Positions 1 to 64,000 of a DNA stretch of 64,000 nt are shown piece by piece. The stretch is from Ruminiclostridium cellulolyticum H10. GTDB lineage: Bacteria > Bacillota > Clostridia > Acetivibrionales > DSM-1351. Where the stretch lies: positions 1,262,001-1,326,000 of the forward strand of contig NC_011898.1 of NCBI RefSeq assembly GCF_000022065.1, read 5' to 3'. Numbering within the stretch: the stretch's first letter is position 1; every line of letters starts with the position of its first letter. The notes under the pieces were generated by a model. The model was not told the DNA's origin. It ran no database searches and was given only the letters and a program-made list of their open reading frames with translations. Made by a program: the position numbers and the translations under genes.

Positions 1-40
1 TAAAACATAAGTACAGGATTAGTTAAATCTAAATAAAAGC

Positions 41-87
41 GGAGACCTAAAGAAATGCAAATGCAATTCTTTAGGTCTCCTTTTTTG
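41..87 (+). terminator. Rho-independent terminator
   Basis: A 14-bp perfect stem (41-54 with 67-80, GGAGACCTAAAGAA and its complement) is followed by a T run. It ends a transcription unit that lies left of the window and insulates the ABC importer genes to the right. Confidence 0.9.
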
Positions 88-211
88 TTAAAACATCGCT
101 TTTGTATAGGACTTAGGTAAAAAAATTTCTATCAAAAATATTTGAATAAAGAATAAAGTTTTGAATATTTACATTAAAGATTTTTGGTGCTTAAATTAGA
201 CACAGATAGTC

Positions 212-227
212 AATGAACACTTTCATT
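212..227. promoter_or_regulatory. Candidate operator palindrome
   Basis: AATGAA and TTCATT (212-217 and 222-227) form a perfect inverted repeat with a 4-bp spacer, about 50 bp upstream of the first permease gene. Position and symmetry suit a repressor or activator site for the importer operon. No regulator gene is adjacent in the window, so the cognate protein is unknown. Confidence 0.3.
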
Positions 228-278
228 ATACAATTTCATTATTAGCAGATTTATACTGCTGGAATAGGAGCTAGTTTG

Positions 279-1250
279 ATGCAAACAACGAGAGGCATGG
301 ATGCACCCGCAACTAAAAAGGCAACCTTCAGAAAAAGCGGTAGTTTTCTAAAACATTTTAAAAAGACTTGGCAGTTATACACTTTATTACTGTTACCAAT
401 AATATTTTTAGCTGTATTTAATTATTATCCTATGTATGGGGCTATAATAGCATTTAAAGATTATAATATAAGAGATGGAATATTGGGAAGTCCCTGGGCG
501 GATAATTACGGGTTTGCAAACTTTATAAGATTTTTCGGAAACTACAATTTTATTGAGTGCCTGCGCAATACCTTATGGATATCTATATATTCTATAATTG
601 TCAGTTTTCCGTGTGCAATTATTTTGGCTATAAGCCTTAACTATATTTTGAATGTCAGATATAAAAAAGCTGTACAGCTTATATCGTATTTTCCTTACTT
701 TATATCAACTATAATACTTGTTGGTATGATCAATATTCTTTTTAATACAAAGACAGGAGCCATTGGTAGCATTATTTACAGCTTAACGGGTACAAATGTT
801 CTGGCTAGTGCCTCGGCTTTTCCGTCACTGTATGTATGGTCGGGAATATGGCAATCGGTAGGTTTTAACGCAATTATATATATGGCGGCATTATCTGGAG
901 TAGATATGCAGCTTCATGAAGCTGCTACTGTTGACGGAGCAACTATTTTGCAGCGGATAAGGCATATCGATCTTCCCGCAATAATTCCAACAGCTGTGAT
1001 TTTGCTCATTCTTAATGTTGGAGGTATTTTAAACATTGGGTACGAAAAAGTACTGGCAATGCAGAACCCTAATAATTTGGGTGCATCCGAGATAATATCA
1101 ACCTATGCCTATAAAATTGCACTGGTTGCATCAATACCGGATTTTGCCTATTCAACGGCGATAGGTTTGTTCCAGTCGGGGGTAGGTCTTATATTGCTGC
1201 TGCTTGTGAATAAAATAAGCAGAAAGCTTACCACTGAAAGCTTATGGTAA
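279..1250 (+). CDS. ABC sugar permease, LplB-like (CUT1)
   Basis: Inner-membrane permease of an oligosaccharide ABC importer. The 323-residue protein has about six hydrophobic segments and, near residues 214-235, the EAA loop (EAATVDGA followed by IDLP) that contacts the ATPase. ATG at 279 is preferred over the TTG just before it because AGGAG at 266-270 lies 8 bases upstream. It is followed by a second permease and a lipoprotein; the order permease-permease-binding protein and the sequence style match the LplB/YtcP/LipO group, which takes up complex oligosaccharides. No ATPase gene is present nearby, so a shared MsmX-type ATPase is likely. The substrate is not predictable from sequence. Confidence 0.9.
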   Translation: MQTTRGMDAPATKKATFRKSGSFLKHFKKTWQLYTLLLLPIIFLAVFNYYPMYGAIIAFKDYNIRDGILGSPWADNYGFANFIRFFGNYNFIECLRNTLWISIYSIIVSFPCAIILAISLNYILNVRYKKAVQLISYFPYFISTIILVGMINILFNTKTGAIGSIIYSLTGTNVLASASAFPSLYVWSGIWQSVGFNAIIYMAALSGVDMQLHEAATVDGATILQRIRHIDLPAIIPTAVILLILNVGGILNIGYEKVLAMQNPNNLGASEIISTYAYKIALVASIPDFAYSTAIGLFQSGVGLILLLLVNKISRKLTTESLW

Positions 1251-1305
1251 CAAATACAGGTGTTGATTGAGTTAATACAAATTTTTTATAAAAGGTGGAT
1301 TTGGA

Positions 1306-2196
1306 ATGAAAACCAAATATTGTTTACAGGACAGAATATTTAATAAGGTAAATCATACTCTTCTGGCTATATTTTTGCTGGCTGTGCTATACCCGTTTAT
1401 TTATCTGATAAGCTGCTCCTTTAGCTCAGGTGATGCATTGATGACCGGAAAAGTTAAGTTGTTGCCTGTTGAACCTACATTATTGGGGTATAAGACGGTA
1501 TTTGCCTACCGTCCCATATGGAGCGGGTATTTGAACTCTCTTATTTATATGGTATCAGGAACTATAGTCAGCGTAGTTTTAACTATTATGGCATCTTATC
1601 CGCTTTCAAGGGATGATTTAAAAGGAAAAAAGTTTTTCATGGGATATTTTTTATTTACCATGATGTTTAACGGAGGACTGGTTCCAACATATATGCTGGT
1701 CAAACAATTGCATATGATTGACACCATTTGGGCTATTATATTGCCCACGGCTTTAAGTGCATATAATGTCATTGTTGCCAGAACCTTTTACAGACAGAAT
1801 ATACCTTTAGAATTGTTGGAAGCTTCCAGATTGGACGGCTGTGACGATTTCAGGTTCTTACTTAAAATAGTAATTCCATTGTCAAAGCCCATAATAGCAG
1901 TAATCAGTCTTTGGGTGGCAGTAGCCTTGTGGAATTCATATTTCTCAGCATTGATATATTTGAATTCCGAAGAGAAATATCCTTTGCAGCTTGTTTTAAG
2001 AGGAATTCTTATCATGGGAAGTGCAGATCTGTCACAATCGGGAGTTGATCCTGAAATAAGGCTCAGAAACCAGTATCTTGGTGAAATGCTGAAATACGGT
2101 ACTATAGTAGTAAGCAGTCTTCCGTTAATGATACTCTATCCCTTTGTTCAGAAATATTTTGTAAAGGGAGTTATGATAGGATCAGTAAAAGGCTAA
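1306..2196 (+). CDS. ABC sugar permease, YtcP/LplC-like (CUT1)
   Basis: Second membrane subunit of the importer, 296 residues, with about six membrane segments and an EAA loop (LEASRLDGCDDF then VIPLSKP) in the second half. It ends in the KGVMIGSVKG-type tail typical of MalG-like permeases. AAGGTGG about 10 bases before the ATG serves as ribosome site. It lies 55 bp after the first permease and 80 bp before the binding protein. Family membership is clear; the carried sugar is unknown. Confidence 0.9.
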   Translation: MKTKYCLQDRIFNKVNHTLLAIFLLAVLYPFIYLISCSFSSGDALMTGKVKLLPVEPTLLGYKTVFAYRPIWSGYLNSLIYMVSGTIVSVVLTIMASYPLSRDDLKGKKFFMGYFLFTMMFNGGLVPTYMLVKQLHMIDTIWAIILPTALSAYNVIVARTFYRQNIPLELLEASRLDGCDDFRFLLKIVIPLSKPIIAVISLWVAVALWNSYFSALIYLNSEEKYPLQLVLRGILIMGSADLSQSGVDPEIRLRNQYLGEMLKYGTIVVSSLPLMILYPFVQKYFVKGVMIGSVKG

Positions 2197-2210
2197 AAAG
2201 TGAATAATTA

Positions 2211-2243
2211 GAATATTTTCTTAAGAGCTCAAAGAAAATATTC
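2211..2243 (+). terminator. Intercistronic hairpin before binding-protein gene
   Basis: A 12-bp perfect stem (GAATATTTTCTT, 2211-2222, with 2232-2243) and 9-base loop sits between permease and binding-protein genes. It is followed by TATTATT rather than a T run, so it may act as a 3' stability hairpin or partial terminator that sets the ratio of permease to binding protein. Confidence 0.5.
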
Positions 2244-2276
2244 TATTATTATAAAAACAAAATTAGGAGGAAAGTC

Positions 2277-4034
2277 ATGAAGAAGTTTATATCCAAAGCT
2301 ATTATTTGTGCCACGGTTACAGCCCTGTTATTAACTGGCTGCGGATCGGGGACTAATACTGAAAGCACTGCAAGTTCTTCTGCCGGAAACTCAAGTGTTC
2401 AGGCTCAAAAGTCTGATATTTCATTTCCATTAAAGGAGAAAGCTACATTAACAGCATTCGTAATGACTCCTTACTCTGGTGAAAACGGTGACTATACCAA
2501 CAACTACGTTACCAACTACCTAGAGGAAAAGCAGAATATTAAAATTGATTTCAAGTACTCCGTAACCGGCGATGACGGTAAAACCAAGCTGAACTTGCTT
2601 ATGGCCAGCGGAGAAAAATTGCCTGACATATTTTTATCAACGAAATGGTCCAAAGCCGAAACTATGCTTTATGGTAAGCAAGGACTGATTATACCGTTGA
2701 ATGATTACTTAAAAGATGCACCTAACTGGAATGAATTAAATAGGGTTAGTCCGTTAAGATTGGGAGATATCACAATGCCTGACGGAAACATATATTGCTA
2801 TGGAGACGATAATGAGTGCTTCCATTGTATGTTCCAGTCAAGAATGTGGATTTACAAACCTTGGGTTGATAAACTAATGGGCGGAAAAATGCCTTCCACT
2901 ACAGATGAACTGTATACGTTTTTGAAGGCTGTCAAAGAAAAAGATCCTAACGGCAACGGAAAGGCTGACGAGATTCCCTTCACCGGTAATATTGCTGCCG
3001 GAGGTTGGGCAACTGATCCGACAACCTTTATAACAAATGCGTTTATTCAGAATAATAACATATTGTCAAATACAAACCCTGTAGTAGGGGCAGGATTTGT
3101 TGTAAATAACGGTAAAGTTGAATATCAGTTTACAAAAGACGAATACAAGGATGCCTTAGTATACTTAAACAAGCTTTATAAGGAAGGCTTACTGGATTCA
3201 CAGACCTTTACACAGAATGCGGATCAGCAGAAAGCTACTGTACAAGGAACTCCTCAACTGGCTGCCATGGCACCGGGAGGTTGGTGGCCGTGTAACACAG
3301 ATGAACTTTTGAAGGAGCAGGAAGGTTCATATCAAGATTGGGTGGTTTTAGAGCCTATAAAAGGACCAAACGGAGTACAGCTATCTGCCTACTATCCAAC
3401 AAACTATTTCCAGAGCAACTATGGTCTAGTATCTGCTGACTGTAAAAATCCTGAACTAGCCGTTAAATTCTTTGATTTGCTTGCATCACAAGAAATGACT
3501 CTTATTACACAAAATGGACCACAGGGTATAGCATGGGATTATGTAACAGAAGGTACTTCAATTGCAGGCGGAGAAGCTAAATGGAAGAAAATACCTGCCA
3601 AGAAGTTAAGAAGCAGCCAGATTCCGGATTATTCCGATGAAGGCTTGGATTTTGTAAAATATGTTTGGGATCCAGATGCAGTTATGACTCATAATACAAA
3701 TGAGTTCAGACTTAGCCAGTACTGTGCTAATCCTGAGACCAGCGTTGAGGCATTGTTGTATCAATGCGGTAAAGCATATTCAAAATACAAACCTGACGAC
3801 GCTACAATGCTTCCAAACCTCGCCTACTCGGAAGAGGATGCTAAGAAAATTGCCGACTACACAGTTTCAATAGGTAAATTTGTAAATCAGGCTACTGTTC
3901 AGTTTATTACAGGTGACCTGGATATTAATACATGGCAAAATTATGTAGACAAGATTAATAGTATGGATTTGAAGGGATACCTAGCTATTCAACAAAATGC
4001 ATACGACCAATATGCAAAAAGTTTAAACAAATAG
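2277..4034 (+). CDS. Extracellular solute-binding lipoprotein (LipO-like)
   Basis: Lipid-anchored substrate receptor of the upstream importer, 585 residues, the large size typical of LipO-type family 1 binding proteins. The signal peptide ends in a lipobox (LLTGC, Cys at residue 22), followed by a Ser/Thr-rich linker and the two-lobed binding fold. AGGAGG directly upstream supports the ATG. Many aromatic residues in the mature part suit carbohydrate stacking. It is the last gene before a strong terminator, so the operon is permease, permease, receptor. The ligand is unknown; a plant polysaccharide oligomer is a guess from the organism type. Confidence 0.9.
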   Translation: MKKFISKAIICATVTALLLTGCGSGTNTESTASSSAGNSSVQAQKSDISFPLKEKATLTAFVMTPYSGENGDYTNNYVTNYLEEKQNIKIDFKYSVTGDDGKTKLNLLMASGEKLPDIFLSTKWSKAETMLYGKQGLIIPLNDYLKDAPNWNELNRVSPLRLGDITMPDGNIYCYGDDNECFHCMFQSRMWIYKPWVDKLMGGKMPSTTDELYTFLKAVKEKDPNGNGKADEIPFTGNIAAGGWATDPTTFITNAFIQNNNILSNTNPVVGAGFVVNNGKVEYQFTKDEYKDALVYLNKLYKEGLLDSQTFTQNADQQKATVQGTPQLAAMAPGGWWPCNTDELLKEQEGSYQDWVVLEPIKGPNGVQLSAYYPTNYFQSNYGLVSADCKNPELAVKFFDLLASQEMTLITQNGPQGIAWDYVTEGTSIAGGEAKWKKIPAKKLRSSQIPDYSDEGLDFVKYVWDPDAVMTHNTNEFRLSQYCANPETSVEALLYQCGKAYSKYKPDDATMLPNLAYSEEDAKKIADYTVSIGKFVNQATVQFITGDLDINTWQNYVDKINSMDLKGYLAIQQNAYDQYAKSLNK

Positions 4035-4056
4035 AAAAATATATTTATTTTCCGAT

Positions 4057-4088
4057 AAAGCCCTTACGGATTTTGTAAGGGCTTTATT
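4057..4088 (+). terminator. Rho-independent terminator of importer operon
   Basis: An 11-bp stem (AAAGCCCTTAC, 4057-4067, with 4075-4085) is closed by a 7-base loop and followed by TTTA. It lies 22 bp after the binding-protein stop. Confidence 0.8.
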
Positions 4089-4172
4089 TAAATAATTGTT
4101 CAAACGTATTTCAGTTTCAGATTAAATATGATTAAATATAAGTACCAATACCATAAACTAGGCAGGTAGCCG

Positions 4173-5732
4173 ATGAATAAAAAAAATATATATATCTTGC
4201 TTTGCTTTTTGTCCATTTTAATATTATTCGGGTGCTCTGTAAAAAGTGAACCGGTAAAACTGTACTATTATTACTTCAATGCCTGCGGGGCATGTAATGA
4301 AAGCGAAGAGTTTTATAATATGGCAGACTCTGTTTTAGAGGGTATAGACAAATCCGAATATGAGATTATTACAGTTAACACTTTTAAGGAATCAATGCCG
4401 GAAAGCCTTAAGCTTTTTCTGGAAGCCAATAGCATCAAAACTGAAGACGTCAGCTACCCTATGCTTACCTCCGGAAACAATTATATAACGGGTCTGGAAG
4501 ATATAGAAAAAAATATGAGAGAGCTTTTGCTAAGCAGCATCAATAAAAAGAGTTTTAATCAGGGCCAGGGAGGCCGGGAATCCACAGGGAACTCTTACAA
4601 ACAGGAGGGTGCCTATAAAAGTGGACCGAGTAAGGCTGACAAAAACAGCTCATATTTTGTATATTTCTATACTTCATCATGCAGAGATTGCAAAAATACT
4701 GAGAATTTTTTAAAGACCCTTTCCAGTGGGTACAAGTTGAACGTTGGAGAAAAGGATGTAAATTCCCGGCTGGTAATAGATCATAAAAATATTACGCAGG
4801 AAAATAATCTGGCACTGTTACAAAGTCTTTTTGAATATTATGATGTTCCAAAAGACAAACGTGAAGTTCCTGTTATGTTTTATTCAAAGGGATATATTAA
4901 CGGATATGACAATATAAAAAAGAATATTGAAAAAATAATAATTAAGGGAGAGGCTTTAAATTTTGACTATGACAGGCTAAGCAGGGAAAATAATATAAAA
5001 AACCTGACACCCGAAAATATTCCGGGTATTTTCCTTACCGGCCTTATAAATGGCTTTAATCCTTGTTCTATATCTATGCTTTTTTTGCTTTTATCCCTTG
5101 TAATTTCTAAAAAGTCAAATATTTTAAAAATTGGCTTCAGCTACGTAGCTGGTAAGATGGCAGCATATTTTTCATTTGGAATAGCTGCTTACAACATTAT
5201 CACCATTGTAGATTCAACGGCATTCAGAAATGTGCAATACGGTATAAGTATTTTCATGATTATAGTGTCATTGATATTGGCATTATTGAATTTTAGAGAT
5301 GCCTATTGGGCTAGAAAAGAAATGTATAAAAACGTAAAAATGCAACTACCGGGCTCATTGAGGAAATATAACCACAGGATTATAACTTTTTTTGCCGAAA
5401 AAGCTGATTCAGGCTGGACTGTTTTTTTTATTTTCATTTTAGGAGTTATAATTTCCCTCGGTGAATTTTTATGTACAGGTCAGATATATGTTGCTACTAT
5501 CGTATATCTTGCACAGAATACGTCAGGATTGGCAGGGATTACCGTCTTTTCATTCGTTTCATATGTATTAGCGGCTTCCTTACCATTAATTATACTGGTT
5601 GTCCTTATTAACAGGACAAAAAAATTATTGCTTATATCAGAGTTCGTAAGAAAGTATCTGCCTGTAATAAAGGTTATATTTGGAGTTACATTTCTTATAT
5701 TCGGCCTCATCTTTGTTACATATATTATTTAG
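4173..5732 (+). CDS. Thioredoxin-like/CcdA-like membrane fusion protein
   Basis: A 519-residue probable thiol-disulfide relay. It starts with a signal segment ending in a lipobox-like LFGC (Cys21). A first thioredoxin-like stretch carries CGAC at 38-41; a second, after a Gly/Ser-rich linker, carries CRDC near 170-173. From about residue 280 there are roughly six membrane helices with an NPC motif near 294, as in the CcdA/DsbD electron-transfer domain. Classical DsbD has its thioredoxin domain at the C terminus; here two outer domains precede the membrane part. I infer export of reducing equivalents to surface proteins. The partner proteins are not evident. No clear ribosome site precedes the ATG except AGGTAG. 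Confidence 0.75.
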   Translation: MNKKNIYILLCFLSILILFGCSVKSEPVKLYYYYFNACGACNESEEFYNMADSVLEGIDKSEYEIITVNTFKESMPESLKLFLEANSIKTEDVSYPMLTSGNNYITGLEDIEKNMRELLLSSINKKSFNQGQGGRESTGNSYKQEGAYKSGPSKADKNSSYFVYFYTSSCRDCKNTENFLKTLSSGYKLNVGEKDVNSRLVIDHKNITQENNLALLQSLFEYYDVPKDKREVPVMFYSKGYINGYDNIKKNIEKIIIKGEALNFDYDRLSRENNIKNLTPENIPGIFLTGLINGFNPCSISMLFLLLSLVISKKSNILKIGFSYVAGKMAAYFSFGIAAYNIITIVDSTAFRNVQYGISIFMIIVSLILALLNFRDAYWARKEMYKNVKMQLPGSLRKYNHRIITFFAEKADSGWTVFFIFILGVIISLGEFLCTGQIYVATIVYLAQNTSGLAGITVFSFVSYVLAASLPLIILVVLINRTKKLLLISEFVRKYLPVIKVIFGVTFLIFGLIFVTYII

Positions 5733-5783
5733 CGCCTAAGTACACAAATCATGTTAAAACTTAATCAATGGAGAGAGACAGCT

Positions 5784-6098
5784 ATGTTTAAAAAAAGAAA
5801 AAACAAGGACCCCAAAATTATAGTATCTATTTTCAATAGTGATAATGAGTTGCTGTTCAATGGGGAATTGAATTCAGTACCTATAAAAGAGACTGTAATC
5901 ATCAAAAAGAGCATTGAATTTTTTGATGATCACAACCCCTGTTATATACATCGGGGAGCTGTAACTGTAAGGTTATTGAGCGAAATAGAAGCTTATCTGA
6001 AAATGCATAGAGAGGAAGATTTCACCGTTGGCCGACATAACGGAAGTGTAGTTGATTATATTGATATAGACGGCATACACCGCATGGAAATTTCCTGA
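5784..6098 (+). CDS. Small hypothetical protein
   Basis: A 104-residue acidic/basic mixed protein that I do not recognise. The frame opens at 5751, but the ATG at 5784 has GGAGAGAG 6 bases upstream and gives the charged start MFKKRKNK, so that start is chosen. No signal peptide or membrane segment is visible. It follows the thioredoxin-like membrane protein by about 50 bp and may be cotranscribed. An IS110-type element begins shortly after its stop. Confidence 0.55.
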   Translation: MFKKRKNKDPKIIVSIFNSDNELLFNGELNSVPIKETVIIKKSIEFFDDHNPCYIHRGAVTVRLLSEIEAYLKMHREEDFTVGRHNGSVVDYIDIDGIHRMEIS

Positions 6099-6237
6099 TT
6101 ATAATGAAAGACTCAAAGGAGCATTCCTGTAAGTAAGAAAAATGGTCTTTGAAAAAATTAATACCCTCACGTAAAATATGAAATGTGCTGAACACCACAA
6201 ATGAAGGCACAAATCAAATAAACGGAGGGTAACTAAT

Positions 6238-7521
6238 ATGAATTGTACACAAAACAATAAGTTAATGCAAATCACACCTGAAACAATGGTGGTTGGAGTA
6301 GATATCGGTAGCGAGGTCCACTTCGCCAGGGCTTTTGATTTCAGAGGATTTGAATTTTCTAAAAGAGCATTTAGGTTTGAGAATACAAGAGAGGGTTTCA
6401 ATGCCTTTGATATTTGGGTTACAGACCTGATGAAGAGAAATCAAAAGACAAAAACATTCGTAGGAATGGAGCCCACCGGGCATTACTGGTATGGGTTTGG
6501 AAGTCACTTGCAGAACATGGGTGTAGAGTTTGGTATGGTTAATCCTTACCATGTAAAACGCTCAAAGGAACTAGATGATAACACCCCAAGCAAGCATGAC
6601 CGTAAAGATCCAAAAACGATTGCAATGCTAGTCAAGGACGGAAGATATCTAATACCGTACATGCCTGAAGGTGTATATCGAGAAATAAGAAATCTGATGG
6701 AATTACGCAGGCAAAATGTTGTGCAGTTGATTAGCATACAAAATAGAGTAAAACGATGGTTAGCAATATACTTTCCTGAGTTTAGTACTGTTTTCAAGAA
6801 ATGGACTGGAAAGGCGGCGTTGCTTACACTGAAGCATTTTCCTACTCCACAGGCAGTAATTAAAACAGGTGAGGAAAAAATAGTAGCAACATGGAAAGAG
6901 GAAGTCAAAAGAGCGGTTGGACATAAACATGCCCAGAAGCTCATAAAAGCAGCAGAAGAATCCATTGGACTAAAGCATGGTCTGGAATCAGCAGTTCTGG
7001 AGATTGAAACTCTTCTAGACGAATATATGATTCATGGTCACAGGCTTGAGCTGATAATGCAAAAAGTAGAAGCACAAGTAAAAGAAATTCCGAGTGCAAG
7101 TATGCTTTTAGGTATAAAAGGAATAGGAATTGTAGCTGTGGCAGGGTTCTTAGGTGCTGTAGGAGATATTAGTAGATTTGATGCTCCAGAGCAAATAGTA
7201 AAACTATTTGGGTTAAACCTAAGAGAAAACAGCTCTGGCAAGCATCAAGGCAAAACAACAATAACCAGAAGGGGACGCTCTGACGGCAGATATGCCATAT
7301 TTCAAGCAGTATTGCCATTAGTAGCTAGAAACCCTGAATTTAGGCAGTTGCACCTATACTACATTAATAGAGATAACAAGCCACTTAAGAAAATGCAGTC
7401 AATAGTAGCCTTATGCGGCAAGTTGATAAGAGTATTTTATGCAATACTAAAAACAGGTAGCCACTATGATGCTGAAAAGATGATGAACGATATTAAAAGA
7501 CCAATGATGAAGGCAGCATAG
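6238..7521 (+). CDS. IS110-family RNA-guided transposase/recombinase
   Basis: A 427-residue DEDD-type recombinase. The N-terminal RuvC-like domain shows the four acidic residues at D22 (GVDIG), E78 (GMEPTGHYW), D121 and D124 (KHDRKD). The C-terminal Transposase_20 region begins near LLGIKGIG and includes an SG pair in ENSSGKHQGK, the likely nucleophilic serine. Full length and undamaged, so probably active or recently inserted. AACGGAGGG lies about 9 bases before the ATG. IS110 recombinases use an element-encoded bridge RNA to pair donor and target; the candidate RNA lies directly downstream. Confidence 0.93.
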   Translation: MNCTQNNKLMQITPETMVVGVDIGSEVHFARAFDFRGFEFSKRAFRFENTREGFNAFDIWVTDLMKRNQKTKTFVGMEPTGHYWYGFGSHLQNMGVEFGMVNPYHVKRSKELDDNTPSKHDRKDPKTIAMLVKDGRYLIPYMPEGVYREIRNLMELRRQNVVQLISIQNRVKRWLAIYFPEFSTVFKKWTGKAALLTLKHFPTPQAVIKTGEEKIVATWKEEVKRAVGHKHAQKLIKAAEESIGLKHGLESAVLEIETLLDEYMIHGHRLELIMQKVEAQVKEIPSASMLLGIKGIGIVAVAGFLGAVGDISRFDAPEQIVKLFGLNLRENSSGKHQGKTTITRRGRSDGRYAIFQAVLPLVARNPEFRQLHLYYINRDNKPLKKMQSIVALCGKLIRVFYAILKTGSHYDAEKMMNDIKRPMMKAA

Positions 7522-7866
7522 CCTACTGATTTGAGGACTATGCCATAAAGAATCTGAAACCAATGACTGCGAGTAACGGATATATGGTAAGAAAAAGTGA
7601 TGTTTAAAGTGTATCGATTAGTTTTAGAAGAGCATTGACAATTGAGAGCCGGGATAGTCAGGTTGAATATTTTCCATTAGGGCACGACCCAGTTTAGGAG
7701 CATGACTGACATTCCACCTCTGGACAAGACAGGACGAAGGAATTTAGGGCATGACCCAGTGAGACATAGGAGGTTTGTCGCCAGAGACATGTGGAAGCCA
7801 TTGGCGTGATAGCAAAAAACAAGCGCAGTCTAGCCGAAGGCTAACCAGTATAATCCAGTATTATAC
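7522..7866 (+). ncRNA. Candidate IS110 bridge RNA region
   Basis: About 340 bases of non-coding DNA after the transposase stop hold ordered structure. Two 17-base copies of TTAGGGCAYGACCCAGT (7677-7693 and 7744-7760) differ at one position. ATTCC/GGAAT (7711-7715, 7739-7743) and CGCCA/TGGCG (7779-7783, 7802-7806) can pair, each enclosing a long loop. Near the end lie a TAGCC-GAA-GGCTA hairpin (7831-7843) and a GTATAAT/ATTATAC hairpin (7848-7866). IS1111-type elements encode their bridge RNA in the right end, with a target-binding and a donor-binding loop; two stems and a repeated motif fit that plan. Exact RNA ends are not known. Confidence 0.55.
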
Positions 7867-7971
7867 TAATACAGAATATTTGTCCAAATAACGCTCTCGG
7901 GTTGATATGAAATTCTAAGATTAAGCGAGATAATACGAGTAAATGAAAGATATTATAAGGAGGAATTATTA

Positions 7972-10251
7972 ATGAAGCAAAAACTATGGTACAAATCACC
8001 GGCAAAGGAATGGAATGAAGCACTACCAATAGGTAATGGAAGACTTGGGGCTATGGTATACGGCTGTGTGAAAAATGAAAATATACAGCTTAATGAGGAC
8101 AGCATCTGGTACGGTGATCCCATAGACAGAAACAATCCAGACGCACTGGCCAATTTAGCTGAAATACGTAACTTCTTGTCAGATGGAAGGATTAAAGAGG
8201 CCGAAAAGCTAGCGGTTCTGTCCCTTTCCGGAGTACCGGAGAGTCAGAGGCCATATCAGACTTTGGGGAACTTAAAACTAAATTTTGAGATTGATGAGAG
8301 TGACATAAGAGATTACTCTAGAGAGCTGGATATTGAAAATGCATGTGCTTCTGTCAAATTTGTTTCAAAGGGAGTTATGTATACCAGAGAGTATTTTGCA
8401 AGTGCAGTCGATCAGGTCATAGTTGTTCGTCTGTTTGCCGATGCCCCCGGCAAGATAAGCTTCACAGCCAATATGAGAAGAGGAAGGTTCCTTGATAATT
8501 CTGGGGCTATAGATGGTAAAACCATCGGAATGTTTGCAAGCTGTGGTAGCGACAAGGGTGTAAGATTTTGTTCAATGGTCAGGGCGGTTTCCGAGGGCGG
8601 GAAAGTCAATACCATCGGTGAAAATCTGATTGTTGAGGAAGCCGATGCCGTAACTTTGCTTATTTCTACTGCTACCAGCTTCTATCACAAGGAATATGAA
8701 ACACAGTGTCTTAAATATCTTGACGGAGTAGAAGAAAAAACATATACAGAGCTGATGTCAAACCACATTGAGGATTATTCTCAATTATACGGAAGAGTTG
8801 AGCTTGAAATAGGAAATGCTGAAGAGCATGACAAAATTCAAAGCCTGGATACGGCTGAGAGATTGGAGAGACTTGAGAGCGGAAAACCCGACCACCAGCT
8901 AGAATGCCTTTATTTCAGCTTCGGAAGATATCTGCTTATATCTTGCAGCCGCCCGGGAAGTCTGCCTGCAAATTTGCAGGGTATCTGGAACCAGGATATA
9001 CTTCCTGCTTGGGATAGTAAATATACTATTAATATAAATACCGAAATGAACTACTGGCCTGCAGAGACATGTAATCTTTCGGAGTGCCACTTTCCGCTAT
9101 TTGATCACATTGAAAGGATGAGAGCACCAGGCAGAAGAACCGCTAGGGTAATGTACGGATGCAGCGGTTTTGTAGCACACCATAATACCGACATATGGGG
9201 AGATACGGCTCCACAGGATATCTACATTCCGGCAACTTACTGGCCAATGGGTGCAGCGTGGCTCTCACTTCACCTGTGGGAACATTATGAATTCGGTTTA
9301 GACAAGGAGTTTTTGAAAGATGCCTATCCCGTAATGAAAGAGGCAGCCCAATTTTTTCTTGACTTCTTAATCGAGGACAGTAAGGGAAGACTTGTAACAA
9401 GTCCTTCTGTTTCACCGGAGAATACATATATACTGGAAAACGGTGAGAAGGGCTGCTTATGTATCGGACCTTCCATGGACAGCCAGATATTATATGCACT
9501 TTTCAGCGGATGTATAGAAGCTTCAAATATACTTGATACCGACATATCCTTTGCGGAGAAGCTGATAAAAGTCAGGGACAGCCTCCCAAAGCCCCAGATA
9601 GGACGATACGGGCAAATTCAGGAATGGTCAGAGGACTATGAGGAGGAAGAGCCCGGACACAGGCATATATCACATTTGTTTGGCTTACATCCGGGAAAGC
9701 AGTTCAGTACGAGGAAAACGCCCGAACTGGCAACAGCAGCCAGAAAAACTCTCGAAAGGCGGTTGGCCAATGGCGGAGGTCATACAGGGTGGAGCAGAGC
9801 TTGGATAATTAATATGTGGGCCAGACTGAAGGACGGAGAAAAGGCATATGAAAATGTTGTGGACCTTTTGAAAAAATCCACTTTGCCAAATTTGTTTGAC
9901 AACCATCCGCCATTCCAGATAGATGGCAATTTCGGAGGTGCTGCAGGTATAGCGGAAATGCTTTTGCAAAGTCATGAGGGCGGTATAGAATTTCTCCCTG
10001 CTCTTCCGGGTGCCTGGAGTGAAGGAAGGGTAAAAGGCTTAGTTGCCCGTGGGAATTTCGAGGTGGAAATGGAATGGAAGGACGGCAAGCTCAACCGTGC
10101 CACTATCCTTTCACGCAGCGGCGGAAACTGCAAGATATTCACTTCACTTAAATATCGGGTGACAAGTGACGGAAAACCTGTGGATACTGTACAAGACGGA
10201 CAAGTTATGTCTTTTACTACCACTGAGGGTAAGAAATATGTAATTGAGTAA
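7972..10251 (+). CDS. GH95 family alpha-L-fucosidase-like glycosidase
   Basis: A 759-residue glycoside hydrolase removing terminal alpha-L-fucose or L-galactose from oligosaccharides. The N-terminal beta domain starts with [11 protein letters not shown] and NEDSIWYG. The (alpha/alpha)6 catalytic core shows [10 protein letters not shown] near 355, HHNTDIWGD near 402 (the catalytic Asn pair region), [10 protein letters not shown] near 477 (general acid Glu) and [11 protein letters not shown] near 645 (catalytic Asp). No signal peptide, so it is cytoplasmic and acts on imported oligosaccharides such as xyloglucan fragments. AAGGAGG precedes the ATG. The upstream IS element may have cut it off from its former promoter; its own strong terminator follows. 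Confidence 0.92.
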
Positions 10252-10290
10252 TTTGAATAGAAGTTGGTTGAATTATATAGTTTTATTCGT

Positions 10291-10347
10291 ACGGCAAGGC
10301 TCGTGTAGAGATGATTTTATATCTCCGAGCCCTTGCCGTTTTTTATT
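10291..10347 (+). terminator. Rho-independent terminator, first copy
   Basis: ACGGCAAGGCTCG pairs with CGAGCCCTTGCCGT (one bulge), with an inner GAGAT/ATCTC pairing, followed by a T run. A near-identical copy lies at 11349-11405, on the other side of the next gene. Confidence 0.9.
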
Positions 10348-10470
10348 TTGTATAATGATATGATTAGTATAATAAAGTAGAGATGCAATTTACAAGAAGG
10401 TATTTATATATGTTAAGTAGAAGAAATAAATGGCTTGATGAATTTGATAAGAAACAGGAGGAAATGTGTT

Positions 10471-11295
10471 ATGAAAATTATCGAGCTTTGTGACCTGCTA
10501 GAGATACAAAATGAAGTTCAGGAAAAGGTAATTGAGTATGAGAAATGTATAGATTTTAAAGGTATGGAACAGGAATTAGAACAAATGAAACACCCAGAGC
10601 GTTGGGAGGATGCACTTGGGAGCTTGAAAGGTTTATTGGGACCTGATGAGGATGGAATGAAAATATTAACCTGCCAGTTGCGTTGTGTATGTGATTCTTA
10701 TGCTAAATACGAGGAACTTGGGATATCAAAAGAAATATTTATTGCTACAATGAAGTTTTTTACGAGATTTCTGCAAGATCATAAGGATAGACATGGAAGC
10801 TATTGTTATATCTGGGCATGGTGGACTGTTCGTCAGATTTCTATGGTGCAGTATCGGATTGGAGAGCTTGAATACGAAATGAGAATGGAAAATGATAAGC
10901 CTTTGATTGATATTCATATTCCGGCGGATGCTGATATGACAACAGGGAAGCTTAGGAAATCCTATGTAGAAGCATTAAATTTTTTTAAAAAGTATTATCC
11001 CAATTATACAGGTGCTGATATGGTTTGCAGTTCATGGTTACTCGTTCCAACATTAAGGAATGTTTTGTCAAGGGACTCCAGAATTTTGAAATTCCAGAAA
11101 TCGTTTAAAATTAAACATATTGAAGAGGATAGATTAGATTTTATGGATTGGATATATGGAAGCAGAGAGATTCCCTTAGAGGAATTGCCAGAAAATACTT
11201 CCTTGCAAAGAAATCTTAAACCTTATCTGCTAAATAAAGGTAAGATAGGGTGGGCTTGTGGAAAGTTGATTTCCAATCCCTTTATTGAGGTTTAA
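10471..11295 (+). CDS. GNAT-like acyltransferase-domain protein (NAT_N/GNAT_C type)
   Basis: A 274-residue soluble protein of the family often labelled acyltransferase-domain-containing. I base this on the pattern TMKFFTRFL, WWTVRQ, FRIGELEYEM-like and IHIPADADM followed by FFKKYYPNY and SWLLVPTL, which I recall from that family. The frame opens at 10435, but ATG 10471 has AGGAGG at 10456-10461 and starts the conserved part (MKIIELCDLL). Substrate unknown. It stands alone between two near-identical terminators, so it is probably monocistronic. Confidence 0.65.
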   Translation: MKIIELCDLLEIQNEVQEKVIEYEKCIDFKGMEQELEQMKHPERWEDALGSLKGLLGPDEDGMKILTCQLRCVCDSYAKYEELGISKEIFIATMKFFTRFLQDHKDRHGSYCYIWAWWTVRQISMVQYRIGELEYEMRMENDKPLIDIHIPADADMTTGKLRKSYVEALNFFKKYYPNYTGADMVCSSWLLVPTLRNVLSRDSRILKFQKSFKIKHIEEDRLDFMDWIYGSREIPLEELPENTSLQRNLKPYLLNKGKIGWACGKLISNPFIEV

Positions 11296-11348
11296 ATACA
11301 TCTAGTTTAGGGAAAGGGAACCATAGATTTGATAGTATCTATATAAGA

Positions 11349-11405
11349 GGCAAGGCTCGTGCTGAGATGATTTTATCTCTCCGAGTCCTTGCCGTTTTTT
11401 ATTTT
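11349..11405 (+). terminator. Rho-independent terminator, second copy
   Basis: About 55 bases are nearly the same as the terminator at 10291-10347 (GGCAAGGCTCGTG, GATGATTTTAT and CCTTGCCGTTTTTTATTTT are shared). The loop differences keep the inner stem (GAGA/TCTC), showing compensating or neutral change. Confidence 0.9.
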
Positions 11406-11612
11406 ATATAACTGTTAACTACATGTATCTATGATTTATACAATAAAGAAATCCAGGTACAAATTTGAATATTGCTAAAGTGTAAAAACAATATTGAATA
11501 GTAATGTCGAGATAATGCATCCATAAGACGAGATAAAAATTCAAAGAATAATTAGGTTAGACTTAGTCCAAAATATATGGGGATAATCAAGAGATTAAAA
11601 AAGGAGCTCTTT

Positions 11613-13052
11613 ATGACTACGCAGGAATATCAAGGTAATGATAGATTACTGCTGGGTATGGTTTTAGGCGTTATTACTTTCTGGCTTTTTGCACAGACAA
11701 CTTTAAATATCGCCCCAACCATGCGTACGGATTTGGGTATTGATGTCAATAATAGCAATATAGCTGTCAGTATAACAGCTCTATTCTCGGGTATATTTAT
11801 CGTGGTCTTTGGTGATTTGGGTGATAGATTTGGCCGTCTGAAAATGACAAAGATAGGTATCATTCTGAGCATACTCGGCTCACTTTTGATTGCTGCATCT
11901 CCTAGAGGAACCATAATTTTTTTAATGACAGGACGTATTATACAGGGTCTTTCGGCGGCGTGTATTATGCCGAGTACCTTGGCTTTGATTAAAGCTTATT
12001 ATCAGGGTGCCTCAAGGCAGCGAGCTATCAGTTTCTGGTCAATTGGTTCTTGGGGCGGATCGGGTTTTTGCTCACTTTTCGGAGGAATTGTTGCATCTAC
12101 TATTGGGTGGCGTTGGATATTTTGGTTTTCGATTCTTATAGCAATAGTTAGTTATTTATTGATCAGAGAAACACCTGAAAGTAAGAAATCAGTCACCGAT
12201 AAAGTCCAGGGTTTTGACTTTTCTGGGGTTCTTACTTTTATGATCGGTATGGTTGCCATAAATATTGTGATTGGGCTAGGGGCCAGAATAGGTTGGTCAA
12301 GCTCTGTCATATTAGGCCTCGCCGTACTGGCTGTAGCTGCACTATATGCATTTTTCAGGATTGAAAGAAGCAAAGAAAACAGATTTATTGACTTTAATTT
12401 ATTTAGCAATAAAACCTATACCGGGGCCACAATTTCAAATTTTTTGCTCAATGGAGCTGCCGGTACGATAATAGTTGCTTTGACAGTAGTTCAGCTAGGA
12501 GCAGGGCTAACTTCTTTTCAGGCGGGATTGCTAACGATTGGATATTTAGTTGCCATTTTACTGACCATCAGAGTGGGTGAGAAACTGCTGCAAAGGTGGG
12601 GGGCTCGCAAACCCATGGTTTTAGGCTGTATTATTACAGGTGCCGGAATTTTATTGACTTCATTTACCTTTGTGTTAGCTCAACAATACATGATAATCGC
12701 TACAATAGGCTTTACTCTCTTTGGGATTGGCTTAGGTTTCTATGCAACCCCGTCTACCGATGCTGCTTTATCTACAATTCCGACTGAAAAAGCCGGTTCA
12801 GCTTCTGGAATTTATAAAATGGCATCTTCCCTAGGTGCTGCACTTGGTGTAGCTATTTCAGCAGCATTATTTACGGGACTCAGCGATAGAGATGTTCATT
12901 TTACTCAAGGGATTTTCTGGGGACGCACTAGCAATATTTCAATCCGTTATGCCGCTGCGATTGCACTGTTGTTCAATCTGGGTATGCTATTGGTAGCAAT
13001 TATTTCAATTATGATGACTGTCCCGGCCGGAAAGTCAGAGACAATAGAATAA
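11613..13052 (+). CDS. MFS drug-resistance transporter (DHA2, 14-helix type)
   Basis: A 479-residue proton-coupled exporter of the major facilitator superfamily. Motif A (GDLGDRFGRLKM) lies between helices 2 and 3, and a helix-5 antiporter-type stretch (WSIGSWGGSGFCSLFGG) follows; hydrophobic spacing suggests 14 helices. The frame opens at 11577 without a ribosome site; ATG 11613 has AAGGAG at 11601-11606 and is chosen. It precedes an M20 amidohydrolase by 46 bp, so the pair may handle an acylated amino acid or toxic amide. The export substrate cannot be read from sequence. Confidence 0.88.
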   Translation: MTTQEYQGNDRLLLGMVLGVITFWLFAQTTLNIAPTMRTDLGIDVNNSNIAVSITALFSGIFIVVFGDLGDRFGRLKMTKIGIILSILGSLLIAASPRGTIIFLMTGRIIQGLSAACIMPSTLALIKAYYQGASRQRAISFWSIGSWGGSGFCSLFGGIVASTIGWRWIFWFSILIAIVSYLLIRETPESKKSVTDKVQGFDFSGVLTFMIGMVAINIVIGLGARIGWSSSVILGLAVLAVAALYAFFRIERSKENRFIDFNLFSNKTYTGATISNFLLNGAAGTIIVALTVVQLGAGLTSFQAGLLTIGYLVAILLTIRVGEKLLQRWGARKPMVLGCIITGAGILLTSFTFVLAQQYMIIATIGFTLFGIGLGFYATPSTDAALSTIPTEKAGSASGIYKMASSLGAALGVAISAALFTGLSDRDVHFTQGIFWGRTSNISIRYAAAIALLFNLGMLLVAIISIMMTVPAGKSETIE

Positions 13053-13098
13053 TAAAGTAAACGAGAAAATTTATAAAAAATAGAAAGGTAGTAAAAAA

Positions 13099-14265
13099 AT
13101 GTTAAGCATATTAGATAAAGCTAAATCCATTGAGGAATATATTGTGAACTTCAGAAGAAGTTTACATAAGGAACCTGAATTGAGCGGTCAGGAATTTAAA
13201 ACTCAAGAAAAAATCATGGTGGAATTAGATAAACTGGGAATAGATTATCGTAAAGCAGGTAATTCTTCCTTGATAGCTGAATTAAAAGGAGGCAAAAGCG
13301 GAAAAACAATAGCTCTGAGAGGAGATATAGATGCTCTTCCTATACAAGAGGAAACAGATATTGAATTTAAATCCGTAATTCCGGGGGTAATGCATGCTTG
13401 TGGACATGATGCCCATGCTGCTATGCTTCTTGGGGCTGCGAAAATCCTATCTGAAATGAAAGATGAACTATCTGGTGAAGTGAGATTTTTCTTTCAGGAA
13501 GAGGAGGAGACATTTTCAGGTGCGAAAAGAATAATCGAAGCTGGCGGAATGGACGGCGTTGATGCTTGTTTTGGTATGCATGTATTACCGGTTATTGAAA
13601 CAGGAAATGTAAATGTTGTTTCAGGGTATAGGTTATCAGGTTGTGACACTATTTATGTTAAGTTTCAAGGAATATCGGGCCACGGGTCAGCTCCGCACCT
13701 TGCAAAGGATACAATCCATCCAGCTTGTATTTTTGTCACGGATCTTCAGGGAATTATAACTAAGAATGTTAATCCCCAGGAACCCGTAATACTTTCTGTT
13801 GGAAAATTCAACGGCGGAACCAAGGCAAATATCATTTCTAAATACACTGATATTGATATTTCGATGAGATATTTTAACACCAATGTTCGGAAAATTGTTC
13901 ATGAAGCCATAAAAAGACATGCAAAAGCTATTGCCGATGCCTACGAAATTAAAGTTGAGGTAATCATCGAGGAAAGCACTCTTAGCCTTTATAATGATGA
14001 AGATTTATCAGTGTTGGCTGAGAAGTCTGCAACAAAAGTTTTTGGTGAAGGACATATTTTACCTGTGAGTAAGCAAATGGCTTCTGAGGATATGTCTTAC
14101 TATTTTGAAAAGGCGAAAGGCGTTTATGCTATTTTGGGATATAAAAATGAAGATAAGGGTTGTATTTATCCTCCGCATCATGAAAAATTCAAGCTTGATG
14201 AAGACTGTTTAAAATATGGTACAGCTCTGCATGTACAATTTGCTCTTGATTTTTTGAATAATTAA
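13099..14265 (+). CDS. M20 family amidohydrolase (N-acyl-amino-acid/hippurate hydrolase type)
   Basis: A 388-residue cytoplasmic zinc or manganese amidohydrolase that splits N-acyl amino acids. Metal ligands are seen in HACGHDAHAAM (near 99), the Glu pair in FFQEEEETFSG (near 135), an HGS-x-PH lid-domain motif, SEDMSYYF and PPHHEKF near the C terminus. The length is typical. GAAAGGTAG precedes the ATG. It lies between the exporter and the TRIC-like gene with gaps of 46 and 32 bp, suggesting one operon. Substrate class is family knowledge; the exact acyl group is unknown. Confidence 0.9.
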   Translation: MLSILDKAKSIEEYIVNFRRSLHKEPELSGQEFKTQEKIMVELDKLGIDYRKAGNSSLIAELKGGKSGKTIALRGDIDALPIQEETDIEFKSVIPGVMHACGHDAHAAMLLGAAKILSEMKDELSGEVRFFFQEEEETFSGAKRIIEAGGMDGVDACFGMHVLPVIETGNVNVVSGYRLSGCDTIYVKFQGISGHGSAPHLAKDTIHPACIFVTDLQGIITKNVNPQEPVILSVGKFNGGTKANIISKYTDIDISMRYFNTNVRKIVHEAIKRHAKAIADAYEIKVEVIIEESTLSLYNDEDLSVLAEKSATKVFGEGHILPVSKQMASEDMSYYFEKAKGVYAILGYKNEDKGCIYPPHHEKFKLDEDCLKYGTALHVQFALDFLNN

Positions 14266-14297
14266 CTCCATATAGAGAGTGTATTAATGGAGGAAAA

Positions 14298-14909
14298 ATG
14301 TTTTTACTGAATTATTTTGAAATAATCGGTACCGTTGCTTTTGCTATTTCAGGTGCCGTAATAGGAATTGAAAAAAAGCTTGATATATTTGGAATAACTT
14401 TTTTAGCAATTGTAACATCCGTAGGCGGCGGTATCTTTAGAGATATAATAATAGGCAATACTCCTCCGACTGCTTTTGTTAATCCTACGTCTTCCATAAT
14501 AAGTATTTTCACAGCACTTGTAGTCTTTTTTTTCTATGAGAAAAAAAGTAAGTTTGAAAAAATAATAATAATATCAGATGCATTAGGACTTGGGGTGTTC
14601 ACTGCTATCGGTTGCAGGACTGCAATTATCCGTGGTGCGGATAATGCCATATTTGTAATCGCTATGGGACTAAGTACAGGAGTTGGTGGAGGCATGATCA
14701 GGGATATTCTTGTAGAAAATGTTCCATTTGTTTTAAAAAGAGAAATTTATGCACTGGCATCAATAATAGGTGCTCTGTGTTTTTTCTTTTTCTATAGTTA
14801 CTTTCCGGAAATAATATCATTATATCTTTGTTGTGCAATTATCTTTATCATTAGAATCACGTCGGTAAAATATAACATAAATCTCCCTGCATTTAAAAAT
14901 TGGAAATAG
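14298..14909 (+). CDS. TRIC-type cation channel family membrane protein (UPF0126)
   Basis: A 203-residue integral membrane protein with about seven helices. It shows the internal duplication of the family: GGGIFRDIIIGNTPP in the first half and GGGMIRDILVENVP in the second. Bacterial members form trimeric cation channels; in some bacteria genetic data point to glycine transport. GGAGGAAA precedes the ATG. It is the last gene of the exporter/amidohydrolase group, so a role in amino acid or ion movement linked to the amidohydrolase is possible but not shown. Confidence 0.88.
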   Translation: MFLLNYFEIIGTVAFAISGAVIGIEKKLDIFGITFLAIVTSVGGGIFRDIIIGNTPPTAFVNPTSSIISIFTALVVFFFYEKKSKFEKIIIISDALGLGVFTAIGCRTAIIRGADNAIFVIAMGLSTGVGGGMIRDILVENVPFVLKREIYALASIIGALCFFFFYSYFPEIISLYLCCAIIFIIRITSVKYNINLPAFKNWK

Positions 14910-15011
14910 TAACAACAATTAATGGCGTCTGAAAAACACGTCGAGTAAATTAATTCATTTTACATTGATACAAAATAAACAAAGTAATTTTGGTTATATA
15001 TCAATCAACAT

Positions 15012-15027
15012 AAGCTAGCTATAGCTT
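15012..15027. promoter_or_regulatory. Palindrome upstream of sugar-operon promoter
   Basis: AAGCTA and TAGCTT are separated by GCTA, forming a perfect inverted repeat about 80 bp upstream of the -35 box. It shares the AGCTAG core with the palindrome at 15154-15163 and may be an upstream activator or auxiliary operator. Confidence 0.3.
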
Positions 15028-15106
15028 GTTTATTAAATCACAAACTAAATATTTAGTAAAAGTAACTAAATTAAAAAAATAATTAGCAACAAATTTATAT
15101 ATATTG

Positions 15107-15135
15107 TTGACTTATTATTGTTTAGTTAGTATAAT
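15107..15135 (+). promoter_or_regulatory. Sigma-A promoter of the sugar operon
   Basis: TTGACT (15107-15112) and TATAAT (15130-15135) are separated by exactly 17 bp. Transcription should start near 15142, leaving an approximately 75-base leader before the binding-protein gene. The surrounding 300 bp between 14909 and 15219 contain no gene. Confidence 0.85.
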
Positions 15136-15153
15136 TTAATTAAATTAATTAAT

Positions 15154-15163
15154 ACTAGCTAGT
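15154..15163. promoter_or_regulatory. Candidate operator just downstream of the start site
   Basis: ACTAGCTAGT is a perfect 10-bp palindrome about 12 bp past the expected transcription start, where a bound repressor would block transcription. The SorC-type regulator encoded within the operon is the obvious candidate protein. This is an inference from position only. Confidence 0.4.
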
Positions 15164-15218
15164 AACTTAATTTACAAATTCGTTTCAATTATTTAAAAAA
15201 ATATGGAGGAACTATTTT

Positions 15219-16553
15219 ATGAAGATGCACAAGATTTTAGTATCTACCATACTATCTGTAGCGATGTTGTTATCTATAACTGCATGTGGATCTAATGATG
15301 CGGGATCTGGTGATAAGGCACAGAGTACGGGTACTACATCTGCTGATACAAATAAAGAAAATAAAGGTACTACTAAATTAACAATGTGGCATATCCAGAC
15401 ACAAGAAAATGTTGCTGATATTATTGATGCTTCAATGGATAGATTTGCAAAAGACAATCCAGGTTTTGAAATGGAAGCTGTCCCAATGCAAAATGACCCA
15501 TATAAGACCAAACTTATCACTGCAATGAGTGCAAATGAACTCCCTGACGTCTTTATTCACTGGACAGGAGGTCCGATGATCTCCTACATTGATTCAGGTG
15601 CAGTATATGATATAACTGAATATATGAATAAAGATAATTACAAGGATAAATTCCTGGATGCTTCTATACAGCAAGCTACTTATAAAGATTCCATTTGGGC
15701 TGTTCCTGTAGAAAATGTATCTCCTGCCCTGATGTTCTACAACAAAAAGCTGTTTGCTGATAATGGCATTGAAGTTCCAAAAACTCTTGACGAATTTGAA
15801 AAAGTAAGTGACACTTTTGTACAAAAGGGTATCATACCTGTTTCACTTGCTAACAAGACAAAATGGCCTGGATCAATTGTATATGGATATGTTCTGGATA
15901 GAATAGCTGGTCCAAATGCATTTGCAGATGCAAATAACGGCGTAACTCAATTTGATACACCAGACTTTTTGGCTGCCGCTACAAAAATACAAACTTGGGC
16001 TAAAAAAGGTTATTTCGGGAAAGACTTCAACGGAATGGACTATGATGCCGGTCAAGACAGACAATTGTTCTACAATGGTAAAGCAGCCATGTACATAATG
16101 GGAGGCTGGTTCCTGTTTACTGCAAAGGGAGAAAATCCAGAATTTGTTGAAAATGTAGGAGTAATGCAGTTCCCAGCAAACCCTGACAGCAAGGGTAAGG
16201 CATCCGAATATATCGGTACAATGGGTGACAACTTCTATTCTGTATCCAAGAATTCCAAGAACCCAGAGATGGCATTCAAAGCTATTACATATATGCTTGA
16301 TGATCAGGCTGTTAAGGAAAGGATTGAATCAGGAAAAATTCCTCCTCTTAAAGGCATAACATTGACTGATGAAATCAGTAAAATTGTTTCTGATAGTGCA
16401 TCTTCAGCTACAAGCATGCAGCTCTGGCTTGATCAGTATCTTGCACCGAACGATGCAGAATTACATAAAGATCAATTACAAAAATTATTGGCTGGTTCGA
16501 TCACACCTGAACAATATAATAAAAGTATGACGGATGGCGTAAAGAACAAATAA
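15219..16553 (+). CDS. ABC sugar-binding lipoprotein (CUT1)
   Basis: A 444-residue substrate receptor for the importer encoded next to it. The signal peptide ends at a lipobox (SITACGS, Cys near residue 24), then a Gly/Thr/Ser linker and a family 1 binding-protein fold with a characteristic GGWFLF stretch near residue 290. GGAGGAACT precedes the ATG. It is the first gene of the operon and is separated from the permeases by a strong hairpin, which should make the receptor more abundant than the permeases. The ligand is unknown; the operon content suggests a pentose or deoxy sugar, glycoside or alditol. Confidence 0.9.
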   Translation: MKMHKILVSTILSVAMLLSITACGSNDAGSGDKAQSTGTTSADTNKENKGTTKLTMWHIQTQENVADIIDASMDRFAKDNPGFEMEAVPMQNDPYKTKLITAMSANELPDVFIHWTGGPMISYIDSGAVYDITEYMNKDNYKDKFLDASIQQATYKDSIWAVPVENVSPALMFYNKKLFADNGIEVPKTLDEFEKVSDTFVQKGIIPVSLANKTKWPGSIVYGYVLDRIAGPNAFADANNGVTQFDTPDFLAAATKIQTWAKKGYFGKDFNGMDYDAGQDRQLFYNGKAAMYIMGGWFLFTAKGENPEFVENVGVMQFPANPDSKGKASEYIGTMGDNFYSVSKNSKNPEMAFKAITYMLDDQAVKERIESGKIPPLKGITLTDEISKIVSDSASSATSMQLWLDQYLAPNDAELHKDQLQKLLAGSITPEQYNKSMTDGVKNK

Positions 16554-16579
16554 ACCACTTTCGATTGAATGTAGTCTAT

Positions 16580-16615
16580 GATAATACAGGTGTTCGGAAG
16601 GACATCTGTATTATC
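16580..16615 (+). terminator. Intercistronic GNRA-capped hairpin
   Basis: A 16-bp stem (GATAATACAGGTGTTC, 16580-16595, with 16600-16615, two G-U pairs) is capped by a GGAA tetraloop. No T run follows, so it probably protects the binding-protein mRNA end rather than terminating fully. Confidence 0.65.
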
Positions 16616-16645
16616 AAAATATTTTAGAAAATGAGAGGATAACAT

Positions 16646-17548
16646 ATGGGAGTGAAAAGACGAACCCTGGAAAATGAGAGAAAACGGTCAACAGCTATCG
16701 TTGCAACTCTTTTCCTTTTACCGGTTGCATTTTTCTTAATAGTTTATATTTTTCGCTCAGTAATATATACATTTAAACTAAGCACTCTTGATTGGAATGG
16801 GGTAAGCCAGTCAACTGATTATATCGGAATTGGAAACTGGTTAACACTTATAAAAGATGAGACCTTTTTTACAACGATAAAAAATAACTTAATTATGGTT
16901 GTAGCCTGTCTGATAATTCAGATGCCAATAGCTTTAGTTTTGGCTTATTTACTAGATTGGACCAATTCAAAAGCGAAATTCCTTAAGTCTTTATACTTCC
17001 TTCCTTTATTAATGAGTTCAGTTGCGTTAGGATTTCTTTTCAAGCAATTACTAGATTCTAATTATGGGCTCGCAGGGGCTGTTATGAGTTTCTTTATGGA
17101 TAGTCCGTTTAACTTGCTTGGCAATGAAAAGACTGCAATTTGGGCAGTCATAGGTGTTATCTGCTGGCAATACATACCTTTTTACATGGTTTACTATTTT
17201 GCCGGACTGACTTCAATATCACCGGAATTATATGAGGCAGCTGTAATAGATGGTGCAAAACGTCATCAATATATATTTAGAATTTCTCTACCAATGTTAA
17301 GTGATACAATCAAGGCTGCTACAATCATGTGTCTGGTAGGTTCATTAAAATACTTTGATTTAATATATGTAATGACTGAGGGTGGTCCGTCTGGAAGCAC
17401 CGAGCTGATGGCTACATATATGTATAAAAATGCCTTTACCCAGATGAAAATGGGGTACGGCTCTACTATAGCGGCAGCAATGTTTATCATAATAACAACT
17501 ATATCACTTTTGACATTTAAAATGATGAATATTAAGGAGGAAAAATAA
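16646..17548 (+). CDS. ABC sugar permease, UgpA/MalF-like
   Basis: A 300-residue permease with about six membrane helices. The EAA loop is seen as YEAAVIDGAKRHQYIFRISLPML near residues 197-219. GAGAGGATAAC precedes the ATG. It lies 3 bp upstream of the second permease, implying translational coupling. It forms the channel with that protein; no ATPase gene accompanies them. Confidence 0.92.
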   Translation: MGVKRRTLENERKRSTAIVATLFLLPVAFFLIVYIFRSVIYTFKLSTLDWNGVSQSTDYIGIGNWLTLIKDETFFTTIKNNLIMVVACLIIQMPIALVLAYLLDWTNSKAKFLKSLYFLPLLMSSVALGFLFKQLLDSNYGLAGAVMSFFMDSPFNLLGNEKTAIWAVIGVICWQYIPFYMVYYFAGLTSISPELYEAAVIDGAKRHQYIFRISLPMLSDTIKAATIMCLVGSLKYFDLIYVMTEGGPSGSTELMATYMYKNAFTQMKMGYGSTIAAAMFIIITTISLLTFKMMNIKEEK

Positions 17549-17550
17549 AT

Positions 17551-18390
17551 ATGATAAAGATAAAAAGGTTTTCCTTCGCAGCGGTAGTAGCGATTATTTT
17601 TGCCGGTGTATGGGCATTAGTAACGACATTCCCGTTTTTATTCATGGCTTTTACATCATTTAAGCAAACAAATGAACTTTTTCAAGGCCCTACAATTTTT
17701 GCTTTACCTAAATCATTGTATTTAGATAACTATACAGAAATTTTAACAGGAAATTTCTTTATATATTTTAAAAACAGTATACTTGTATGTGCGATTGGTC
17801 TGATACTTTTGCTGGCTTCGTCAGCAATGGCATCCTACGTATTTTCAAGACTGAAATTCAAAATCAATAAGGTATTATTTGCAATTGTAATTGCATGTAT
17901 GGCTATACCAATTCATGCGACCTTGATACCTGTATTCCTTTTGACTAAAGACGTTAAGCTTTATGATAACATTATTGGTCTGATTGGTCCCTATGTCGCA
18001 TTTAATATTCCTGTTTCGGTATTTATTTTGACAGGATTTATGAAGGGTATTCCGGTTGAACTTGAACAAGCAGCAGATGTTGATGGTGCCGGTAAAGTCA
18101 GGACTTTTTTAGAGATTATATTGCCTCTATCCATGCCGGGATTAGCAACACTGGCCATATATAATGGTATAAATATGTGGAATGAGTTCGTTTATGCATT
18201 TGTATTAACCTCATCTGTAAAAAGCCGTACACTTCCACTTGCGATTTGGGAATACCAGGGGCAATATGGAGTGGATATACCAATGGTAATGACAATCCTC
18301 ACTTTATCAGCTTTACCTATGATTATTGTATTTATTTTCTGCCAGGAGAAACTTATAAAAGGTATGATGGCTGGAGCTGTAAAGGGATAA
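17551..18390 (+). CDS. ABC sugar permease, UgpE/MalG-like
   Basis: A 279-residue second permease with EAA-type loop ([27 protein letters not shown]) and the [11 protein letters not shown]-terminal tail typical of MalG-like subunits. AAGGAGG lies inside the end of the previous gene. The receptor and two permeases make a complete CUT1 importer apart from the ATPase. Confidence 0.92.
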
Positions 18391-18424
18391 GTATATAATA
18401 AATAAATTACACAGGGAGGCAAAA

Positions 18425-19096
18425 ATGGTTAACGATAAAAAGGTATTTGCTAAATATTTTGATCATACAATTTTAAAAGCAGATGCTACCGAAGAACAGG
18501 TAATAAATCTATGTAATGAGGCATTAGAGTACGAATTTGCATCAATATGTGTAAATTCATGTCATACAAAACTAGTTTCAGATAAATTAAAAGGTTCTAA
18601 TGTAAAAACCTGTGTTGTAGTGGGATTTCCACTAGGAGCAATGTCTCCGCGTTCTAAAGCATTCGAAACCAAAGACGCGGTTGAAAGTGGTGCACAGGAA
18701 ATTGACATGGTAATAAATGTAGGTGCTTTAAAAGCAAAGAATTATGATTATGTTGAGAATGATATAAAAGGTGTTGTAGAAGCTGCGGGGAAAAAGGCAA
18801 TAGTAAAAGTAATTATTGAAACATGCCTTCTTACAGATGATGAGAAAGTAAAAGCATGTGAACTTTCAAAGAAAGCCGGTGCTGATTTTGTTAAAACTTC
18901 TACAGGTTTCAGTACAGGTGGTGCCACAGAAGAAGATGTAGCTTTAATGAGAAAAACCGTGGGAGAAAGTGTGGAAGTGAAAGCTTCCGGTGGAATCAGA
19001 GATTATGAAACAGCGGTAAAAATGATTAAGGCCGGTGCATCTAGAATTGGAGCAAGTGCATCTGTAGGAATTGTTAAGAATAGTCAAAAATTATAA
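18425..19096 (+). CDS. deoC: Deoxyribose-phosphate aldolase (DeoC family)
   Basis: A 223-residue class I aldolase that cleaves 2-deoxyribose-5-phosphate to glyceraldehyde-3-phosphate and acetaldehyde. Family motifs are clear: [11 protein letters not shown] at the start, the Schiff-base lysine in FVKTSTGF near residue 158, and [13 protein letters not shown] with a second catalytic lysine near 186. GGGAGG precedes the ATG. Its place in a sugar operon with a kinase and dehydrogenases, not with nucleoside genes, suggests it may act on the operon's own phosphorylated intermediate. The family assignment is firm; the true substrate is inferred. Confidence 0.9.
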
Positions 19097-19109
19097 ACGA
19101 GGTATAATT

Positions 19110-20180
19110 ATGTCAAATAAAATGAGGGCAGTTCAATTATTTGCACCGGGTGATGTTCGTTGTGAGTTAATAGATATACCTGTAATATCGGCTGACAATC
19201 AAGTGATTATAAAAGTAGAAGCATGCGGTGTTTGTGGTTCGGATATTCCAAGAGTAATGAGTAAGGGAGCTTATAGATATCCTATTGTAATCGGGCATGA
19301 ATTTTCAGGTGAAGTTGTAGAGGTTGGTACAAAAGTAAAAAATGCAAAAGTAGGCGATAGGGTCACTGCTATGCCATTAGTTAATTGCAAAGAGTGTGAT
19401 TACTGTAAAATCGGACAAGCTATCACATGTGATAATTATGATTATTACGGCTCACGCATAGATGGAGCCATGGCGGAGTACATTGTAGTCAGTGAAGAAA
19501 ATATTATACATATCCCTGATAATGTCAGCTACTATGAAGCAGCAATGACAGATCCTGTTTCAGTTGCTCTTCACGCTGTTAGAAAGGCTGAAATTGAGGC
19601 TGGTCAGACAGCAGTCGTATTCGGATTGGGTGCTATTGGGTTTATTACCATACAATGGTTAAAACACATGGGTTGTCATAAAGTAATCGCCGTAGATATA
19701 ATAGATGAGAAATTGGATATGGCGAAAAAACTTGGAGCAGATTTATGTATTAACGGTATGAAATGCGATGTAGTCAAAACAATTATGGAGTATACAAACA
19801 ATAAAGGGGCAGATTCTGCTATAGAACTGGCAGGAAGTACTATTACCCAAGTACAGGCGATTGATTCTGTCAGAAAATTAGGGACAGTTGTATTCTGCGG
19901 GATAGCATATAATGATTTGGTTATACCAAATAAATCACTTGGAAAAATTTTGAGAGGTGAACTGAAGATAAAGGGCTCGTGGAATTCTTCAATTGCCCCA
20001 TTACCGATAAATGAGTGGAAAAGTGCACTTATGTTTATAGAAGAAGGAAAGATAAAGCTCAATGAATTGATCACTCACGTAGTTTGTTTGGAAGATTGTC
20101 AATCAGCTTTTGAAATGATGTACAACAAGAAGGAAATGTTTACAAAGGTCATTTTTGATCCTAACAAAAAGCAAATTTAA
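19110..20180 (+). CDS. Zinc-dependent alcohol dehydrogenase, galactitol-1-phosphate dehydrogenase-like
   Basis: A 356-residue medium-chain dehydrogenase. Catalytic zinc ligands appear in ACGVCGSD and GHEFSGE; the structural zinc site is the four Cys in NCKECDYCKIGQAITC; the nucleotide-binding loop is GLGAIG near 166-171. The pattern is closest to GatD and sorbitol dehydrogenases as I recall them. The frame opens at a TTG inside deoC, but ATG 19110, 14 bp past the deoC stop, is chosen. It probably oxidises a sugar alcohol or sugar-phosphate hydroxyl in the operon's pathway. Confidence 0.85.
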   Translation: MSNKMRAVQLFAPGDVRCELIDIPVISADNQVIIKVEACGVCGSDIPRVMSKGAYRYPIVIGHEFSGEVVEVGTKVKNAKVGDRVTAMPLVNCKECDYCKIGQAITCDNYDYYGSRIDGAMAEYIVVSEENIIHIPDNVSYYEAAMTDPVSVALHAVRKAEIEAGQTAVVFGLGAIGFITIQWLKHMGCHKVIAVDIIDEKLDMAKKLGADLCINGMKCDVVKTIMEYTNNKGADSAIELAGSTITQVQAIDSVRKLGTVVFCGIAYNDLVIPNKSLGKILRGELKIKGSWNSSIAPLPINEWKSALMFIEEGKIKLNELITHVVCLEDCQSAFEMMYNKKEMFTKVIFDPNKKQI

Positions 20181-20192
20181 GGAGGTGATTTG

Positions 20193-21233
20193 ATGCTATC
20201 TTATGTTTACCATACGGATAAAACATTGGAGCTAAAAGATGTACCTAAACCTATGTTGAATGGAGAAGGCGCCTTAATTAAAACTATAGCATGTTCAATA
20301 TGCGGAACTGATGTCAGAACCCATAGATTTGGAAGTACAAAAATAGATGAGGGCAGGATTATAGGACATGAAGTAGTTGGTGAAATAATCGAATTGTCTG
20401 AGTCCGTAAAAGATTTCGAAATTGGTGAACATGTGGCTGTTGCTCCTGCTATTGGATGCGGTATTTGCTACAGCTGTAAGAATGGAAAGACCAATATGTG
20501 TGAGGATTTGAAAACTATAGGTTTTCAGTATGATGGTGGGTTTGCTGACTATATGGTTATTCCCTTACAGGCATTTAAAATGGGAAATGTATATAAGCTG
20601 CCCGAGGTTAAAGATGATTCAGTATTTACTTTAAGTGAACCGCTGGCTTGTGCTATAAATGCACAATCGTATTTGAATATTAAACAAGGGGAAGACGTAG
20701 TTATATTTGGCTCAGGTATAATCGGATGCATGCATGCGGAGTTAGCATTGTATTCTGGTGCAAAAAATGTAATTATTATTGAAACCTCATTTGAAAGGAT
20801 TAAGCAAGCGAGTAAATTACTTAAAGATGTAATATTTATTAATTCGGCTGAAACTGACATTTTTGCTGAAGTAAGCAGACTGACAGATGGGAAAGGTGCA
20901 GATGTGGCTATAATAGCTTGTTCAGTCGGAAGTGCTCAGGCTGATGGTATGAAAATACTGGCTAAGTGCGGAAGAATATCTTTGTTTGGCGGGCTTTCAG
21001 GAAATTCTACCGGGTTTATCGACAGCAATTTAATTCATTACAGAGAAATAAGCGTTTTCGGTGTACACGCATCAACTCCGGAACAAAATAAACAAGCAAT
21101 GGAAATGATTCATAGTGGAAAAATAAATGTAGAGAAATATATTACCGAAAGATATCCGCTTAAAGACATAGAGAAAGCTTTTAAGGATATAGAAGATGGA
21201 AGAGTCATGAAGGCTGTAATAGTTAACAAATAG
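20193..21233 (+). CDS. Zinc-dependent alcohol dehydrogenase
   Basis: A 346-residue second medium-chain dehydrogenase, clearly a different paralogue from its neighbour. It shows ACSICGTD, GHEVVGE, the structural zinc Cys set GCGICYSCKNGKTNMC and a GSGIIG dinucleotide loop. GGAGGTGA at 20181-20188 supports ATG 20193 over the TTG directly before it. The 12-bp gap to the previous gene indicates coupling. Two dehydrogenases in tandem suggest successive oxidation and reduction, as in epimerisation of a sugar or alditol. Confidence 0.85.
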   Translation: MLSYVYHTDKTLELKDVPKPMLNGEGALIKTIACSICGTDVRTHRFGSTKIDEGRIIGHEVVGEIIELSESVKDFEIGEHVAVAPAIGCGICYSCKNGKTNMCEDLKTIGFQYDGGFADYMVIPLQAFKMGNVYKLPEVKDDSVFTLSEPLACAINAQSYLNIKQGEDVVIFGSGIIGCMHAELALYSGAKNVIIIETSFERIKQASKLLKDVIFINSAETDIFAEVSRLTDGKGADVAIIACSVGSAQADGMKILAKCGRISLFGGLSGNSTGFIDSNLIHYREISVFGVHASTPEQNKQAMEMIHSGKINVEKYITERYPLKDIEKAFKDIEDGRVMKAVIVNK

Positions 21234-21265
21234 ATTAAAAAATAGTTTCGAAAGAGGCTCTTATT

Positions 21266-22771
21266 ATGAGTAAAAAATATATTCTGGCTATTGATCAGGG
21301 AACAACATCTACTAAAGTATTAGTAGTAAATCACGACAGTAAAATTATTGACCGGGCTTCCAAGGATATAACACAGTTTTATCCACAGTCTGGTTGGGTT
21401 GAGCATGATGCAGATGAAATTTGGGAAACAGTAATGGACTGCTGTAATGAAATTTTCGCTAGAAATATTGTAAAACCTGAGGAAATTGCTGCAATCGGGA
21501 TTACCGACCAACGGGAGTCCACAATATTGTGGGATCGTGATTCCGGTAGACCTGTATATAATGCAATATGTTGGCAAAGCAGGCAGACAGCATCCATTTG
21601 CGAAAGAATGAAGAAGCAGGAAGGACTTGAAGAATTAATTAATGAAAAAACGGGACTTCGTATTGACCCTTACTTTTCAGCAAGTAAAATAAAGTTTATT
21701 CTGGAGAATGTCCCCGGTGTTCAGGAACGAGTAAATGAAGGAAAGATATTGATGGGAACCATTGATTCCTGGATTATGTGGAACCTAAGTGGTAAAAAAT
21801 CCCATGTAATTGATTATACAAATGCTTCTCGTACATTACTTCTTAATATTCATACTTTGCAATGGGATGATGAACTTATTGAAAAAATAGGAGTGCCAAA
21901 ACAGATTCTCCCTGAATTAAAACCATCATCATGCGATGCTCTTGCATTCACAGCCCCGGATGTATTTTTTGGTCAACAAATCCCAATATCCGGAGATGCA
22001 GGGGATCAACATGCTGCAACTATAGGACAGGCCTGCTTTGAGCCGGGGATGGCTAAAAATACGTATGGAACATCAATGGCTTTATTTATGAACATCGGTG
22101 ACAAGCCATTAAAATCAAACTACGGTCTTACTACAGATTTGGGATGGGTAATTGACGGTAAGGTTCAGTATGCTTTTGAAGGAGTCGTATTTGTAGGCGG
22201 TGCAGTTGTTCAGTGGCTTCGAGATGGTTTGGGTATTATAAAAAATGCAAGGGAATGTGATATTCTGGCTGAAAAAGTACAGGATACCGGAGGCGTATAT
22301 ATTGTTCCGGCATTTGCAGGAATGTGTGCACCATACTGGGATGCTTATGCGAGGGGTACTATCATTGGACTTACCAGAGGTACTACCAAAGAACATATTT
22401 GCCGTGCAGCACTTGAATCAATGGGATACCAGACCAGAGATGTAATTGATGCAATGGTTGCTGATACTGGTAAAGAACTAAAATCCTTGAGAGTTGATGG
22501 GGGAGCAACAAAAAGCGAATTTTTGCTTCAGTTTCAGGCTGATATACTGGGAATTCCGGTTGAATTACCTGAAATTACAGATATGGCGGCATTAGGTGCA
22601 GCTTATCTTGCCGGACTTGGTATAGGATTCTGGAAGGATGTTTCTGAATTAAGGCAGCATTGGAAGATTAAAAAGGTTTACTATCCAAGAATGAGTAAGG
22701 AAGAACGTGATAGTTTGTATGAAGGATGGAAGAAGGCTGTTGGACGCTCTTTGGATTGGGCTGAAAAATAA
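21266..22771 (+). CDS. FGGY-family carbohydrate kinase, glycerol-kinase-like
   Basis: A 501-residue ATP-dependent kinase. The N-terminal phosphate-binding loop is LAIDQGTTSTK; residues matching the glycerol contacts of GlpK are kept (ITDQRES, the Tyr in DPYFSASK, and Asp in SGDAGDQHAA), and the adenosine motif is VDGGATKS near residue 411. GAAAGAGG precedes the ATG. No glycerol facilitator or GlpD lies nearby, so in this operon it may phosphorylate another polyol or ketose made by the dehydrogenases or isomerase. Glycerol itself cannot be excluded. Confidence 0.85.
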   Translation: MSKKYILAIDQGTTSTKVLVVNHDSKIIDRASKDITQFYPQSGWVEHDADEIWETVMDCCNEIFARNIVKPEEIAAIGITDQRESTILWDRDSGRPVYNAICWQSRQTASICERMKKQEGLEELINEKTGLRIDPYFSASKIKFILENVPGVQERVNEGKILMGTIDSWIMWNLSGKKSHVIDYTNASRTLLLNIHTLQWDDELIEKIGVPKQILPELKPSSCDALAFTAPDVFFGQQIPISGDAGDQHAATIGQACFEPGMAKNTYGTSMALFMNIGDKPLKSNYGLTTDLGWVIDGKVQYAFEGVVFVGGAVVQWLRDGLGIIKNARECDILAEKVQDTGGVYIVPAFAGMCAPYWDAYARGTIIGLTRGTTKEHICRAALESMGYQTRDVIDAMVADTGKELKSLRVDGGATKSEFLLQFQADILGIPVELPEITDMAALGAAYLAGLGIGFWKDVSELRQHWKIKKVYYPRMSKEERDSLYEGWKKAVGRSLDWAEK

Positions 22772-22804
22772 ATTCTCATTGTTGATATAGAGGAGAGGCT
22801 TTAT

Positions 22805-23509
22805 ATGAAAAAAGTTCTGATTACAGGAGTGTCGGGTGGGCTTGGTACATGCTTGGCAAACGACTTTATTAAGAAAAATTATTACGTTTATGGGTATGAT
22901 AAAACCTATAATGAAAAAATAAGTGTTTTGGAAACTGATTATCCAAATCAATTTAAATTTTTCAATACAGATGTAAGTTTAGACAGTGCAGTTGAGGAAA
23001 CCGCCAAAAAAATTAAACAGAACAGTGACACGTTGGATATATTAATTAATGCTGCTGCAATACTCCCGACTAATAGTGCGAATATCTTAGAAGACTTTGA
23101 AATATCACAGTCATTGGAGGTTTTCTCTACTAATTCACTTGGGCCTTTGAGGGTTGTAAAGAGTCTTTTACCGTTGATAAGGAAGGGTGAGGATAAATTA
23201 ATAATAAATATATCATCCGAAGCAGGCAGCCTGGCTACACACTGTAATTATGTAAATAGATATGATTATTGCATGTCAAAAGCAGCATTAAATATGCAAA
23301 GTGTTATTCTGCAGCGTTATCTGAAACCCGATGGAATTAAAGTTCTGGCAGTTCATCCGGGTTGGGTAAGAACTGAGATGGGCGGTCTGGACGCCCCGAT
23401 TCTACCATCGGAATCGGCGGCAGGCATAGTAACACTTGCAGAAAAGTATATACACAAAACAGGTGAAGGTATATTTTTTGACTACGATGGAAATACAAGG
23501 GAATGGTGA
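22805..23509 (+). CDS. Short-chain dehydrogenase/reductase
   Basis: A 234-residue Rossmann-fold oxidoreductase. The cofactor loop GVSGGLG is at residues 8-14, the NAA(A) motif follows in LINAAAIL, and the catalytic YxxxK is YCMSK near 155-159 with an upstream Ser in NISSEAGS. GAGAGGC precedes the ATG. It belongs to the sugar operon and probably handles a carbonyl intermediate. Substrate unknown. Confidence 0.87.
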   Translation: MKKVLITGVSGGLGTCLANDFIKKNYYVYGYDKTYNEKISVLETDYPNQFKFFNTDVSLDSAVEETAKKIKQNSDTLDILINAAAILPTNSANILEDFEISQSLEVFSTNSLGPLRVVKSLLPLIRKGEDKLIINISSEAGSLATHCNYVNRYDYCMSKAALNMQSVILQRYLKPDGIKVLAVHPGWVRTEMGGLDAPILPSESAAGIVTLAEKYIHKTGEGIFFDYDGNTREW

Positions 23510-23553
23510 CACATTAATTAAATAAAATATATAGATTTTGGAGGGAATTAGCT

Positions 23554-24951
23554 ATGATAACCAAACAAAAACCAAGAATCGGATTTTTGGGCCTAATGCA
23601 GGGATTGTATGACGAATCACAGCCGGAACTGCCGAAAATGCAGGAGGCATTTGCCAGAGAAGTGGTTGAACAATTAAAAGATGTGGCAGATATTGATTTT
23701 CCCGGTCCAGCAAAAGAAAGAGAAGATATAGAAAGATATGTAAAATATTTCAATGATAAAGAGTACGATGGAATAATGATAGTAAATCTGTTGTACAGTC
23801 CGGGAAATCGTTTAATACAGGCTATGAAGAATAATAATCTGCCAATATTGCTGGCTAATATTCAACCACTTCCCGATGTTACATCAAACTGGGATTGGAT
23901 TTTGTGCACAACTAATCAGGGAATTCATGGAATACAGGATACAAGTAATGTTCTCATGCGTTGTGGTATTAAACCGGCTATTATAACAGATGATTGGAAG
24001 GCTGAATCCTTTAAAGCCTACTTTGAAGATTGGGCATTGGCTGCCAACACGCATAACAGACTAAAAAAGACAAAGGTTGCGATTTTCGGCCGTATGCACA
24101 ATATGGGTGACATACTTGGTGATGATGCGGCATTGTGCAGAAAATTTGGTGTAGAGGCAAACCATGTAACAATCGGTCCGGTTTATTACAACATGGAAGG
24201 ATTGTCAGATAAAGAAGTAGATGCCCAGATTGAGGAAGATAAAAAGAATTTTAAAATTGATCCTAATCTTCCTGAAGAAAGTCATCGGTATGCTGCACGT
24301 ATGCAATTAGCCTTTGAAAAATTCCTTAATGATAACGGTTATGAAGGTTTTTCACAGTTCTTCAACATATACAAGGAAGACGGCAGGTTCAAACAAATAC
24401 CGATATTGGCAGGCTCCAGTCTCCTTGCAAAAGGTTATGGTTATTCGGCGGAAGGTGATACAAATGTACTTCTCATGACTGTGATCGGTCACATGATGAT
24501 AGGGGATCCTCATTTTACTGAGATGTACTCCCTGGACTTTGGTAAGGATTCAGCAATGCTAAGCCATATGGGAGAAGGCAACTGGAAGGTTGCAAGGAAG
24601 GATCGCGGAGTGACACTGATTGACAGGCCTCTTGATATTGGTGGTCTTGGTAATCCTCCGACACCAAAGTTCAACGTAGAACCAGGAACAGCTACCCTTG
24701 TTTCCCTCGTTGCAGTAGAAGGAGAAAAATACCAACTAATTGTATCAAAGGGTACTATCCTTGATACTGAGGACTTGCCAGATGTTCCTATGAACCATGC
24801 TTTTTTCAGACCGGATTCCGGCATCAAAAAGGCTATGGACGAATGGTTAGCTAATGGTGGTACACATCACGAAGTACTATTCCTGGGTGATTTTAGAAGA
24901 CGTTTTGAATTATTATGTAAAATTCTTGACATAAAATATATTGAAGTGTAA
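23554..24951 (+). CDS. L-arabinose/L-fucose isomerase-family protein
   Basis: A 465-residue aldose-ketose isomerase-fold protein. Likely metal ligands are Glu in YGYSAEGDTN, Glu in FTEMYSLDF, His in MLSHMGEGN and His in NGGTHHEV, placed as in AraA. Much of the N-terminal half differs from classical AraA, so the sugar may not be arabinose. GGAGGGAAT precedes the ATG. Sitting with kinase, DeoC-like aldolase and GH51, it could convert an aldopentose or deoxyhexose to its ketose. Confidence 0.82.
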   Translation: MITKQKPRIGFLGLMQGLYDESQPELPKMQEAFAREVVEQLKDVADIDFPGPAKEREDIERYVKYFNDKEYDGIMIVNLLYSPGNRLIQAMKNNNLPILLANIQPLPDVTSNWDWILCTTNQGIHGIQDTSNVLMRCGIKPAIITDDWKAESFKAYFEDWALAANTHNRLKKTKVAIFGRMHNMGDILGDDAALCRKFGVEANHVTIGPVYYNMEGLSDKEVDAQIEEDKKNFKIDPNLPEESHRYAARMQLAFEKFLNDNGYEGFSQFFNIYKEDGRFKQIPILAGSSLLAKGYGYSAEGDTNVLLMTVIGHMMIGDPHFTEMYSLDFGKDSAMLSHMGEGNWKVARKDRGVTLIDRPLDIGGLGNPPTPKFNVEPGTATLVSLVAVEGEKYQLIVSKGTILDTEDLPDVPMNHAFFRPDSGIKKAMDEWLANGGTHHEVLFLGDFRRRFELLCKILDIKYIEV

Positions 24952-25007
24952 TATCTGTATGTATATTGCATAGATACTAATAAATGTAACCAAAAGGATG
25001 TACTGTC

Positions 25008-25955
25008 GTGAATGATAAATATAAGTTGATGGTTGATGTTTCTAAAATGTACTATTATTTTGGCATGAACCAAAAGGAGATAGCTGAAGAACTAGGAGTT
25101 TCACGCGGTTATGTGTGCCAACTCATGGAACAGGCACGAAAGTCAGGAATAATTGAGTTTAAAATAAAGGATGTAGCTAAAGAAGAAAAAGAGATTGAGT
25201 ATCATTTACGATCTAAATTTAATCTGCAAAAGGCAATAGTTGTTCCAACATTGCCCAATGCAGATCCAAACCAGTTAAATCCTGAGGTGGCTGATACGGC
25301 ATGTAAATATTTGGACACTATAATAGAAAGTGATATGGTCATAGCTTTTTCCTGGGGATGGACGATATTCCAGGTTTCATCGAATATGGTTAAGCATACC
25401 GATATTAAGAATGTTACCAGTATTCCTCTTAGCGGAGGGATGACTAACCTGCAAAAGAAGATCTACGTTTCAGAGATATCCACTAACATAGCAGAAGCAT
25501 ATAATGGGACGCCACTTTTTATACCCTTGCCAGCTGTTCTGCAAAATGCTCAAATAAAAGAAGCTTTGTATAGTGATACCAATGTAAGCGATGTTCTCAA
25601 TAAAAGTAAGGAAGCTGACATTGCACTATTTACTGTAGGTAGCTTTGGAGAACAGAATGTATTATACCGTGGTGGATATATCGATAACAAATCAATGAAA
25701 ACACTTGTAAAAAAGGATGCTGTTGGTGATTTGTGTGCTCATTTTATTAATGAATACGGCGAAATATGTGACAAGGATTTGGATGAAAGAACCGTAACAA
25801 TTAATCTTAATGACTTTAGAAAAATTAAAAACAAGGTATGTATTGTAACCGGTTCACAAAAAGTCAAGGCACTCCTTGGGGCACTTAGAAAGCAATATGT
25901 AGACGTCCTGATCACTGATGAAAGTACTGTTAATGAAATGCTAAAAATGATTTAA
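25008..25955 (+). CDS. SorC-family sugar-binding transcriptional regulator
   Basis: A 315-residue regulator with an N-terminal helix-turn-helix (residues about 18-40: MNQKEIAEELGVSRGYVCQLM) and a long C-terminal sugar-phosphate-binding domain of the DeoR/SorC type. It starts with GTG at 25008, preceded by AAAAGGATG. Members respond to phosphorylated sugars. It lies inside the operon, giving autoregulation; palindromes at 15012 and 15154 near the operon promoter are its likely targets. Confidence 0.87.
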   Translation: MNDKYKLMVDVSKMYYYFGMNQKEIAEELGVSRGYVCQLMEQARKSGIIEFKIKDVAKEEKEIEYHLRSKFNLQKAIVVPTLPNADPNQLNPEVADTACKYLDTIIESDMVIAFSWGWTIFQVSSNMVKHTDIKNVTSIPLSGGMTNLQKKIYVSEISTNIAEAYNGTPLFIPLPAVLQNAQIKEALYSDTNVSDVLNKSKEADIALFTVGSFGEQNVLYRGGYIDNKSMKTLVKKDAVGDLCAHFINEYGEICDKDLDERTVTINLNDFRKIKNKVCIVTGSQKVKALLGALRKQYVDVLITDESTVNEMLKMI

Positions 25956-25969
25956 AAGGAGTATGCTTT

Positions 25970-26356
25970 ATGAAATTAATCGGAATAGATCATATTACTA
26001 TTAACTGCACAGATATAAATGCTTCTTTCAGCTTTTACGAGGAAATATTATCCTTAAAACGCTTAAACGATGTAGATTTAGGTGATCATGTTTTGCATTA
26101 CTATCAGTTACCAAATACAAAACTTGAGCTAATAGAGTACAAAGAGCCTCAAAGAACTATAATAGCAGGGAATACTGATACGGGGATATATCGTCATTTT
26201 GCGGTAGGAACCGATGACCTTATGGAAATCAAAAGAAGATGTGATGAAAAAGGATATAAAATAAATCTTCAGCCTACTTACATCCCTCAAATTGATAAAA
26301 AAGTAATGCTTATAGTAGATCCAAATGGTGTTGAGATTGAAATTATACAATTATAA
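25970..26356 (+). CDS. VOC/glyoxalase-superfamily protein
   Basis: A 128-residue protein with two beta-alpha-beta-beta-beta modules (GIDHITINCTDINASFSFY at the start, FAVGTDDLMEIKRRC and DPNGVEIEII later). His and Glu residues at the usual metal positions (DHI, ELIEY, EIEII) are present. AAAAGGAG precedes the ATG, 14 bp after the regulator. The family includes glyoxalases, epimerases and dioxygenases; in an anaerobic sugar operon an epimerase or detoxifying lyase is plausible, but no specific role can be read. Confidence 0.75.
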   Translation: MKLIGIDHITINCTDINASFSFYEEILSLKRLNDVDLGDHVLHYYQLPNTKLELIEYKEPQRTIIAGNTDTGIYRHFAVGTDDLMEIKRRCDEKGYKINLQPTYIPQIDKKVMLIVDPNGVEIEIIQL

Positions 26357-26459
26357 AAATTATTTCTAGCAGAGAACTATCTATTATTAAAATAAAACAA
26401 TTGTATCGGTTGGTTACTGATATTCAATCAAGTAGCCTTACGATAGAAATGGAGTTAAT

Positions 26460-27965
26460 ATGAACAAGGCGAAAATCGTATTAGACAAAGATTTTATAAT
26501 TTCAAAAATAGACGAAAAAGTATTTGGTTCATTTGTTGAACCTTTAGGTAGATGCATATATGGCGGTATTTATGAGCCTGGACATCCTGCTGCCGATGAA
26601 AAAGGCTTTAGAAGAGATGTTCTGGAATTAACCAAGCCATTGAATGTTACATTAAATCGTTTTCCGGGTGGGAATTACGTATCAACCTTTCGTTGGGAAG
26701 ACGGAATCGGCCCTAAAGAAAAGAGGCCACGTCGTGCTGAGGTTGCTTGGCAAAGTATAGAAACAAATCAATTCGGGATTAATGAATTCGCTGATTGGTC
26801 AAAATTAAACGGATCTGATGTAATGATGACAGTCAATCTTGCAACAAGAGGCGTTTTAGAAGCAATGGATTGCGTGGAGTATTGTAACTTTAAGGAAGGA
26901 ACTTATTGGTCTGATCTGCGTATTTCTCATGGTTACAAAGAGCCTCATGGATATCGTTACTGGTGCTTGACCAATGAAATCGATGGTGTTTGGCAGGTTG
27001 GCCAGAAAACCGGAACAGATTACGGTAGAATAGCAAGAGAAGCGTCAAAGGGAATGAAACTTCTTGATGAGAATATTAAAACGGTATTAGCCGGTTCTTC
27101 TTCACCGTCGCAGGATAGTTTCCCAAGCTTTGATGCAGCCGCTCTTGAAGAATCTTACGAGTTTATAGATTACTTATCAATACATCAGTATATAGGAAAT
27201 GCTAAGAATGATACACCAAACTACCTTGCAAAGCCTTTGATTACTGACAAATATCTTAAGACTGCAATCGCTACCATTGACTATATTAAGGCTAAGACCA
27301 AGAGCAAAAATAAAGTAAATATTTCATTTGATGAATTTAACACATGGCATTCAATTGCTGAGGAAGCACGTTTTAATAATAAGTGGCGGATTGCTCCTCC
27401 TCTATTAGAAGATGAATATACATTAGAAGATGCATTAGCTCTTGGCGGTATGCTGCTTGCAGTACTAAAAAATGCTGACCGTGTTGAAATTGCTTGTATC
27501 TCAGAATTAGTGAATTGTATTTCTCATATACGTACCAGAAATGGCGGGGGTGCGTGGGTACTGCCACCTTATTACACCTTCCTGTTATTCTCAAAATACG
27601 GTAGGGGAACATCATTAGTTACTTCAATAAGTTCTCCGAAATATGACTCTACTGATTTTACTGATGTCCCTTATCTTGATGCAGCAGCAACAATGGATGA
27701 CAATGGTGACGTTACTATATTTGCAATTAATAGGAGCACAGAGGAAACTCTGCCCCTTGAAACCGAGTTGAGAGGATTTGAAAACTATAGGGTGGAAACT
27801 CATATTGTTCTTACGAGTGCGAACCCAAAAGATACTAATACAGAAGAGTGTCCAAACTATGTTACTCCAAAGAATAATGGTGATGCACAAATAGACGGAA
27901 ATAAAGTTTTAGCGAATTTGCCGAGACTTTCCTGGAATGTTATTCGACTCCAAAAAGTTAAATAA
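26460..27965 (+). CDS. GH51 alpha-L-arabinofuranosidase
   Basis: A 501-residue retaining glycosidase releasing L-arabinofuranose from arabinoxylan or arabinan oligomers. The acid/base Glu is in CLTNEIDGVW near residue 174 and the nucleophile Glu in SFDEFNTWHS near 292; the start VFGSFVEPLGRCIYGGIYEP is a family hallmark. There is no signal peptide, so it works in the cytoplasm on imported oligosaccharides. It follows the VOC gene by 103 bp and shares the operon direction. It ties the operon to arabinose-containing substrates. Confidence 0.93.
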   Translation: MNKAKIVLDKDFIISKIDEKVFGSFVEPLGRCIYGGIYEPGHPAADEKGFRRDVLELTKPLNVTLNRFPGGNYVSTFRWEDGIGPKEKRPRRAEVAWQSIETNQFGINEFADWSKLNGSDVMMTVNLATRGVLEAMDCVEYCNFKEGTYWSDLRISHGYKEPHGYRYWCLTNEIDGVWQVGQKTGTDYGRIAREASKGMKLLDENIKTVLAGSSSPSQDSFPSFDAAALEESYEFIDYLSIHQYIGNAKNDTPNYLAKPLITDKYLKTAIATIDYIKAKTKSKNKVNISFDEFNTWHSIAEEARFNNKWRIAPPLLEDEYTLEDALALGGMLLAVLKNADRVEIACISELVNCISHIRTRNGGGAWVLPPYYTFLLFSKYGRGTSLVTSISSPKYDSTDFTDVPYLDAAATMDDNGDVTIFAINRSTEETLPLETELRGFENYRVETHIVLTSANPKDTNTEECPNYVTPKNNGDAQIDGNKVLANLPRLSWNVIRLQKVK

Positions 27966-28019
27966 AGTTTGATAAACTATCTTAGACAGTGATTCAAATG
28001 CATTAAAGGAGATGAAATA

Positions 28020-28526
28020 ATGTCTGATTACATACATTTGCCAAGAAAAGATTTTAATGATAACATGCTAACTCGTATAGGCGATGACTGGATGCTGGTT
28101 ACGGCCGGCAATGAAAAGGAAGGTTGCAATACTTTGACCGCATGTTGGGGTGGGGTGGGCAATCTCTGGCACAGGGATGCAGCATTCATATTTATTAGGC
28201 CAACGCGTTACACTTATGAATTTATTGAGAAAAACGATATGTTTTCACTTACATTTTTTCCATCAGGTTACAGAAAAGAATTGTCTTTATTAGGCTCGAA
28301 GTCCGGCCGTGATGGTGACAAAATATCAGAAGCAAATTTATCAGTACAATATCTTGATGGAGTTCCCACATTTGAACAGGGCAACTTATGCATTATATGT
28401 AAAAAAATGTATTACTTGGATTTTGAACCGGATCGTATTCCTCAAGATGTAATTAAAAGATTCTACCCTGATGGAGATTTTCACCGATTCTATGCAGGGG
28501 AAATAATAAAAATATATACGAAGTAA
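28020..28526 (+). CDS. Flavin-reductase-like FMN-binding protein
   Basis: A 168-residue split-barrel flavoprotein related to flavin reductases, judged from NEKEGCNTLTACWGGVGNLW and RPTRYTYEFIEKNDMFSLTFF, which match the FMN-binding core. AAAGGAGATG precedes the ATG. Last gene before a strong terminator, so it closes the sugar operon. A redox role or a flavin-dependent step in the pathway is possible; the substrate is unknown. Confidence 0.8.
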   Translation: MSDYIHLPRKDFNDNMLTRIGDDWMLVTAGNEKEGCNTLTACWGGVGNLWHRDAAFIFIRPTRYTYEFIEKNDMFSLTFFPSGYRKELSLLGSKSGRDGDKISEANLSVQYLDGVPTFEQGNLCIICKKMYYLDFEPDRIPQDVIKRFYPDGDFHRFYAGEIIKIYTK

Positions 28527-28553
28527 AAGCGTTAAGCTTTGATGTTAGAAACT

Positions 28554-28587
28554 ATGCTGCAGAGGTTTACTCTGCAGCATTCTTTTA
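28554..28587 (+). terminator. Rho-independent terminator of the sugar operon
   Basis: An 11-bp perfect stem (ATGCTGCAGAG, 28554-28564, with 28570-28580), 5-base loop and trailing TCTTTT lie about 28 bp after the last operon gene. Confidence 0.85.
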
Positions 28588-28665
28588 ATATCAAATTTTT
28601 CTCCGGCTATCCGGGTCTGCCGTACGATAAACACAGTAAATCTGTAATTTTTTGCTAAAAATATG

Positions 28666-28694
28666 TTGACAGATAAATTTACAGAGCATATAAT
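28666..28694 (+). promoter_or_regulatory. Perfect-consensus sigma-A promoter before the riboswitch
   Basis: TTGACA (28666-28671) and TATAAT (28689-28694) with a 17-bp spacer give the full consensus. A promoter this strong makes sense when the downstream RNA element, not initiation, controls output. Confidence 0.92.
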
Positions 28695-28724
28695 ACAAAG
28701 TAATCTCTTTGCACTGCATTACAT

Positions 28725-28846
28725 TCTGTAAAAGGAATGCGAGTTCAACAGTACAAACTGAGCAGGCGATGGACCTTTCATAGAGGTACATGGGGCCGGG
28801 CCACCCAGTGAGTGGCAGCAGATTGCAATCATGCACATCTGTGGGA
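28725..28846 (+). promoter_or_regulatory. NiCo-type (czcD motif) riboswitch aptamer
   Basis: The leader carries features I recall from the NiCo riboswitch, which binds Ni2+ or Co2+: AACTGAGCAGGCGATGGACC, then GGGGCCGGGCCACCC and GGCAGCAG, arranged as several short helices around a junction. The right end merges with the terminator at 28833-28876, so metal binding can prevent termination. The downstream gene is a cation P-type ATPase, matching the known use of this class in heavy-metal export. Boundaries are approximate. Confidence 0.75.
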
Positions 28847-28876
28847 CAGTAGTATGTTCCACGGGTGTGCTTTTTT
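28833..28876 (+). terminator. Riboswitch-controlled terminator
   Basis: A 14-bp stem (GCACATCTGTGGGA, 28833-28846, with 28857-28870, three G-U pairs), 10-base loop and six Ts form an intrinsic terminator 80 bp before the ATPase gene. Its 5' arm would overlap the aptamer's closing region. Confidence 0.85.
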
Positions 28877-28957
28877 AATACCTGACGGAACGACCTTGAA
28901 TGAAGTGCCATAAGGGAAATTTACGCCGGTGATAAGGCGAAAATGGAGGATTCTTTT

Positions 28958-31480
28958 ATGACAAACAAAAGGCAAGTTATGGCGGGGTTAACTTCCGTCG
29001 AAGCAAAACGATTGCAGCAGCAATACGGCAAGAACGAATTTACCCCCCAGAAAAAGGATAGTTTTATTAGAAAGGTCTTACATATCATATGTGAGCCGAT
29101 GTTTCTTTTGCTGATTGTTGCTGCTATTATTTATTTTATACTAGGTGAACCAAGAGACGGTGCAATAATGCTGATTTTCGTTATCGGTATTATCAGTATT
29201 GACGTTATTCAGGAGTGGAAAACAGACAAAACCTTGAATGCACTTAAGGATTTGTCTGCACCTCACATAACGGTTATAAGAGATGATAAAGAAACGGTGA
29301 TTGCCAGTACAGATCTTGTGCCCGGTGACTTGATGATGATATATGAAGGTGTAAAAATTCCCGCCGATGGTATCGTGGTCAAGTGTAATGATCTTTGTGT
29401 GGAGGAATCCTCACTTACGGGTGAAGCCGAAGGCGTCTGGAAAATCACAAGCGGGAATGCCGATTCATCTAATGATTACTGGCGCAAGGATTATTGCTAT
29501 GCAGGCACGCTTGTTATTCAGGGTACAGGAACTATATTGGTTGATAAAATTGGTGCGGAAACCGAGTATGGTAAAATCGGTATGAATGTGGCAGCCGCTC
29601 CCAATGAGCCATCTCCTTTGCAGAAGCAGACAGGTAAGTTGGTTAAAACTTGTGCCGGAATTGCAGGTATATTGTTTGCACTGGTGGGTGTATTCACCTA
29701 TTTTAATATCCCTGATCACACTTTCGCAGACAGAGTGGTTGAAAGTATCCTTTCCGGCATCACACTGGCAATGGCGATGATTCCCGAAGAATTCCCTGTT
29801 ATTCTGACAGTATTTCTTTCTATGGGTGCATGGCGGCTGGCAAAGAAGCAGTCCCTTGTCAGGAAGCTGCCGGCTGTTGAAACTCTTGGATCAGTATCGG
29901 TACTGTGTGTGGATAAAACAGGCACAATTACTATGAACCAGATGGCGGTTCAGGAGGTTTGGTCACCGGACGGAAATGAAAACACTCTTATTGAGACAAT
30001 GGGACTTGCCTGTGAATCAGATGCTTACGATCCGATGGAAAAGGCAATGCTTGCTTACTGCGATAACCATGGAATTTCAAAGGAGGACCTCTTTAGCAGT
30101 GAGTTGATCAGTGAATATGCCTTTACAAACGAACTAAAAATGATGGGACACGTTTGGCACAGGAAGAACGGGATTGTGATTGCAGCAAAGGGCTCTCCTG
30201 AACGGATATTGTCTATCTGCAATCTGAGTGATAAAGACAGAGAAATTACAGAGCAAAAAGTTGCAGAGATGTCCAAAGAAGGTCTGCGTGTGATTGCTGT
30301 AGCAATGGCATTACCAGAGTCAGAGGAGAATATTCCCTCGAGTATTACAGAATGCCGCCTTAATCTATGCGGCTTAATCGGTCTTTCTGATCCTCCCCGT
30401 GAGAGTGTTAAATCCGATATTGCGGTGTGCAGCAAAGCCGGTATTCGTGTTGTGATGATTACCGGGGACAATGGAATTACCGCCTCTTCAATTGCAAGAA
30501 AAATAGGAATGGAACACAGCGATAACATAATTACAGGTGATATGCTTAATGAAATGTCCGACAATGAACTGCGTGAGGCGGTCAAGTCAGTGTCTATTTT
30601 TTCTCGCGTTGTGCCGGAGCATAAGATGCGGATTGTTAAAGCATTTAAGGAAAACGGTGAAATCGTCGCTATGACGGGCGACGGCGTTAATGACGCACCA
30701 GCTCTGAAATATGCGGACATTGGTATAGCCATGGGCAAGCGCGGTAGTGAGGTTTCAAGGGAGGCTGCCGATCTCATTTTGATGGATGATAACTTTACAA
30801 CTATTATTGAAACAGTAAAAGATGGCCGGAGAATTTATGACAATATCCGTAAGGCGGTTGGGTATGTATTTACTATTCATATCCCCATTGCATTTACATC
30901 ACTGCTAGGCCCTATTCTGGGAATTGCACCTGCGGCGTTAATGCTTCTGCCTTTGCACGTTGTTTTGCTGGAGCTTCTGATCGACCCAACCTGTTCTATT
31001 GTACTGGAACGACAGCCTGCTGAAACGGATATTATGGAGCGAAGGCCGCGAAATCCGAAAGATAAGCTTTTGAACACGCGAACTTTACTGAAAAGTGTTA
31101 TTCAGGGACTTGTGGTTTTTGCCGCATCTTTCGGCACTTATTATACTGTACTTTGCGACGATCCTGCTAGTGCAACTATTGCCCGTGCAATGGGACTTGC
31201 CATAATAATGTTCTCCAACCTGTTTCTTGTTCAGGTAAACAGCTCTGATTATGATTTTGCGGTTCAATCGATTATCCGTCTATCAAAAGATCGGGTTATG
31301 TGGGCGGTCAATATAGGTACACTGCTAATGCTTGCAATTATTCTTTATACACCGCTTTCAGGTTTTCTGAAACTTGCACCGCTTACGGCAGGACAGTTCT
31401 TTGGGTCAGCAGGTATAGCTGCTGTAGCAGTGTTTTGGTATGAAATCGTTAAGTTGATTAAGAGGTTCCGTAAAAAATAG
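28958..31480 (+). CDS. Cation-transporting P-type ATPase (predicted Ni/Co exporter)
   Basis: An 840-residue ATPase with Ca-ATPase-like (P2) layout: N-terminal cation-ATPase domain, actuator loop with SLTGEAE, PEEFP in the fourth membrane helix near 277, phosphorylation motif DKTGT near 319, TGDNG and TGDGVNDAP hinge motifs, and four C-terminal helices including ELLIDPTCSIV. The CPx motif of P1B heavy-metal pumps is absent. ATG 28958 has GGAGGA 7 bases upstream and is chosen over 28943. The NiCo-type riboswitch upstream predicts export of nickel or cobalt rather than calcium. Confidence 0.9.
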   Translation: MTNKRQVMAGLTSVEAKRLQQQYGKNEFTPQKKDSFIRKVLHIICEPMFLLLIVAAIIYFILGEPRDGAIMLIFVIGIISIDVIQEWKTDKTLNALKDLSAPHITVIRDDKETVIASTDLVPGDLMMIYEGVKIPADGIVVKCNDLCVEESSLTGEAEGVWKITSGNADSSNDYWRKDYCYAGTLVIQGTGTILVDKIGAETEYGKIGMNVAAAPNEPSPLQKQTGKLVKTCAGIAGILFALVGVFTYFNIPDHTFADRVVESILSGITLAMAMIPEEFPVILTVFLSMGAWRLAKKQSLVRKLPAVETLGSVSVLCVDKTGTITMNQMAVQEVWSPDGNENTLIETMGLACESDAYDPMEKAMLAYCDNHGISKEDLFSSELISEYAFTNELKMMGHVWHRKNGIVIAAKGSPERILSICNLSDKDREITEQKVAEMSKEGLRVIAVAMALPESEENIPSSITECRLNLCGLIGLSDPPRESVKSDIAVCSKAGIRVVMITGDNGITASSIARKIGMEHSDNIITGDMLNEMSDNELREAVKSVSIFSRVVPEHKMRIVKAFKENGEIVAMTGDGVNDAPALKYADIGIAMGKRGSEVSREAADLILMDDNFTTIIETVKDGRRIYDNIRKAVGYVFTIHIPIAFTSLLGPILGIAPAALMLLPLHVVLLELLIDPTCSIVLERQPAETDIMERRPRNPKDKLLNTRTLLKSVIQGLVVFAASFGTYYTVLCDDPASATIARAMGLAIIMFSNLFLVQVNSSDYDFAVQSIIRLSKDRVMWAVNIGTLLMLAIILYTPLSGFLKLAPLTAGQFFGSAGIAAVAVFWYEIVKLIKRFRKK

Positions 31481-31527
31481 GCATACTGAAAAACAATTTT
31501 ATTAAATAGAATACATAGTATTATATA

Positions 31528-31579
31528 AACTGGTAATTTCGTTGAGAACACTGTTCCTTACGAATTACCAGTTTTTTTA
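31528..31579 (+). terminator. Rho-independent terminator after the ATPase
   Basis: ACTGGTAATTTCGT pairs with ACGAATTACCAGT (one bulged T), with an inner GAAC/GTTC hairpin and seven Ts. Confidence 0.9.
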
Positions 31580-31988
31580 TAAGGTAAATGAAGATAAAAA
31601 GTAATGTATATATTATTTTGTAGATGATAAATATGGTGTTCTGCCTTACAACTTTCCACATAATCTTTCTTAGCCATAATATCTATTATTTTTACAATAA
31701 ATGGAATAACTTACAAATTACACTTGACGAATTCTACTGTATATTATAATATCGTATTGGAAAAAAATGAAATTATGTATATAAATGGTAAAAGTAATAT
31801 TTCTGTAACAAATAAATTCGTATAGATGGGTTATCTGCTTAAAGCATATGATTATCACCTGATTTAATTATTTCGGCTTCAACATTTTATTCTGCTAATA
31901 ATTTTTATATATTAATACACTTATTATGGCTAAGAAAAAAGCAGATGTTAATTTATTTTTATCTAATTGTTAAAATAACTGTAAAATA
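31580..31988. other. Gene-free AT-rich stretch
   Basis: About 400 bp of very AT-rich DNA without a credible reading frame. A weak promoter-like pair, TTGACG (31724-31729) and TATAAT (31745-31750), has only 15 bp spacing. I see no repeats or structured RNA. Confidence 0.5.
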
Positions 31989-32017
31989 TTGACGGTAGTG
32001 TATATTTATGGTAATAT
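31989..32017 (+). promoter_or_regulatory. Candidate promoter of the biosynthetic cluster
   Basis: TTGACG (31989-31994) and TAATAT (32012-32017) are 17 bp apart and lie about 85 bp upstream of the decarboxylase gene, the first of the cluster. Confidence 0.45.
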
Positions 32018-32108
32018 TTTGAAAATGTAAGAAATACAAATTTGACAATGTTATTACAATAAATACATAAGAAATAAAGTTATATTTAAGGTGGTGAAAG
32101 GAAACAAA

Positions 32109-33347
32109 ATGGAAGATCAGAGATGGAATTTTCCCAGAAATGGGTTGAGCATGGACCAAATTAAGGAATATATGAACCCTGGCAGAAATTATGATTGCTT
32201 AGACAATGGCAAGGTGTTTCTCGGATATCCGCAGACTACTCCCCACCCTATTGCTATTAAGACGTACAAGAATTATCTGCAATATAACGATAACCATGTG
32301 GGGACATTTAGTAACAATAACACTGACTTGAATATATCCAGAAAAATGGAGAAACAGTTTATCGAAATGTTAGGTGATTTGTATGGAGATATTGAAGCAG
32401 ATGGTTATGTTACATCAGGGGGTACAGAGGGTAATATTATGGGAATATGGGTAGGAAAATATTACCTTGGCGGAGGGGAGACAGATAACCTTTGCCTGAT
32501 AAAAACATACCTTACACATCAATCAATTGATAAGGCTTGCAGCTTAAACAATATTACAAACATAATTGAAATTCCATATAACCAAAATTTTGAGATGGAT
32601 ACCAATTTACTTAGAAATGAAATTGATTTTCAGATTGAATCCGGTAAAAACAGAATTATAATTGTTGCTACAGTAGGCTATACAATGACGGGGACAAGTG
32701 ATCCCATTGATGAGATTGATAAAATAATACAGGATTATTCCAGAAATAAAGATGTCAGTTTTTATCTTCACGTTGATGCAGCTATTGGAGGGCTTGTATA
32801 TCCGTTTTGCAAAAAGGAAGATTTTGCATTCCAATATCCTAGTGTTAAGTCTTTAACTGTTGATCCTCATAAAATGGGATATGTACCTTTTTCAGCCGGT
32901 GTTTTCCTTTGCAGACGCAATTTGCAGGATTGTGTTGCAATCCCTATAAAGTATGCAAAAACCGTTATGGATAAAACATTGGTCAGTTCAAGAAGTGCGG
33001 CAGCAGCAGCAGCATGCTGGACAACCTTCAACTATTTGGGCATAGCGGGATTTGAAAAAAAAATAAAAAAGCTTATTTCTATCAAGGAGTATTTAGTTGA
33101 AAAAGTCTTGGCTGATAAATTGGCTGTATTAATTTCCGATCCGGGGACTAATATGGTATGCCTGTACTTTGATTCTCTTGCTCAGGGATTACTGCCTGAA
33201 TGGATTGAAAAAAAGTATACCTTGGACGGATTTTTGTTGAAATGTAAAGACGAAATGATTATATGCTACAAGGTATATATCATGCCTCATGTTACTAAAA
33301 GAGCTATTCTTCAGTTTGTTGATGACATTCGAGCGTTAGCCTGCTAA
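32109..33347 (+). CDS. PLP-dependent group II amino acid decarboxylase
   Basis: A 412-residue decarboxylase related to histidine/tyrosine/aspartate decarboxylases. The cofactor lysine is in VDPHKMGY near residue 256, with TSGGTEGN (phosphate-binding) near 105 and HVDAAIGG near 220. ATG 32109 with AAAGGA 6 bases upstream is chosen over two GTG codons at 32091 and 32094. It opens a group of about nine co-directional genes and would supply an amine building block. The amino acid substrate cannot be decided by eye; MfnA-type tyrosine or aspartate decarboxylases use the same motifs. Confidence 0.87.
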   Translation: MEDQRWNFPRNGLSMDQIKEYMNPGRNYDCLDNGKVFLGYPQTTPHPIAIKTYKNYLQYNDNHVGTFSNNNTDLNISRKMEKQFIEMLGDLYGDIEADGYVTSGGTEGNIMGIWVGKYYLGGGETDNLCLIKTYLTHQSIDKACSLNNITNIIEIPYNQNFEMDTNLLRNEIDFQIESGKNRIIIVATVGYTMTGTSDPIDEIDKIIQDYSRNKDVSFYLHVDAAIGGLVYPFCKKEDFAFQYPSVKSLTVDPHKMGYVPFSAGVFLCRRNLQDCVAIPIKYAKTVMDKTLVSSRSAAAAAACWTTFNYLGIAGFEKKIKKLISIKEYLVEKVLADKLAVLISDPGTNMVCLYFDSLAQGLLPEWIEKKYTLDGFLLKCKDEMIICYKVYIMPHVTKRAILQFVDDIRALAC

Positions 33348-33414
33348 AGAGTAAAAATCGATTATTTTGTATATTGAATATTTTATTTGAATTTATAAAA
33401 AGGGGGAACTTATA

Positions 33415-34497
33415 ATGCCAGAAAAAACAGGACTGTCAATCCCGTGTCAATGGGATAAAGACAGCCTCATTGAGATTCTCAACTACGGGGTAAGTAAAGA
33501 AATTGACATTAAGGAAGTGTACGGGACAGCGTCCTTTGAAAATCTGCCGCATGGAAGAGCTTTTGAGGTTACCAAGCGAATCGATAAAAATGATGCACTG
33601 GAAATTAAGAAAATAATTTCAGAAAAAGGCATTACATTTGCCTATCTTATTAATGCACCGCTTGAATTGGATTCATACGAATTTTTAGAAAATGAACTGG
33701 ATTGGATAGTAAACGATTTTAAGGCAGATTCGATTACAATAAGCTCTTTAAAGCTTATGAAGTTTGTTCGTGCCAAATATCCCGATTTGAAAATTAATGT
33801 ATCAACTATTGCCGGGGTTAAGACTGTTGAAGATATGAAACAGTATCTTCCAATCAATCCCAGCAAGTTTATAACGCATCATGATATAAACAGAAACTAT
33901 AAGGATTTGGAAGAAATTATAGAGTTTTTAAGGGAAAAGAATATAGACTTTGAGGTTATGCTCAACGAAAGCTGTCTGAGGAGATGTGCCAGACGTGATG
34001 AGCATTATAGCACGCTTGGGAAAGGATGCGGTGATAGTGAATTCCATTTATGGTGTAACAGCTTAAAGGTATCGCATCCATATCAGCTTATCATGTGTAA
34101 TTTTATTCGTCCGGAAGACTTAAAAGTATATGAAGATAAAGGGATTAAACTATTTAAGGTAACAGGAAGGTCAAAACCATTGGGCTGGCTCCAGGAAGTG
34201 GTAAGAGCTTATTTAAACAGAGAATACAATGGAAATCTGATTCGTCTTTTAGGGGCTGATCCCAAACTGGAAGCGGAACGGTGGATATATATATCCAATA
34301 AAGCGTTAGATAATTTTCTGGAAAATTATCCTAAAAATGGAGACGTCGGAGAGGAAATAAGATATTGCAAAAATATAATTTTTGACTTATACAGTAAAAA
34401 TGAATTTGCAATAAAAAATGATTTTATAAAGCCAGAGATAAAGGACAGGCAATTATCTTTCAAAATAGAAAAAGATATTTATGCATGGAATTACTAA
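33415..34497 (+). CDS. U32-family (peptidase U32-like) iron-sulfur protein
   Basis: A 360-residue protein of the U32 family. The TIM-barrel-like N-terminal half (SITISSLKLMKFVRAKYPDL, INVSTIAGV) leads to a cysteine-rich segment: ESCLRRCARRDE near 185, then single Cys in GKGCGDS, LWCNS and IMCNFIRPEDL. Several U32 members (UbiU/V, RlhA, TrhP) are oxygen-independent hydroxylases with a [4Fe-4S] cluster, not peptidases. GGGGGAAC precedes the ATG. In this cluster an anaerobic hydroxylation step is a reasonable inference. Confidence 0.78.
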   Translation: MPEKTGLSIPCQWDKDSLIEILNYGVSKEIDIKEVYGTASFENLPHGRAFEVTKRIDKNDALEIKKIISEKGITFAYLINAPLELDSYEFLENELDWIVNDFKADSITISSLKLMKFVRAKYPDLKINVSTIAGVKTVEDMKQYLPINPSKFITHHDINRNYKDLEEIIEFLREKNIDFEVMLNESCLRRCARRDEHYSTLGKGCGDSEFHLWCNSLKVSHPYQLIMCNFIRPEDLKVYEDKGIKLFKVTGRSKPLGWLQEVVRAYLNREYNGNLIRLLGADPKLEAERWIYISNKALDNFLENYPKNGDVGEEIRYCKNIIFDLYSKNEFAIKNDFIKPEIKDRQLSFKIEKDIYAWNY

Positions 34498-34520
34498 TAA
34501 AGACAGGGGATATTTGAAAA

Positions 34521-35603
34521 ATGGAAATTAATAATTTTGATTTTTTTAAAGTGGGAACGGTATTCAATCCTGTAAAGTGCTACAAAACACCGGAAGCAAA
34601 GGGAAGAAGAATAAGTATTCAGTACCCTTCCCGTCTAAATGCAATGGCAATAGATCCGAGCAAAATAGTAGAAAACAAAAATATGAAATACACTCCGGGT
34701 GAAATAGTATTTTCTACCCAGATTTTTTTAGAAATAGAAGTCAAGCTATTGGAAAACGAAGAAATTATCGTATGTAACTCAGTTTCGGATAGAAAAACGG
34801 TTGTTGAGCATTCCTGCAAAATAATGAAGAAGGCATTGGGCTACACTGGGGGATTTGAAGTTAATGTGCAAAGTTACCATAATCTAAAGCATTGTGGTTT
34901 GGGGTCAACCGGTTGTTTACAAGCAGGTGTCGCAGCCGCAATAAATCATTTATTTGGCTCGCCCATTGATGCCAATGACCTTATTCGATACTTGGCTCAG
35001 AATTATGGAGAGGAAATAGACGGCGACCCTGTTCATTTAAATCCTGTTCAATGTATTGGTGGTTCGGCAGCCTCGGGATTACGTCAAGGTGGAGTATTGG
35101 TGATTGCCGGCGAAAATACAGTTATAGCTGCTGCCGATATTTCGGAAAGCTATGAGGTTATAATCGGTATACCGGAGGATTTTGATTTCGTAGATTCAAA
35201 AGCTCAATTTGAAGAAGAAAAAGAGAACCTGGACAAATTTCTAGAGTGCGGTAAATGCCATAAGGACGAAATAGCTTACAATATACTACATTATTTTTTA
35301 CCTGCTATGGAGAGAGAAAACTTAAAAACAATGGGGGATGTCATCTACGATTATCGGTATAAAAAAGGAAGTATACAAAATTGTGCATATACATATCCGG
35401 GCTTGGTTGAACTGATGGAGCGATTGTCGTTTCTTAAAACAGAGGGCTATGTAGATGTTTTATCTATATCATCCGTCGGCCCTGCTGTCTTTGCCATTGC
35501 TAAAGACGTAAGCCGTTGTACCGAAGCCTTTAAAGAAAACTCTATGAGAATTATAAAAACTAAAATAAATAACTGTACTTACAAGGTACAATGCTTGGAG
35601 TGA
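34521..35603 (+). CDS. GHMP-fold protein, beta-RFAP-synthase-like
   Basis: A 360-residue protein with the GHMP nucleotide-binding motif HCGLGSTGCLQAGVAAAI near residues 122-139. Other parts resemble beta-ribofuranosylaminobenzene 5'-phosphate synthase more than sugar kinases: a YPSRLNAMAID start segment, GGSAASGLRQGG in place of the RSGIG loop, GIPEDFDF, a FLPAM stretch and a C-terminal SSVGPAVFAIA. That family joins PRPP to an aromatic or heteroaromatic acid, forming a C-riboside with loss of CO2; ForT-type enzymes of C-nucleoside pathways belong to it. The gene overlaps the next frame and is followed by a phosphatase. A true kinase, such as an L-threonine kinase, is the main alternative. 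Confidence 0.65.
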   Translation: MEINNFDFFKVGTVFNPVKCYKTPEAKGRRISIQYPSRLNAMAIDPSKIVENKNMKYTPGEIVFSTQIFLEIEVKLLENEEIIVCNSVSDRKTVVEHSCKIMKKALGYTGGFEVNVQSYHNLKHCGLGSTGCLQAGVAAAINHLFGSPIDANDLIRYLAQNYGEEIDGDPVHLNPVQCIGGSAASGLRQGGVLVIAGENTVIAAADISESYEVIIGIPEDFDFVDSKAQFEEEKENLDKFLECGKCHKDEIAYNILHYFLPAMERENLKTMGDVIYDYRYKKGSIQNCAYTYPGLVELMERLSFLKTEGYVDVLSISSVGPAVFAIAKDVSRCTEAFKENSMRIIKTKINNCTYKVQCLE

Positions 35604-35608
35604 TAAGC

Positions 35609-36697
35609 ATGAATTATATGAACGCTTATGAAGATTTGAGAAATGTTCCGGCCTATTATGACTATTCTTTAAGTTTTAATAGGGACGAGTCAATTTTAGA
35701 AATTCTCAAGAATATCCAAATGCATGAAGTAGTTGAGATGCTTAACAGGTATCCTCAGCAAAGCTATTTTGAGTTCAAGGAGCTTTTGGGTTTAAGCCAT
35801 CCGAAGATGACAGTTGTCCTTGGCAGCGGCTCTGAAGATTTAATATGGAGGATTAATAATTTTATTTTAAGAAACAAAAAGGTAGGAGTAATTTTACCGA
35901 CTTTTTATAGAATATATCAGACCTTACAAGAGCCATGCTTTATAAATATACCCTACGATATCGATAATGAGGTATTGGATATTTGCAGTTTGAGAAAAGC
36001 AATAGATGAAGGAAAATATGAGGCCGTGTGGATAACTAACCCTAATCCAATTACGGGAAAGGGATTTTACGCAAGTGAATTACTAAATGTAATAGAAGCT
36101 AATAAGGACACATTGTTTATTGTTGATGAGGCTTCAGTTGATTCGGTTATGGATATTGATAGGTTTTCGATGCTAAACAGCGGTTATTATTTAAAAAACT
36201 TAGTTGTAATAAAAACTTTTTCAAAGTTTTATGGTTTGCCGGGGATGCGTCTTGGCTATGTTGCAATAAGTGATGAGCTTGCCGATTGCCTGGAGAATTG
36301 GGGACAGGTATTTCCTGTAAGTAGTTTTAGCATCTATATGGCAAAAAAAATACTTGAACATAAAAAAATCTTCATGGATATCCGAAAAAAAATAAATCAA
36401 AATAGAGACTTGATGACTTCACTGTTAAATAGTTCTTCCACGGTTGTACCATATAAATCATTGACCAATACATTGGTTATCGGAGGTCGCAGCACTCAAT
36501 ATAATCTATGGCAAATACTAAAAGGGAAGGGAATATTAAGCTTTTCATTAGATGAGGAAAAGGGAATGCTCTTCTCAAACTGTGTAAGAATAACAATTCA
36601 CAGCGGTAAGGAGAGTTTTGACTATCTGTACAATGGCATTAAGGAGTTGCTGTGTGAACTAGAGGGCAATAATAGAGTTTATTCGGTAAATATGTAA
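35609..36697 (+). CDS. PLP-dependent aminotransferase, class I/II (HisC/CobD-like)
   Basis: A 362-residue fold-type I PLP enzyme. The cofactor lysine is in IKTFSKFYGLPGMRLGY near 205; upstream are GSGSEDL (phosphate loop), WITNPNPITGKG and DEASVD. It belongs to the HisC/CobD group, which contains both aminotransferases and threonine-phosphate decarboxylases. The start at 35609 has GGAGTGA at 35597-35603, inside the end of the GHMP gene, and lies 6 bp after its stop, so the two are translationally coupled. Reaction unknown; it could transaminate or decarboxylate a phosphorylated amino acid intermediate. Confidence 0.83.
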   Translation: MNYMNAYEDLRNVPAYYDYSLSFNRDESILEILKNIQMHEVVEMLNRYPQQSYFEFKELLGLSHPKMTVVLGSGSEDLIWRINNFILRNKKVGVILPTFYRIYQTLQEPCFINIPYDIDNEVLDICSLRKAIDEGKYEAVWITNPNPITGKGFYASELLNVIEANKDTLFIVDEASVDSVMDIDRFSMLNSGYYLKNLVVIKTFSKFYGLPGMRLGYVAISDELADCLENWGQVFPVSSFSIYMAKKILEHKKIFMDIRKKINQNRDLMTSLLNSSSTVVPYKSLTNTLVIGGRSTQYNLWQILKGKGILSFSLDEEKGMLFSNCVRITIHSGKESFDYLYNGIKELLCELEGNNRVYSVNM

Positions 36698-36722
36698 ACA
36701 ACTCATTTTAGGGGGTAGGGCT

Positions 36723-37601
36723 ATTAATAAGTATCTTTACATAAGCGATTTGGATGGAACATTGTTAAGTAGCAATGCGTGCATGCTGGATGAATCTATT
36801 TATAGATTGAATCGTATGATATGTGACGGTCTTATGTTTACGTTTGTTACAGCAAGAGATTGGTTAAGTTCAAGAGAAATTATGTCTGAAGTCAATTTGA
36901 CATTACCTGTTTCAGTGTGTAACGGAAGAGCGGTTGTAGATTTTCAAACAGGAAAAATGCAAAAGGGCTATTACATAAAGAGTGATAAGGTGATGAAAAT
37001 CATACAGACAGCTTATCAATATTCTCTATTTCCCAATATAAGTGTATATCATCAGGGGCGTATTCAGACTTGCTATGTTGCTGTACATCAACGTAGTAAT
37101 AGGGATTATTATCTGAACAGGCTAAAAATGAAAGAAAGTATGACATTTCAAGTTCCATCTATTAATGAAGCAATAACTGAAAATGTTATTTCAATTGCTT
37201 TTGTGGATTCAAGGGACAAAATAAGAAAATTTTGTGCTGCTTTTGATTATAAAAATCAAGAATCTCTAAGTATTCATGTATACAATGATCCATTTGATAA
37301 AACCATAGAAATTGTAGATATATTATCCGATACAGCATCAAAAGGTGTTGCTGCAAGTGATATAGCGAATTTATGCGGTATTTTTGCAAAGGAGCAGATT
37401 GTTTCTTTTGGAAATGACGAGAATGACATAGAACTCCTTAAAGCTTCCGGCACAGGAGTTGCTGTGGGTGACAATTTGGGTTTATTGGCTGAGTATACGG
37501 CTATTTGCTTGAATTACCAAGAAGGTTTGTCTGTTTTAGATTTTTTGGAACAGCATTTTTACAATAAAAACTATGAAAGAAAGGTTGTGATACAAAAATG
37601 A
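36723..37601 (+). CDS. HAD-superfamily phosphatase (Cof-like), apparent ATT start
   Basis: A 292-residue phosphatase. Motif I (SDLDGTLLSS) must be intact for function, but the only start-like codon that includes it is ATT at 36723, giving NKYLYISDLDGT; no ATG, GTG or TTG lies between the upstream in-frame stop at 36687 and the motif. A G-rich ribosome site (36711-36720) is well placed. Motif II-like FVTARDW, a Cof-type cap and motif IV SFGNDENDIELL follow. It overlaps the next gene by 4 bp. In the cluster it would remove phosphate from an intermediate, for example a C-nucleotide. Confidence 0.8.
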   Translation: MNKYLYISDLDGTLLSSNACMLDESIYRLNRMICDGLMFTFVTARDWLSSREIMSEVNLTLPVSVCNGRAVVDFQTGKMQKGYYIKSDKVMKIIQTAYQYSLFPNISVYHQGRIQTCYVAVHQRSNRDYYLNRLKMKESMTFQVPSINEAITENVISIAFVDSRDKIRKFCAAFDYKNQESLSIHVYNDPFDKTIEIVDILSDTASKGVAASDIANLCGIFAKEQIVSFGNDENDIELLKASGTGVAVGDNLGLLAEYTAICLNYQEGLSVLDFLEQHFYNKNYERKVVIQK

Positions 37602-38284
37602 GTAAAAATACAGAAAGGGCACTGAATTATTGGAATAATTGTGACATAATTCATGAGTTTGCAAATGCTCAGGTGCCCCAATACTGGAAAGAATTCTTTT
37701 TAGAAATTCTGCTTCCTCAAGAATGTAGTGTACTGGATTTGGGCTGCGGAGGAGGACGAAATACCCAAATGCTCGTATCAATGGGATTTAATGTCCGGGC
37801 ATGTGATTTGCATCAAGGTATGGTAGATGCCACCCGCCAAAGGATAAAGCCCTTTACTGACGGCCAAGATGCAGAAATGATTGTGCGACAAGGCAGTATG
37901 CTGCGATTACCATACGAAGATAATTATTTTAATATTGTATTATCCAATGGTATTTATCATAATGCTTCTAATGTCGAAGAATTTGAGACGGCAATAAAGG
38001 AAACAGGACGGGTTCTGAAGGAAGATGGACAGTTATGTCTGAATGTATTTACTGAGGAATATGTAGAAGCGAATTTACAAAAACAGCAGAAGCCATTTTT
38101 ATATATTACTCCGGATAATCTGGATATGGTTCTTCTTCCCATAGACAACATACTTGAAATTTTAGAAAGGTATTCTTTTAGACCGGAGGGAGAATTGGTG
38201 CAGTACCGTTCTAAAGTAGCTACTGGAGAGCGGAGCGTGTTAAGGGGTGTTTTTAGGAAAAACAAAAGTACTCGTAGCATTTGA
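37598..38284 (+). CDS. SAM-dependent methyltransferase
   Basis: A 228-residue class I methyltransferase. Motif I is VLDLGCGGGRNTQML near 48-62, the acidic motif II residue is in RACDLHQG, and the post-I motif is NIVLSNGIYHN. It overlaps the phosphatase gene by ATGA and precedes the radical SAM gene by 22 bp. It probably methylates an O or N atom of the cluster product. No signal peptide. Confidence 0.85.
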   Translation: MSKNTERALNYWNNCDIIHEFANAQVPQYWKEFFLEILLPQECSVLDLGCGGGRNTQMLVSMGFNVRACDLHQGMVDATRQRIKPFTDGQDAEMIVRQGSMLRLPYEDNYFNIVLSNGIYHNASNVEEFETAIKETGRVLKEDGQLCLNVFTEEYVEANLQKQQKPFLYITPDNLDMVLLPIDNILEILERYSFRPEGELVQYRSKVATGERSVLRGVFRKNKSTRSI

Positions 38285-38306
38285 ATAATTTGAAAGGAGT
38301 GTTTTA

Positions 38307-39557
38307 ATGAGTAAAAAAGTACGGCTAATATGTAATTTGAACTGTAGCAGAAGACAGATGGACATGGTAAAGCTGGAATCCTATCTTTCTGCAAACGGCT
38401 ATGAGGTGGTTGAAGATGAAAAACAGGCGGATCAAATTGTTTATACAACATGTGGTTTTATAAATGAAACGGCCCAAGTGGCATTTAATGAAATAGAAAG
38501 GCTGAAATCACTGCCTGCTGAGCTTATTGTTACAGGCTGCCTGCCTGATACAGATTCTGAAACGTTCAATAAGATACATAGCGGTAAAGTAGTCCGCAAT
38601 ACAGAATTATATAAATTTGACGATGTTTTCGGAGGAGATACTAAATTTCAGGATATCCCTGACGCACATGATATGCCATGGGGAAAGGGTGAATACTTTT
38701 GTGTCGAGGTTAGCCGAGGGTGTCCTGAAAATTGTTCATATTGTGCAACAAAATGGGCTGTTGGAAAAATGAAGAGTAAGCCTATACAAAAGTGTATAGA
38801 GGAAATTGAAGAATTCAAAAAAAGTACGTTTAGTAAGGTCGTAATTAATGGTGACAATGTGGGGGCTTACGGGCTTGATATAAAAGAAACCTTTGGTACA
38901 TTAGTTTCAGCTCTGCCAATAGAGGATGAAAAATACAAGGCATATATTGATTCATTGCATCCAAGATGGCTATTGCTATATTATGATGCAGTACTGGCGG
39001 CAATAAGCAAAAACCGCTTTGGTATGCTTGTATCTGCTATACAGGCAGGTAATGAGAGGGTCTTGGAGCTAATGCGGCGTAAAGCAGATATGAAAAAATT
39101 AAAGGAGGCTTTTATTGAAATAAAGCAAAAAAGCCCGGAAATAGTTTTAGGAACTGAAGTTATTGTAGGATTTCCAACAGAAAGCGAAAGTGACTTTATC
39201 GAAAGTGTAGATTTTATTTTAAGTACAAAATTAGATTGGGGTAATATTTTCGCCTTCTCACCGAAAAAAGGAACCGAGGCTGCGGCAATCAAAGGTCAGG
39301 TTGAAGAAGCCGAAAAAATAAGAAGAATCAATTATCTGGTAGAAAAGCTCAAGGAAAATGGATATTTTATTTTTAAGGAAGAGAAATCACAAGCTGTTAT
39401 TTTTAGCAATGCCGATATTTGCATTAATGCAGACAAGAGCCCGAACCCATATTGGCAGACCTGTTTTGACACTGTTTGTCTTGACAGAAAGAAACAGAAT
39501 CAAATTCGTAGCGATTTAAGGGAAGGAAAAATAAAAGTCAGTGAAGTAAGTTTCTAA
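38307..39557 (+). CDS. Radical SAM methylthiotransferase-like protein (MiaB/RimO family)
   Basis: A 416-residue protein with the two iron-sulfur parts of methylthiotransferases: an N-terminal UPF0004 domain with Cys in CNLNCSRR, TTCGF and TGCLPD, and a radical SAM domain with CPENCSYC near residue 139. The C-terminal part is not a recognisable TRAM RNA-binding domain, which argues for a small-molecule or peptide substrate instead of tRNA. GAAAGGAG precedes the ATG. Within the cluster it could insert sulfur or a methylthio group. Confidence 0.82.
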   Translation: MSKKVRLICNLNCSRRQMDMVKLESYLSANGYEVVEDEKQADQIVYTTCGFINETAQVAFNEIERLKSLPAELIVTGCLPDTDSETFNKIHSGKVVRNTELYKFDDVFGGDTKFQDIPDAHDMPWGKGEYFCVEVSRGCPENCSYCATKWAVGKMKSKPIQKCIEEIEEFKKSTFSKVVINGDNVGAYGLDIKETFGTLVSALPIEDEKYKAYIDSLHPRWLLLYYDAVLAAISKNRFGMLVSAIQAGNERVLELMRRKADMKKLKEAFIEIKQKSPEIVLGTEVIVGFPTESESDFIESVDFILSTKLDWGNIFAFSPKKGTEAAAIKGQVEEAEKIRRINYLVEKLKENGYFIFKEEKSQAVIFSNADICINADKSPNPYWQTCFDTVCLDRKKQNQIRSDLREGKIKVSEVSF

Positions 39558-39577
39558 TCCATACAAATATGTTTAAC

Positions 39578-39624
39578 CTGCCGGAATTCCATACTGCTAT
39601 GCAATGCAGTTTGTATTCCGGCAG
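39578..39624 (+). terminator. Intercistronic stem-loop
   Basis: CTGCCGGAAT (39578-39587) pairs perfectly with 39615-39624 and an inner ACTGC/GCAGT stem forms within. No T run follows, so it may be a processing or stability element between the two radical SAM genes. Confidence 0.5.
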
Positions 39625-39678
39625 AAATTATTAAGCTTATAATTTCCTATTTTTTATGATGGGTAAGGAGGAATAGTA

Positions 39679-41151
39679 TTGAGTGAAAATAAATACGTTT
39701 GCCTGATACAACCGCATACATCTTATAAGTTGGCAACTATTCAGCCGGCACTCTTTGACCAGTTTGACAGCATTGGCTTGCTTGCCTTAGCAGGATATCT
39801 GAGGGAGCAGGGTTATACAGTAGATATCTTGCATTTAGCTAAGGCATACAGAAATGGTTATACAAAGAAGCAGGTGGAAGAAAAAATTAAAACACGTAAA
39901 CCGATTCTATTTGGTATAGGAAATATGTGGCTTCATCAAAGTGTAGGTATGCTGGAAACAGCACAAATGATCCGAGAAATCTATGGTGACATACCGATTG
40001 TAGTTGGCGGTCAGCATGCCAGTTTTTTTGCAAGGGATATTGTACAGGATTATTCTAATCAGATAAATGGTGTTATTGTAGGGGAAGGGGAAGAAACACT
40101 TTATCAGTTGGTAAAGTCAGTTGAGGAAGGAGGTACCATAGACCCAACTGTTCCGGGCTTTATGTCTAAACAAAAGGACGGAGAAATATTGTATACACCA
40201 AGGATTGTGACATTGGAGATGGATAGTTTGCCATTTATGTCCCACAAGGGGGTCTGGCCTGAGGTTCGCGCAAAAAACGGAGACATTATCCCCTCCGTAG
40301 CCGCGATAGATACTGTCAGGGGAGGGTGTCCAACAAACTGCGGGCATTGTCTTGAAGCAAATAACTTAGGAAAGCATGGAAGAGAAAAAAGGGCTTTTCA
40401 TTCTCCTGAGTATTTGGCTGAGCAGCTAAAAAGGTATCTTGACGAAGGAAAAACATACATTGTTATACAGGATTCATTTTATGCAAATGGGGATGGACCT
40501 ATTGCAGAATTTATTGAAAGAGCAAGCAAGGATAATCTTAGAACAGAGGCTATGCACTTTTTTATAGAGCCGGGTTATGTAAGCAGCGACATATTTAAGG
40601 TGCTTGAGAGATTTCCCGCTGATAAGGTTGCTATTGACTATGGTATAGAGACCGGGTCAGAAAAAGTTGCAAAAAACATGAATAGATTCTTCAAAATGGA
40701 CAGCATATATAGAGATATCGAAGCCTTGGGTAAGACAAATACACTGGCTACTGCATGGTGGCTTATTAGCCTTCCCGGGGAAACAGAGGAAGATGTAAGG
40801 CTAACGGAGGAGGCAATAAAGAATACAATTGATCTGGGAGTGTTTACCGAAAGAGTTTCTCAAATGCTGCTTTTTCCTCAAAGTGAATTGTATAAAAACC
40901 GACATTTGTATGATATTAATGCATACTTTCATAATTATAACGATTTCAAGGTTTTTTCTACGGTTGAACGCAGGGAAAATGGCATTTATCCGGAGCTAGT
41001 GACACATGATATGCCCTATCAGACTAAAGAGGATACACTTATGCTGCTCAGAGATTTGAAAAAGACAGTACGCGTGGCTACCGAAAGCTCAAGGCATTTG
41101 GAGAAAATGCAAAAACTCGGATACCAGCTGAATGATTACGACTTTTTTTAA
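39679..41151 (+). CDS. B12-binding-domain radical SAM protein
   Basis: A 490-residue protein. The N-terminal Rossmann-like domain (LALAGYLREQGYTVDILHL, VVGGQHASF, GVIVGEGEETL) matches cobalamin-binding domains of class B radical SAM enzymes; the base-off DxHxxG motif is not obvious. The radical SAM cluster is CPTNCGHC near residue 217, followed by DYGIETGSEKV and LISLPGETEED. It starts with TTG at 39679 behind GGAGG. Such proteins methylate unactivated carbon or phosphorus or perform rearrangements. It is the second radical SAM enzyme of the cluster. Confidence 0.83.
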   Translation: MSENKYVCLIQPHTSYKLATIQPALFDQFDSIGLLALAGYLREQGYTVDILHLAKAYRNGYTKKQVEEKIKTRKPILFGIGNMWLHQSVGMLETAQMIREIYGDIPIVVGGQHASFFARDIVQDYSNQINGVIVGEGEETLYQLVKSVEEGGTIDPTVPGFMSKQKDGEILYTPRIVTLEMDSLPFMSHKGVWPEVRAKNGDIIPSVAAIDTVRGGCPTNCGHCLEANNLGKHGREKRAFHSPEYLAEQLKRYLDEGKTYIVIQDSFYANGDGPIAEFIERASKDNLRTEAMHFFIEPGYVSSDIFKVLERFPADKVAIDYGIETGSEKVAKNMNRFFKMDSIYRDIEALGKTNTLATAWWLISLPGETEEDVRLTEEAIKNTIDLGVFTERVSQMLLFPQSELYKNRHLYDINAYFHNYNDFKVFSTVERRENGIYPELVTHDMPYQTKEDTLMLLRDLKKTVRVATESSRHLEKMQKLGYQLNDYDFF

Positions 41152-41175
41152 ACATAAATAAAGGGATGAAAAGAA

Positions 41176-41698
41176 ATGGTTGGAGAGTTTAAAAATATAT
41201 CTTTATACTACGATGTTATGCATATGAGTGATAATGAATATAAAAATGAAACAGACCAGATTAGGGAATTTATTAAAAAATATAAAAAGAGTGCGGGCAA
41301 TTCGTTATTCGATGTTGCTTGCGGTACCGGAAGACATATGGAAATACTTAAAGACAGCTATGAGGTATGCGGGGTTGATTTATCGGAGAATATGCTGGAA
41401 CATGCAAAACAGAGGCTGCCGCATACTGAGTTTATTAAATGTAATATGATTGATTTTAGTCTTTCTAAAAGTAGCTGCTATAGCGGTTATAAAGAGAAAA
41501 TCCTTTGATATGGCAGAGGTTGAATACCATCATCTGATCTATAGTGATAATAAGGTTGTTCATAACGATGGAGTAATTGAGCTTGGTCTTTTTTCAGATA
41601 AGGAGTATAAAGATGCAATTGAGTCAGCGGGATTGACAGTATTAGTAAGATATTCGGGAAAGAGAATTGAAATGGGAGCATATGTTTGTCGTTTATAG
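41176..41698 (+). pseudogene. Decayed SAM-dependent methyltransferase
   Basis: The frame from 41176 encodes the N-terminal part of a class I methyltransferase (FDVACGTGRHME and GVDLSENMLEHAK) and stops at 41508. A second frame from about 41450 encodes what looks like the C-terminal part of the same family (VEYHHLI, ELGLFSDKEYKDAIESAGL). Family members are about 240 residues; the middle section containing the core strands is missing. I infer an internal deletion near 41450-41480 plus a frame shift. The gene sits between the B12 radical SAM gene and the acyltransferase. Confidence 0.7.
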
Positions 41699-41752
41699 AA
41701 ACGGATACTCACATAGTTTTGATGATAAATGATTCTAGTGGGAGGATTAAGT

Positions 41753-42391
41753 GTGAAGTATATAGAAATGGAAAAGAGTCCCAGGAAAAATATATACAAC
41801 CTATTTAGACAAATGGATTATCCCCATTTGAATTTGTGTGCAAATGTAGATGTCACAAGATTGCATAATTATACAAAGCAGTATAGGTTATCATTCTTTA
41901 AAACAATGATGTTCTTTGTGTCAAAAACAGCAAATGAAATTAAAGAATTTCGTTATCGTATTCAAGGAGAAAATGTAGTTGAGTACGATACGATACACCC
42001 ATCATACATTTTACTGACTAAGGAAGATGCCTTCAATTTTTGTACGGTTGAATTTAAGGATGATTTTATTGAGTTTTATTCAGAAGCCGTACGTACGGCA
42101 AAAGAATTGCAGGGTAATATTGACTTGGAACATGAACCTGAGCGTGATGACCTTATATTAATTACGTGTACTCCGTGGGTTTCTTTTACAAGTATTATGC
42201 ATCCTGCACATATGCATCCGGTAGATTGCATTCCTAGAATTGCATGGGGAAAATATTTTGATGAGGGAGAAAGAAAAAAGATGCCATTGGGGGTGCAAGC
42301 ACATCATTCACTGATGGACGGATTGCATGTGGGTAAATACTATACTCTGCTTCAAGAGTATTTAGATGATCCGGAGCCTCATTTAAAATAA
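41753..42391 (+). CDS. CatA-like acyltransferase (chloramphenicol acetyltransferase family)
   Basis: A 212-residue CoA-dependent acyltransferase with the CAT fold. The catalytic histidine is in QAHHSLMDGLHVG near residue 186, replacing the usual HHxxxDG pattern exactly; the Phe-rich N-terminal YNLFRQMDYPHLNLCANVDVT is typical. GTG 41753 with GGGAGGA at 41739-41745 is preferred over the ATG at 41729, which lies upstream of that ribosome site. It closes the cluster and may acetylate the product, either as tailoring or as self-protection. Direct chloramphenicol resistance cannot be excluded. Confidence 0.83.
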   Translation: MKYIEMEKSPRKNIYNLFRQMDYPHLNLCANVDVTRLHNYTKQYRLSFFKTMMFFVSKTANEIKEFRYRIQGENVVEYDTIHPSYILLTKEDAFNFCTVEFKDDFIEFYSEAVRTAKELQGNIDLEHEPERDDLILITCTPWVSFTSIMHPAHMHPVDCIPRIAWGKYFDEGERKKMPLGVQAHHSLMDGLHVGKYYTLLQEYLDDPEPHLK

Positions 42392-42403
42392 TTATGGCAA
42401 AAA

Positions 42404-42435
42404 ACAGATAAGTCCAAGTGACTTATCTGTTTTTT
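42404..42435. terminator. Bidirectional terminator between convergent units
   Basis: An 11-bp stem (ACAGATAAGTC, 42404-42414, with 42420-42430) has a T run on the right and an A run on the left, so it can end both the biosynthetic cluster and the opposite-strand HelD gene. Confidence 0.9.
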
Positions 42436-42446
42436 CATAGGTTTAC

Positions 42447-44555
42447 TTATTTATTTTCTATTAATTCGGTTAAACTTCCGGTATATAGAAGTGATAACTT
42501 GTGCATGGCACGAGTACAGGCAATATACAAAAGTTTACGGTCATAATCAGTACAATAGGTTTCGCTGTTTGCGGAAGGGATGATTACCTCATCAAATTCA
42601 AGTCCTTTTGACATTTGGATAGAGGTAACTGTAATTCCATTAACAAACTGAAGGCTGTCAGGTGTAATTAACTGGATATCGTAATCCTTGGATAAAGTAT
42701 CGTATAGCGAAGCTGCCATGCTATTTGTTTTCAGGATAATTCCCAGTGTTACATTGCCGCTTTGCTGAAAAGCTTCAATTTTATCTTTTATTTTTATAAG
42801 CTCATCCTGTGTGTCATTGCACAATATAAGTTCGGGTACATCTCCGTGACGTTCTATCGGTTCCAACTTTGCAACATTTTGTATCAGCTTTGCAAAATTA
42901 ATAATTTCGTATGTTGAACGGTAGCTCTTATTCAGTTCCACGTAATTGACACCTTCGTAAACTTTTTTGAGATCATCGAGGGAATGAAGGTGATTGGGAT
43001 TAAGAGACTGCCCAAAATCCCCAAGTATTGTTTTTTTGCATTTAAAGAGCTTATTTATAACAATATATTGAGCAGGTGTGTAATCCTGCATTTCATCAAT
43101 GATAACATGCTTTATTAGTTGGTTTTCCTTTAAACCCTCAAAGGCAGAATGAAAGTACATAAAAGGATAAACATCGGCCCACTCCAGTAATTTCTTATCA
43201 GGCATTACGAATTTCTCAGGTAATTTTATTGTCTTATAAAAGTCTTTATAAAGAGCTAAGGTGTTTTTAATCTTAAACATATCACCTAATTTCTTTAGAA
43301 CTGCTTTTGGCTTTGGCAATTCATCTCCCATAAGATTTTCAGTTTGGAATTTATCGTAAATATCTGACGATACCTCAAACAACCGTTTCTTGACAGGATA
43401 GTTTTTATATGCATTGTACCGTGACAGAATCCATTCCCTGTCAGCTTTAAAATGAGCAAATTCATAATCAGTGGGTTCGAAATATTCAGCTGCTGCATAT
43501 TCCAGATATTGATCCATCATTTTTACAAAGTCAAATCCAGATTTAAATTTTACTCTTTCTGCCCAAGCAGGATCATTTGTTTCGAGAGGGTCTTTGTCAG
43601 GCTCAAATTTAATTATTCCATCCAATTGTATTTCGGCAACATCAGCAAAACTCATTTCGAAGATTGGTTCTTCACCTAGTTCAGGCAATACATTGGAAAT
43701 GTAGTCTGCGAAAACCTTATTTGGGGATAGTATAACTACATTTTGAGCAGACAAGGTTTCCTTGAACCGATACAGTAAATACGCTATTCGGTGTAGTGCG
43801 ATGGACGTTTTACCAGAACCGGCAACTCCCTGGATAATAAGAGTTTCTGCTTGCTCATTTCTGATAATCTGATTCTGTTCTCTTTGTATGGTAGAGATTA
43901 TTGTCTTCATTTTTTCATCTGATGTATGGCTTAGCTCCCTTTGCAGTACATCATCCTGAATGTTTATTGAGCTTTCTAAAACATATTTCATTTGCCCCTG
44001 GGCTATTTTTAATTGACGTTTACGGGTCAGATTCCCATTAACTCTTCCAATTGGAGCATCATATCCTGCTTGACCCAATTCACAATCATAAAACATGCTT
44101 GAGACAGGAGTCCGCCAGTCAAAAATCAGAATATTTGACTGATCTGCATCAGAAAAGGAAAATCTGCCGATGTAGAAAACAGAGGGGAGCTCGCTTTCAT
44201 CTTCACTAAAGTCGATCCTTGCAAAGTATGGAGATTCTATCAGCTTGTTAATTCTTTCCCTCATTTTTACAGCAAGAGTTCCTGCTCTTTCAATCTGTTT
44301 CATAGAGATCTCATTTTGGAATATTTCCTTTGGGTCTATTTCACTGCGATAATCTGCAAGATATCGTTTAGAATTCATATACTGCTCATCATACTGTTTG
44401 ACTGATTTACTATAGTTTTTTAAAGCATCATTCAATTTTTCTTTAATTTCCTCAAGATGTTCGATTTCCTCAGGAAAATTGTTAAATATGCTTGAATCAT
44501 CCGCATTGTCTTCTATGCGGTTTAAAGGTTTTTCTTGTATTTGTTTACCATTCAT
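42447..44555 (-). CDS. HelD-like RNA polymerase recycling ATPase (UvrD-type)
   Basis: A 702-residue superfamily 1 ATPase. Walker A is GVAGSGKTSIALHR near 244-257, Walker B VIIDEMQDYTPAQY near 503, and the late helicase motif MSKGLEFDEVIIP near 645. The long coiled-coil N terminus (residues 20-70) before the ATPase is typical of HelD, which frees stalled RNA polymerase and in some bacteria protects it from inhibitors. It converges on the biosynthetic cluster. A link to self-resistance is possible but HelD is also a common housekeeping gene in Bacillota. Confidence 0.87.
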   Translation of the reverse strand: MNGKQIQEKPLNRIEDNADDSSIFNNFPEEIEHLEEIKEKLNDALKNYSKSVKQYDEQYMNSKRYLADYRSEIDPKEIFQNEISMKQIERAGTLAVKMRERINKLIESPYFARIDFSEDESELPSVFYIGRFSFSDADQSNILIFDWRTPVSSMFYDCELGQAGYDAPIGRVNGNLTRKRQLKIAQGQMKYVLESSINIQDDVLQRELSHTSDEKMKTIISTIQREQNQIIRNEQAETLIIQGVAGSGKTSIALHRIAYLLYRFKETLSAQNVVILSPNKVFADYISNVLPELGEEPIFEMSFADVAEIQLDGIIKFEPDKDPLETNDPAWAERVKFKSGFDFVKMMDQYLEYAAAEYFEPTDYEFAHFKADREWILSRYNAYKNYPVKKRLFEVSSDIYDKFQTENLMGDELPKPKAVLKKLGDMFKIKNTLALYKDFYKTIKLPEKFVMPDKKLLEWADVYPFMYFHSAFEGLKENQLIKHVIIDEMQDYTPAQYIVINKLFKCKKTILGDFGQSLNPNHLHSLDDLKKVYEGVNYVELNKSYRSTYEIINFAKLIQNVAKLEPIERHGDVPELILCNDTQDELIKIKDKIEAFQQSGNVTLGIILKTNSMAASLYDTLSKDYDIQLITPDSLQFVNGITVTSIQMSKGLEFDEVIIPSANSETYCTDYDRKLLYIACTRAMHKLSLLYTGSLTELIENK

Positions 44556-44589
44556 AAGTGAGTCTGTTTATTCCTTCCTTTCTACCAAA

Positions 44590-45420
44590 TTAATTAGATA
44601 TAATCATTTTCTGTGTAGGATAACCAAATTCGGTTAACAGTTCTGCCTCAGCAAAGCCAAGCTCTTTAAGAGCCTTCCGATAACCTGTATCTGCTTTATC
44701 CCCTTCGCGGAAAGTAGTAATAGTAATATTTTTATGTTCAAGGAGCTCTGAAATTGCTCTATCAAGCAAAGCCTTTGTTATTCCCTGTTTCCTGAAGAGC
44801 GGGTGGACTCCAAGAAAATCTATGCTTCCTGTTGAATAAGAAATCATCATAATTCCAATTGCAAAGCTGCCCTCAGTCATAATTAATGCACTGCGTTCCA
44901 GAATACATTGGTTAAGTGCCTTAATGTGTAATTCCTCTACTAGGTTTGGAAATCCGTCAATCACTAGCCTCACCAGTTCCATCCAGCGAGGAATATCTAA
45001 TTCTGTTGCAAAACGCAAATCTCTTTTTAGTTTCCTCTTTTTTAAATTTGGGTCAGGATGGCTGTCGAATTTGTATTCCAACTGCAATGGATAAAACACC
45101 TCGTTTCTTCTGAATTGTAAGGGGGATTGCTTATACATTGCCTTAAAAATGTTGGTAAATGCCTGCTGACTTGTATAGCCTGCAAGAAGTGCAATCTCCA
45201 TAATATTTTTTCCAGAAAAAACTAATAGCTTTGCAGCTTCAGTCAGTTGGCGCCGCTGTATGTAGTCATGTATTGTCATACCGACTATCTCAGTAAATAT
45301 ACGGTGTAGATGATATTTTGAATAATGTACTGCACTTGCGACTGTATCTAAATCTATTTTTTCTGTGAGATGGTTCTCAATGTAACCAATTGCCGCTACA
45401 ACATTATCAAGGCTGTTCAC
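44590..45420 (-). CDS. AraC-type regulator fused to a GNAT domain
   Basis: A 276-residue two-domain protein. Residues about 1-105 form an AraC DNA-binding domain with two helix-turn-helix units (LDTVASAVHYSKYHLHRIF and IMEIALLAGYTSQQAFTNIF). Residues about 125-276 look like a GNAT acetyltransferase (FLGVHPLFRKQGITKALLDRAI is the acetyl-CoA motif A). It starts at GTG 45420 with AAAGGAGG upstream. It is 34 bp upstream of HelD in the same direction, so it may control or be cotranscribed with it. Acetyl-CoA could serve as signal or the GNAT part as a resistance enzyme. Confidence 0.82.
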   Translation of the reverse strand: MNSLDNVVAAIGYIENHLTEKIDLDTVASAVHYSKYHLHRIFTEIVGMTIHDYIQRRQLTEAAKLLVFSGKNIMEIALLAGYTSQQAFTNIFKAMYKQSPLQFRRNEVFYPLQLEYKFDSHPDPNLKKRKLKRDLRFATELDIPRWMELVRLVIDGFPNLVEELHIKALNQCILERSALIMTEGSFAIGIMMISYSTGSIDFLGVHPLFRKQGITKALLDRAISELLEHKNITITTFREGDKADTGYRKALKELGFAEAELLTEFGYPTQKMIISN

Positions 45421-45927
45421 AGTAAACCTCCTTTCGACAGCTATTATAGCAGGCTAAAAAGAAATAGTTTTAATAATTCTTGCTGTTTTTTATAGTGCAA
45501 ATACCGCACAAAACAGACCTAAGCTCGACGTAATTAGCCTCGATTGTTAAGTTTAACATTTAGTATAAATATTTAATCAAACAAAATTTACAAATATTTT
45601 ATTATTATACTATAAAATGTAAAACATGTAAACGATATAAACTTAAAAGATACAATATATTTACAATAATAGTAATAAATTGTATAATAAGGATAATGTG
45701 GATTCAAATCAATTATGTTCAGAAGGCCATTTGACGTAGCCTCAAGATACTCAAAAACATGAACAGATGAATTATTTTAGAGCTTAATACTTCTAATTAA
45801 GCGTACAGGACTAAAAGCCTTTCCCAAAGGAAGCAGACAATGGAGAAGACAGTGATACTAAGCCCGTAATGTATAAAATACAGGATTATGTGAGTAACGA
45901 AAAGTATTAATAGGAGGAAAAAAACGA
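45421..45927. other. Divergent intergenic region with possible structured leader
   Basis: About 500 bp between the AraC-GNAT gene and the rightward methyltransferase gene. The first half is AT-rich. The second half, 45700-45910, has inverted repeats: GCTTAAT/ATTAAGC (45782-45788, 45796-45802) and CCTTT/AAAGG (45818-45822, 45826-45830). It may be a structured 5' leader; it matches no riboswitch class I know. Confidence 0.4.
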
Positions 45928-46725
45928 ATGTTTAAATGTGAGAAGCTTACAGATCAAATTATTCAGAAACTATATCGAAACAATTCTCTCGAAGGCGAGA
46001 ATGAAATGGAGTATTGGAATAGACTTTGGCAGAAGAGTATTGATTATTACAAGGAAAAAGGTATACCCGAAGAAATCGAAAGTCTTTGGTGGAAATACTT
46101 ATACGATGAAATGTTGGAGCATTACATAGAGCTTTTAGGAACAATAAATAATAAAACCATATGTGAATTAGGATGTGGTTCAGGCTATTCAAGTATAATG
46201 ATGGCAACAAAAGGGGCTAAGGTAACACTAGTTGATTATGCACCACTTTCCTCGGTTTATTCAAAGCATATTTGTCAATATATGAATATCGATACTGATA
46301 AGATTAATTTTATAACAGATGATGCTTTTTCAAAAGATCTGGATATAGGACAATTTGATGTTGTATGGAACTGTGGTGTTATAGAGCATTATAAGTGGGA
46401 CGAAGCCGTTGAGTTGATAAAAATTATGGCGAAGCATGCAACTAAAGGAGGCAAAGTTATGGTAACTTTACCAAACCTTTTATCACCGGAATTTATTTAC
46501 TTAACGGTTACAGTCGGAAAAGGGAGCGAAAAATATTATTCTTATCGAATGCTAAAAAAAATTATGCAGGAGGCAGGATTATCAAATGTGAAAGTACAGG
46601 CAATTAATTACTGGTTGCCATCAAATATGTCTGCAAGTTTTTCCAATAAATTGAGGGAGGTTAAATTTTTCAGACATTTCAAAGGATTGTGCTGGCTTTT
46701 TACCGGCATAGGGGAAAAACAATAA
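45928..46725 (+). CDS. SAM-dependent class I methyltransferase
   Basis: A 265-residue methyltransferase with motif I CELGCGSGYSSIMM near 78, acidic residue in TLVDYAPL, motif post-I FDVVWNCGVIEHYKWDEAV and the C-terminal YYSYRMLKKIMQEAGL. AGGAGG precedes the ATG. Its substrate is unknown. It lies 250 bp before the TetM-like gene in the same direction, separated by a possible attenuator. Confidence 0.82.
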   Translation: MFKCEKLTDQIIQKLYRNNSLEGENEMEYWNRLWQKSIDYYKEKGIPEEIESLWWKYLYDEMLEHYIELLGTINNKTICELGCGSGYSSIMMATKGAKVTLVDYAPLSSVYSKHICQYMNIDTDKINFITDDAFSKDLDIGQFDVVWNCGVIEHYKWDEAVELIKIMAKHATKGGKVMVTLPNLLSPEFIYLTVTVGKGSEKYYSYRMLKKIMQEAGLSNVKVQAINYWLPSNMSASFSNKLREVKFFRHFKGLCWLFTGIGEKQ

Positions 46726-46742
46726 ATATAACAACGAAAATG

Positions 46743-46794
46743 AAGGACTGAGTTTTTTGGTTGTATAGCAAACCTTGAGACACAGTCTTTTTTT
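46743..46794 (+). terminator. Terminator or attenuator before the TetM-like gene
   Basis: AAGGACTG (46743-46750) pairs with CAGTCTTT (46783-46790); an inner GGTT/AACC can also pair, and seven Ts follow. It ends the methyltransferase transcript or attenuates reading into the TetM-like gene 180 bp downstream, as leaders of tet(M) genes do. Confidence 0.55.
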
Positions 46795-46974
46795 ATAGCA
46801 CAAAGCATCTAACCCCTTTGCAAATGCAGTAATTTTCATAATCCGGCCCCTGACTATACCTTGCTAAATTGTCAAATTCCAGACATACTGGTATCATATA
46901 ATAAAAGCTTGAGCAAACAGTCTCAAACGGGGCGTGGATTATATACAGACAGAATAAAGGATTTGAAATCAATC

Positions 46975-49617
46975 ATGAAAAAACTAATCATTGGAATATT
47001 GGCACATGTTGATGCAGGCAAGACGACACTATCAGAGAGTATCCTTTATCTTAGCGGTAAAATCGGGAAATTGGGAAGAGTGGATAACAAGGACGCTTAT
47101 TTGGATACCTATGAACTGGAAAGAGCGAGAGGCATCACCATTTTTTCCAAGCAGGCCGTATTTGAAACAGGCGGGATAAATATTACATTATTGGATACGC
47201 CGGGGCATATAGATTTTTCGGCTGAAATGGAGAGGACACTACAAGTGCTGGATTATGCCGTTTTGGTTATAAGCGGTGCGGATGGAGTACAGGGACATAC
47301 AAAAACACTATGGCGGCTGCTTGATATGTACAATGTACCTGCCTTTATATTTGTTAATAAGATGGATCAGAATGGAACGGAAAAAAGCAAATTAATAAAA
47401 GACATGAAAAAGCAGTTAAGCGATGGGTGTATTGATTTTGGGCAGGTTGAGACTACTGAGTTTTACGAACAGCTGTCCATGTGCGATGAAACAATTCTTG
47501 AAACCTATTTGGAAAAAGGACATATTGAAACTAAGCAGATTAGTAAAGCTGTAAGAGAGCACAAAGTATTTCCATGTTTTTTTGGCTCGGCTTTAAAATT
47601 GGAAGGTATTGAGCAATTAATGCAGGGGATAGCAAAGTATACAACGATACCTTGCTATCCCGAAGAATTTGGGGCTAAGATATTTAAAATAACAAGGGAC
47701 GAACAAGGAAACCGCCTTACCCATTTGAAGCTTACGGGGGGGAAACTCAAGGTAAAAGACCTCCTGACGAATGGGAAATGGGAAGAAAAAATAAATCAAA
47801 TCCGTATCTACTCAGGAAAAAAGTATGAGGCAGTGAGTGAAATAGAGGCAGGCTCGGTATGCGCAGTAACAGGACTCAGCCAGACCAGACCCGGAGAGGG
47901 CCTGGGAATAGAGTCAACTTCAGGTTCACCGCTGTTGGAACCTGTATTGTTTTACCGGATTATCCTCTGTGACCCAAGAATGATGCTCCCAAAGCTGCGA
48001 CAGATTGAAGAAGAGGAGCCGGAGCTAAATATTGTCTGGGATGAGCAGCTGCAGGAGATTCATGCACAGATTATGGGAGAGGTGCAGATAGAGATACTTC
48101 AAAGCTTGATACAGAGCCGTTTTGGAGTAGTAGTGTCCTTTGATGCAGGGAGGATTGTATATAAAGAAACTATTGCCAATACTGTTGAAGGAGTAGGTCA
48201 TTTCGAACCACTAAGACATTATGCGGAAGTTCATCTTTTATTGGAGCCGGGAGAGCCGGGAAGCGGTTTGAAATTTGGAACGGAATGTAGTGAGGATATT
48301 CTGAGCAGAAGTTGGCAAAGGTTGATTTTAACCCATTTGGAAGAGAAAGTGCATAAAGGAGTGCTTACAGGGTCAGCCCTTACCGATGTTAAAATTACTC
48401 TTGTTTCAGGCAGGGCACACAATAAGCATACAGAAGGCGGCGATTTCAGACAGGCTACTTACCGTGCTGTGCGCCAAGGATTAATGGAAGCAGAATCCGT
48501 ACTCCTCGAGCCTTATTATACGTTTCAGCTGGAACTGCCTGAGAAAATGGTAGGAAGGGCTATGACTGATATTGAGAAAATGAATGGCACAAGCAAAATA
48601 TCACAGACAAACGGTGAAACAGCAGTACTTGTGGGAAGTGCCCCTGTTATCACAATGAGGAATTACCAACAAGAGGTAACTGCCTATACAAAGGGTGCCG
48701 GCAGACTTTTTTGCAGTGTGAAAGGTTATGAACCTTGCCATAATACCCAGGAGGTCATAGATAGTATAGGATATGATTCTGAAAGGGACATGGCAAATCC
48801 CACAGGTTCTGTATTTTGTGCCCATGGAGCGGGATTTTCGGTACCATGGGATGAAGTAAAGAACTACATGCACGTTGAAAGCTATCTTAAGAAAAAAGAA
48901 AATTCATTTAAAGAACCTGAAAAAAGACATGGGATATCTCAAGAACTGTCTATTAGTTTAGAGGAGATTGACCAGATTATTAATAGAACCTACTATGTAA
49001 ATCAGGGAAAAAAGTCTGCCTGGAAAAGACGCAAAACAGCCGAGGAAAGTTATTATGAACAGGCCTCTTATGTGAGAGCCCAGAAGGAACACAAGGAAGA
49101 GTATCTGCTTGTGGATGGCTATAATATTTTATTTGCATGGCCTGAACTAAAAGAGCTTGCGGATAAGAATGCAGAGGCGGCAAGAATGAAACTCCTTGAT
49201 TCTTTAAGTAACTATCAGGGTATCCGGCAATCACGGATTATTGTTGTATTTGACGCTTATCGTGTTCAAGGGCATCGTGAGGAAATAATAGATTATCATA
49301 ACATCCATGTAGTATACACCAAAGAGGCACAAACCGCCGATCAATATATAGAAAAGTTTGCACATGATAATCAAAAAAAATATAATATAACAGTTGCTAC
49401 ATCGGACGGTTTGCAGCAGATAATTGTAAGGGGAGCAGGGTGTGCCCTGTTATCTGCCAGAGAACTGAAAATTGAGGTGGAAGATGCCAATAAAAGAATA
49501 AAGCAGGAGTTTAAGGAAATACAGCGAAAAGACCGCAACTACCTGATAGATGCATTGCCGGAGGAAGCGAAACAGCAGATGGAGGAAATAATTAAAGAAG
49601 ATAAGGATGACAAATAA
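46975..49617 (+). CDS. TetM-like ribosome-protection GTPase fused to a Rae1/YacP-like NYN nuclease
   Basis: An 880-residue fusion. Residues 1 to about 650 form an EF-G-like GTPase of the Tet(M)/OtrA group: G1 AHVDAGKTT, G3 DTPGHIDF, G4 NKMDQ, and the family's domain IV RQATYRAVRQGL. After a Lys/Glu-rich linker, residues about 706-860 match YacP/Rae1, a ribosome-associated endoribonuclease: LLVDGYNIL, VVFDAYRV, TADQYIEK, TSDGLQQ and LSARELKIEV, with all expected acidic residues. The frame is open from 46861; ATG 46975 begins the GTPase domain but its ribosome site AAGGA is 14 bases away, so the start is uncertain. It may rescue or survey drug-blocked ribosomes. Confidence 0.88.
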   Translation: MKKLIIGILAHVDAGKTTLSESILYLSGKIGKLGRVDNKDAYLDTYELERARGITIFSKQAVFETGGINITLLDTPGHIDFSAEMERTLQVLDYAVLVISGADGVQGHTKTLWRLLDMYNVPAFIFVNKMDQNGTEKSKLIKDMKKQLSDGCIDFGQVETTEFYEQLSMCDETILETYLEKGHIETKQISKAVREHKVFPCFFGSALKLEGIEQLMQGIAKYTTIPCYPEEFGAKIFKITRDEQGNRLTHLKLTGGKLKVKDLLTNGKWEEKINQIRIYSGKKYEAVSEIEAGSVCAVTGLSQTRPGEGLGIESTSGSPLLEPVLFYRIILCDPRMMLPKLRQIEEEEPELNIVWDEQLQEIHAQIMGEVQIEILQSLIQSRFGVVVSFDAGRIVYKETIANTVEGVGHFEPLRHYAEVHLLLEPGEPGSGLKFGTECSEDILSRSWQRLILTHLEEKVHKGVLTGSALTDVKITLVSGRAHNKHTEGGDFRQATYRAVRQGLMEAESVLLEPYYTFQLELPEKMVGRAMTDIEKMNGTSKISQTNGETAVLVGSAPVITMRNYQQEVTAYTKGAGRLFCSVKGYEPCHNTQEVIDSIGYDSERDMANPTGSVFCAHGAGFSVPWDEVKNYMHVESYLKKKENSFKEPEKRHGISQELSISLEEIDQIINRTYYVNQGKKSAWKRRKTAEESYYEQASYVRAQKEHKEEYLLVDGYNILFAWPELKELADKNAEAARMKLLDSLSNYQGIRQSRIIVVFDAYRVQGHREEIIDYHNIHVVYTKEAQTADQYIEKFAHDNQKKYNITVATSDGLQQIIVRGAGCALLSARELKIEVEDANKRIKQEFKEIQRKDRNYLIDALPEEAKQQMEEIIKEDKDDK

Positions 49618-49642
49618 CTGAATCAAAGGAGCAGTTTAACTT

Positions 49643-50578
49643 ATGAAATTTTATTTTGCACCAATGGAGGGATTGACGGGTTATATTTATAGAAATGCAC
49701 ATAATGCTTTCTTTAATAGCATAGACAAATACTTTTCTCCTTTTATTATTGCAAATCAAATAGATGGTTTCAAGACCAGAGACCTGAAAGATATTTCGCC
49801 TGAAAATAATCAGGAGCTGGTTTTGATTCCACAAGTGCTTACAAATAATGCAAAAGACTTTATTTATACTTCAAAGAAAATTAAGAGTATGGGTTATACT
49901 GAGATAAATCTTAATCTGGGATGTCCTTCCGGGACTGTAGTCTCCAAAAACAGGGGCTCCGGATTTCTTGCAAAAAAAGAGGAGCTTGATGTTTTTTTGG
50001 AGGAAATTTTTTCTCAAGCTATAACTAAAATATCAATTAAAACCAGAATAGGCAAAGATCAGCCTGAAGAATTTTATGATTTAATACGGATATTTAACAA
50101 ATACCCTATAAATGAGCTTATTATACACCCTAGAATTCAAAAGGATTTTTATAAAAATAAGCCCAATATGAAAATTTTCAGGGATGCCTTGGCTGAAAGT
50201 AAAAATCCTGTCTGTTACAATGGTGACATTTTTACAGCAAAGGACTATAAAGAGTTTTGTAATGATTTTCCCGGTGTAGATACTCTGATGTTAGGCAGAG
50301 GATTATTAATGAACCCTGCATTAGCAGGGTATGTTAAAAATGGTAGAAAATTGGAAAAAAGTTTATTAAAGAAGTTCCACGACAAAGTATATAATGATTA
50401 TAAAGACATTCTTTCCGGGGAACGCAATGTCCTGTTTAAAATGAAAGAGCTGTGGTTTTATATGATAAATGTTTTTACCGACAATGAAAAATACGCCAAG
50501 AAAATTAAGAAGTCACAAAGATTATCTGATTATGATGAAGCTATATCCAGACTGTTTGAGGAACAGGAGATTGTTTAA
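49643..50578 (+). CDS. tRNA-dihydrouridine synthase family protein
   Basis: A 311-residue FMN enzyme reducing uridine in tRNA. It begins FYFAPMEGLTGYIYRNA, the FMN-binding start of the family; the catalytic Cys is in LNLGCPSGTV near residue 94; IKTRIG and LIIHPRIQKDFYK follow, then LMLGRGLLMNP near 218. AAAGGAG precedes the ATG, 25 bp after the fusion gene. Confidence 0.9.
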   Translation: MKFYFAPMEGLTGYIYRNAHNAFFNSIDKYFSPFIIANQIDGFKTRDLKDISPENNQELVLIPQVLTNNAKDFIYTSKKIKSMGYTEINLNLGCPSGTVVSKNRGSGFLAKKEELDVFLEEIFSQAITKISIKTRIGKDQPEEFYDLIRIFNKYPINELIIHPRIQKDFYKNKPNMKIFRDALAESKNPVCYNGDIFTAKDYKEFCNDFPGVDTLMLGRGLLMNPALAGYVKNGRKLEKSLLKKFHDKVYNDYKDILSGERNVLFKMKELWFYMINVFTDNEKYAKKIKKSQRLSDYDEAISRLFEEQEIV

Positions 50579-50645
50579 AGGACAATAATTCCAATTACAA
50601 CAACTTTATGGTAAAATTTTACTATCATTATTTTGGAGGTTGATA

Positions 50646-51224
50646 GTGAATAAAATAGTAGAAAATATGTTAACAAGAAGAAGCGTAAGAAACTTTAAAA
50701 AGGACCAGATATCTGTAGAGGATTTAAGCACAATTCTCTTGGCAGGAAGCTATGCCCCAAGCGGTATGGGAATGCAAAGCTGGAAATTTACTGCCATACA
50801 AAATACGGATACAATGAAAAAGGTCAATGAGTCTATCCGTCAAACTCTTTTAACTATTCCGATTGTGGCGGAAACTCACCCTTATATTGTGAGCCTGATT
50901 AAAAATGCCGAAGACGAGAACTCAAACTTCTTGTATAATGCACCAACCTATATTATTGTCTCAAATTTGATAGACAACAAAAACGCAATGCCGGATTCAG
51001 CATTGGCCATTGGTAATATGATGCTGGCGGCACACTCGCTTGGCATTGGCTCATGCTGGCTAAATCAATTGCCGGGATTTACTAATATGTCGCTGATCCG
51101 TGAAATAATGACAGTTTTAGAAATTCCCAAAAATCATATTATATATGGCTCTGTTGTTATGGGTTATGCGGCGGAGGAACCTGCACCAGCTGCACCTCGT
51201 AAAAATGTAATACACATTATTTAG
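50646..51224 (+). CDS. Nitroreductase-family protein
   Basis: A 192-residue FMN-dependent oxidoreductase. The start TRRSVRNFKKDQIS, the SYAPSGMGMQSWKF cofactor segment and LGIGSCWLNQLPG are family features. GTG 50646 with TGGAGG at 50634-50639 is chosen over TTG 50640. It follows the Dus gene by 67 bp. Substrate unknown; quinones, nitro compounds or flavins are usual. Confidence 0.87.
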   Translation: MNKIVENMLTRRSVRNFKKDQISVEDLSTILLAGSYAPSGMGMQSWKFTAIQNTDTMKKVNESIRQTLLTIPIVAETHPYIVSLIKNAEDENSNFLYNAPTYIIVSNLIDNKNAMPDSALAIGNMMLAAHSLGIGSCWLNQLPGFTNMSLIREIMTVLEIPKNHIIYGSVVMGYAAEEPAPAAPRKNVIHII

Positions 51225-51235
51225 CAGGCGAAATC

Positions 51236-51349
51236 CTTTTTTCATTATGAAAACAGTTTAGTCTATGATAAGGCATCTATTTCAGCTGGATATATTAAAA
51301 GAACAATATGGGGACGGGAATGGTTTTATGACGGAGAACATGGGTAGTA
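51236..51349 (+). pseudogene. Possible short gene remnant
   Basis: Downstream of the nitroreductase an open stretch without a start reads FHYENSLVYDKASISAGYI then KRTIWGREWFYDGEHG and stops. It is protein-like in composition but lacks start and ribosome site. GGGAATGG (51316-51323) and CCATTCCC (51391-51398) form an inverted repeat around its end. I cannot name the parent gene. Confidence 0.25.
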
Positions 51350-51428
51350 CAAATTCCATGGCAAAACTAATCCTGCTTTTAAAGGAACGGCCATTCCCTG
51401 TTTACTTTACTTCCCTTAATAGTACCGA

Positions 51429-52148
51429 CTAAAACTTTTCTGTCCCAAAGAAAACTTCATTGAAGAATTTCTTTGTAGATTCAGCTCCCATGCAATTCTT
51501 AAACACATTTGTAGATACGCCTCCAATATCAACCAGTTTGTTTACGTAATCCCTGGTAATCTGTAACTTAGCCTTCTTTTCACTTTTTGAAAGAATATCA
51601 GTTTCCCGTTCTGCTTCGATAAATGTATGTAAATTTTCATTGAAAATAGAGAGCATAATATCATCGTGTGCAATTAAGGTTTTTTTTGCTATGCATACAG
51701 TTTTTAATGAGTCATACCAGCATTCTTTAAGTTTCATATCAGGTAAATCTTCATATTTATCCTTTATGGCTTGAAGCTTGTTAAGATATGCATTATACAG
51801 CGAATCCTTTTCCCTTACCAAATCATAATACTCAACTAAAAAATTGCGTTTTTCTCCGATAAATAAACAGTCACTTGAGAAAAGAGGTAAATTCTTATAG
51901 TAAGGTGTAATGACAAAGGAAAGCATCTGTAGCACAGGTGAATCTTTTGATTCCATCAACAACAGATTACCGACACCGACAATTTCATATTGCTTGATAT
52001 TATAAGCTATATTTTGTATCTGGAGGTTTGAAAACTGTCCACAGTTTATTTCATTAAGTTTATAACTGTTATTAAGAATATTCAGACCATTTTCGATTTC
52101 TTTTTCAATCATTATTTTGTTAGATACAAAAATGAAATTACCTTCCAT
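51429..52148 (-). CDS. Protein resembling ferredoxin-dependent bilin reductases
   Basis: A 239-residue soluble protein, the size of PcyA/HY2-type bilin reductases. The layout matches in order: a central MLSFVITPYYKNLPLFSSD segment where that family has its FPxPxLxLPxFGxD strand, a YYDL strand, YLNKLQAIKDKYEDLP where the family has YxxxLxxxxxxxxxLP, and a C-terminal VFKNCMGAESTKKFFNEVFFG where the family has LxxxFGxEWxxxxxxxxLF. No positional identity was computed, so this is a pattern-level judgement. AAAGGA precedes the ATG. It is divergent from two FAD reductases, a redox context. Bilin or another tetrapyrrole as substrate is an inference. Confidence 0.45.
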   Translation of the reverse strand: MEGNFIFVSNKIMIEKEIENGLNILNNSYKLNEINCGQFSNLQIQNIAYNIKQYEIVGVGNLLLMESKDSPVLQMLSFVITPYYKNLPLFSSDCLFIGEKRNFLVEYYDLVREKDSLYNAYLNKLQAIKDKYEDLPDMKLKECWYDSLKTVCIAKKTLIAHDDIMLSIFNENLHTFIEAERETDILSKSEKKAKLQITRDYVNKLVDIGGVSTNVFKNCMGAESTKKFFNEVFFGTEKF

Positions 52149-52178
52149 ATAATCATTCCTTTAATATTATATTTTAGA

Positions 52179-52193
52179 TAGGTAGCTTACCTA
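52179..52193. promoter_or_regulatory. Candidate operator in the divergent promoter region
   Basis: TAGGTA and TACCTA flank a 3-bp spacer in a perfect inverted repeat just upstream of the leftward gene. A TetR-type repressor is encoded 3 kb away after the rightward genes and could bind here. The 290-bp gap between the divergent genes holds no gene. Confidence 0.4.
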
Positions 52194-52346
52194 ATTAACC
52201 CATACCTTTTAATAATATCAGAATATTTTAACTTTGATAAGTTAAATTATTTAACAAATTTGGTAAATCAAAACCACAATAGATAATTGCAATTATAAAT
52301 CTATGTATTTTAAACTATTCCTGTAATTATCAAGCTTTTCCTATAT

Positions 52347-52375
52347 TTGTTAATTAAATTTTAAGGTGATATAAT
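52347..52375 (+). promoter_or_regulatory. Promoter of the FAD-reductase genes
   Basis: TTGTTA (52347-52352) and TATAAT (52370-52375) are 17 bp apart, 65 bp before the first rightward gene. Confidence 0.7.
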
Positions 52376-52439
52376 ACCCCTTACACATTTACTAACCAAA
52401 TAATACTAACATTTTGTTTATGAAGGGAAGTTTAAATTT

Positions 52440-53720
52440 ATGAGTAAAATAGTAGATTTAATTATTGTGGGTGCCGGTCCGGCAGGACTTATGGCTGCAA
52501 AAACTGCAGCCGAGATAGGGCTTAGGGTCGTAATAGTTGAAAAAAATGTGAGCTTTGATCACCTGAAACGTGCATGTTCGGCCCAGATAATTCTGGATGA
52601 TGGATATGAAAATGAATTTGTTCGTGTAAATGACGGGAAAATAATCTTTGAAAGGAATAATTTTGAGGTTAAATATTCTGGGAATTTGAAGAATATCACT
52701 GATAAATACTATTACTCTCCCCATGGACATAGAATTCATTTTGCCCATTCGGCCAGGAAGCCATTTGCAGTTAAGTTTGATAAGAACAGGCTTCTTCAGG
52801 AATTATGCAAAGAATGTGAAAACCTTGGAGTAGATATTAGAATGTCAACTCTAGCGTACAAAGGTTCGGATATGGGTGACTATGTGAAAATAGATCTAAA
52901 ATCCGACGATAAGTATTATACACTTGAAGGAAAGAAAGCAATTATTGCTGAAGGCGTTAATGCAAATCTAACCGGGAAATTAGGACTAAATCAAAACAGA
53001 CAGCAATTTGCAACAGCTCACGTTGTAAAATATATCCTTGAAGGGGTATCGGGGTATATACCTAACAGTTGGAACTTATACTACGGAAAAGTGTATCATT
53101 CCAATGCAGCAGTAATAGTGGGACCAAGCTTATATGGCGATGATACTGTTGAATTAACACTTTCAGGCAGTGCAAATATGAGGCCTCTATCAATTTTTGA
53201 AAACGTTATTACAAACAGTCCTCTTAAAAAGCAGTTTGCCAATGCAACTGTATTAGATACTCATGGATGTGCAGTTAAAGCGTTTATGTCTTTGAAGAAG
53301 CCGTATACGGGAAATGTCCTCTCTATAGGCGACAGTGCTGCTTTTGTTGAAGTCGAGGTACAGGGTGCTTTAATGTGCGGATATCATGCTGCAAAGGCTA
53401 TAAATAGTGAGCTTGATGGTAATAATGGCTTTGAAAAATATACTGATTGGTGGAATGAGTCTTTTGAATTTAATCATAATGAATATCTTAAAGTTTCTCA
53501 GGGTTATGCACTAGTTCCTACATATACAGATGATGAGCTGGACTACTTGTTTTCTTTAGTGGAAGGGAAAACACTGGAGGGTACATATAGCCAATATAAA
53601 ACCCCAAAGCTTATTTGGGATTCTATTTTACAAAGTAAGGATAAAATTCAAAATGAAAGACCTGGAATATTTAATAAAATATTAAATATGAATCAATTGA
53701 CACTGGCGGCTACATTTTAA
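52440..53720 (+). CDS. FAD-dependent reductase, geranylgeranyl-reductase type (copy 1)
   Basis: A 426-residue flavoprotein with the dinucleotide motif IIVGAGPAGLMAAKTAAE at 8-25 and the second FAD contact GDSAAFVEVEVQGALMCGY near residue 300, the layout of geranylgeranyl/FixC-type reductases. An RACSAQ motif near 41 contains a Cys conserved in its paralogue (RACCAQ). GAAGGGAAG precedes the ATG. Such enzymes reduce double bonds of isoprenoids or related hydrophobic compounds. It is followed after 36 bp by a close paralogue, indicating tandem duplication. Confidence 0.85.
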   Translation: MSKIVDLIIVGAGPAGLMAAKTAAEIGLRVVIVEKNVSFDHLKRACSAQIILDDGYENEFVRVNDGKIIFERNNFEVKYSGNLKNITDKYYYSPHGHRIHFAHSARKPFAVKFDKNRLLQELCKECENLGVDIRMSTLAYKGSDMGDYVKIDLKSDDKYYTLEGKKAIIAEGVNANLTGKLGLNQNRQQFATAHVVKYILEGVSGYIPNSWNLYYGKVYHSNAAVIVGPSLYGDDTVELTLSGSANMRPLSIFENVITNSPLKKQFANATVLDTHGCAVKAFMSLKKPYTGNVLSIGDSAAFVEVEVQGALMCGYHAAKAINSELDGNNGFEKYTDWWNESFEFNHNEYLKVSQGYALVPTYTDDELDYLFSLVEGKTLEGTYSQYKTPKLIWDSILQSKDKIQNERPGIFNKILNMNQLTLAATF

Positions 53721-53756
53721 CCTACATTTTTCAATTTATAAACGAAAGGGTAAAAT

Positions 53757-55034
53757 ATGAAAAACTTATTTGATTTGGTAATAGTAGGTGCAGGTCCGGC
53801 AGGACTTATGACTGCAAAAACAGCAGCCGAAATGGGACTAAAAGTAGTAATTATTGAGAAAAAGCGAGACATAAATAAAATACGAAGAGCTTGCTGTGCT
53901 CAATTTGTTATGGACAATGGATATGAAAATGAATCCTTACAAATACAAGATAATAAGGTAATTTTTACAAGAAACAACTTTAGTATACCATATACCGGAC
54001 GTCTAAAGAAGGTTGTAAACAATTATCATTATTCTCCTAATGGTCATAGAATACATTTTGCTCATTCGGATGGAAGACCATTTGCATTCAAGTTTGACAA
54101 GGAACAGTTGCTTCAGGACTTATGGGAGGACTGTGAGAGGCTGGGAGTAGAGTTAAGGTTGGAAACCTTGGCATATGGCGGTAAAGATACGGGGAATTCT
54201 GTTAAGTTAGATCTTAAATCTAAAGGAAAAACTTCTACAATTGAGGCCAAAAAGCTGGTAATAGCTGAAGGTGCCAACGCAAAACTAACTGACACATTTG
54301 GTCTCAATAATGGTAGAGGCTTATTTGGAACACCTTTTGTTTTAATATACACAATTGGAAATACTTACGGCTTTGAACCCGGTAGTTGGAACCAGTATTA
54401 CGGAAGAGCATATCATCCTTACGGAGAAATAATTGTTGCCCCAAGTCTGGAAGAGAATGATACTATAGAATTGACTATTATAGGAAACAAACAGTTATTG
54501 CCGGAAACATTTTATGAGGGAATTACAAAAAATAGCCCATTGAGAGAGAATTTTGCAAACTCACAGATTGTTGATAAACAAGGATGTTCACTCAGGTCTT
54601 ACGCACCACTTAAAAAACCTTACTTAGGTAATGTGATTACTATAGGTGACAGTGCTGCTCATGTTGAGGTTATTGTTCAGGGTGCACTGATGTGCGGATA
54701 TCATGCCGCCAGAGCTATAAAGGATGAGCTTCAAGGTAAAAATGGTTTTGAGGAGTATACCGTCTGGTGGAATGATGCTTTTGATTTTAACCGTGGTGAG
54801 TTCAATGATTTTATCAGTCTTTACGGCAGTTTGACTATGATGCCCAAATATACGGATGATGAGCTTGATTACTTGTTTTCATTACTTGTAGGCAAAGTGC
54901 TTAACGGCAATTTTAGTCAGTTTGAAGTACCAAAGAAAGTTTGGAATTCTATATTAGAATATAAGGGGCAGATTGAGACTGAAAGACCACTTTTATTTGA
55001 AAAAATAAAGAAAATCGATAATTTGAAACTATAA
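53757..55034 (+). CDS. FAD-dependent reductase, geranylgeranyl-reductase type (copy 2)
   Basis: A 425-residue paralogue of the preceding protein, alike along its full length (LVIVGAGPAGLMTAKTAAE, RRACCAQFVMDNGYENES, YSPNGHRIHFAHSDGRPFAF, GDSAAHVEVIVQGALMCGYHAA). Conserved YTDDELDYLFSL stretches near the end are shared. Divergence is considerable, so the duplication is not recent and the two may act on different substrates or as a heteromer. A terminator follows directly. Confidence 0.85.
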   Translation: MKNLFDLVIVGAGPAGLMTAKTAAEMGLKVVIIEKKRDINKIRRACCAQFVMDNGYENESLQIQDNKVIFTRNNFSIPYTGRLKKVVNNYHYSPNGHRIHFAHSDGRPFAFKFDKEQLLQDLWEDCERLGVELRLETLAYGGKDTGNSVKLDLKSKGKTSTIEAKKLVIAEGANAKLTDTFGLNNGRGLFGTPFVLIYTIGNTYGFEPGSWNQYYGRAYHPYGEIIVAPSLEENDTIELTIIGNKQLLPETFYEGITKNSPLRENFANSQIVDKQGCSLRSYAPLKKPYLGNVITIGDSAAHVEVIVQGALMCGYHAARAIKDELQGKNGFEEYTVWWNDAFDFNRGEFNDFISLYGSLTMMPKYTDDELDYLFSLLVGKVLNGNFSQFEVPKKVWNSILEYKGQIETERPLLFEKIKKIDNLKL

Positions 55035-55053
55035 TTTAATTTTAAACACCGTT

Positions 55054-55086
55054 AAAAAGCCTTCTGTTTAAGAGGGCTTTTTCTTT
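55054..55086 (+). terminator. Rho-independent terminator
   Basis: An 11-bp stem (AAAAGCCTTCT, 55055-55065, with 55071-55081), 5-base loop and TTCTTT tail end the FAD-reductase transcript. Confidence 0.85.
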
Positions 55087-55263
55087 ATGGGCTTTAAAAA
55101 CGGACAAATAACAGCCCAAGGAGATTCGAAAAGAGTAATTCAACAAAACAAATAGATTTCTTCACTATTTAAAGTTAAAATCTAGTTGATAGAATTTACT
55201 CAATTGTTTAGAATTGAAAATACATTATTTATAAACTCAAACACGGAAAGGATATGATATAGG

Positions 55264-55842
55264 TTGAATAATAAAATGACGACAAGAACCAAGCAGGCAA
55301 TTGCAACAAAAAACAAAATATATAAATGCGGAGAAAATCTAATTCGGAAAAATGGCTTTGATGCTGTAACAGTAGAACAGATTGCAAAAAAAGCCGGTGT
55401 ATCGGTAGGTACATACTATTATTATTATGAATCCAAAATGGATCTTTTAAGAGAAGCATTCAATAAGGCTGATAAGTATTTCCTGGAACAAGTAGAAGGT
55501 AAATTAACCGAAACAGGATGCAAAAAGCGAATAGTAGAGTTTTTTGACATGTATGCAGAATATACTTTGAAAGATGGGATTGATGTGATAAAAAAGTTTT
55601 ATACATCAGAAAACAAAATGTTCATTGTTGATGGCAGGGGTATGCAGAACGTTTTAATAAATATTATTAAAGTCGGGCAAAAAAATAATGAAATAAGTAA
55701 TGATTCAGCCCCGGAAGCTTTGACGAAGATGCTATTTGTTGTTGCAAGAGGTATTATATTTGATTGGTGTTTGCACGATGGAAAAACTGATTTGAAAGCC
55801 GAAATGAAAAGCATTATCGAAATAATGGTAAAACAACTCTAG
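55264..55842 (+). CDS. TetR-family transcriptional regulator
   Basis: A 192-residue repressor. The N-terminal helix-turn-helix spans residues about 25-60 (NGFDAVTVEQIAKKAGVSVGTYYYYYESKMDLL). The ligand-binding C-terminal domain is variable and of unknown specificity. TTG 55264 has AAAGGA 11 bases upstream; ATG 55276 is the alternative. It lies 230 bp after the FAD reductases behind a terminator, so it has its own promoter. It is the nearest candidate regulator of the divergent pair at 52.2 kb. Confidence 0.87.
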   Translation: MNNKMTTRTKQAIATKNKIYKCGENLIRKNGFDAVTVEQIAKKAGVSVGTYYYYYESKMDLLREAFNKADKYFLEQVEGKLTETGCKKRIVEFFDMYAEYTLKDGIDVIKKFYTSENKMFIVDGRGMQNVLINIIKVGQKNNEISNDSAPEALTKMLFVVARGIIFDWCLHDGKTDLKAEMKSIIEIMVKQL

Positions 55843-55931
55843 ATAAATATCCAATTACTAATACTTATAACTTCAAACCCCAATTCATACTTTATTTTCC
55901 ATAAATGTTATGATATTATTTATCTAATGGA

Positions 55932-55979
55932 TTCACCGAATGTATTCAGTGAAGCTTCAGTAAAACATGTTCTGAATAC
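55932..55979. promoter_or_regulatory. Nested inverted repeats upstream of the dockerin gene
   Basis: TTCACCGAAT and ATTCAGTGAA around a GT centre (55932-55953) form a palindrome with one mismatch. GTATTCAG (55942-55949) also pairs with CTGAATAC (55972-55979). The two pairings are mutually exclusive, so this could be an operator or a switching RNA leader. Confidence 0.4.
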
Positions 55980-56041
55980 CTTTGGGGGATTCAAAATTTA
56001 CTATCGTACAAAACGATAGACATATTAAGGAGGAGATTAAT

Positions 56042-56929
56042 ATGAAAAAATCCAATTTTATCACTTTCCTGTTGCTGGCAGCATTTATTACTTTTTGTTT
56101 ACCAACAACTTCATTTGCCGCCGGCCAAATTACAGGAAGTGAAGTCCTAGTAATAGGAGATTCATTTTTGGCAATGTCTCATGACATTACAAAGAGACTG
56201 GAACAAAACGCAAAGAACGATGGAGTCCTGGCTTCAACCGACAAATTCAGAGATCTCTCTGTAAGCGGAACTATGTTAAGTGGAGGAATATCACCAAACA
56301 TTCCTCAGCAGTATCAGAATGGTGTAAATGCAGGTCCTGTAAAATACGTAATAATGGATGGCGGCGGAAATGACTGCATAGGCGGAAGCGTTAGTAATGC
56401 GGTTACAGCAGCAAGAAATTTATTTCAGCAAATGGGGAAAAGTGGAACTGTAAAAGTATTTTATCTGTTTTACCCAGATGCTGTAGGAGGAATGGCTGGT
56501 ATGTTAAATCCAAACCTTAACACCCTCAGACCACAGATTCAGAGTATTGTAACCAGTTCAACAACGCCAAAAGGATACTTCCTTGATTTAAGGCCAACCT
56601 TTGAAGGAAAATATTCCTCATACATTTTGTCTGACGGAATTCATCCTACAATGGAAGGAAGTTATGCAGCAGCAGATGCTATATGGGCAGAAATGAAAAA
56701 AGTTGGTTTCTTTGGAAGTACTACACCAACACCAAAAGTCGGAGATTGTAACAATGACGGAAATATCGATGCTATAGATTTTTCACTGCTAAAGCAGTAT
56801 TTAATGAATCCGGGAAGTACATATAATAGTCTAATGGATCTTAATGCTGATAATACAATAAATGCATTGGATTTTGCTATTATGAAAAAGTATTTACTTG
56901 GAATGGTAAATACATTACCAAATAACTAA
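56042..56929 (+). CDS. Secreted SGNH hydrolase with type I dockerin (cellulosomal)
   Basis: A 295-residue secreted protein. Signal peptide residues 1-26 end near SFAAG. The SGNH hydrolase domain shows block I VIGDSFLAMS (nucleophile Ser), GGGNDC (Asn) and DGIHPTMEG (Asp and His), suggesting a carbohydrate esterase. A Thr/Pro linker leads to a dockerin with two calcium-binding repeats, DCNNDGNIDAIDFSLLKQYL and DLNADNTINALDFAIMKKYL. ATG 56042 with AGGAGG is chosen over the frame start at 55982. The dockerin attaches the enzyme to a scaffoldin, so it acts on plant cell-wall material outside the cell. Confidence 0.93.
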   Translation: MKKSNFITFLLLAAFITFCLPTTSFAAGQITGSEVLVIGDSFLAMSHDITKRLEQNAKNDGVLASTDKFRDLSVSGTMLSGGISPNIPQQYQNGVNAGPVKYVIMDGGGNDCIGGSVSNAVTAARNLFQQMGKSGTVKVFYLFYPDAVGGMAGMLNPNLNTLRPQIQSIVTSSTTPKGYFLDLRPTFEGKYSSYILSDGIHPTMEGSYAAADAIWAEMKKVGFFGSTTPTPKVGDCNNDGNIDAIDFSLLKQYLMNPGSTYNSLMDLNADNTINALDFAIMKKYLLGMVNTLPNN

Positions 56930-56944
56930 GAGCTTTTAAATTTG

Positions 56945-56974
56945 GACGTGAGAGGACGCTTTCACGTCTTTTTT
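56945..56974 (+). terminator. Rho-independent terminator
   Basis: GACGTGA (56945-56951) pairs with TCACGTC (56962-56968), followed by six Ts, directly after the dockerin gene. Confidence 0.85.
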
Positions 56975-57160
56975 ATATAGAAAAGACAATTATTCTTTAG
57001 CATAATAATATAGGCTCGATTATTCCGGCTGCCCATAACTCATTGTCTGTGCAGTTCTTTCCTCTTATATTTATGAGTTTTTTTATCATTCATTTAACAC
57101 TAATATAACAATAAACATAGTATACATACAGATGTAACTTTAATAATTGAGGTCTATAAT

Positions 57161-57370
57161 ATGAAAACAGGGTGTACTAACGGATTTTTTTCACTAAGTC
57201 CCAGTGAACTTACATTACTTGCAGCAGTGATTGGACTGGCAGTTGCTCAAGAATTGGAGAATTGTCAGCGAGATGTATTTGGTAATTTCCTGACATCTGT
57301 AGCACAGAATATTCTGACCTATGATTCACAGGCGACTTGTCTTAATGAACAGAAAAACCAAAATATATAA
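57161..57370 (+). CDS. Small helical hypothetical protein
   Basis: A 69-residue protein with the pattern LSPSELTLLAAVIGLAVAQ then FGNFLTSVAQNILTY. It resembles widespread small clostridial proteins of unknown function with a duplicated helix. GAGGTCTATA lies before the ATG. It has no signal peptide. It borders the transposase remnant to the right and may be intact. Confidence 0.55.
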   Translation: MKTGCTNGFFSLSPSELTLLAAVIGLAVAQELENCQRDVFGNFLTSVAQNILTYDSQATCLNEQKNQNI

Positions 57371-57600
57371 GTAAAAAAGATGAATATGGAATTGTTTTAA
57401 ACTCAGGATGGTGGAAAAATAAAAAGAAGCAAGCTCTGAAGTTATATGATCAATCCGAGTCAGTTACAGAAGTAATTCATTATTTAGGCTATCCTACAAG
57501 GCGAGCTCCTATAAATGGATTGCCGAGCGAGAGGCAACTCCTAGACCAAAGACTATCCGAAAGAGAGTGAACAATACACCTAATGATCCCATGCATCCAT
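57371..57600 (+). pseudogene. IS3-type transposase OrfA remnant
   Basis: Reading across a frame shift gives ALKLYDQSESVTEVIHYLGY, then SSYKWIAEREATPRPKTIRK, then NNTPNDPMHPSAKSRW. This matches the helix-turn-helix OrfA pattern of IS3/IS150 elements (a V-x-LGYP-x-R-x-x-L-Y-x-W-I segment followed by a basic stretch). No start, no intact frame and no OrfB follow, so it is a decayed fragment. Confidence 0.55.
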
Positions 57601-57810
57601 CTGCTAAATCAAGATGGATGCAATCAGTACCCTTAATACCAATGGCATCCTATAGTTCATTCAGATTGTGGCTGCCATTATCCTTGGCCATGTTGGGTTT
57701 TTGGCAATATGAGCCCACTGGAGTACCGACGGAGGCCTTGGGGCTACAGTCTAACACGTCCAAGATATCGTCCGCACCCCCGCGTCTAAAATTCAGTTTT
57801 ACTAAAAGGG
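57600..57810 (-). pseudogene. Unidentified remnant frame
   Basis: The reverse strand reads protein-like: RRGGADDILDVLDCSPKASV, GTPVGSYCQKPNMAKDNGSH, NLNEL, then an amber stop, then DAIGIKGTDCIHLDLADG. The sense strand of the same DNA is also open but hydrophobic and unlikely. I cannot identify the parent gene. Confidence 0.25.
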
Positions 57811-57876
57811 TGGTATTTGTATATTATGTCTACCAACATCATAAGCGGGCCCTTACTAAGATTGTTAGGCATAGTA

Positions 57877-58281
57877 TTATTCTACCTTAATATCTTTTAT
57901 TTGGTCATAAACATTCTGAGTAGCTTCTACATCAGACTGATTAAATACAAGCGTCTTATCGCCATAATGTATTATTACAAAAGCATTTACCTTTGAATAA
58001 GAATATAACTTGAAACTTCCAAATTTGTCATTTTTATACGTTCCCGCAGCCATCTTATAAGTTCCCATTCCTACTTGCCTTGAACCAATATCTAAACTAT
58101 CAACATATTCTATAGAAGTAATTTCATTTACCGAAATTGTTGTACTGCCAACAAAAGTACCTTTGACAGTAACTGAATTGTTTGTAATTGTGACCTTGAC
58201 ACTTCCTATAGATACGAAAAAGATGCCTACAAGTACTAAGACTGCAATTGCAATAAGAATTTTTACTTGGATTGACTTCAT
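57877..58281 (-). CDS. Membrane-anchored small protein with PH-like domain
   Basis: A 134-residue protein. One N-terminal membrane helix (residues about 5-24) is followed by a beta-rich domain (VTITNNSVTVKGTF, ISVNEITSIEYVD, NAFVIIHYGDKTLVFNQ) like bacterial PH domains. ATG 58281 with GGAGG upstream is preferred over the ATG 18 bases further out. No functional partner is evident. Confidence 0.6.
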   Translation of the reverse strand: MKSIQVKILIAIAVLVLVGIFFVSIGSVKVTITNNSVTVKGTFVGSTTISVNEITSIEYVDSLDIGSRQVGMGTYKMAAGTYKNDKFGSFKLYSYSKVNAFVIIHYGDKTLVFNQSDVEATQNVYDQIKDIKVE

Positions 58282-59125
58282 AGAAAACCTCCAACACAAT
58301 TATTTATTTATTCATCGAACTGTGACTCCTCCATAGTTTCCTATCAATAAAGGAAATAGTCATCTGTTGAAAGGTACGCTGTTGTAACTGTCTGCACAAA
58401 TGACTATGTAATCGGCTGTACAGACTCCTATATTTCCATCGCTTTCTAAGTCTGTAAATAATAGTACTTAAATCATATTGCTACTCTTACTTCAATTACC
58501 TATATACCATTATCTAGTTAACTATATATCCAATGAAGTATTATTTTGTATGCAACGAACTTTTTATATAGATTATCTGTATATTGGTATTTTATTTGAA
58601 TTCCAAAATTAAACGGCAGCTTCTTTCGCGTTTATTATTAGAGATGGCAATTGCAACACCATTCGACAAATTACATAAAAATAGTATTAAAACTATAAAA
58701 ACACTAGTTGTTCTTATGAGTTTTATTTGCAAAATATGTAATAAGCAACATAAAATATATCATAATTGATATAGTATGTCAAGATTTGTAATATGCGATC
58801 AATTCAATTCAATTCAATTTACTGTAAACTTTCAAAAATAGATTATCAAAATGAAAAATACAGATGATTATTATGTTGGCTAATATGTTATGTTTAAGGA
58901 ATATGTGTAAATTCAGTTTTGTCCCATATATAACATAAATAACTAAATACCATTTTACTAAAAAAATATACAAAAAACAATATAAACTGAATAGTATAGT
59001 TTCATTTTTAGTGAATTTAATTAATATTTAGGAATTTACATTTTTTAGTAAACGTAGTAGTATTATAGTTATAGTCTGCTAATAAGATATAAGATAGAAA
59101 ATGTATTTTAAATCAAGGAGGCTTA
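58282..59125. other. Long AT-rich gene-free stretch
   Basis: About 840 bp without a convincing gene. An AATTC unit is repeated about four times at 58799-58820. ATAGTCAT (58356-58363) and ATGACTAT (58400-58407) form an inverted repeat. A 61-codon frame at 58584 has no ribosome site and looks accidental. Confidence 0.5.
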
Positions 59126-59818
59126 ATGGAAAAAAGAAAAGTACTTGGGATAGCATCATTTTTTATGATTATTGTAATGGCAATACTTTTTGCTGATAAT
59201 AAGCATGGTTTTGTGTTGGGTGACTTTATTTTAACAAAAATGGGCGTAAGTGTTTGGTCGGACGGAAACTCCGGTTTGCACTATACAGGTGTTCTAGCTG
59301 CAACCCTAATATTAGTTGGAATCGCCGGGGTAATTCGTTTTAAAAAAGATGTTCACATAAACTTCGGCAAATTTGCCGTGATATTCTTTATTATTGGGGT
59401 AATAATATACCAGCCAGTTTATGACTCTGTATACGGATTTGTAAAATCTAATTTGAATGGTTTACATTCTATAGAATACATAAGGGATGGAAGTGAGATC
59501 AATTTTACAAGTGATAGCAAGATTATCTCAATTGATGGAAAAATCAAATTAAAGAATTTTAGCAATGATAAGAAAGAATTTTATATTAAATTACCGATAG
59601 GTAAAAATCCGATGGCTCAAAATCCAGAATTTATAACAGTTTGTAATACATCCAACGAACCCGCCAAATTTGTAATGTGGCCCAAGAGTCAAGTTAATTT
59701 GCATATTAAATTCTCCATACAGCAAGACGAGAAGTCGGTGTTGCAGAGTGGAAACTTAATTTCTCCAGATATAAAAATATATAACGAGAGTGAAGAAATA
59801 CGGCAAGGGAAAAGGTGA
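59126..59818 (+). CDS. Hypothetical membrane protein
   Basis: A 230-residue protein with three predicted membrane helices (about 7-24, 53-70, 81-103) and a C-terminal soluble beta-rich part of about 120 residues, probably outside. AAGGAGG precedes the ATG. I do not recognise the family. It lies 95 bp before the arsR gene, whose strong promoter begins directly after its stop, so it is probably a separate unit. Confidence 0.6.
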   Translation: MEKRKVLGIASFFMIIVMAILFADNKHGFVLGDFILTKMGVSVWSDGNSGLHYTGVLAATLILVGIAGVIRFKKDVHINFGKFAVIFFIIGVIIYQPVYDSVYGFVKSNLNGLHSIEYIRDGSEINFTSDSKIISIDGKIKLKNFSNDKKEFYIKLPIGKNPMAQNPEFITVCNTSNEPAKFVMWPKSQVNLHIKFSIQQDEKSVLQSGNLISPDIKIYNESEEIRQGKR

Positions 59819-59847
59819 GAACAATATAATGGTAAAGTATATATACG

Positions 59848-59876
59848 TTGACATACTTCAATTTTATGAATATAAT
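59848..59876 (+). promoter_or_regulatory. Perfect-consensus promoter of the ars operon
   Basis: TTGACA (59848-59853) and TATAAT (59871-59876) with a 17-bp spacer. The repressor site begins 4 bp past the -10 box. Confidence 0.92.
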
Positions 59877-59879
59877 TAT

Positions 59880-59903
59880 TCATATCGAATAATATAGATA
59901 TGA
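59880..59903. promoter_or_regulatory. ArsR operator 1
   Basis: TCATATC and GATATGA are separated by 10 bp, covering the expected transcription start. The ATATC-N10-GATAT core recurs at 60258-60277. ArsR/SmtB repressors bind such imperfect AT-rich dyads and release on arsenite. Confidence 0.75.
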
Positions 59904-59912
59904 GGGGATAAA

Positions 59913-60221
59913 GTGTTAATTAGTAAACACAAAAAAAATGCAAAAATATTTAAAGCATTTTGTGATGAAAACCGTCTTATGATTCTGGAATTACTTCAAA
60001 CGGGTGAAAAATGTGCTTGCATGCTGTTGGAGGATTTAAATATTGGTCAGTCCACTTTGTCGCATCACATGAAAGTATTATGTGACTCAGGCGTTGTAAA
60101 ATCAAGAAAAGAAGGAAAATGGACTCATTATTCTATCAGTGAGGAAGGCAGTGCCTGTGCAAGAGAACTTCTTAGTAAAGTAACAGAAGTATATGCAACT
60201 GCAAATAATTGTACTTGTTAA
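59913..60221 (+). CDS. arsR: ArsR-family arsenic-responsive repressor
   Basis: A 102-residue winged-helix repressor. It shows LLQTGEKCACMLLEDLNIGQ with the CAC pair where ArsR binds As(III), and the recognition helix STLSHHMKVLCDSGVV. It starts with GTG 59913 behind GAGGGGA. Extra Cys near the end (NNCTC) may add to metalloid binding. As first gene of the operon it represses its own promoter through the adjacent dyad. Confidence 0.93.
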   Translation: MLISKHKKNAKIFKAFCDENRLMILELLQTGEKCACMLLEDLNIGQSTLSHHMKVLCDSGVVKSRKEGKWTHYSISEEGSACARELLSKVTEVYATANNCTC

Positions 60222-60222
60222 T

Positions 60223-60244
60223 AAGGCCATCGGTTGATGGCTTT
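60223..60244 (+). terminator. Weak stem-loop after arsR
   Basis: A 9-bp stem (60223-60231 with 60236-60244, one G-U pair) and GGTT loop lack a full T run. It could reduce read-through into the permease gene. Confidence 0.45.
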
Positions 60245-60255
60245 ATAAAATTTTT

Positions 60256-60279
60256 ATATATCGATAAAATTAGATATAT
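60256..60279. promoter_or_regulatory. ArsR operator 2
   Basis: ATATATC and GATATAT with a 10-bp spacer reproduce the layout of the operator at 59880-59903, 20 bp before the permease gene. A weak promoter (TTGATG at 60234-60239, TATATC at 60257-60262) would overlap it. Confidence 0.6.
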
Positions 60280-60298
60280 TGATAAAGGGGAGATATTT

Positions 60299-61312
60299 AT
60301 GGAGATTTTTAAAGGCATTGGACTGTTTTTTCAGAATGAGGTTCTTGGCATGAAGTGGCTTAATGCACTTATTGGTAATATGCTCTCATCCATGGGACTT
60401 GATGTATCTGGACGTGTGGGGGGAAGTGTACAGTTTTTTATTTATGATGTAATAAAAATAACAATATTACTTTGCCTCTTGATTTTTATTATTACATATA
60501 TTCAGAGCTATTTTCCTCCTGAACGAAGCAGGAGGATACTTACACGTTTTAGAGGGATTGGAGCAAATACTATAGCGGCACTTCTCGGTACTGTCACACC
60601 TTTTTGCTCCTGTTCATCAATTCCCCTGTTTATTGGGTTTACAGGTGCGGGGCTGCCTCTTGGAGTAACATTCTCATTTCTTATATCATCGCCAATGGTA
60701 GACCTTGGTTCGCTTGTAATACTCATGAGTATTTTTGGTGCAAAGGTGGCAGTTACATATGTAATAGTTGGTCTTATTATAGCAGTTATCGGAGGAACGT
60801 TAATCGAAAAAATGCATATGGAAAAGTACGTTGAGGACTTTATACTAGCTGCCGGCAGTATTGATATTGAGTCACCGGATTTGTCGAAAAAAGAGCGTGT
60901 TATCTATGCAAAAGATCAAGTGGTGTCAACCTTTAAAAAAGTGTTTCCATATATATTAGTTGGGGTGGGAATCGGAGCTGTTATTCACAATTGGATTCCG
61001 GAAAAATGGATTGAAACCGTTCTTGGAAGCAATAATCCATTTGGTGTTGTACTCGCTACCTTAATTGGTATTCCTATGTATGCAGACATTTTTGGCACTA
61101 TTCCAGTTGCAGAAGCACTGCTATATAAAGGAGCAAGATTGGGAACGGTTTTATCATTTATGATGGCAGTTACCACCCTTAGCTTACCATCAATTATTAT
61201 GCTCCGTAAGGCTGTAAAACCAAGACTTTTAGGGTTGTTTATTGCTATTTGCACAATAGGAATTATTATTGTTGGGTATCTGTTTAATGTATTTGATTTT
61301 TTACTAATATAA
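60299..61312 (+). CDS. arsP: ArsP-type permease (UPF0718/DUF318)
   Basis: A 337-residue membrane protein with about eight helices. The hallmark PFCSCSSIPLF lies near residue 100, and a second conserved stretch GIPMYADIFGTIP near 257. ArsP members export trivalent organoarsenicals and related compounds; others accompany ars operons without proven substrate. ATG 60299 behind GGGGAG is chosen over the frame start at 60209, which overlaps arsR. The CSC cysteines are thought to bind the metalloid. Confidence 0.87.
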   Translation: MEIFKGIGLFFQNEVLGMKWLNALIGNMLSSMGLDVSGRVGGSVQFFIYDVIKITILLCLLIFIITYIQSYFPPERSRRILTRFRGIGANTIAALLGTVTPFCSCSSIPLFIGFTGAGLPLGVTFSFLISSPMVDLGSLVILMSIFGAKVAVTYVIVGLIIAVIGGTLIEKMHMEKYVEDFILAAGSIDIESPDLSKKERVIYAKDQVVSTFKKVFPYILVGVGIGAVIHNWIPEKWIETVLGSNNPFGVVLATLIGIPMYADIFGTIPVAEALLYKGARLGTVLSFMMAVTTLSLPSIIMLRKAVKPRLLGLFIAICTIGIIIVGYLFNVFDFLLI

Positions 61313-61342
61313 AATATACTAATTATTTTAGGAGGTTTTAAA

Positions 61343-61645
61343 ATGTCACTATTTAAAAAGAAGAAAGAAGATTTAAGTGAAACAGTTGGTAAAGGTGAAG
61401 CTTATGTGAAGGTCCTTGGTTCGGGATGTGCAAAATGTAATCAGCTGGAAGCTGCCGTAAAAGAAGCATTGGCAACACTGAGAATGGATACTTCCATTGA
61501 GCATGTTAAGGATTTTGCACAGATTGCCTCTTATGGTGTCATGACAACCCCTGCATTAGTCGTAGATGGTAAGGTAGTTTCTTATGGGAAGGTTCTGAAA
61601 ACAGAAGAAGTAATTAAGATATTGGAAAAAGTCAAGGAGCAATAA
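61343..61645 (+). CDS. Small thioredoxin-family (redox-active disulfide) protein
   Basis: A 100-residue protein: a charged N terminus (FKKKKEDLSE), then a thioredoxin-like fold with CAKC in GSGCAKCNQLE near residues 31-34 and a cis-Pro in MTTPALVVDG. AGGAGG precedes the ATG. It lies between arsP and arsC with a 1-bp gap to arsC. It may reduce the arsenate reductase or bind arsenite for delivery to the permease. Confidence 0.88.
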   Translation: MSLFKKKKEDLSETVGKGEAYVKVLGSGCAKCNQLEAAVKEALATLRMDTSIEHVKDFAQIASYGVMTTPALVVDGKVVSYGKVLKTEEVIKILEKVKEQ

Positions 61646-61646
61646 A

Positions 61647-62060
61647 ATGAATAAACCAAAGGTAGCATTTATATGTGTTCATAACTCCTGCCGCAGCCAG
61701 ATAGCGGAAGCTCTTGGAAAACATCTTGCTTCAGAGGTGTTTGAAAGTTATTCCGCGGGAACAGAAACAAAGCCGCATATTAATCAGGACGCAGTTCGAC
61801 TTATGAAGCAAATTTATGGAATTGATATGGAAAAGACACAAAGATCCAAGCTTCTTGAAGATATTCCTCAAGTTGATGTTGTGGTAACAATGGGGTGTAA
61901 TGTAAAATGTCCGTTCTTGCTTTGTAAATGCAGTGAAGATTGGGGCCTTGAAGACCCAACCGGCAAAAACGATGAAGATTTTATAAAGGTGATTCAAACC
62001 ATCGAAGAAAAAATTATGGCTCTGAAACATTCCTTAGACAAGCAGAACCATCGAAGTTGA
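61647..62060 (+). CDS. arsC: Arsenate reductase, low-molecular-weight phosphatase type
   Basis: A 137-residue thioredoxin-coupled ArsC. The CX5R loop is CVHNSCRSQ near residues 11-17, further redox Cys are in TMGCNVKCPFLLCKC near 83-96, and the catalytic Asp is in EDPTGK. It reduces arsenate to arsenite for export. Several Cys in the redox flap (GCNVKC and CKC) exceed the usual pair. Last gene of the ars operon, followed by a terminator. Confidence 0.92.
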   Translation: MNKPKVAFICVHNSCRSQIAEALGKHLASEVFESYSAGTETKPHINQDAVRLMKQIYGIDMEKTQRSKLLEDIPQVDVVVTMGCNVKCPFLLCKCSEDWGLEDPTGKNDEDFIKVIQTIEEKIMALKHSLDKQNHRS

Positions 62061-62079
62061 TACACGGATATGACATAGC

Positions 62080-62107
62080 AAACCGCACTTTAAAGGTGTG
62101 GTTTTTT
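62080..62107 (+). terminator. Rho-independent terminator of the ars operon
   Basis: AAACCGCAC (62080-62088) pairs with GTGTGGTTT (62096-62104, one G-U pair); T run to 62107. Confidence 0.85.
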
Positions 62108-62213
62108 CATGTCAATAATTATGCAGACGTTGCAAGAGTAACTTAATCCTAAGATTGTGCATAGTTATGAATATTCAATGAATTTATCAAATATATTTAT
62201 AGGAGAGGTTAAT

Positions 62214-62663
62214 ATGGATTGTGAGGATGCCATTTGCCGGAGAATAAAAACAATGGCGGCTGAAACTGATAACTATATCAATTTAATAAACACAGCACCT
62301 TGTATATACACGAGAAATATGCTTTTATATCAACTCAGGGAGAAAATAAATGAGATAGACTTTTTAATCGGCTTTATATGCCGGAAGGAAAATCAAATGG
62401 AAATTAGTCCCATTGAATTGCCGCAGCAACATGATAGAAAAGATTTTACACTTGAAGAATTAGCTAAGTTTAACGGCAAAGACGGTAATCCCTCTTATGT
62501 GGCGGTAAATGGAACAGTGTATGATGTTACGGATAATGCAGCTTGGGCTGCAGCCTCACACTTTGGACTTACGGCAGGAAAAGACTTAACAGCCGAATTT
62601 GCCTCATGCCATGCAGGACAGTCCATACTAAACAAATTAAAGGTGGTTGGGAAGCTGATTTAA
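62214..62663 (+). CDS. Cytochrome-b5-like heme/steroid-binding domain protein
   Basis: A 149-residue protein. The N-terminal 70 residues are helical with Cys in [10 protein letters not shown]. The C-terminal part is a small cytochrome-b5-like domain: [32 protein letters not shown], then [20 protein letters not shown], where the two His could bind heme. AGGAGAGG supports ATG 62214. Its stop overlaps the start of the hydrogenase small subunit, so it is coupled to it and may act as its electron partner. Confidence 0.8.
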
Positions 62664-63562
62664 TGAATAAAACAAAAACATGTCCCGAATATGCCGCACG
62701 TCTTAAAACAGCGAGGGAACTATTTGATAGAGTCAAAGACAAAATCAGTGAAGGAACATTGATGAGGAGGAATCTTGTCTGGCTGGAACTGACAGGTTGT
62801 TCAGGAAATATCATTTCACTATTGGATGGAGCAAACCCTGATTTTAAATATTTGATTTCACAAATGACTAACTTTCTATATGATAACAGTCTGGTGGCTG
62901 CCGAAGGTGAAAAAGCCATGGAGAAATTGATGGGTAGTATTGGTGATGAATATATTCTTGCTGTGGAAGGGGCAGTTGCAACTAAAAACAACGGTATGTA
63001 TAATGTTATCGGCCGCTGGCAGGGAAAACCTGTTACTGCTCTTAATGCTATTAAACTGCTGGGAGAAAAGGCTTCATATGTTATAGCACTTGGAGCCTGT
63101 GCCTCTCACGGAGGAGTTTCGGCAGCTAAACCAAACCCATCAGACTGTGTAAGTGTGCAAAGTATTCTGAATAGAAAGGTAATTAAGCTTCCCGGATGTC
63201 CCTGCCATCCTGATTGGTTTATGGGAACATTGGCCCATATACTTTTATATGGAGAACCGGAGCTTGATAACAGGGACAGACCGGTATTGTTTTACAGTAC
63301 ATTAATTCACGACCGATGTCCAAGAAGGTCATTTTTTGATAAAGGAATCTTTGCAAAGAAGCTTGGGGAAAGCACCTGTATGTTTAAGCTGGGGTGCAGG
63401 GGGCCTGTTACTCGTATTGACTGTCCCATACGTAAGTGGAATCAGTATGTAAACTGGCCTGTAGAAGATGATACACCATGCATTGGATGTGCCCAGTTTG
63501 GATTTCCCGATCAAATGGAACCATTTATCACGTACAATACTACAAGAGAGGTAAAGGAATGA
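62663..63562 (+). CDS. [NiFe] hydrogenase small subunit
   Basis: A 299-residue electron-transfer subunit. Cys for the proximal cluster lie in LTGCSGN (C46), GACASHGG and PGCPCHPDW; His/Cys for the distal cluster begin at IHDRCPRR and the medial-type motif is PCIGCAQFGFPD. The usual CxxC at the proximal site is LxxC here (Leu43), leaving only three obvious ligands. There is no Tat signal peptide, so the enzyme is cytoplasmic. ATG 62663 shares a base with the preceding stop. It overlaps the large-subunit gene by 4 bp. Confidence 0.9.
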   Translation: MNKTKTCPEYAARLKTARELFDRVKDKISEGTLMRRNLVWLELTGCSGNIISLLDGANPDFKYLISQMTNFLYDNSLVAAEGEKAMEKLMGSIGDEYILAVEGAVATKNNGMYNVIGRWQGKPVTALNAIKLLGEKASYVIALGACASHGGVSAAKPNPSDCVSVQSILNRKVIKLPGCPCHPDWFMGTLAHILLYGEPELDNRDRPVLFYSTLIHDRCPRRSFFDKGIFAKKLGESTCMFKLGCRGPVTRIDCPIRKWNQYVNWPVEDDTPCIGCAQFGFPDQMEPFITYNTTREVKE

Positions 63563-64000
63563 CCAGGAGGATTATTATAAATCCAGTTACAAGAATAAGC
63601 GGGTTCATGGAAATAGATGCGGTAATTGATAAAAATACCGTAACGGACGTTAAAACGGAGGGGTTGCTTTTCCGGGGGTTTGAGAAAATGCTTGCCGGAA
63701 GAAATCCTTTTGATGCGGTATATTTTACACAGCGTATTTGCGGCATATGTTCTACGGCCCACTCTGTGGCATCAACTCTTGCACTGGAGACCGCAATGAA
63801 TGTAATTCCTGCTGAACAAGGAAAATATCTCAGGGATATTCTGCATGGATGCGAGTTTATGCAGAATCACATAAGGCATTTCTATCAGTATACCATACCG
63901 GACTTCGTGAGACTGCCGGACAAGTATCCGCTGTATGTGACAGAACATAATGATTTCAGGATACCCAAAGGAAAAAATGATGAAATAGTTAAACATTATT
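63559..64000 (+). CDS. [NiFe] hydrogenase large subunit (partial, runs off window)
   Basis: The first 147 codons of the catalytic subunit. It begins MTRRIIINPVTRISGF, the conserved start of the family, and has the L1 nickel motif RICGICSTAHS near residue 56 (RxCGxC and H). The ATG overlaps the small-subunit stop (ATGA). The C-terminal L2 motif with the other two nickel Cys lies beyond the window. Direction of the reaction (uptake or evolution) cannot be decided here. Confidence 0.92.
   Translation, partial: MTRRIIINPVTRISGFMEIDAVIDKNTVTDVKTEGLLFRGFEKMLAGRNPFDAVYFTQRICGICSTAHSVASTLALETAMNVIPAEQGKYLRDILHGCEFMQNHIRHFYQYTIPDFVRLPDKYPLYVTEHNDFRIPKGKNDEIVKHY

Follow-up and report, generated by a model that had tools for sequence, protein, structure and literature searches.

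A conserved clostridial gene cluster encoding a ForT-like GHMP-fold protein, a candidate for oxygen-independent small-molecule biosynthesis

In the window, a 64,000-nucleotide stretch of the genome of Ruminiclostridium cellulolyticum H10, a cellulose-degrading, non-pathogenic bacterium, positions 32109–42391 hold nine intact enzyme genes and one broken methyltransferase gene, tightly packed on the forward strand with intergenic distances from a 4-bp overlap to a maximum of 121 bp. The explanation we favor, to which we give an even chance, is an anaerobe operon dedicated to making a putative small molecule through a ForT-like step carried out by the GHMP-fold protein g3, followed by tailoring enzymes. 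Conserved synteny, sequence identity, dN/dS, associated DAHP synthase and efflux pump genes, the placement and residues of g3, and the U32 fold of g2 support this reading.

Gene content, conservation and distribution

The cluster is confirmed as a real feature. All genes named in a first-pass annotation made from the sequence were recovered in place on the forward strand, and domain searches returned the same families (decarboxylase, U32, GHMP, PLP, HAD, methyltransferase, two radical SAM enzymes, and CAT; Table 1). That annotation counted ten genes; their common direction and close spacing hold, but the intact count is nine, the tenth being a pseudogene in two pieces.

Table 1. Features of the cluster and its downstream flank (window coordinates)
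Gene	Position	Strand	Assignment	Basis
g1	32109–33347	+	Group II PLP decarboxylase, MfnA/histidine-decarboxylase-like	PF00282, 107 bits
g2	33415–34497	+	U32-family protein, putative Fe-S O2-independent hydroxylase	PF01136, 28.3 bits
g3	34521–35603	+	GHMP-fold protein, beta-RFAP synthase/ForT side, altered donor pocket	PF00288, profiles, Foldseek, tree
g4	35609–36697	+	PLP enzyme, aminotransferase I/II, HisC/CobD-like	TIGR01141, 148 bits; TIGR01140, 118 bits
g5	36723–37601	+	Cof-type HAD phosphatase	PF08282, 118 bits; DLDGT/DLDDT conserved
g6	37598–38284	+	SAM-dependent methyltransferase	PF08241, 64 bits; orthologs 81/51/50% identical
g7	38307–39557	+	MiaB/RimO-type radical SAM methylthiotransferase	PF00919 (UPF0004) and PF04055
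g8	39679–41151	+	B12-binding radical SAM enzyme, TTG start	PF02310 and PF04055; CX3CX2C
g9	41176–41698	+	Broken methyltransferase, pseudogene	Pieces 41176–41508 and 41450–41698
g10	41729–42391	+	CAT-like acyltransferase	PF00302, 109 bits
HelD	42447–44555	-	RNA polymerase recycling motor	NF041464, 498.6 bits (cut-off 419)
AraC-GNAT	44590–45420	-	AraC-type regulator fused to GNAT domain	PF12833 and PF00583
Methyltransferase	45928–46725	+	Flanking methyltransferase	59% identical relative also adjoins HelD in L015

The nine genes occur in the same order and direction in a congener, in Eubacterium ramulus ATCC 29099, and in Lachnospiraceae UBA935 (locus L015), with protein identities of 76–93% in the congener and about 32–70% in the other two. 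Scattering in relatives, which would have spoken against a cluster, was not seen, the genes being linked in all three relatives found to have them. Across all nine genes, dN/dS between the window genome and the congener ranged from 0.058 to 0.215; nine-gene synteny in four genomes, together with dN/dS well below 1 between two of them, argues that the arrangement is more than chance. The cluster is rare: a sample of 391 genomes of the class contained it in just two, the window genome and that of the congener, and elsewhere it was found at two of 34 loci in a scan of 84,980 species that used two exact peptide patterns and so can miss members and may omit the window's own and near genomes. Within the sampled family of E. 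ramulus, a human gut species, g3 occurred in E. ramulus alone (this sample apparently overlaps the 299-genome set used for HelD below). The cluster has probably passed between clostridial lineages. Plasmid carriage was considered as well, and no g3 match at 1e-5 was present among 72,556 plasmid records. The open literature, as distinct from subscription papers and preprints, yielded no published description of the cluster.

G+C content of the cluster is 0.354–0.367, typical for the window. Promoter-like sites are not enriched (41 versus 46.4 in shuffles), and terminator-like sites number 13 versus 5.6 in shuffles. A leader RNA naming an amino acid was sought with Rfam at gathering scores, and none was found in the cluster or in loci L009, L014, L015, and L061.

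Family placement and active site of g3

The protein encoded at 34521 had been called beta-RFAP synthase-like, with grouping among sugar or threonine-type kinases as the outcome to watch for; profile ranking, Foldseek, and a phylogenetic tree all place it away from such kinases. In the tree (27 rows), g3 groups with the beta-RFAP synthases, split from GHMP kinases with support of 90/84; three of ten ThrB loci (L077, L079, and L080), in which no reading frame was found at the middle, were excluded, and L073 and L081 start late. The beta-RFAP synthase side is only moderately supported and g3 sits on a long branch (2.65), both of which count against the placement. Foldseek comparison of the g3 model with the PDB returned ForT at ranks 1–3, although ForT leads homoserine kinase by at best an ∼20-fold E-value. 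Scores fall under the curated cut-offs both for beta-RFAP synthase (NF040726, 46 versus 328 bits; TIGR00144, 32.9 versus 113.5 bits) and for homoserine kinase (32.2 versus 194 and 21.2 versus 168.25 bits). The beta-RFAP synthase model outscores kinase models in the four GHMP members inspected, but homoserine kinase models match 13 of the 13 members scanned and an archaeal shikimate kinase model matches two of the 13. Assignment of g3 to the beta-RFAP synthase/ForT side rather than to the kinases is thus supported at the level of sequence and predicted fold.

The ForT pyrophosphate ligands R19 and H99 correspond to R38 and H124 of g3, and the essential general base E211 corresponds to E233, each residue being kept in four of four orthologs. 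Equivalence of E233 was assigned by position counting in sequence, without structure superposition; the spacing E233–P261 in g3 is 28, the same as E211–P239 in ForT. The R38/H124/E233 set is present in 18 of 18 aligned relatives and in none of eight kinases, two of which begin too late in the alignment to cover the arginine column. These shared catalytic residues favor ForT-type chemistry. In contrast, the ForT 5'-phosphate site T106, R135, and S139 reads G, Q, and I in all four g3 orthologs, the R135 and S139 columns being less sure where the stretch is longer in g3; no arginine is invariant among the four within 157–196. T106 and R135 are two of three ForT residues essential for PRPP binding by mutation and ITC (PMC8183095). 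By our reading of the alignments, the aromatic-acid residues S21, K263, and Q266 of ForT are also altered. A rebuilt 5'-phosphate pocket suggests that the donor of g3 may not be ordinary PRPP. Of the earlier proposal of C-glycoside formation with PRPP, the C-glycoside part thus remains plausible, while the PRPP and C-nucleoside parts are unproven, since T106 and R135 are replaced and the curated cut-off is missed by far.

Companion enzymes and neighboring genes

The decarboxylase g1, with its start at ATG 32109 (alternative GTG 32091), scores 206 bits against the MfnA model, under the 299.4 cut-off; its orthologs are 82/54/54% identical and share an invariant DPHK. Both TIGRFAM scores of g4 are likewise under cut-off; orthologs are 77/40/36% identical, and ATG 35591 is an alternative start. 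No ATG, GTG, or TTG lies at the expected protein start of g5, and translation may begin at ATT 36723, after a purine-rich stretch.

The PF01136 match of g2 is weak, above a cut-off of 22.4 bits, and its best Foldseek match in the PDB is 5d88, the U32 protein Mk0906 (TMq 0.44, TMt 0.60), although a sequence profile searched against the PDB retrieved no U32 entry. Five cysteines (C11, C187, C191, C214, and C318) are invariant in four orthologs, but their spacing departs from the usual U32 motif CX6CX15CX3C (PMC11574389); this spacing and the profile result count against the favored explanation. UbiV likewise departs from the four-cysteine motif, with CXnCX12CX3C (PMC6747719, in part), and characterized U32 hydroxylases require prephenate (PMC6599085 and PMC11574389). 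By family, g2 may perform O2-independent hydroxylation.

For g7, the TIGR00089 score is 224 bits (cut-off 251), and CX3CX2C and an N-terminal cysteine are kept in four orthologs. A C-terminal TRAM domain is usual in the MiaB/RimO family, and with a threshold of E 0.001 none was detected in g7 of the window or of L014; methylthiolation is the activity predicted from family. Orthologs of g8 are 93/70/66% identical, with dN/dS of 0.058. UBA935 encodes an intact 249-aa relative of g9 (L015:4448–5197), and the two g9 pieces align with different parts of it. Orthologs of g10 suggest a GTG start at 41753, and its motif reads HHxxxDG in the window, L009, and L014 and NHxxxDG in L015.

Two of the four clusters, those of E. 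ramulus and UBA935, additionally have a catalytic-domain-only DAHP synthase, and MetK, acyl ligase, and efflux pump genes each occur in one or the other: a MATE gene lies 14 bp upstream of g1 in UBA935, and the E. ramulus cluster is followed by a co-directional MFS pump and the acyl ligase. The DAHP synthase and pumps hint at a product that would be shikimate-linked and exported; the window's own cluster has no DAHP synthase, exporter, or ligase, which counts against the favored explanation.

The AraC-GNAT gene lies 34 bp upstream of HelD. Cluster-type HelD proteins (88% and 59% identical) occur in two of the three other cluster genomes, and in UBA935 the HelD adjoining the cluster is the sole one found at 1e-20; the E. 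ramulus genome gave no match at 1e-20, and nine congeners without g3 have HelD only as 31–43% identical pieces. The case for HelD as a dedicated self-resistance gene is weakened by its wider occurrence: of 299 genomes in the E. ramulus family, at least 46 have a match at E 1e-100 (three candidates per genome scored), and at least three of those have an AraC-GNAT/HelD pair without the cluster (G958, G876, and G993, with frames in pieces in the latter two). Multiple HelD isoforms are common (PMC8655204, in part). HelD is therefore best taken as a co-located hint to RNA polymerase, one that accompanies the cluster but also occurs apart from it.

Proposed pathway, alternatives and related systems

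In the favored pathway, g3 would couple a shikimate-derived aromatic unit, suggested by the added DAHP synthases, to a (pyro)phosphorylated donor in a ForT-like step, the Arg/His loop holding the leaving phosphate and Glu acting as base, and g5 would then strip the phosphate. The two PLP enzymes g1 and g4 would make or decarboxylate an amine, g2 would carry out an O2-independent hydroxylation in which prephenate may supply the oxygen, g6 and g8 would methylate, g7 would add sulfur or methylthio, and g10 would acylate; the MATE or MFS pumps would export the product.

That g3 is instead an ATP-dependent GHMP kinase is possible, although we doubt it. PduX and CobD of cobalamin synthesis provide the model: a hydroxy-amino compound would be phosphorylated, the CobD/HisC-like g4 would use the phosphate ester, and the HAD enzyme would dephosphorylate later. 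The GHMP N-domain match of g3, the hits of g4 to CobD and HisC profiles, the alignment of YGE at 162–164 with homoserine kinase, the rank of kinases next after ForT in Foldseek, and the ubiquity of homoserine kinase matches are consistent with this; profile ranking, the tree, and the R/H/E set point to the beta-RFAP synthase side, and SSVGP of g3 resembles SSWGP/TSWGP of beta-RFAP synthases, not SGxGP of the aligned kinases. The exact model of the first-pass annotation, in which g3 would join an aromatic acid to PRPP and the resulting C-nucleotide, once dephosphorylated and tailored, would become a C-nucleoside-like secondary metabolite, appears unlikely. It shares with the favored pathway the beta-RFAP synthase/ForT relatives found by profile, Foldseek, and tree, the conserved equivalents of E211, R19, and H99, and the HAD phosphatase, but T106 and R135 are Gly and Gln in g3; the changes at S21, K263, and Q266 could mean merely another acceptor.

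We regard RNA modification as extremely improbable: g2 and g7 belong to RNA hydroxylase and methylthiotransferase families, but g7 has no TRAM match, the decarboxylase, CAT, DAHP synthase, and exporters have no evident RNA-modification role, and the distribution is very patchy. A bolder extension of the favored pathway is very unlikely as a whole: g3 would represent a third family of C–C-bond-forming GHMP-fold glycoside synthases, with a non-PRPP donor, in an O2-free pathway to a methylated, thiolated, and acylated aromatic C-glycoside antibiotic of clostridia, among them one gut species, with RNA polymerase, proposed from the AraC-GNAT/HelD neighbors, as target.

Several known systems resemble parts of the cluster. 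Formycin and pyrazofurin clusters (ForT/PyfQ) likewise pair a GHMP-fold beta-RFAP synthase-like enzyme with a PLP enzyme and end in a dephosphorylation (PMC8724604), and the catalytic Glu and pyrophosphate Arg/His are common to ForT/PyfQ and g3; here, however, radical SAM and U32 enzymes stand where those clusters have pyrazole-forming genes, and g3 has lost the 5'-phosphate pocket for PRPP. The 4'-thiothymidine cluster thmABC is also a small radical SAM nucleoside-antibiotic cluster but consists of three other genes, and the main text of PMC12691670 makes no mention of MiaB, U32, or GHMP. Methanopterin beta-RFAP synthase (MptG) lies on the same side of the GHMP tree as g3, which differs in its 46/328-bit score and in having no pocket motif GRGxRSGIG, present in four references; methanopterin/methanofuran genes are annotated beside three of these references, unlike at g3. 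Nearest to g3 in the tree (93/87) is the GHMP protein of a GHMP/TrpF-like/Zn-ADH/DhnA-aldolase operon of Desulfobacterota and others, which shares the EE pair and changed pocket but is 22–34% identical, and whose operon is without the other eight enzymes save one weak methyltransferase match. We know of no description of that operon. The anaerobic U32 hydroxylases UbiU/UbiV, TrhP, and RlhA have the U32 fold and several invariant cysteines in common with g2, which differs in cysteine spacing and in sitting in a biosynthetic operon.

Known biosynthetic pathways from strict anaerobes are, to our knowledge, few in number. With radical SAM and cobalamin enzymes, a U32 protein, and a C-glycoside-synthase-like enzyme in one conserved operon that also occurs in a named gut species, the cluster offers several unusual reactions together. 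It would allow two ideas to be tested: that C–C bond formation using a new donor has arisen on the GHMP fold, and that U32 hydroxylases serve secondary metabolism.

A rare operon with conserved gene order

The genome of Ruminiclostridium cellulolyticum H10 is a single contig of 4,068,724 bp, in which the window spans positions 1262001–1326000. Ten genes lie on the + strand between 32109 and 42391, nine of them intact and one broken; domain searches assigned them to families, and the gene assignments of the first-pass annotation were correct. The genes are linked, not scattered, in the relatives that have them: the same nine occur in the same order in a congener (G401, locus L009; 76–93% identity) and, at about 32–70% identity, in Eubacterium ramulus ATCC 29099 (L014) and Lachnospiraceae bacterium UBA935 (L015). 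Between the two congeners, dN/dS ranged from 0.058 to 0.215 across the nine genes, with the lowest values for the GHMP protein (g3) and the B12-binding radical SAM protein, and was 0.091–0.104 for three flanking genes.

When 39 loci, many of them short, were compared (L009–L047), relatives of the other cluster genes were detected only in L009, L014, and L015, the sole exception being one weak methyltransferase match in L038. The g3 gene was present in two of 11 genomes of the window's family, in the identical two of 391 genomes sampled from the class, and in one of 397 genomes of the E. ramulus family, namely E. ramulus itself. Six of 398 genomes in a phylum sample gave matches (the window itself and five relatives at 24–27%), and a scan of one genome per species (84,980 species) returned 34 loci, two of them at >60% identity. 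The cluster is a real, rare, and conserved biosynthetic operon, and its scattered occurrence in at least two families, with gene order conserved, suggests horizontal transfer. A literature search, limited to searchable papers, found no published description of the nine-gene operon.

Features of the window and of related loci (locus prefix given where outside the window)
Feature	Position	Strand	Evidence
NiCo riboswitch	28748-28851	+	78.2 bits (gathering 37)
845-residue protein, P-type cation ATPase	28943-31480	+	by eye
Group II PLP decarboxylase	within 32109-42391	+	domain search
U32 protein, weak match	within 32109-42391	+	domain search
GHMP protein (g3)	34521-35603	+	domain search
HisC/CobD-like PLP enzyme	within 32109-42391	+	domain search
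Cof-type HAD	within 32109-42391	+	domain search
Methyltransferase	within 32109-42391	+	domain search
MiaB/RimO-type radical SAM protein	within 32109-42391	+	domain search
B12-binding radical SAM protein	within 32109-42391	+	domain search
Methyltransferase fragments (broken gene)	within 32109-42391	+	domain search
CAT-like acyltransferase	within 32109-42391	+	domain search
Inverted repeat	42403-42435		by eye
AraC-GNAT fusion directly before HelD	42447-45420	-	
GTPase-NYN/Dus-like pair	46861-50578	+	Dus-like gene by eye
GTPase-NYN/Dus-like pair, G401	L009:2768-6392		
Transposase-like gene, G401	L009:16844-18133		by eye
AraC-GNAT fusion directly before MATE pump	L015:5339-7577		
GHMP/TrpF-like/Zn-ADH/DhnA operon	L020:156-4018		domain search
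Same operon	L027:9812-13655		by eye
Same operon	L034:8536-12512		by eye

Flanking genes

Immediately past the CAT-like gene, in the gap to HelD, a 12-bp inverted repeat without mismatches encloses a 5-base loop and is followed by T; by eye, it reads as an intrinsic terminator. A pattern scan did not list it, perhaps because its stem continues through A/T pairs into the T run. HelD lies downstream of the cluster, convergent with it and 34 bp behind the AraC-GNAT gene. Its identity is 88% in G401 and 59% in the genome of L015, while nine congeners without g3 contain only HelD pieces (31–43% identical) and E. ramulus has no HelD match at 1e-20. Full-length AraC-GNAT relatives are found in E. ramulus (two) and in the genome of L015; G401 and other congeners match in the helix-turn-helix only. 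In a control of 299 E. ramulus-family genomes, HelD was found in at least 46 and AraC-GNAT in at least 29, with the two adjacent in at least three, so the pair is an independent module that came to lie beside the cluster. HelD is reported to shield RNA polymerase from rifampicin in Bacillus subtilis (PMC12802891); the pair is a hint, no more, as to the target of the product.

The AraC-GNAT fusion also directly precedes HelD in G958 (L082, L085) and G876 (L086), both of the E. ramulus family. In L015 it directly precedes a MATE pump, as does, by eye, a second copy in E. ramulus (L057). It looks like a generic drug-responsive regulator that adjoins resistance-type genes. In the window, the far side of this flank holds the gene for a Tet-protection/EF-G-like GTPase with a YacP-like NYN domain at its C terminus and, after it, a Dus-like gene recognised by eye; in G401 this pair lies directly before the cluster, indicating that the region is rearranged. 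In G401, the transposase-like gene separates the CAT-like gene from HelD. Elsewhere in the window, the riboswitch lies just upstream of the 845-residue pump, which is thus probably under nickel or cobalt control.

Added genes and other cluster enzymes

In L014 and L015, the CAT gene is directly followed by one for a DAHP synthase (248 and 261 residues, respectively) that matches the catalytic domain only. E. ramulus continues, co-directionally, with an S-adenosylmethionine synthetase, an AraC-GNAT protein, a Mef-like MFS pump, and, ∼800 bp further, an AMP-forming acyl ligase. In L015, the AraC-GNAT gene overlaps the MATE gene, which ends 14 bp before the decarboxylase. These additions hint at export, at a precursor linked to the shikimate pathway (or a supply of prephenate), and at a heavy demand for SAM; since they are missing from the window's own cluster, they are hints from outside the shared core.

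The predicted U32 structure (pLDDT 75.9, built with three sequences) has as its best PDB match the U32 protein 5d88 (TM 0.44/0.60); a profile of the sequence alone found no U32 entry in the PDB. Five cysteines are invariant in four orthologues, spaced differently from those of usual U32 hydroxylases (PMC11574389, PMC6747719). Characterised U32 hydroxylases require prephenate (PMC6599085, PMC11574389), and such a need here would fit the added DAHP synthase. The MiaB-like protein retains an N-terminal Cys and CX3CX2C, with no TRAM match in domain searches, which suggests that its substrate is a small molecule. HHxxxDG is conserved in three CAT-like orthologues, and the one in L015 has NHxxxDG.

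Family placement and active site of the GHMP protein

Both models of beta-RFAP synthase (beta-RFAPS) match 13 of 13 members of one GHMP alignment, as do two homoserine kinase models; an archaeal shikimate kinase model matches two. The beta-RFAPS equivalog is the best model for g3 of the window, L014, and L015 (46.0, 41.8, and 37.9 bits, far under its 328-bit cut-off), versus 32.2, 33.7, and 30.1 bits for the best kinase model. With the predicted g3 structure (pLDDT 80.9, pTM 0.85), Foldseek ranks three entries of ForT, the formycin C-glycoside synthase, 1 to 3 (E 1.2e-15 to 1.9e-14), with homoserine kinase close behind (2.6e-14). A 27-row tree splits g3, distant relatives, and beta-RFAPS from ThrB, IspE, and GalK at 90/84, placing g3 apart from the kinases; the g3 branch, 2.65 long, groups with the distant relatives at 93/87. 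The references were four beta-RFAPS-like plasmid proteins, three annotated as beta-RFAPS and adjoining methanopterin or methanofuran genes, the fourth from a record without annotation at that place. The proposed affinity of g3 to beta-RFAPS is real but distant.

Such distant beta-RFAPS-like relatives recur in Desulfobacterota and syntrophic Bacillota within a four-gene operon, where the GHMP protein accompanies a TrpF-like isomerase, a Zn alcohol dehydrogenase, and a DhnA-type aldolase, with all four genes consecutive in 10 of 22 loci listed and several others cut by contig ends. Domain searches covered L020, and other loci were read by eye. The aligned GHMP proteins of this operon also lack the ForT 5′-phosphate residues.

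Active-site residues of ForT, numbered by the ForT stretches in the alignment, are those of two reports (PMC8183095, PMC9832568), in which R19 and H99 hold pyrophosphate, E211 is the only variant confidently found inactive, T106, R135, and S139 bind the 5′-phosphate, and T106 and R135 are essential for PRPP binding. R19 and H99 correspond to R38 and H124 in g3. By counting, E211 corresponds to E233, as the Pro of a common PA motif follows each Glu at a distance of 28 residues (29 in ten distant relatives). This R, H, E set occurs in 18 of 18 rows of g3, distant relatives, and beta-RFAPS versus none of eight kinases, for two of which the R column is blank. The T106, R135, and S139 positions are G, Q, and I in all four g3 orthologues and are changed in the ten distant relatives too. 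Compared with the references, g3 has a longer stretch here, which makes the exact columns less certain. No Arg is invariant between 157 and 196 among the four orthologues. The most economical reading is that leaving-group and base chemistry would be kept and the donor site rebuilt at its far end. The donor may be either a compound other than PRPP or PRPP held in a new way, and the suggested PRPP-dependent C-nucleoside pathway becomes one of several readings. Use of a new donor by g3 would make the operon more than a variant of known systems.
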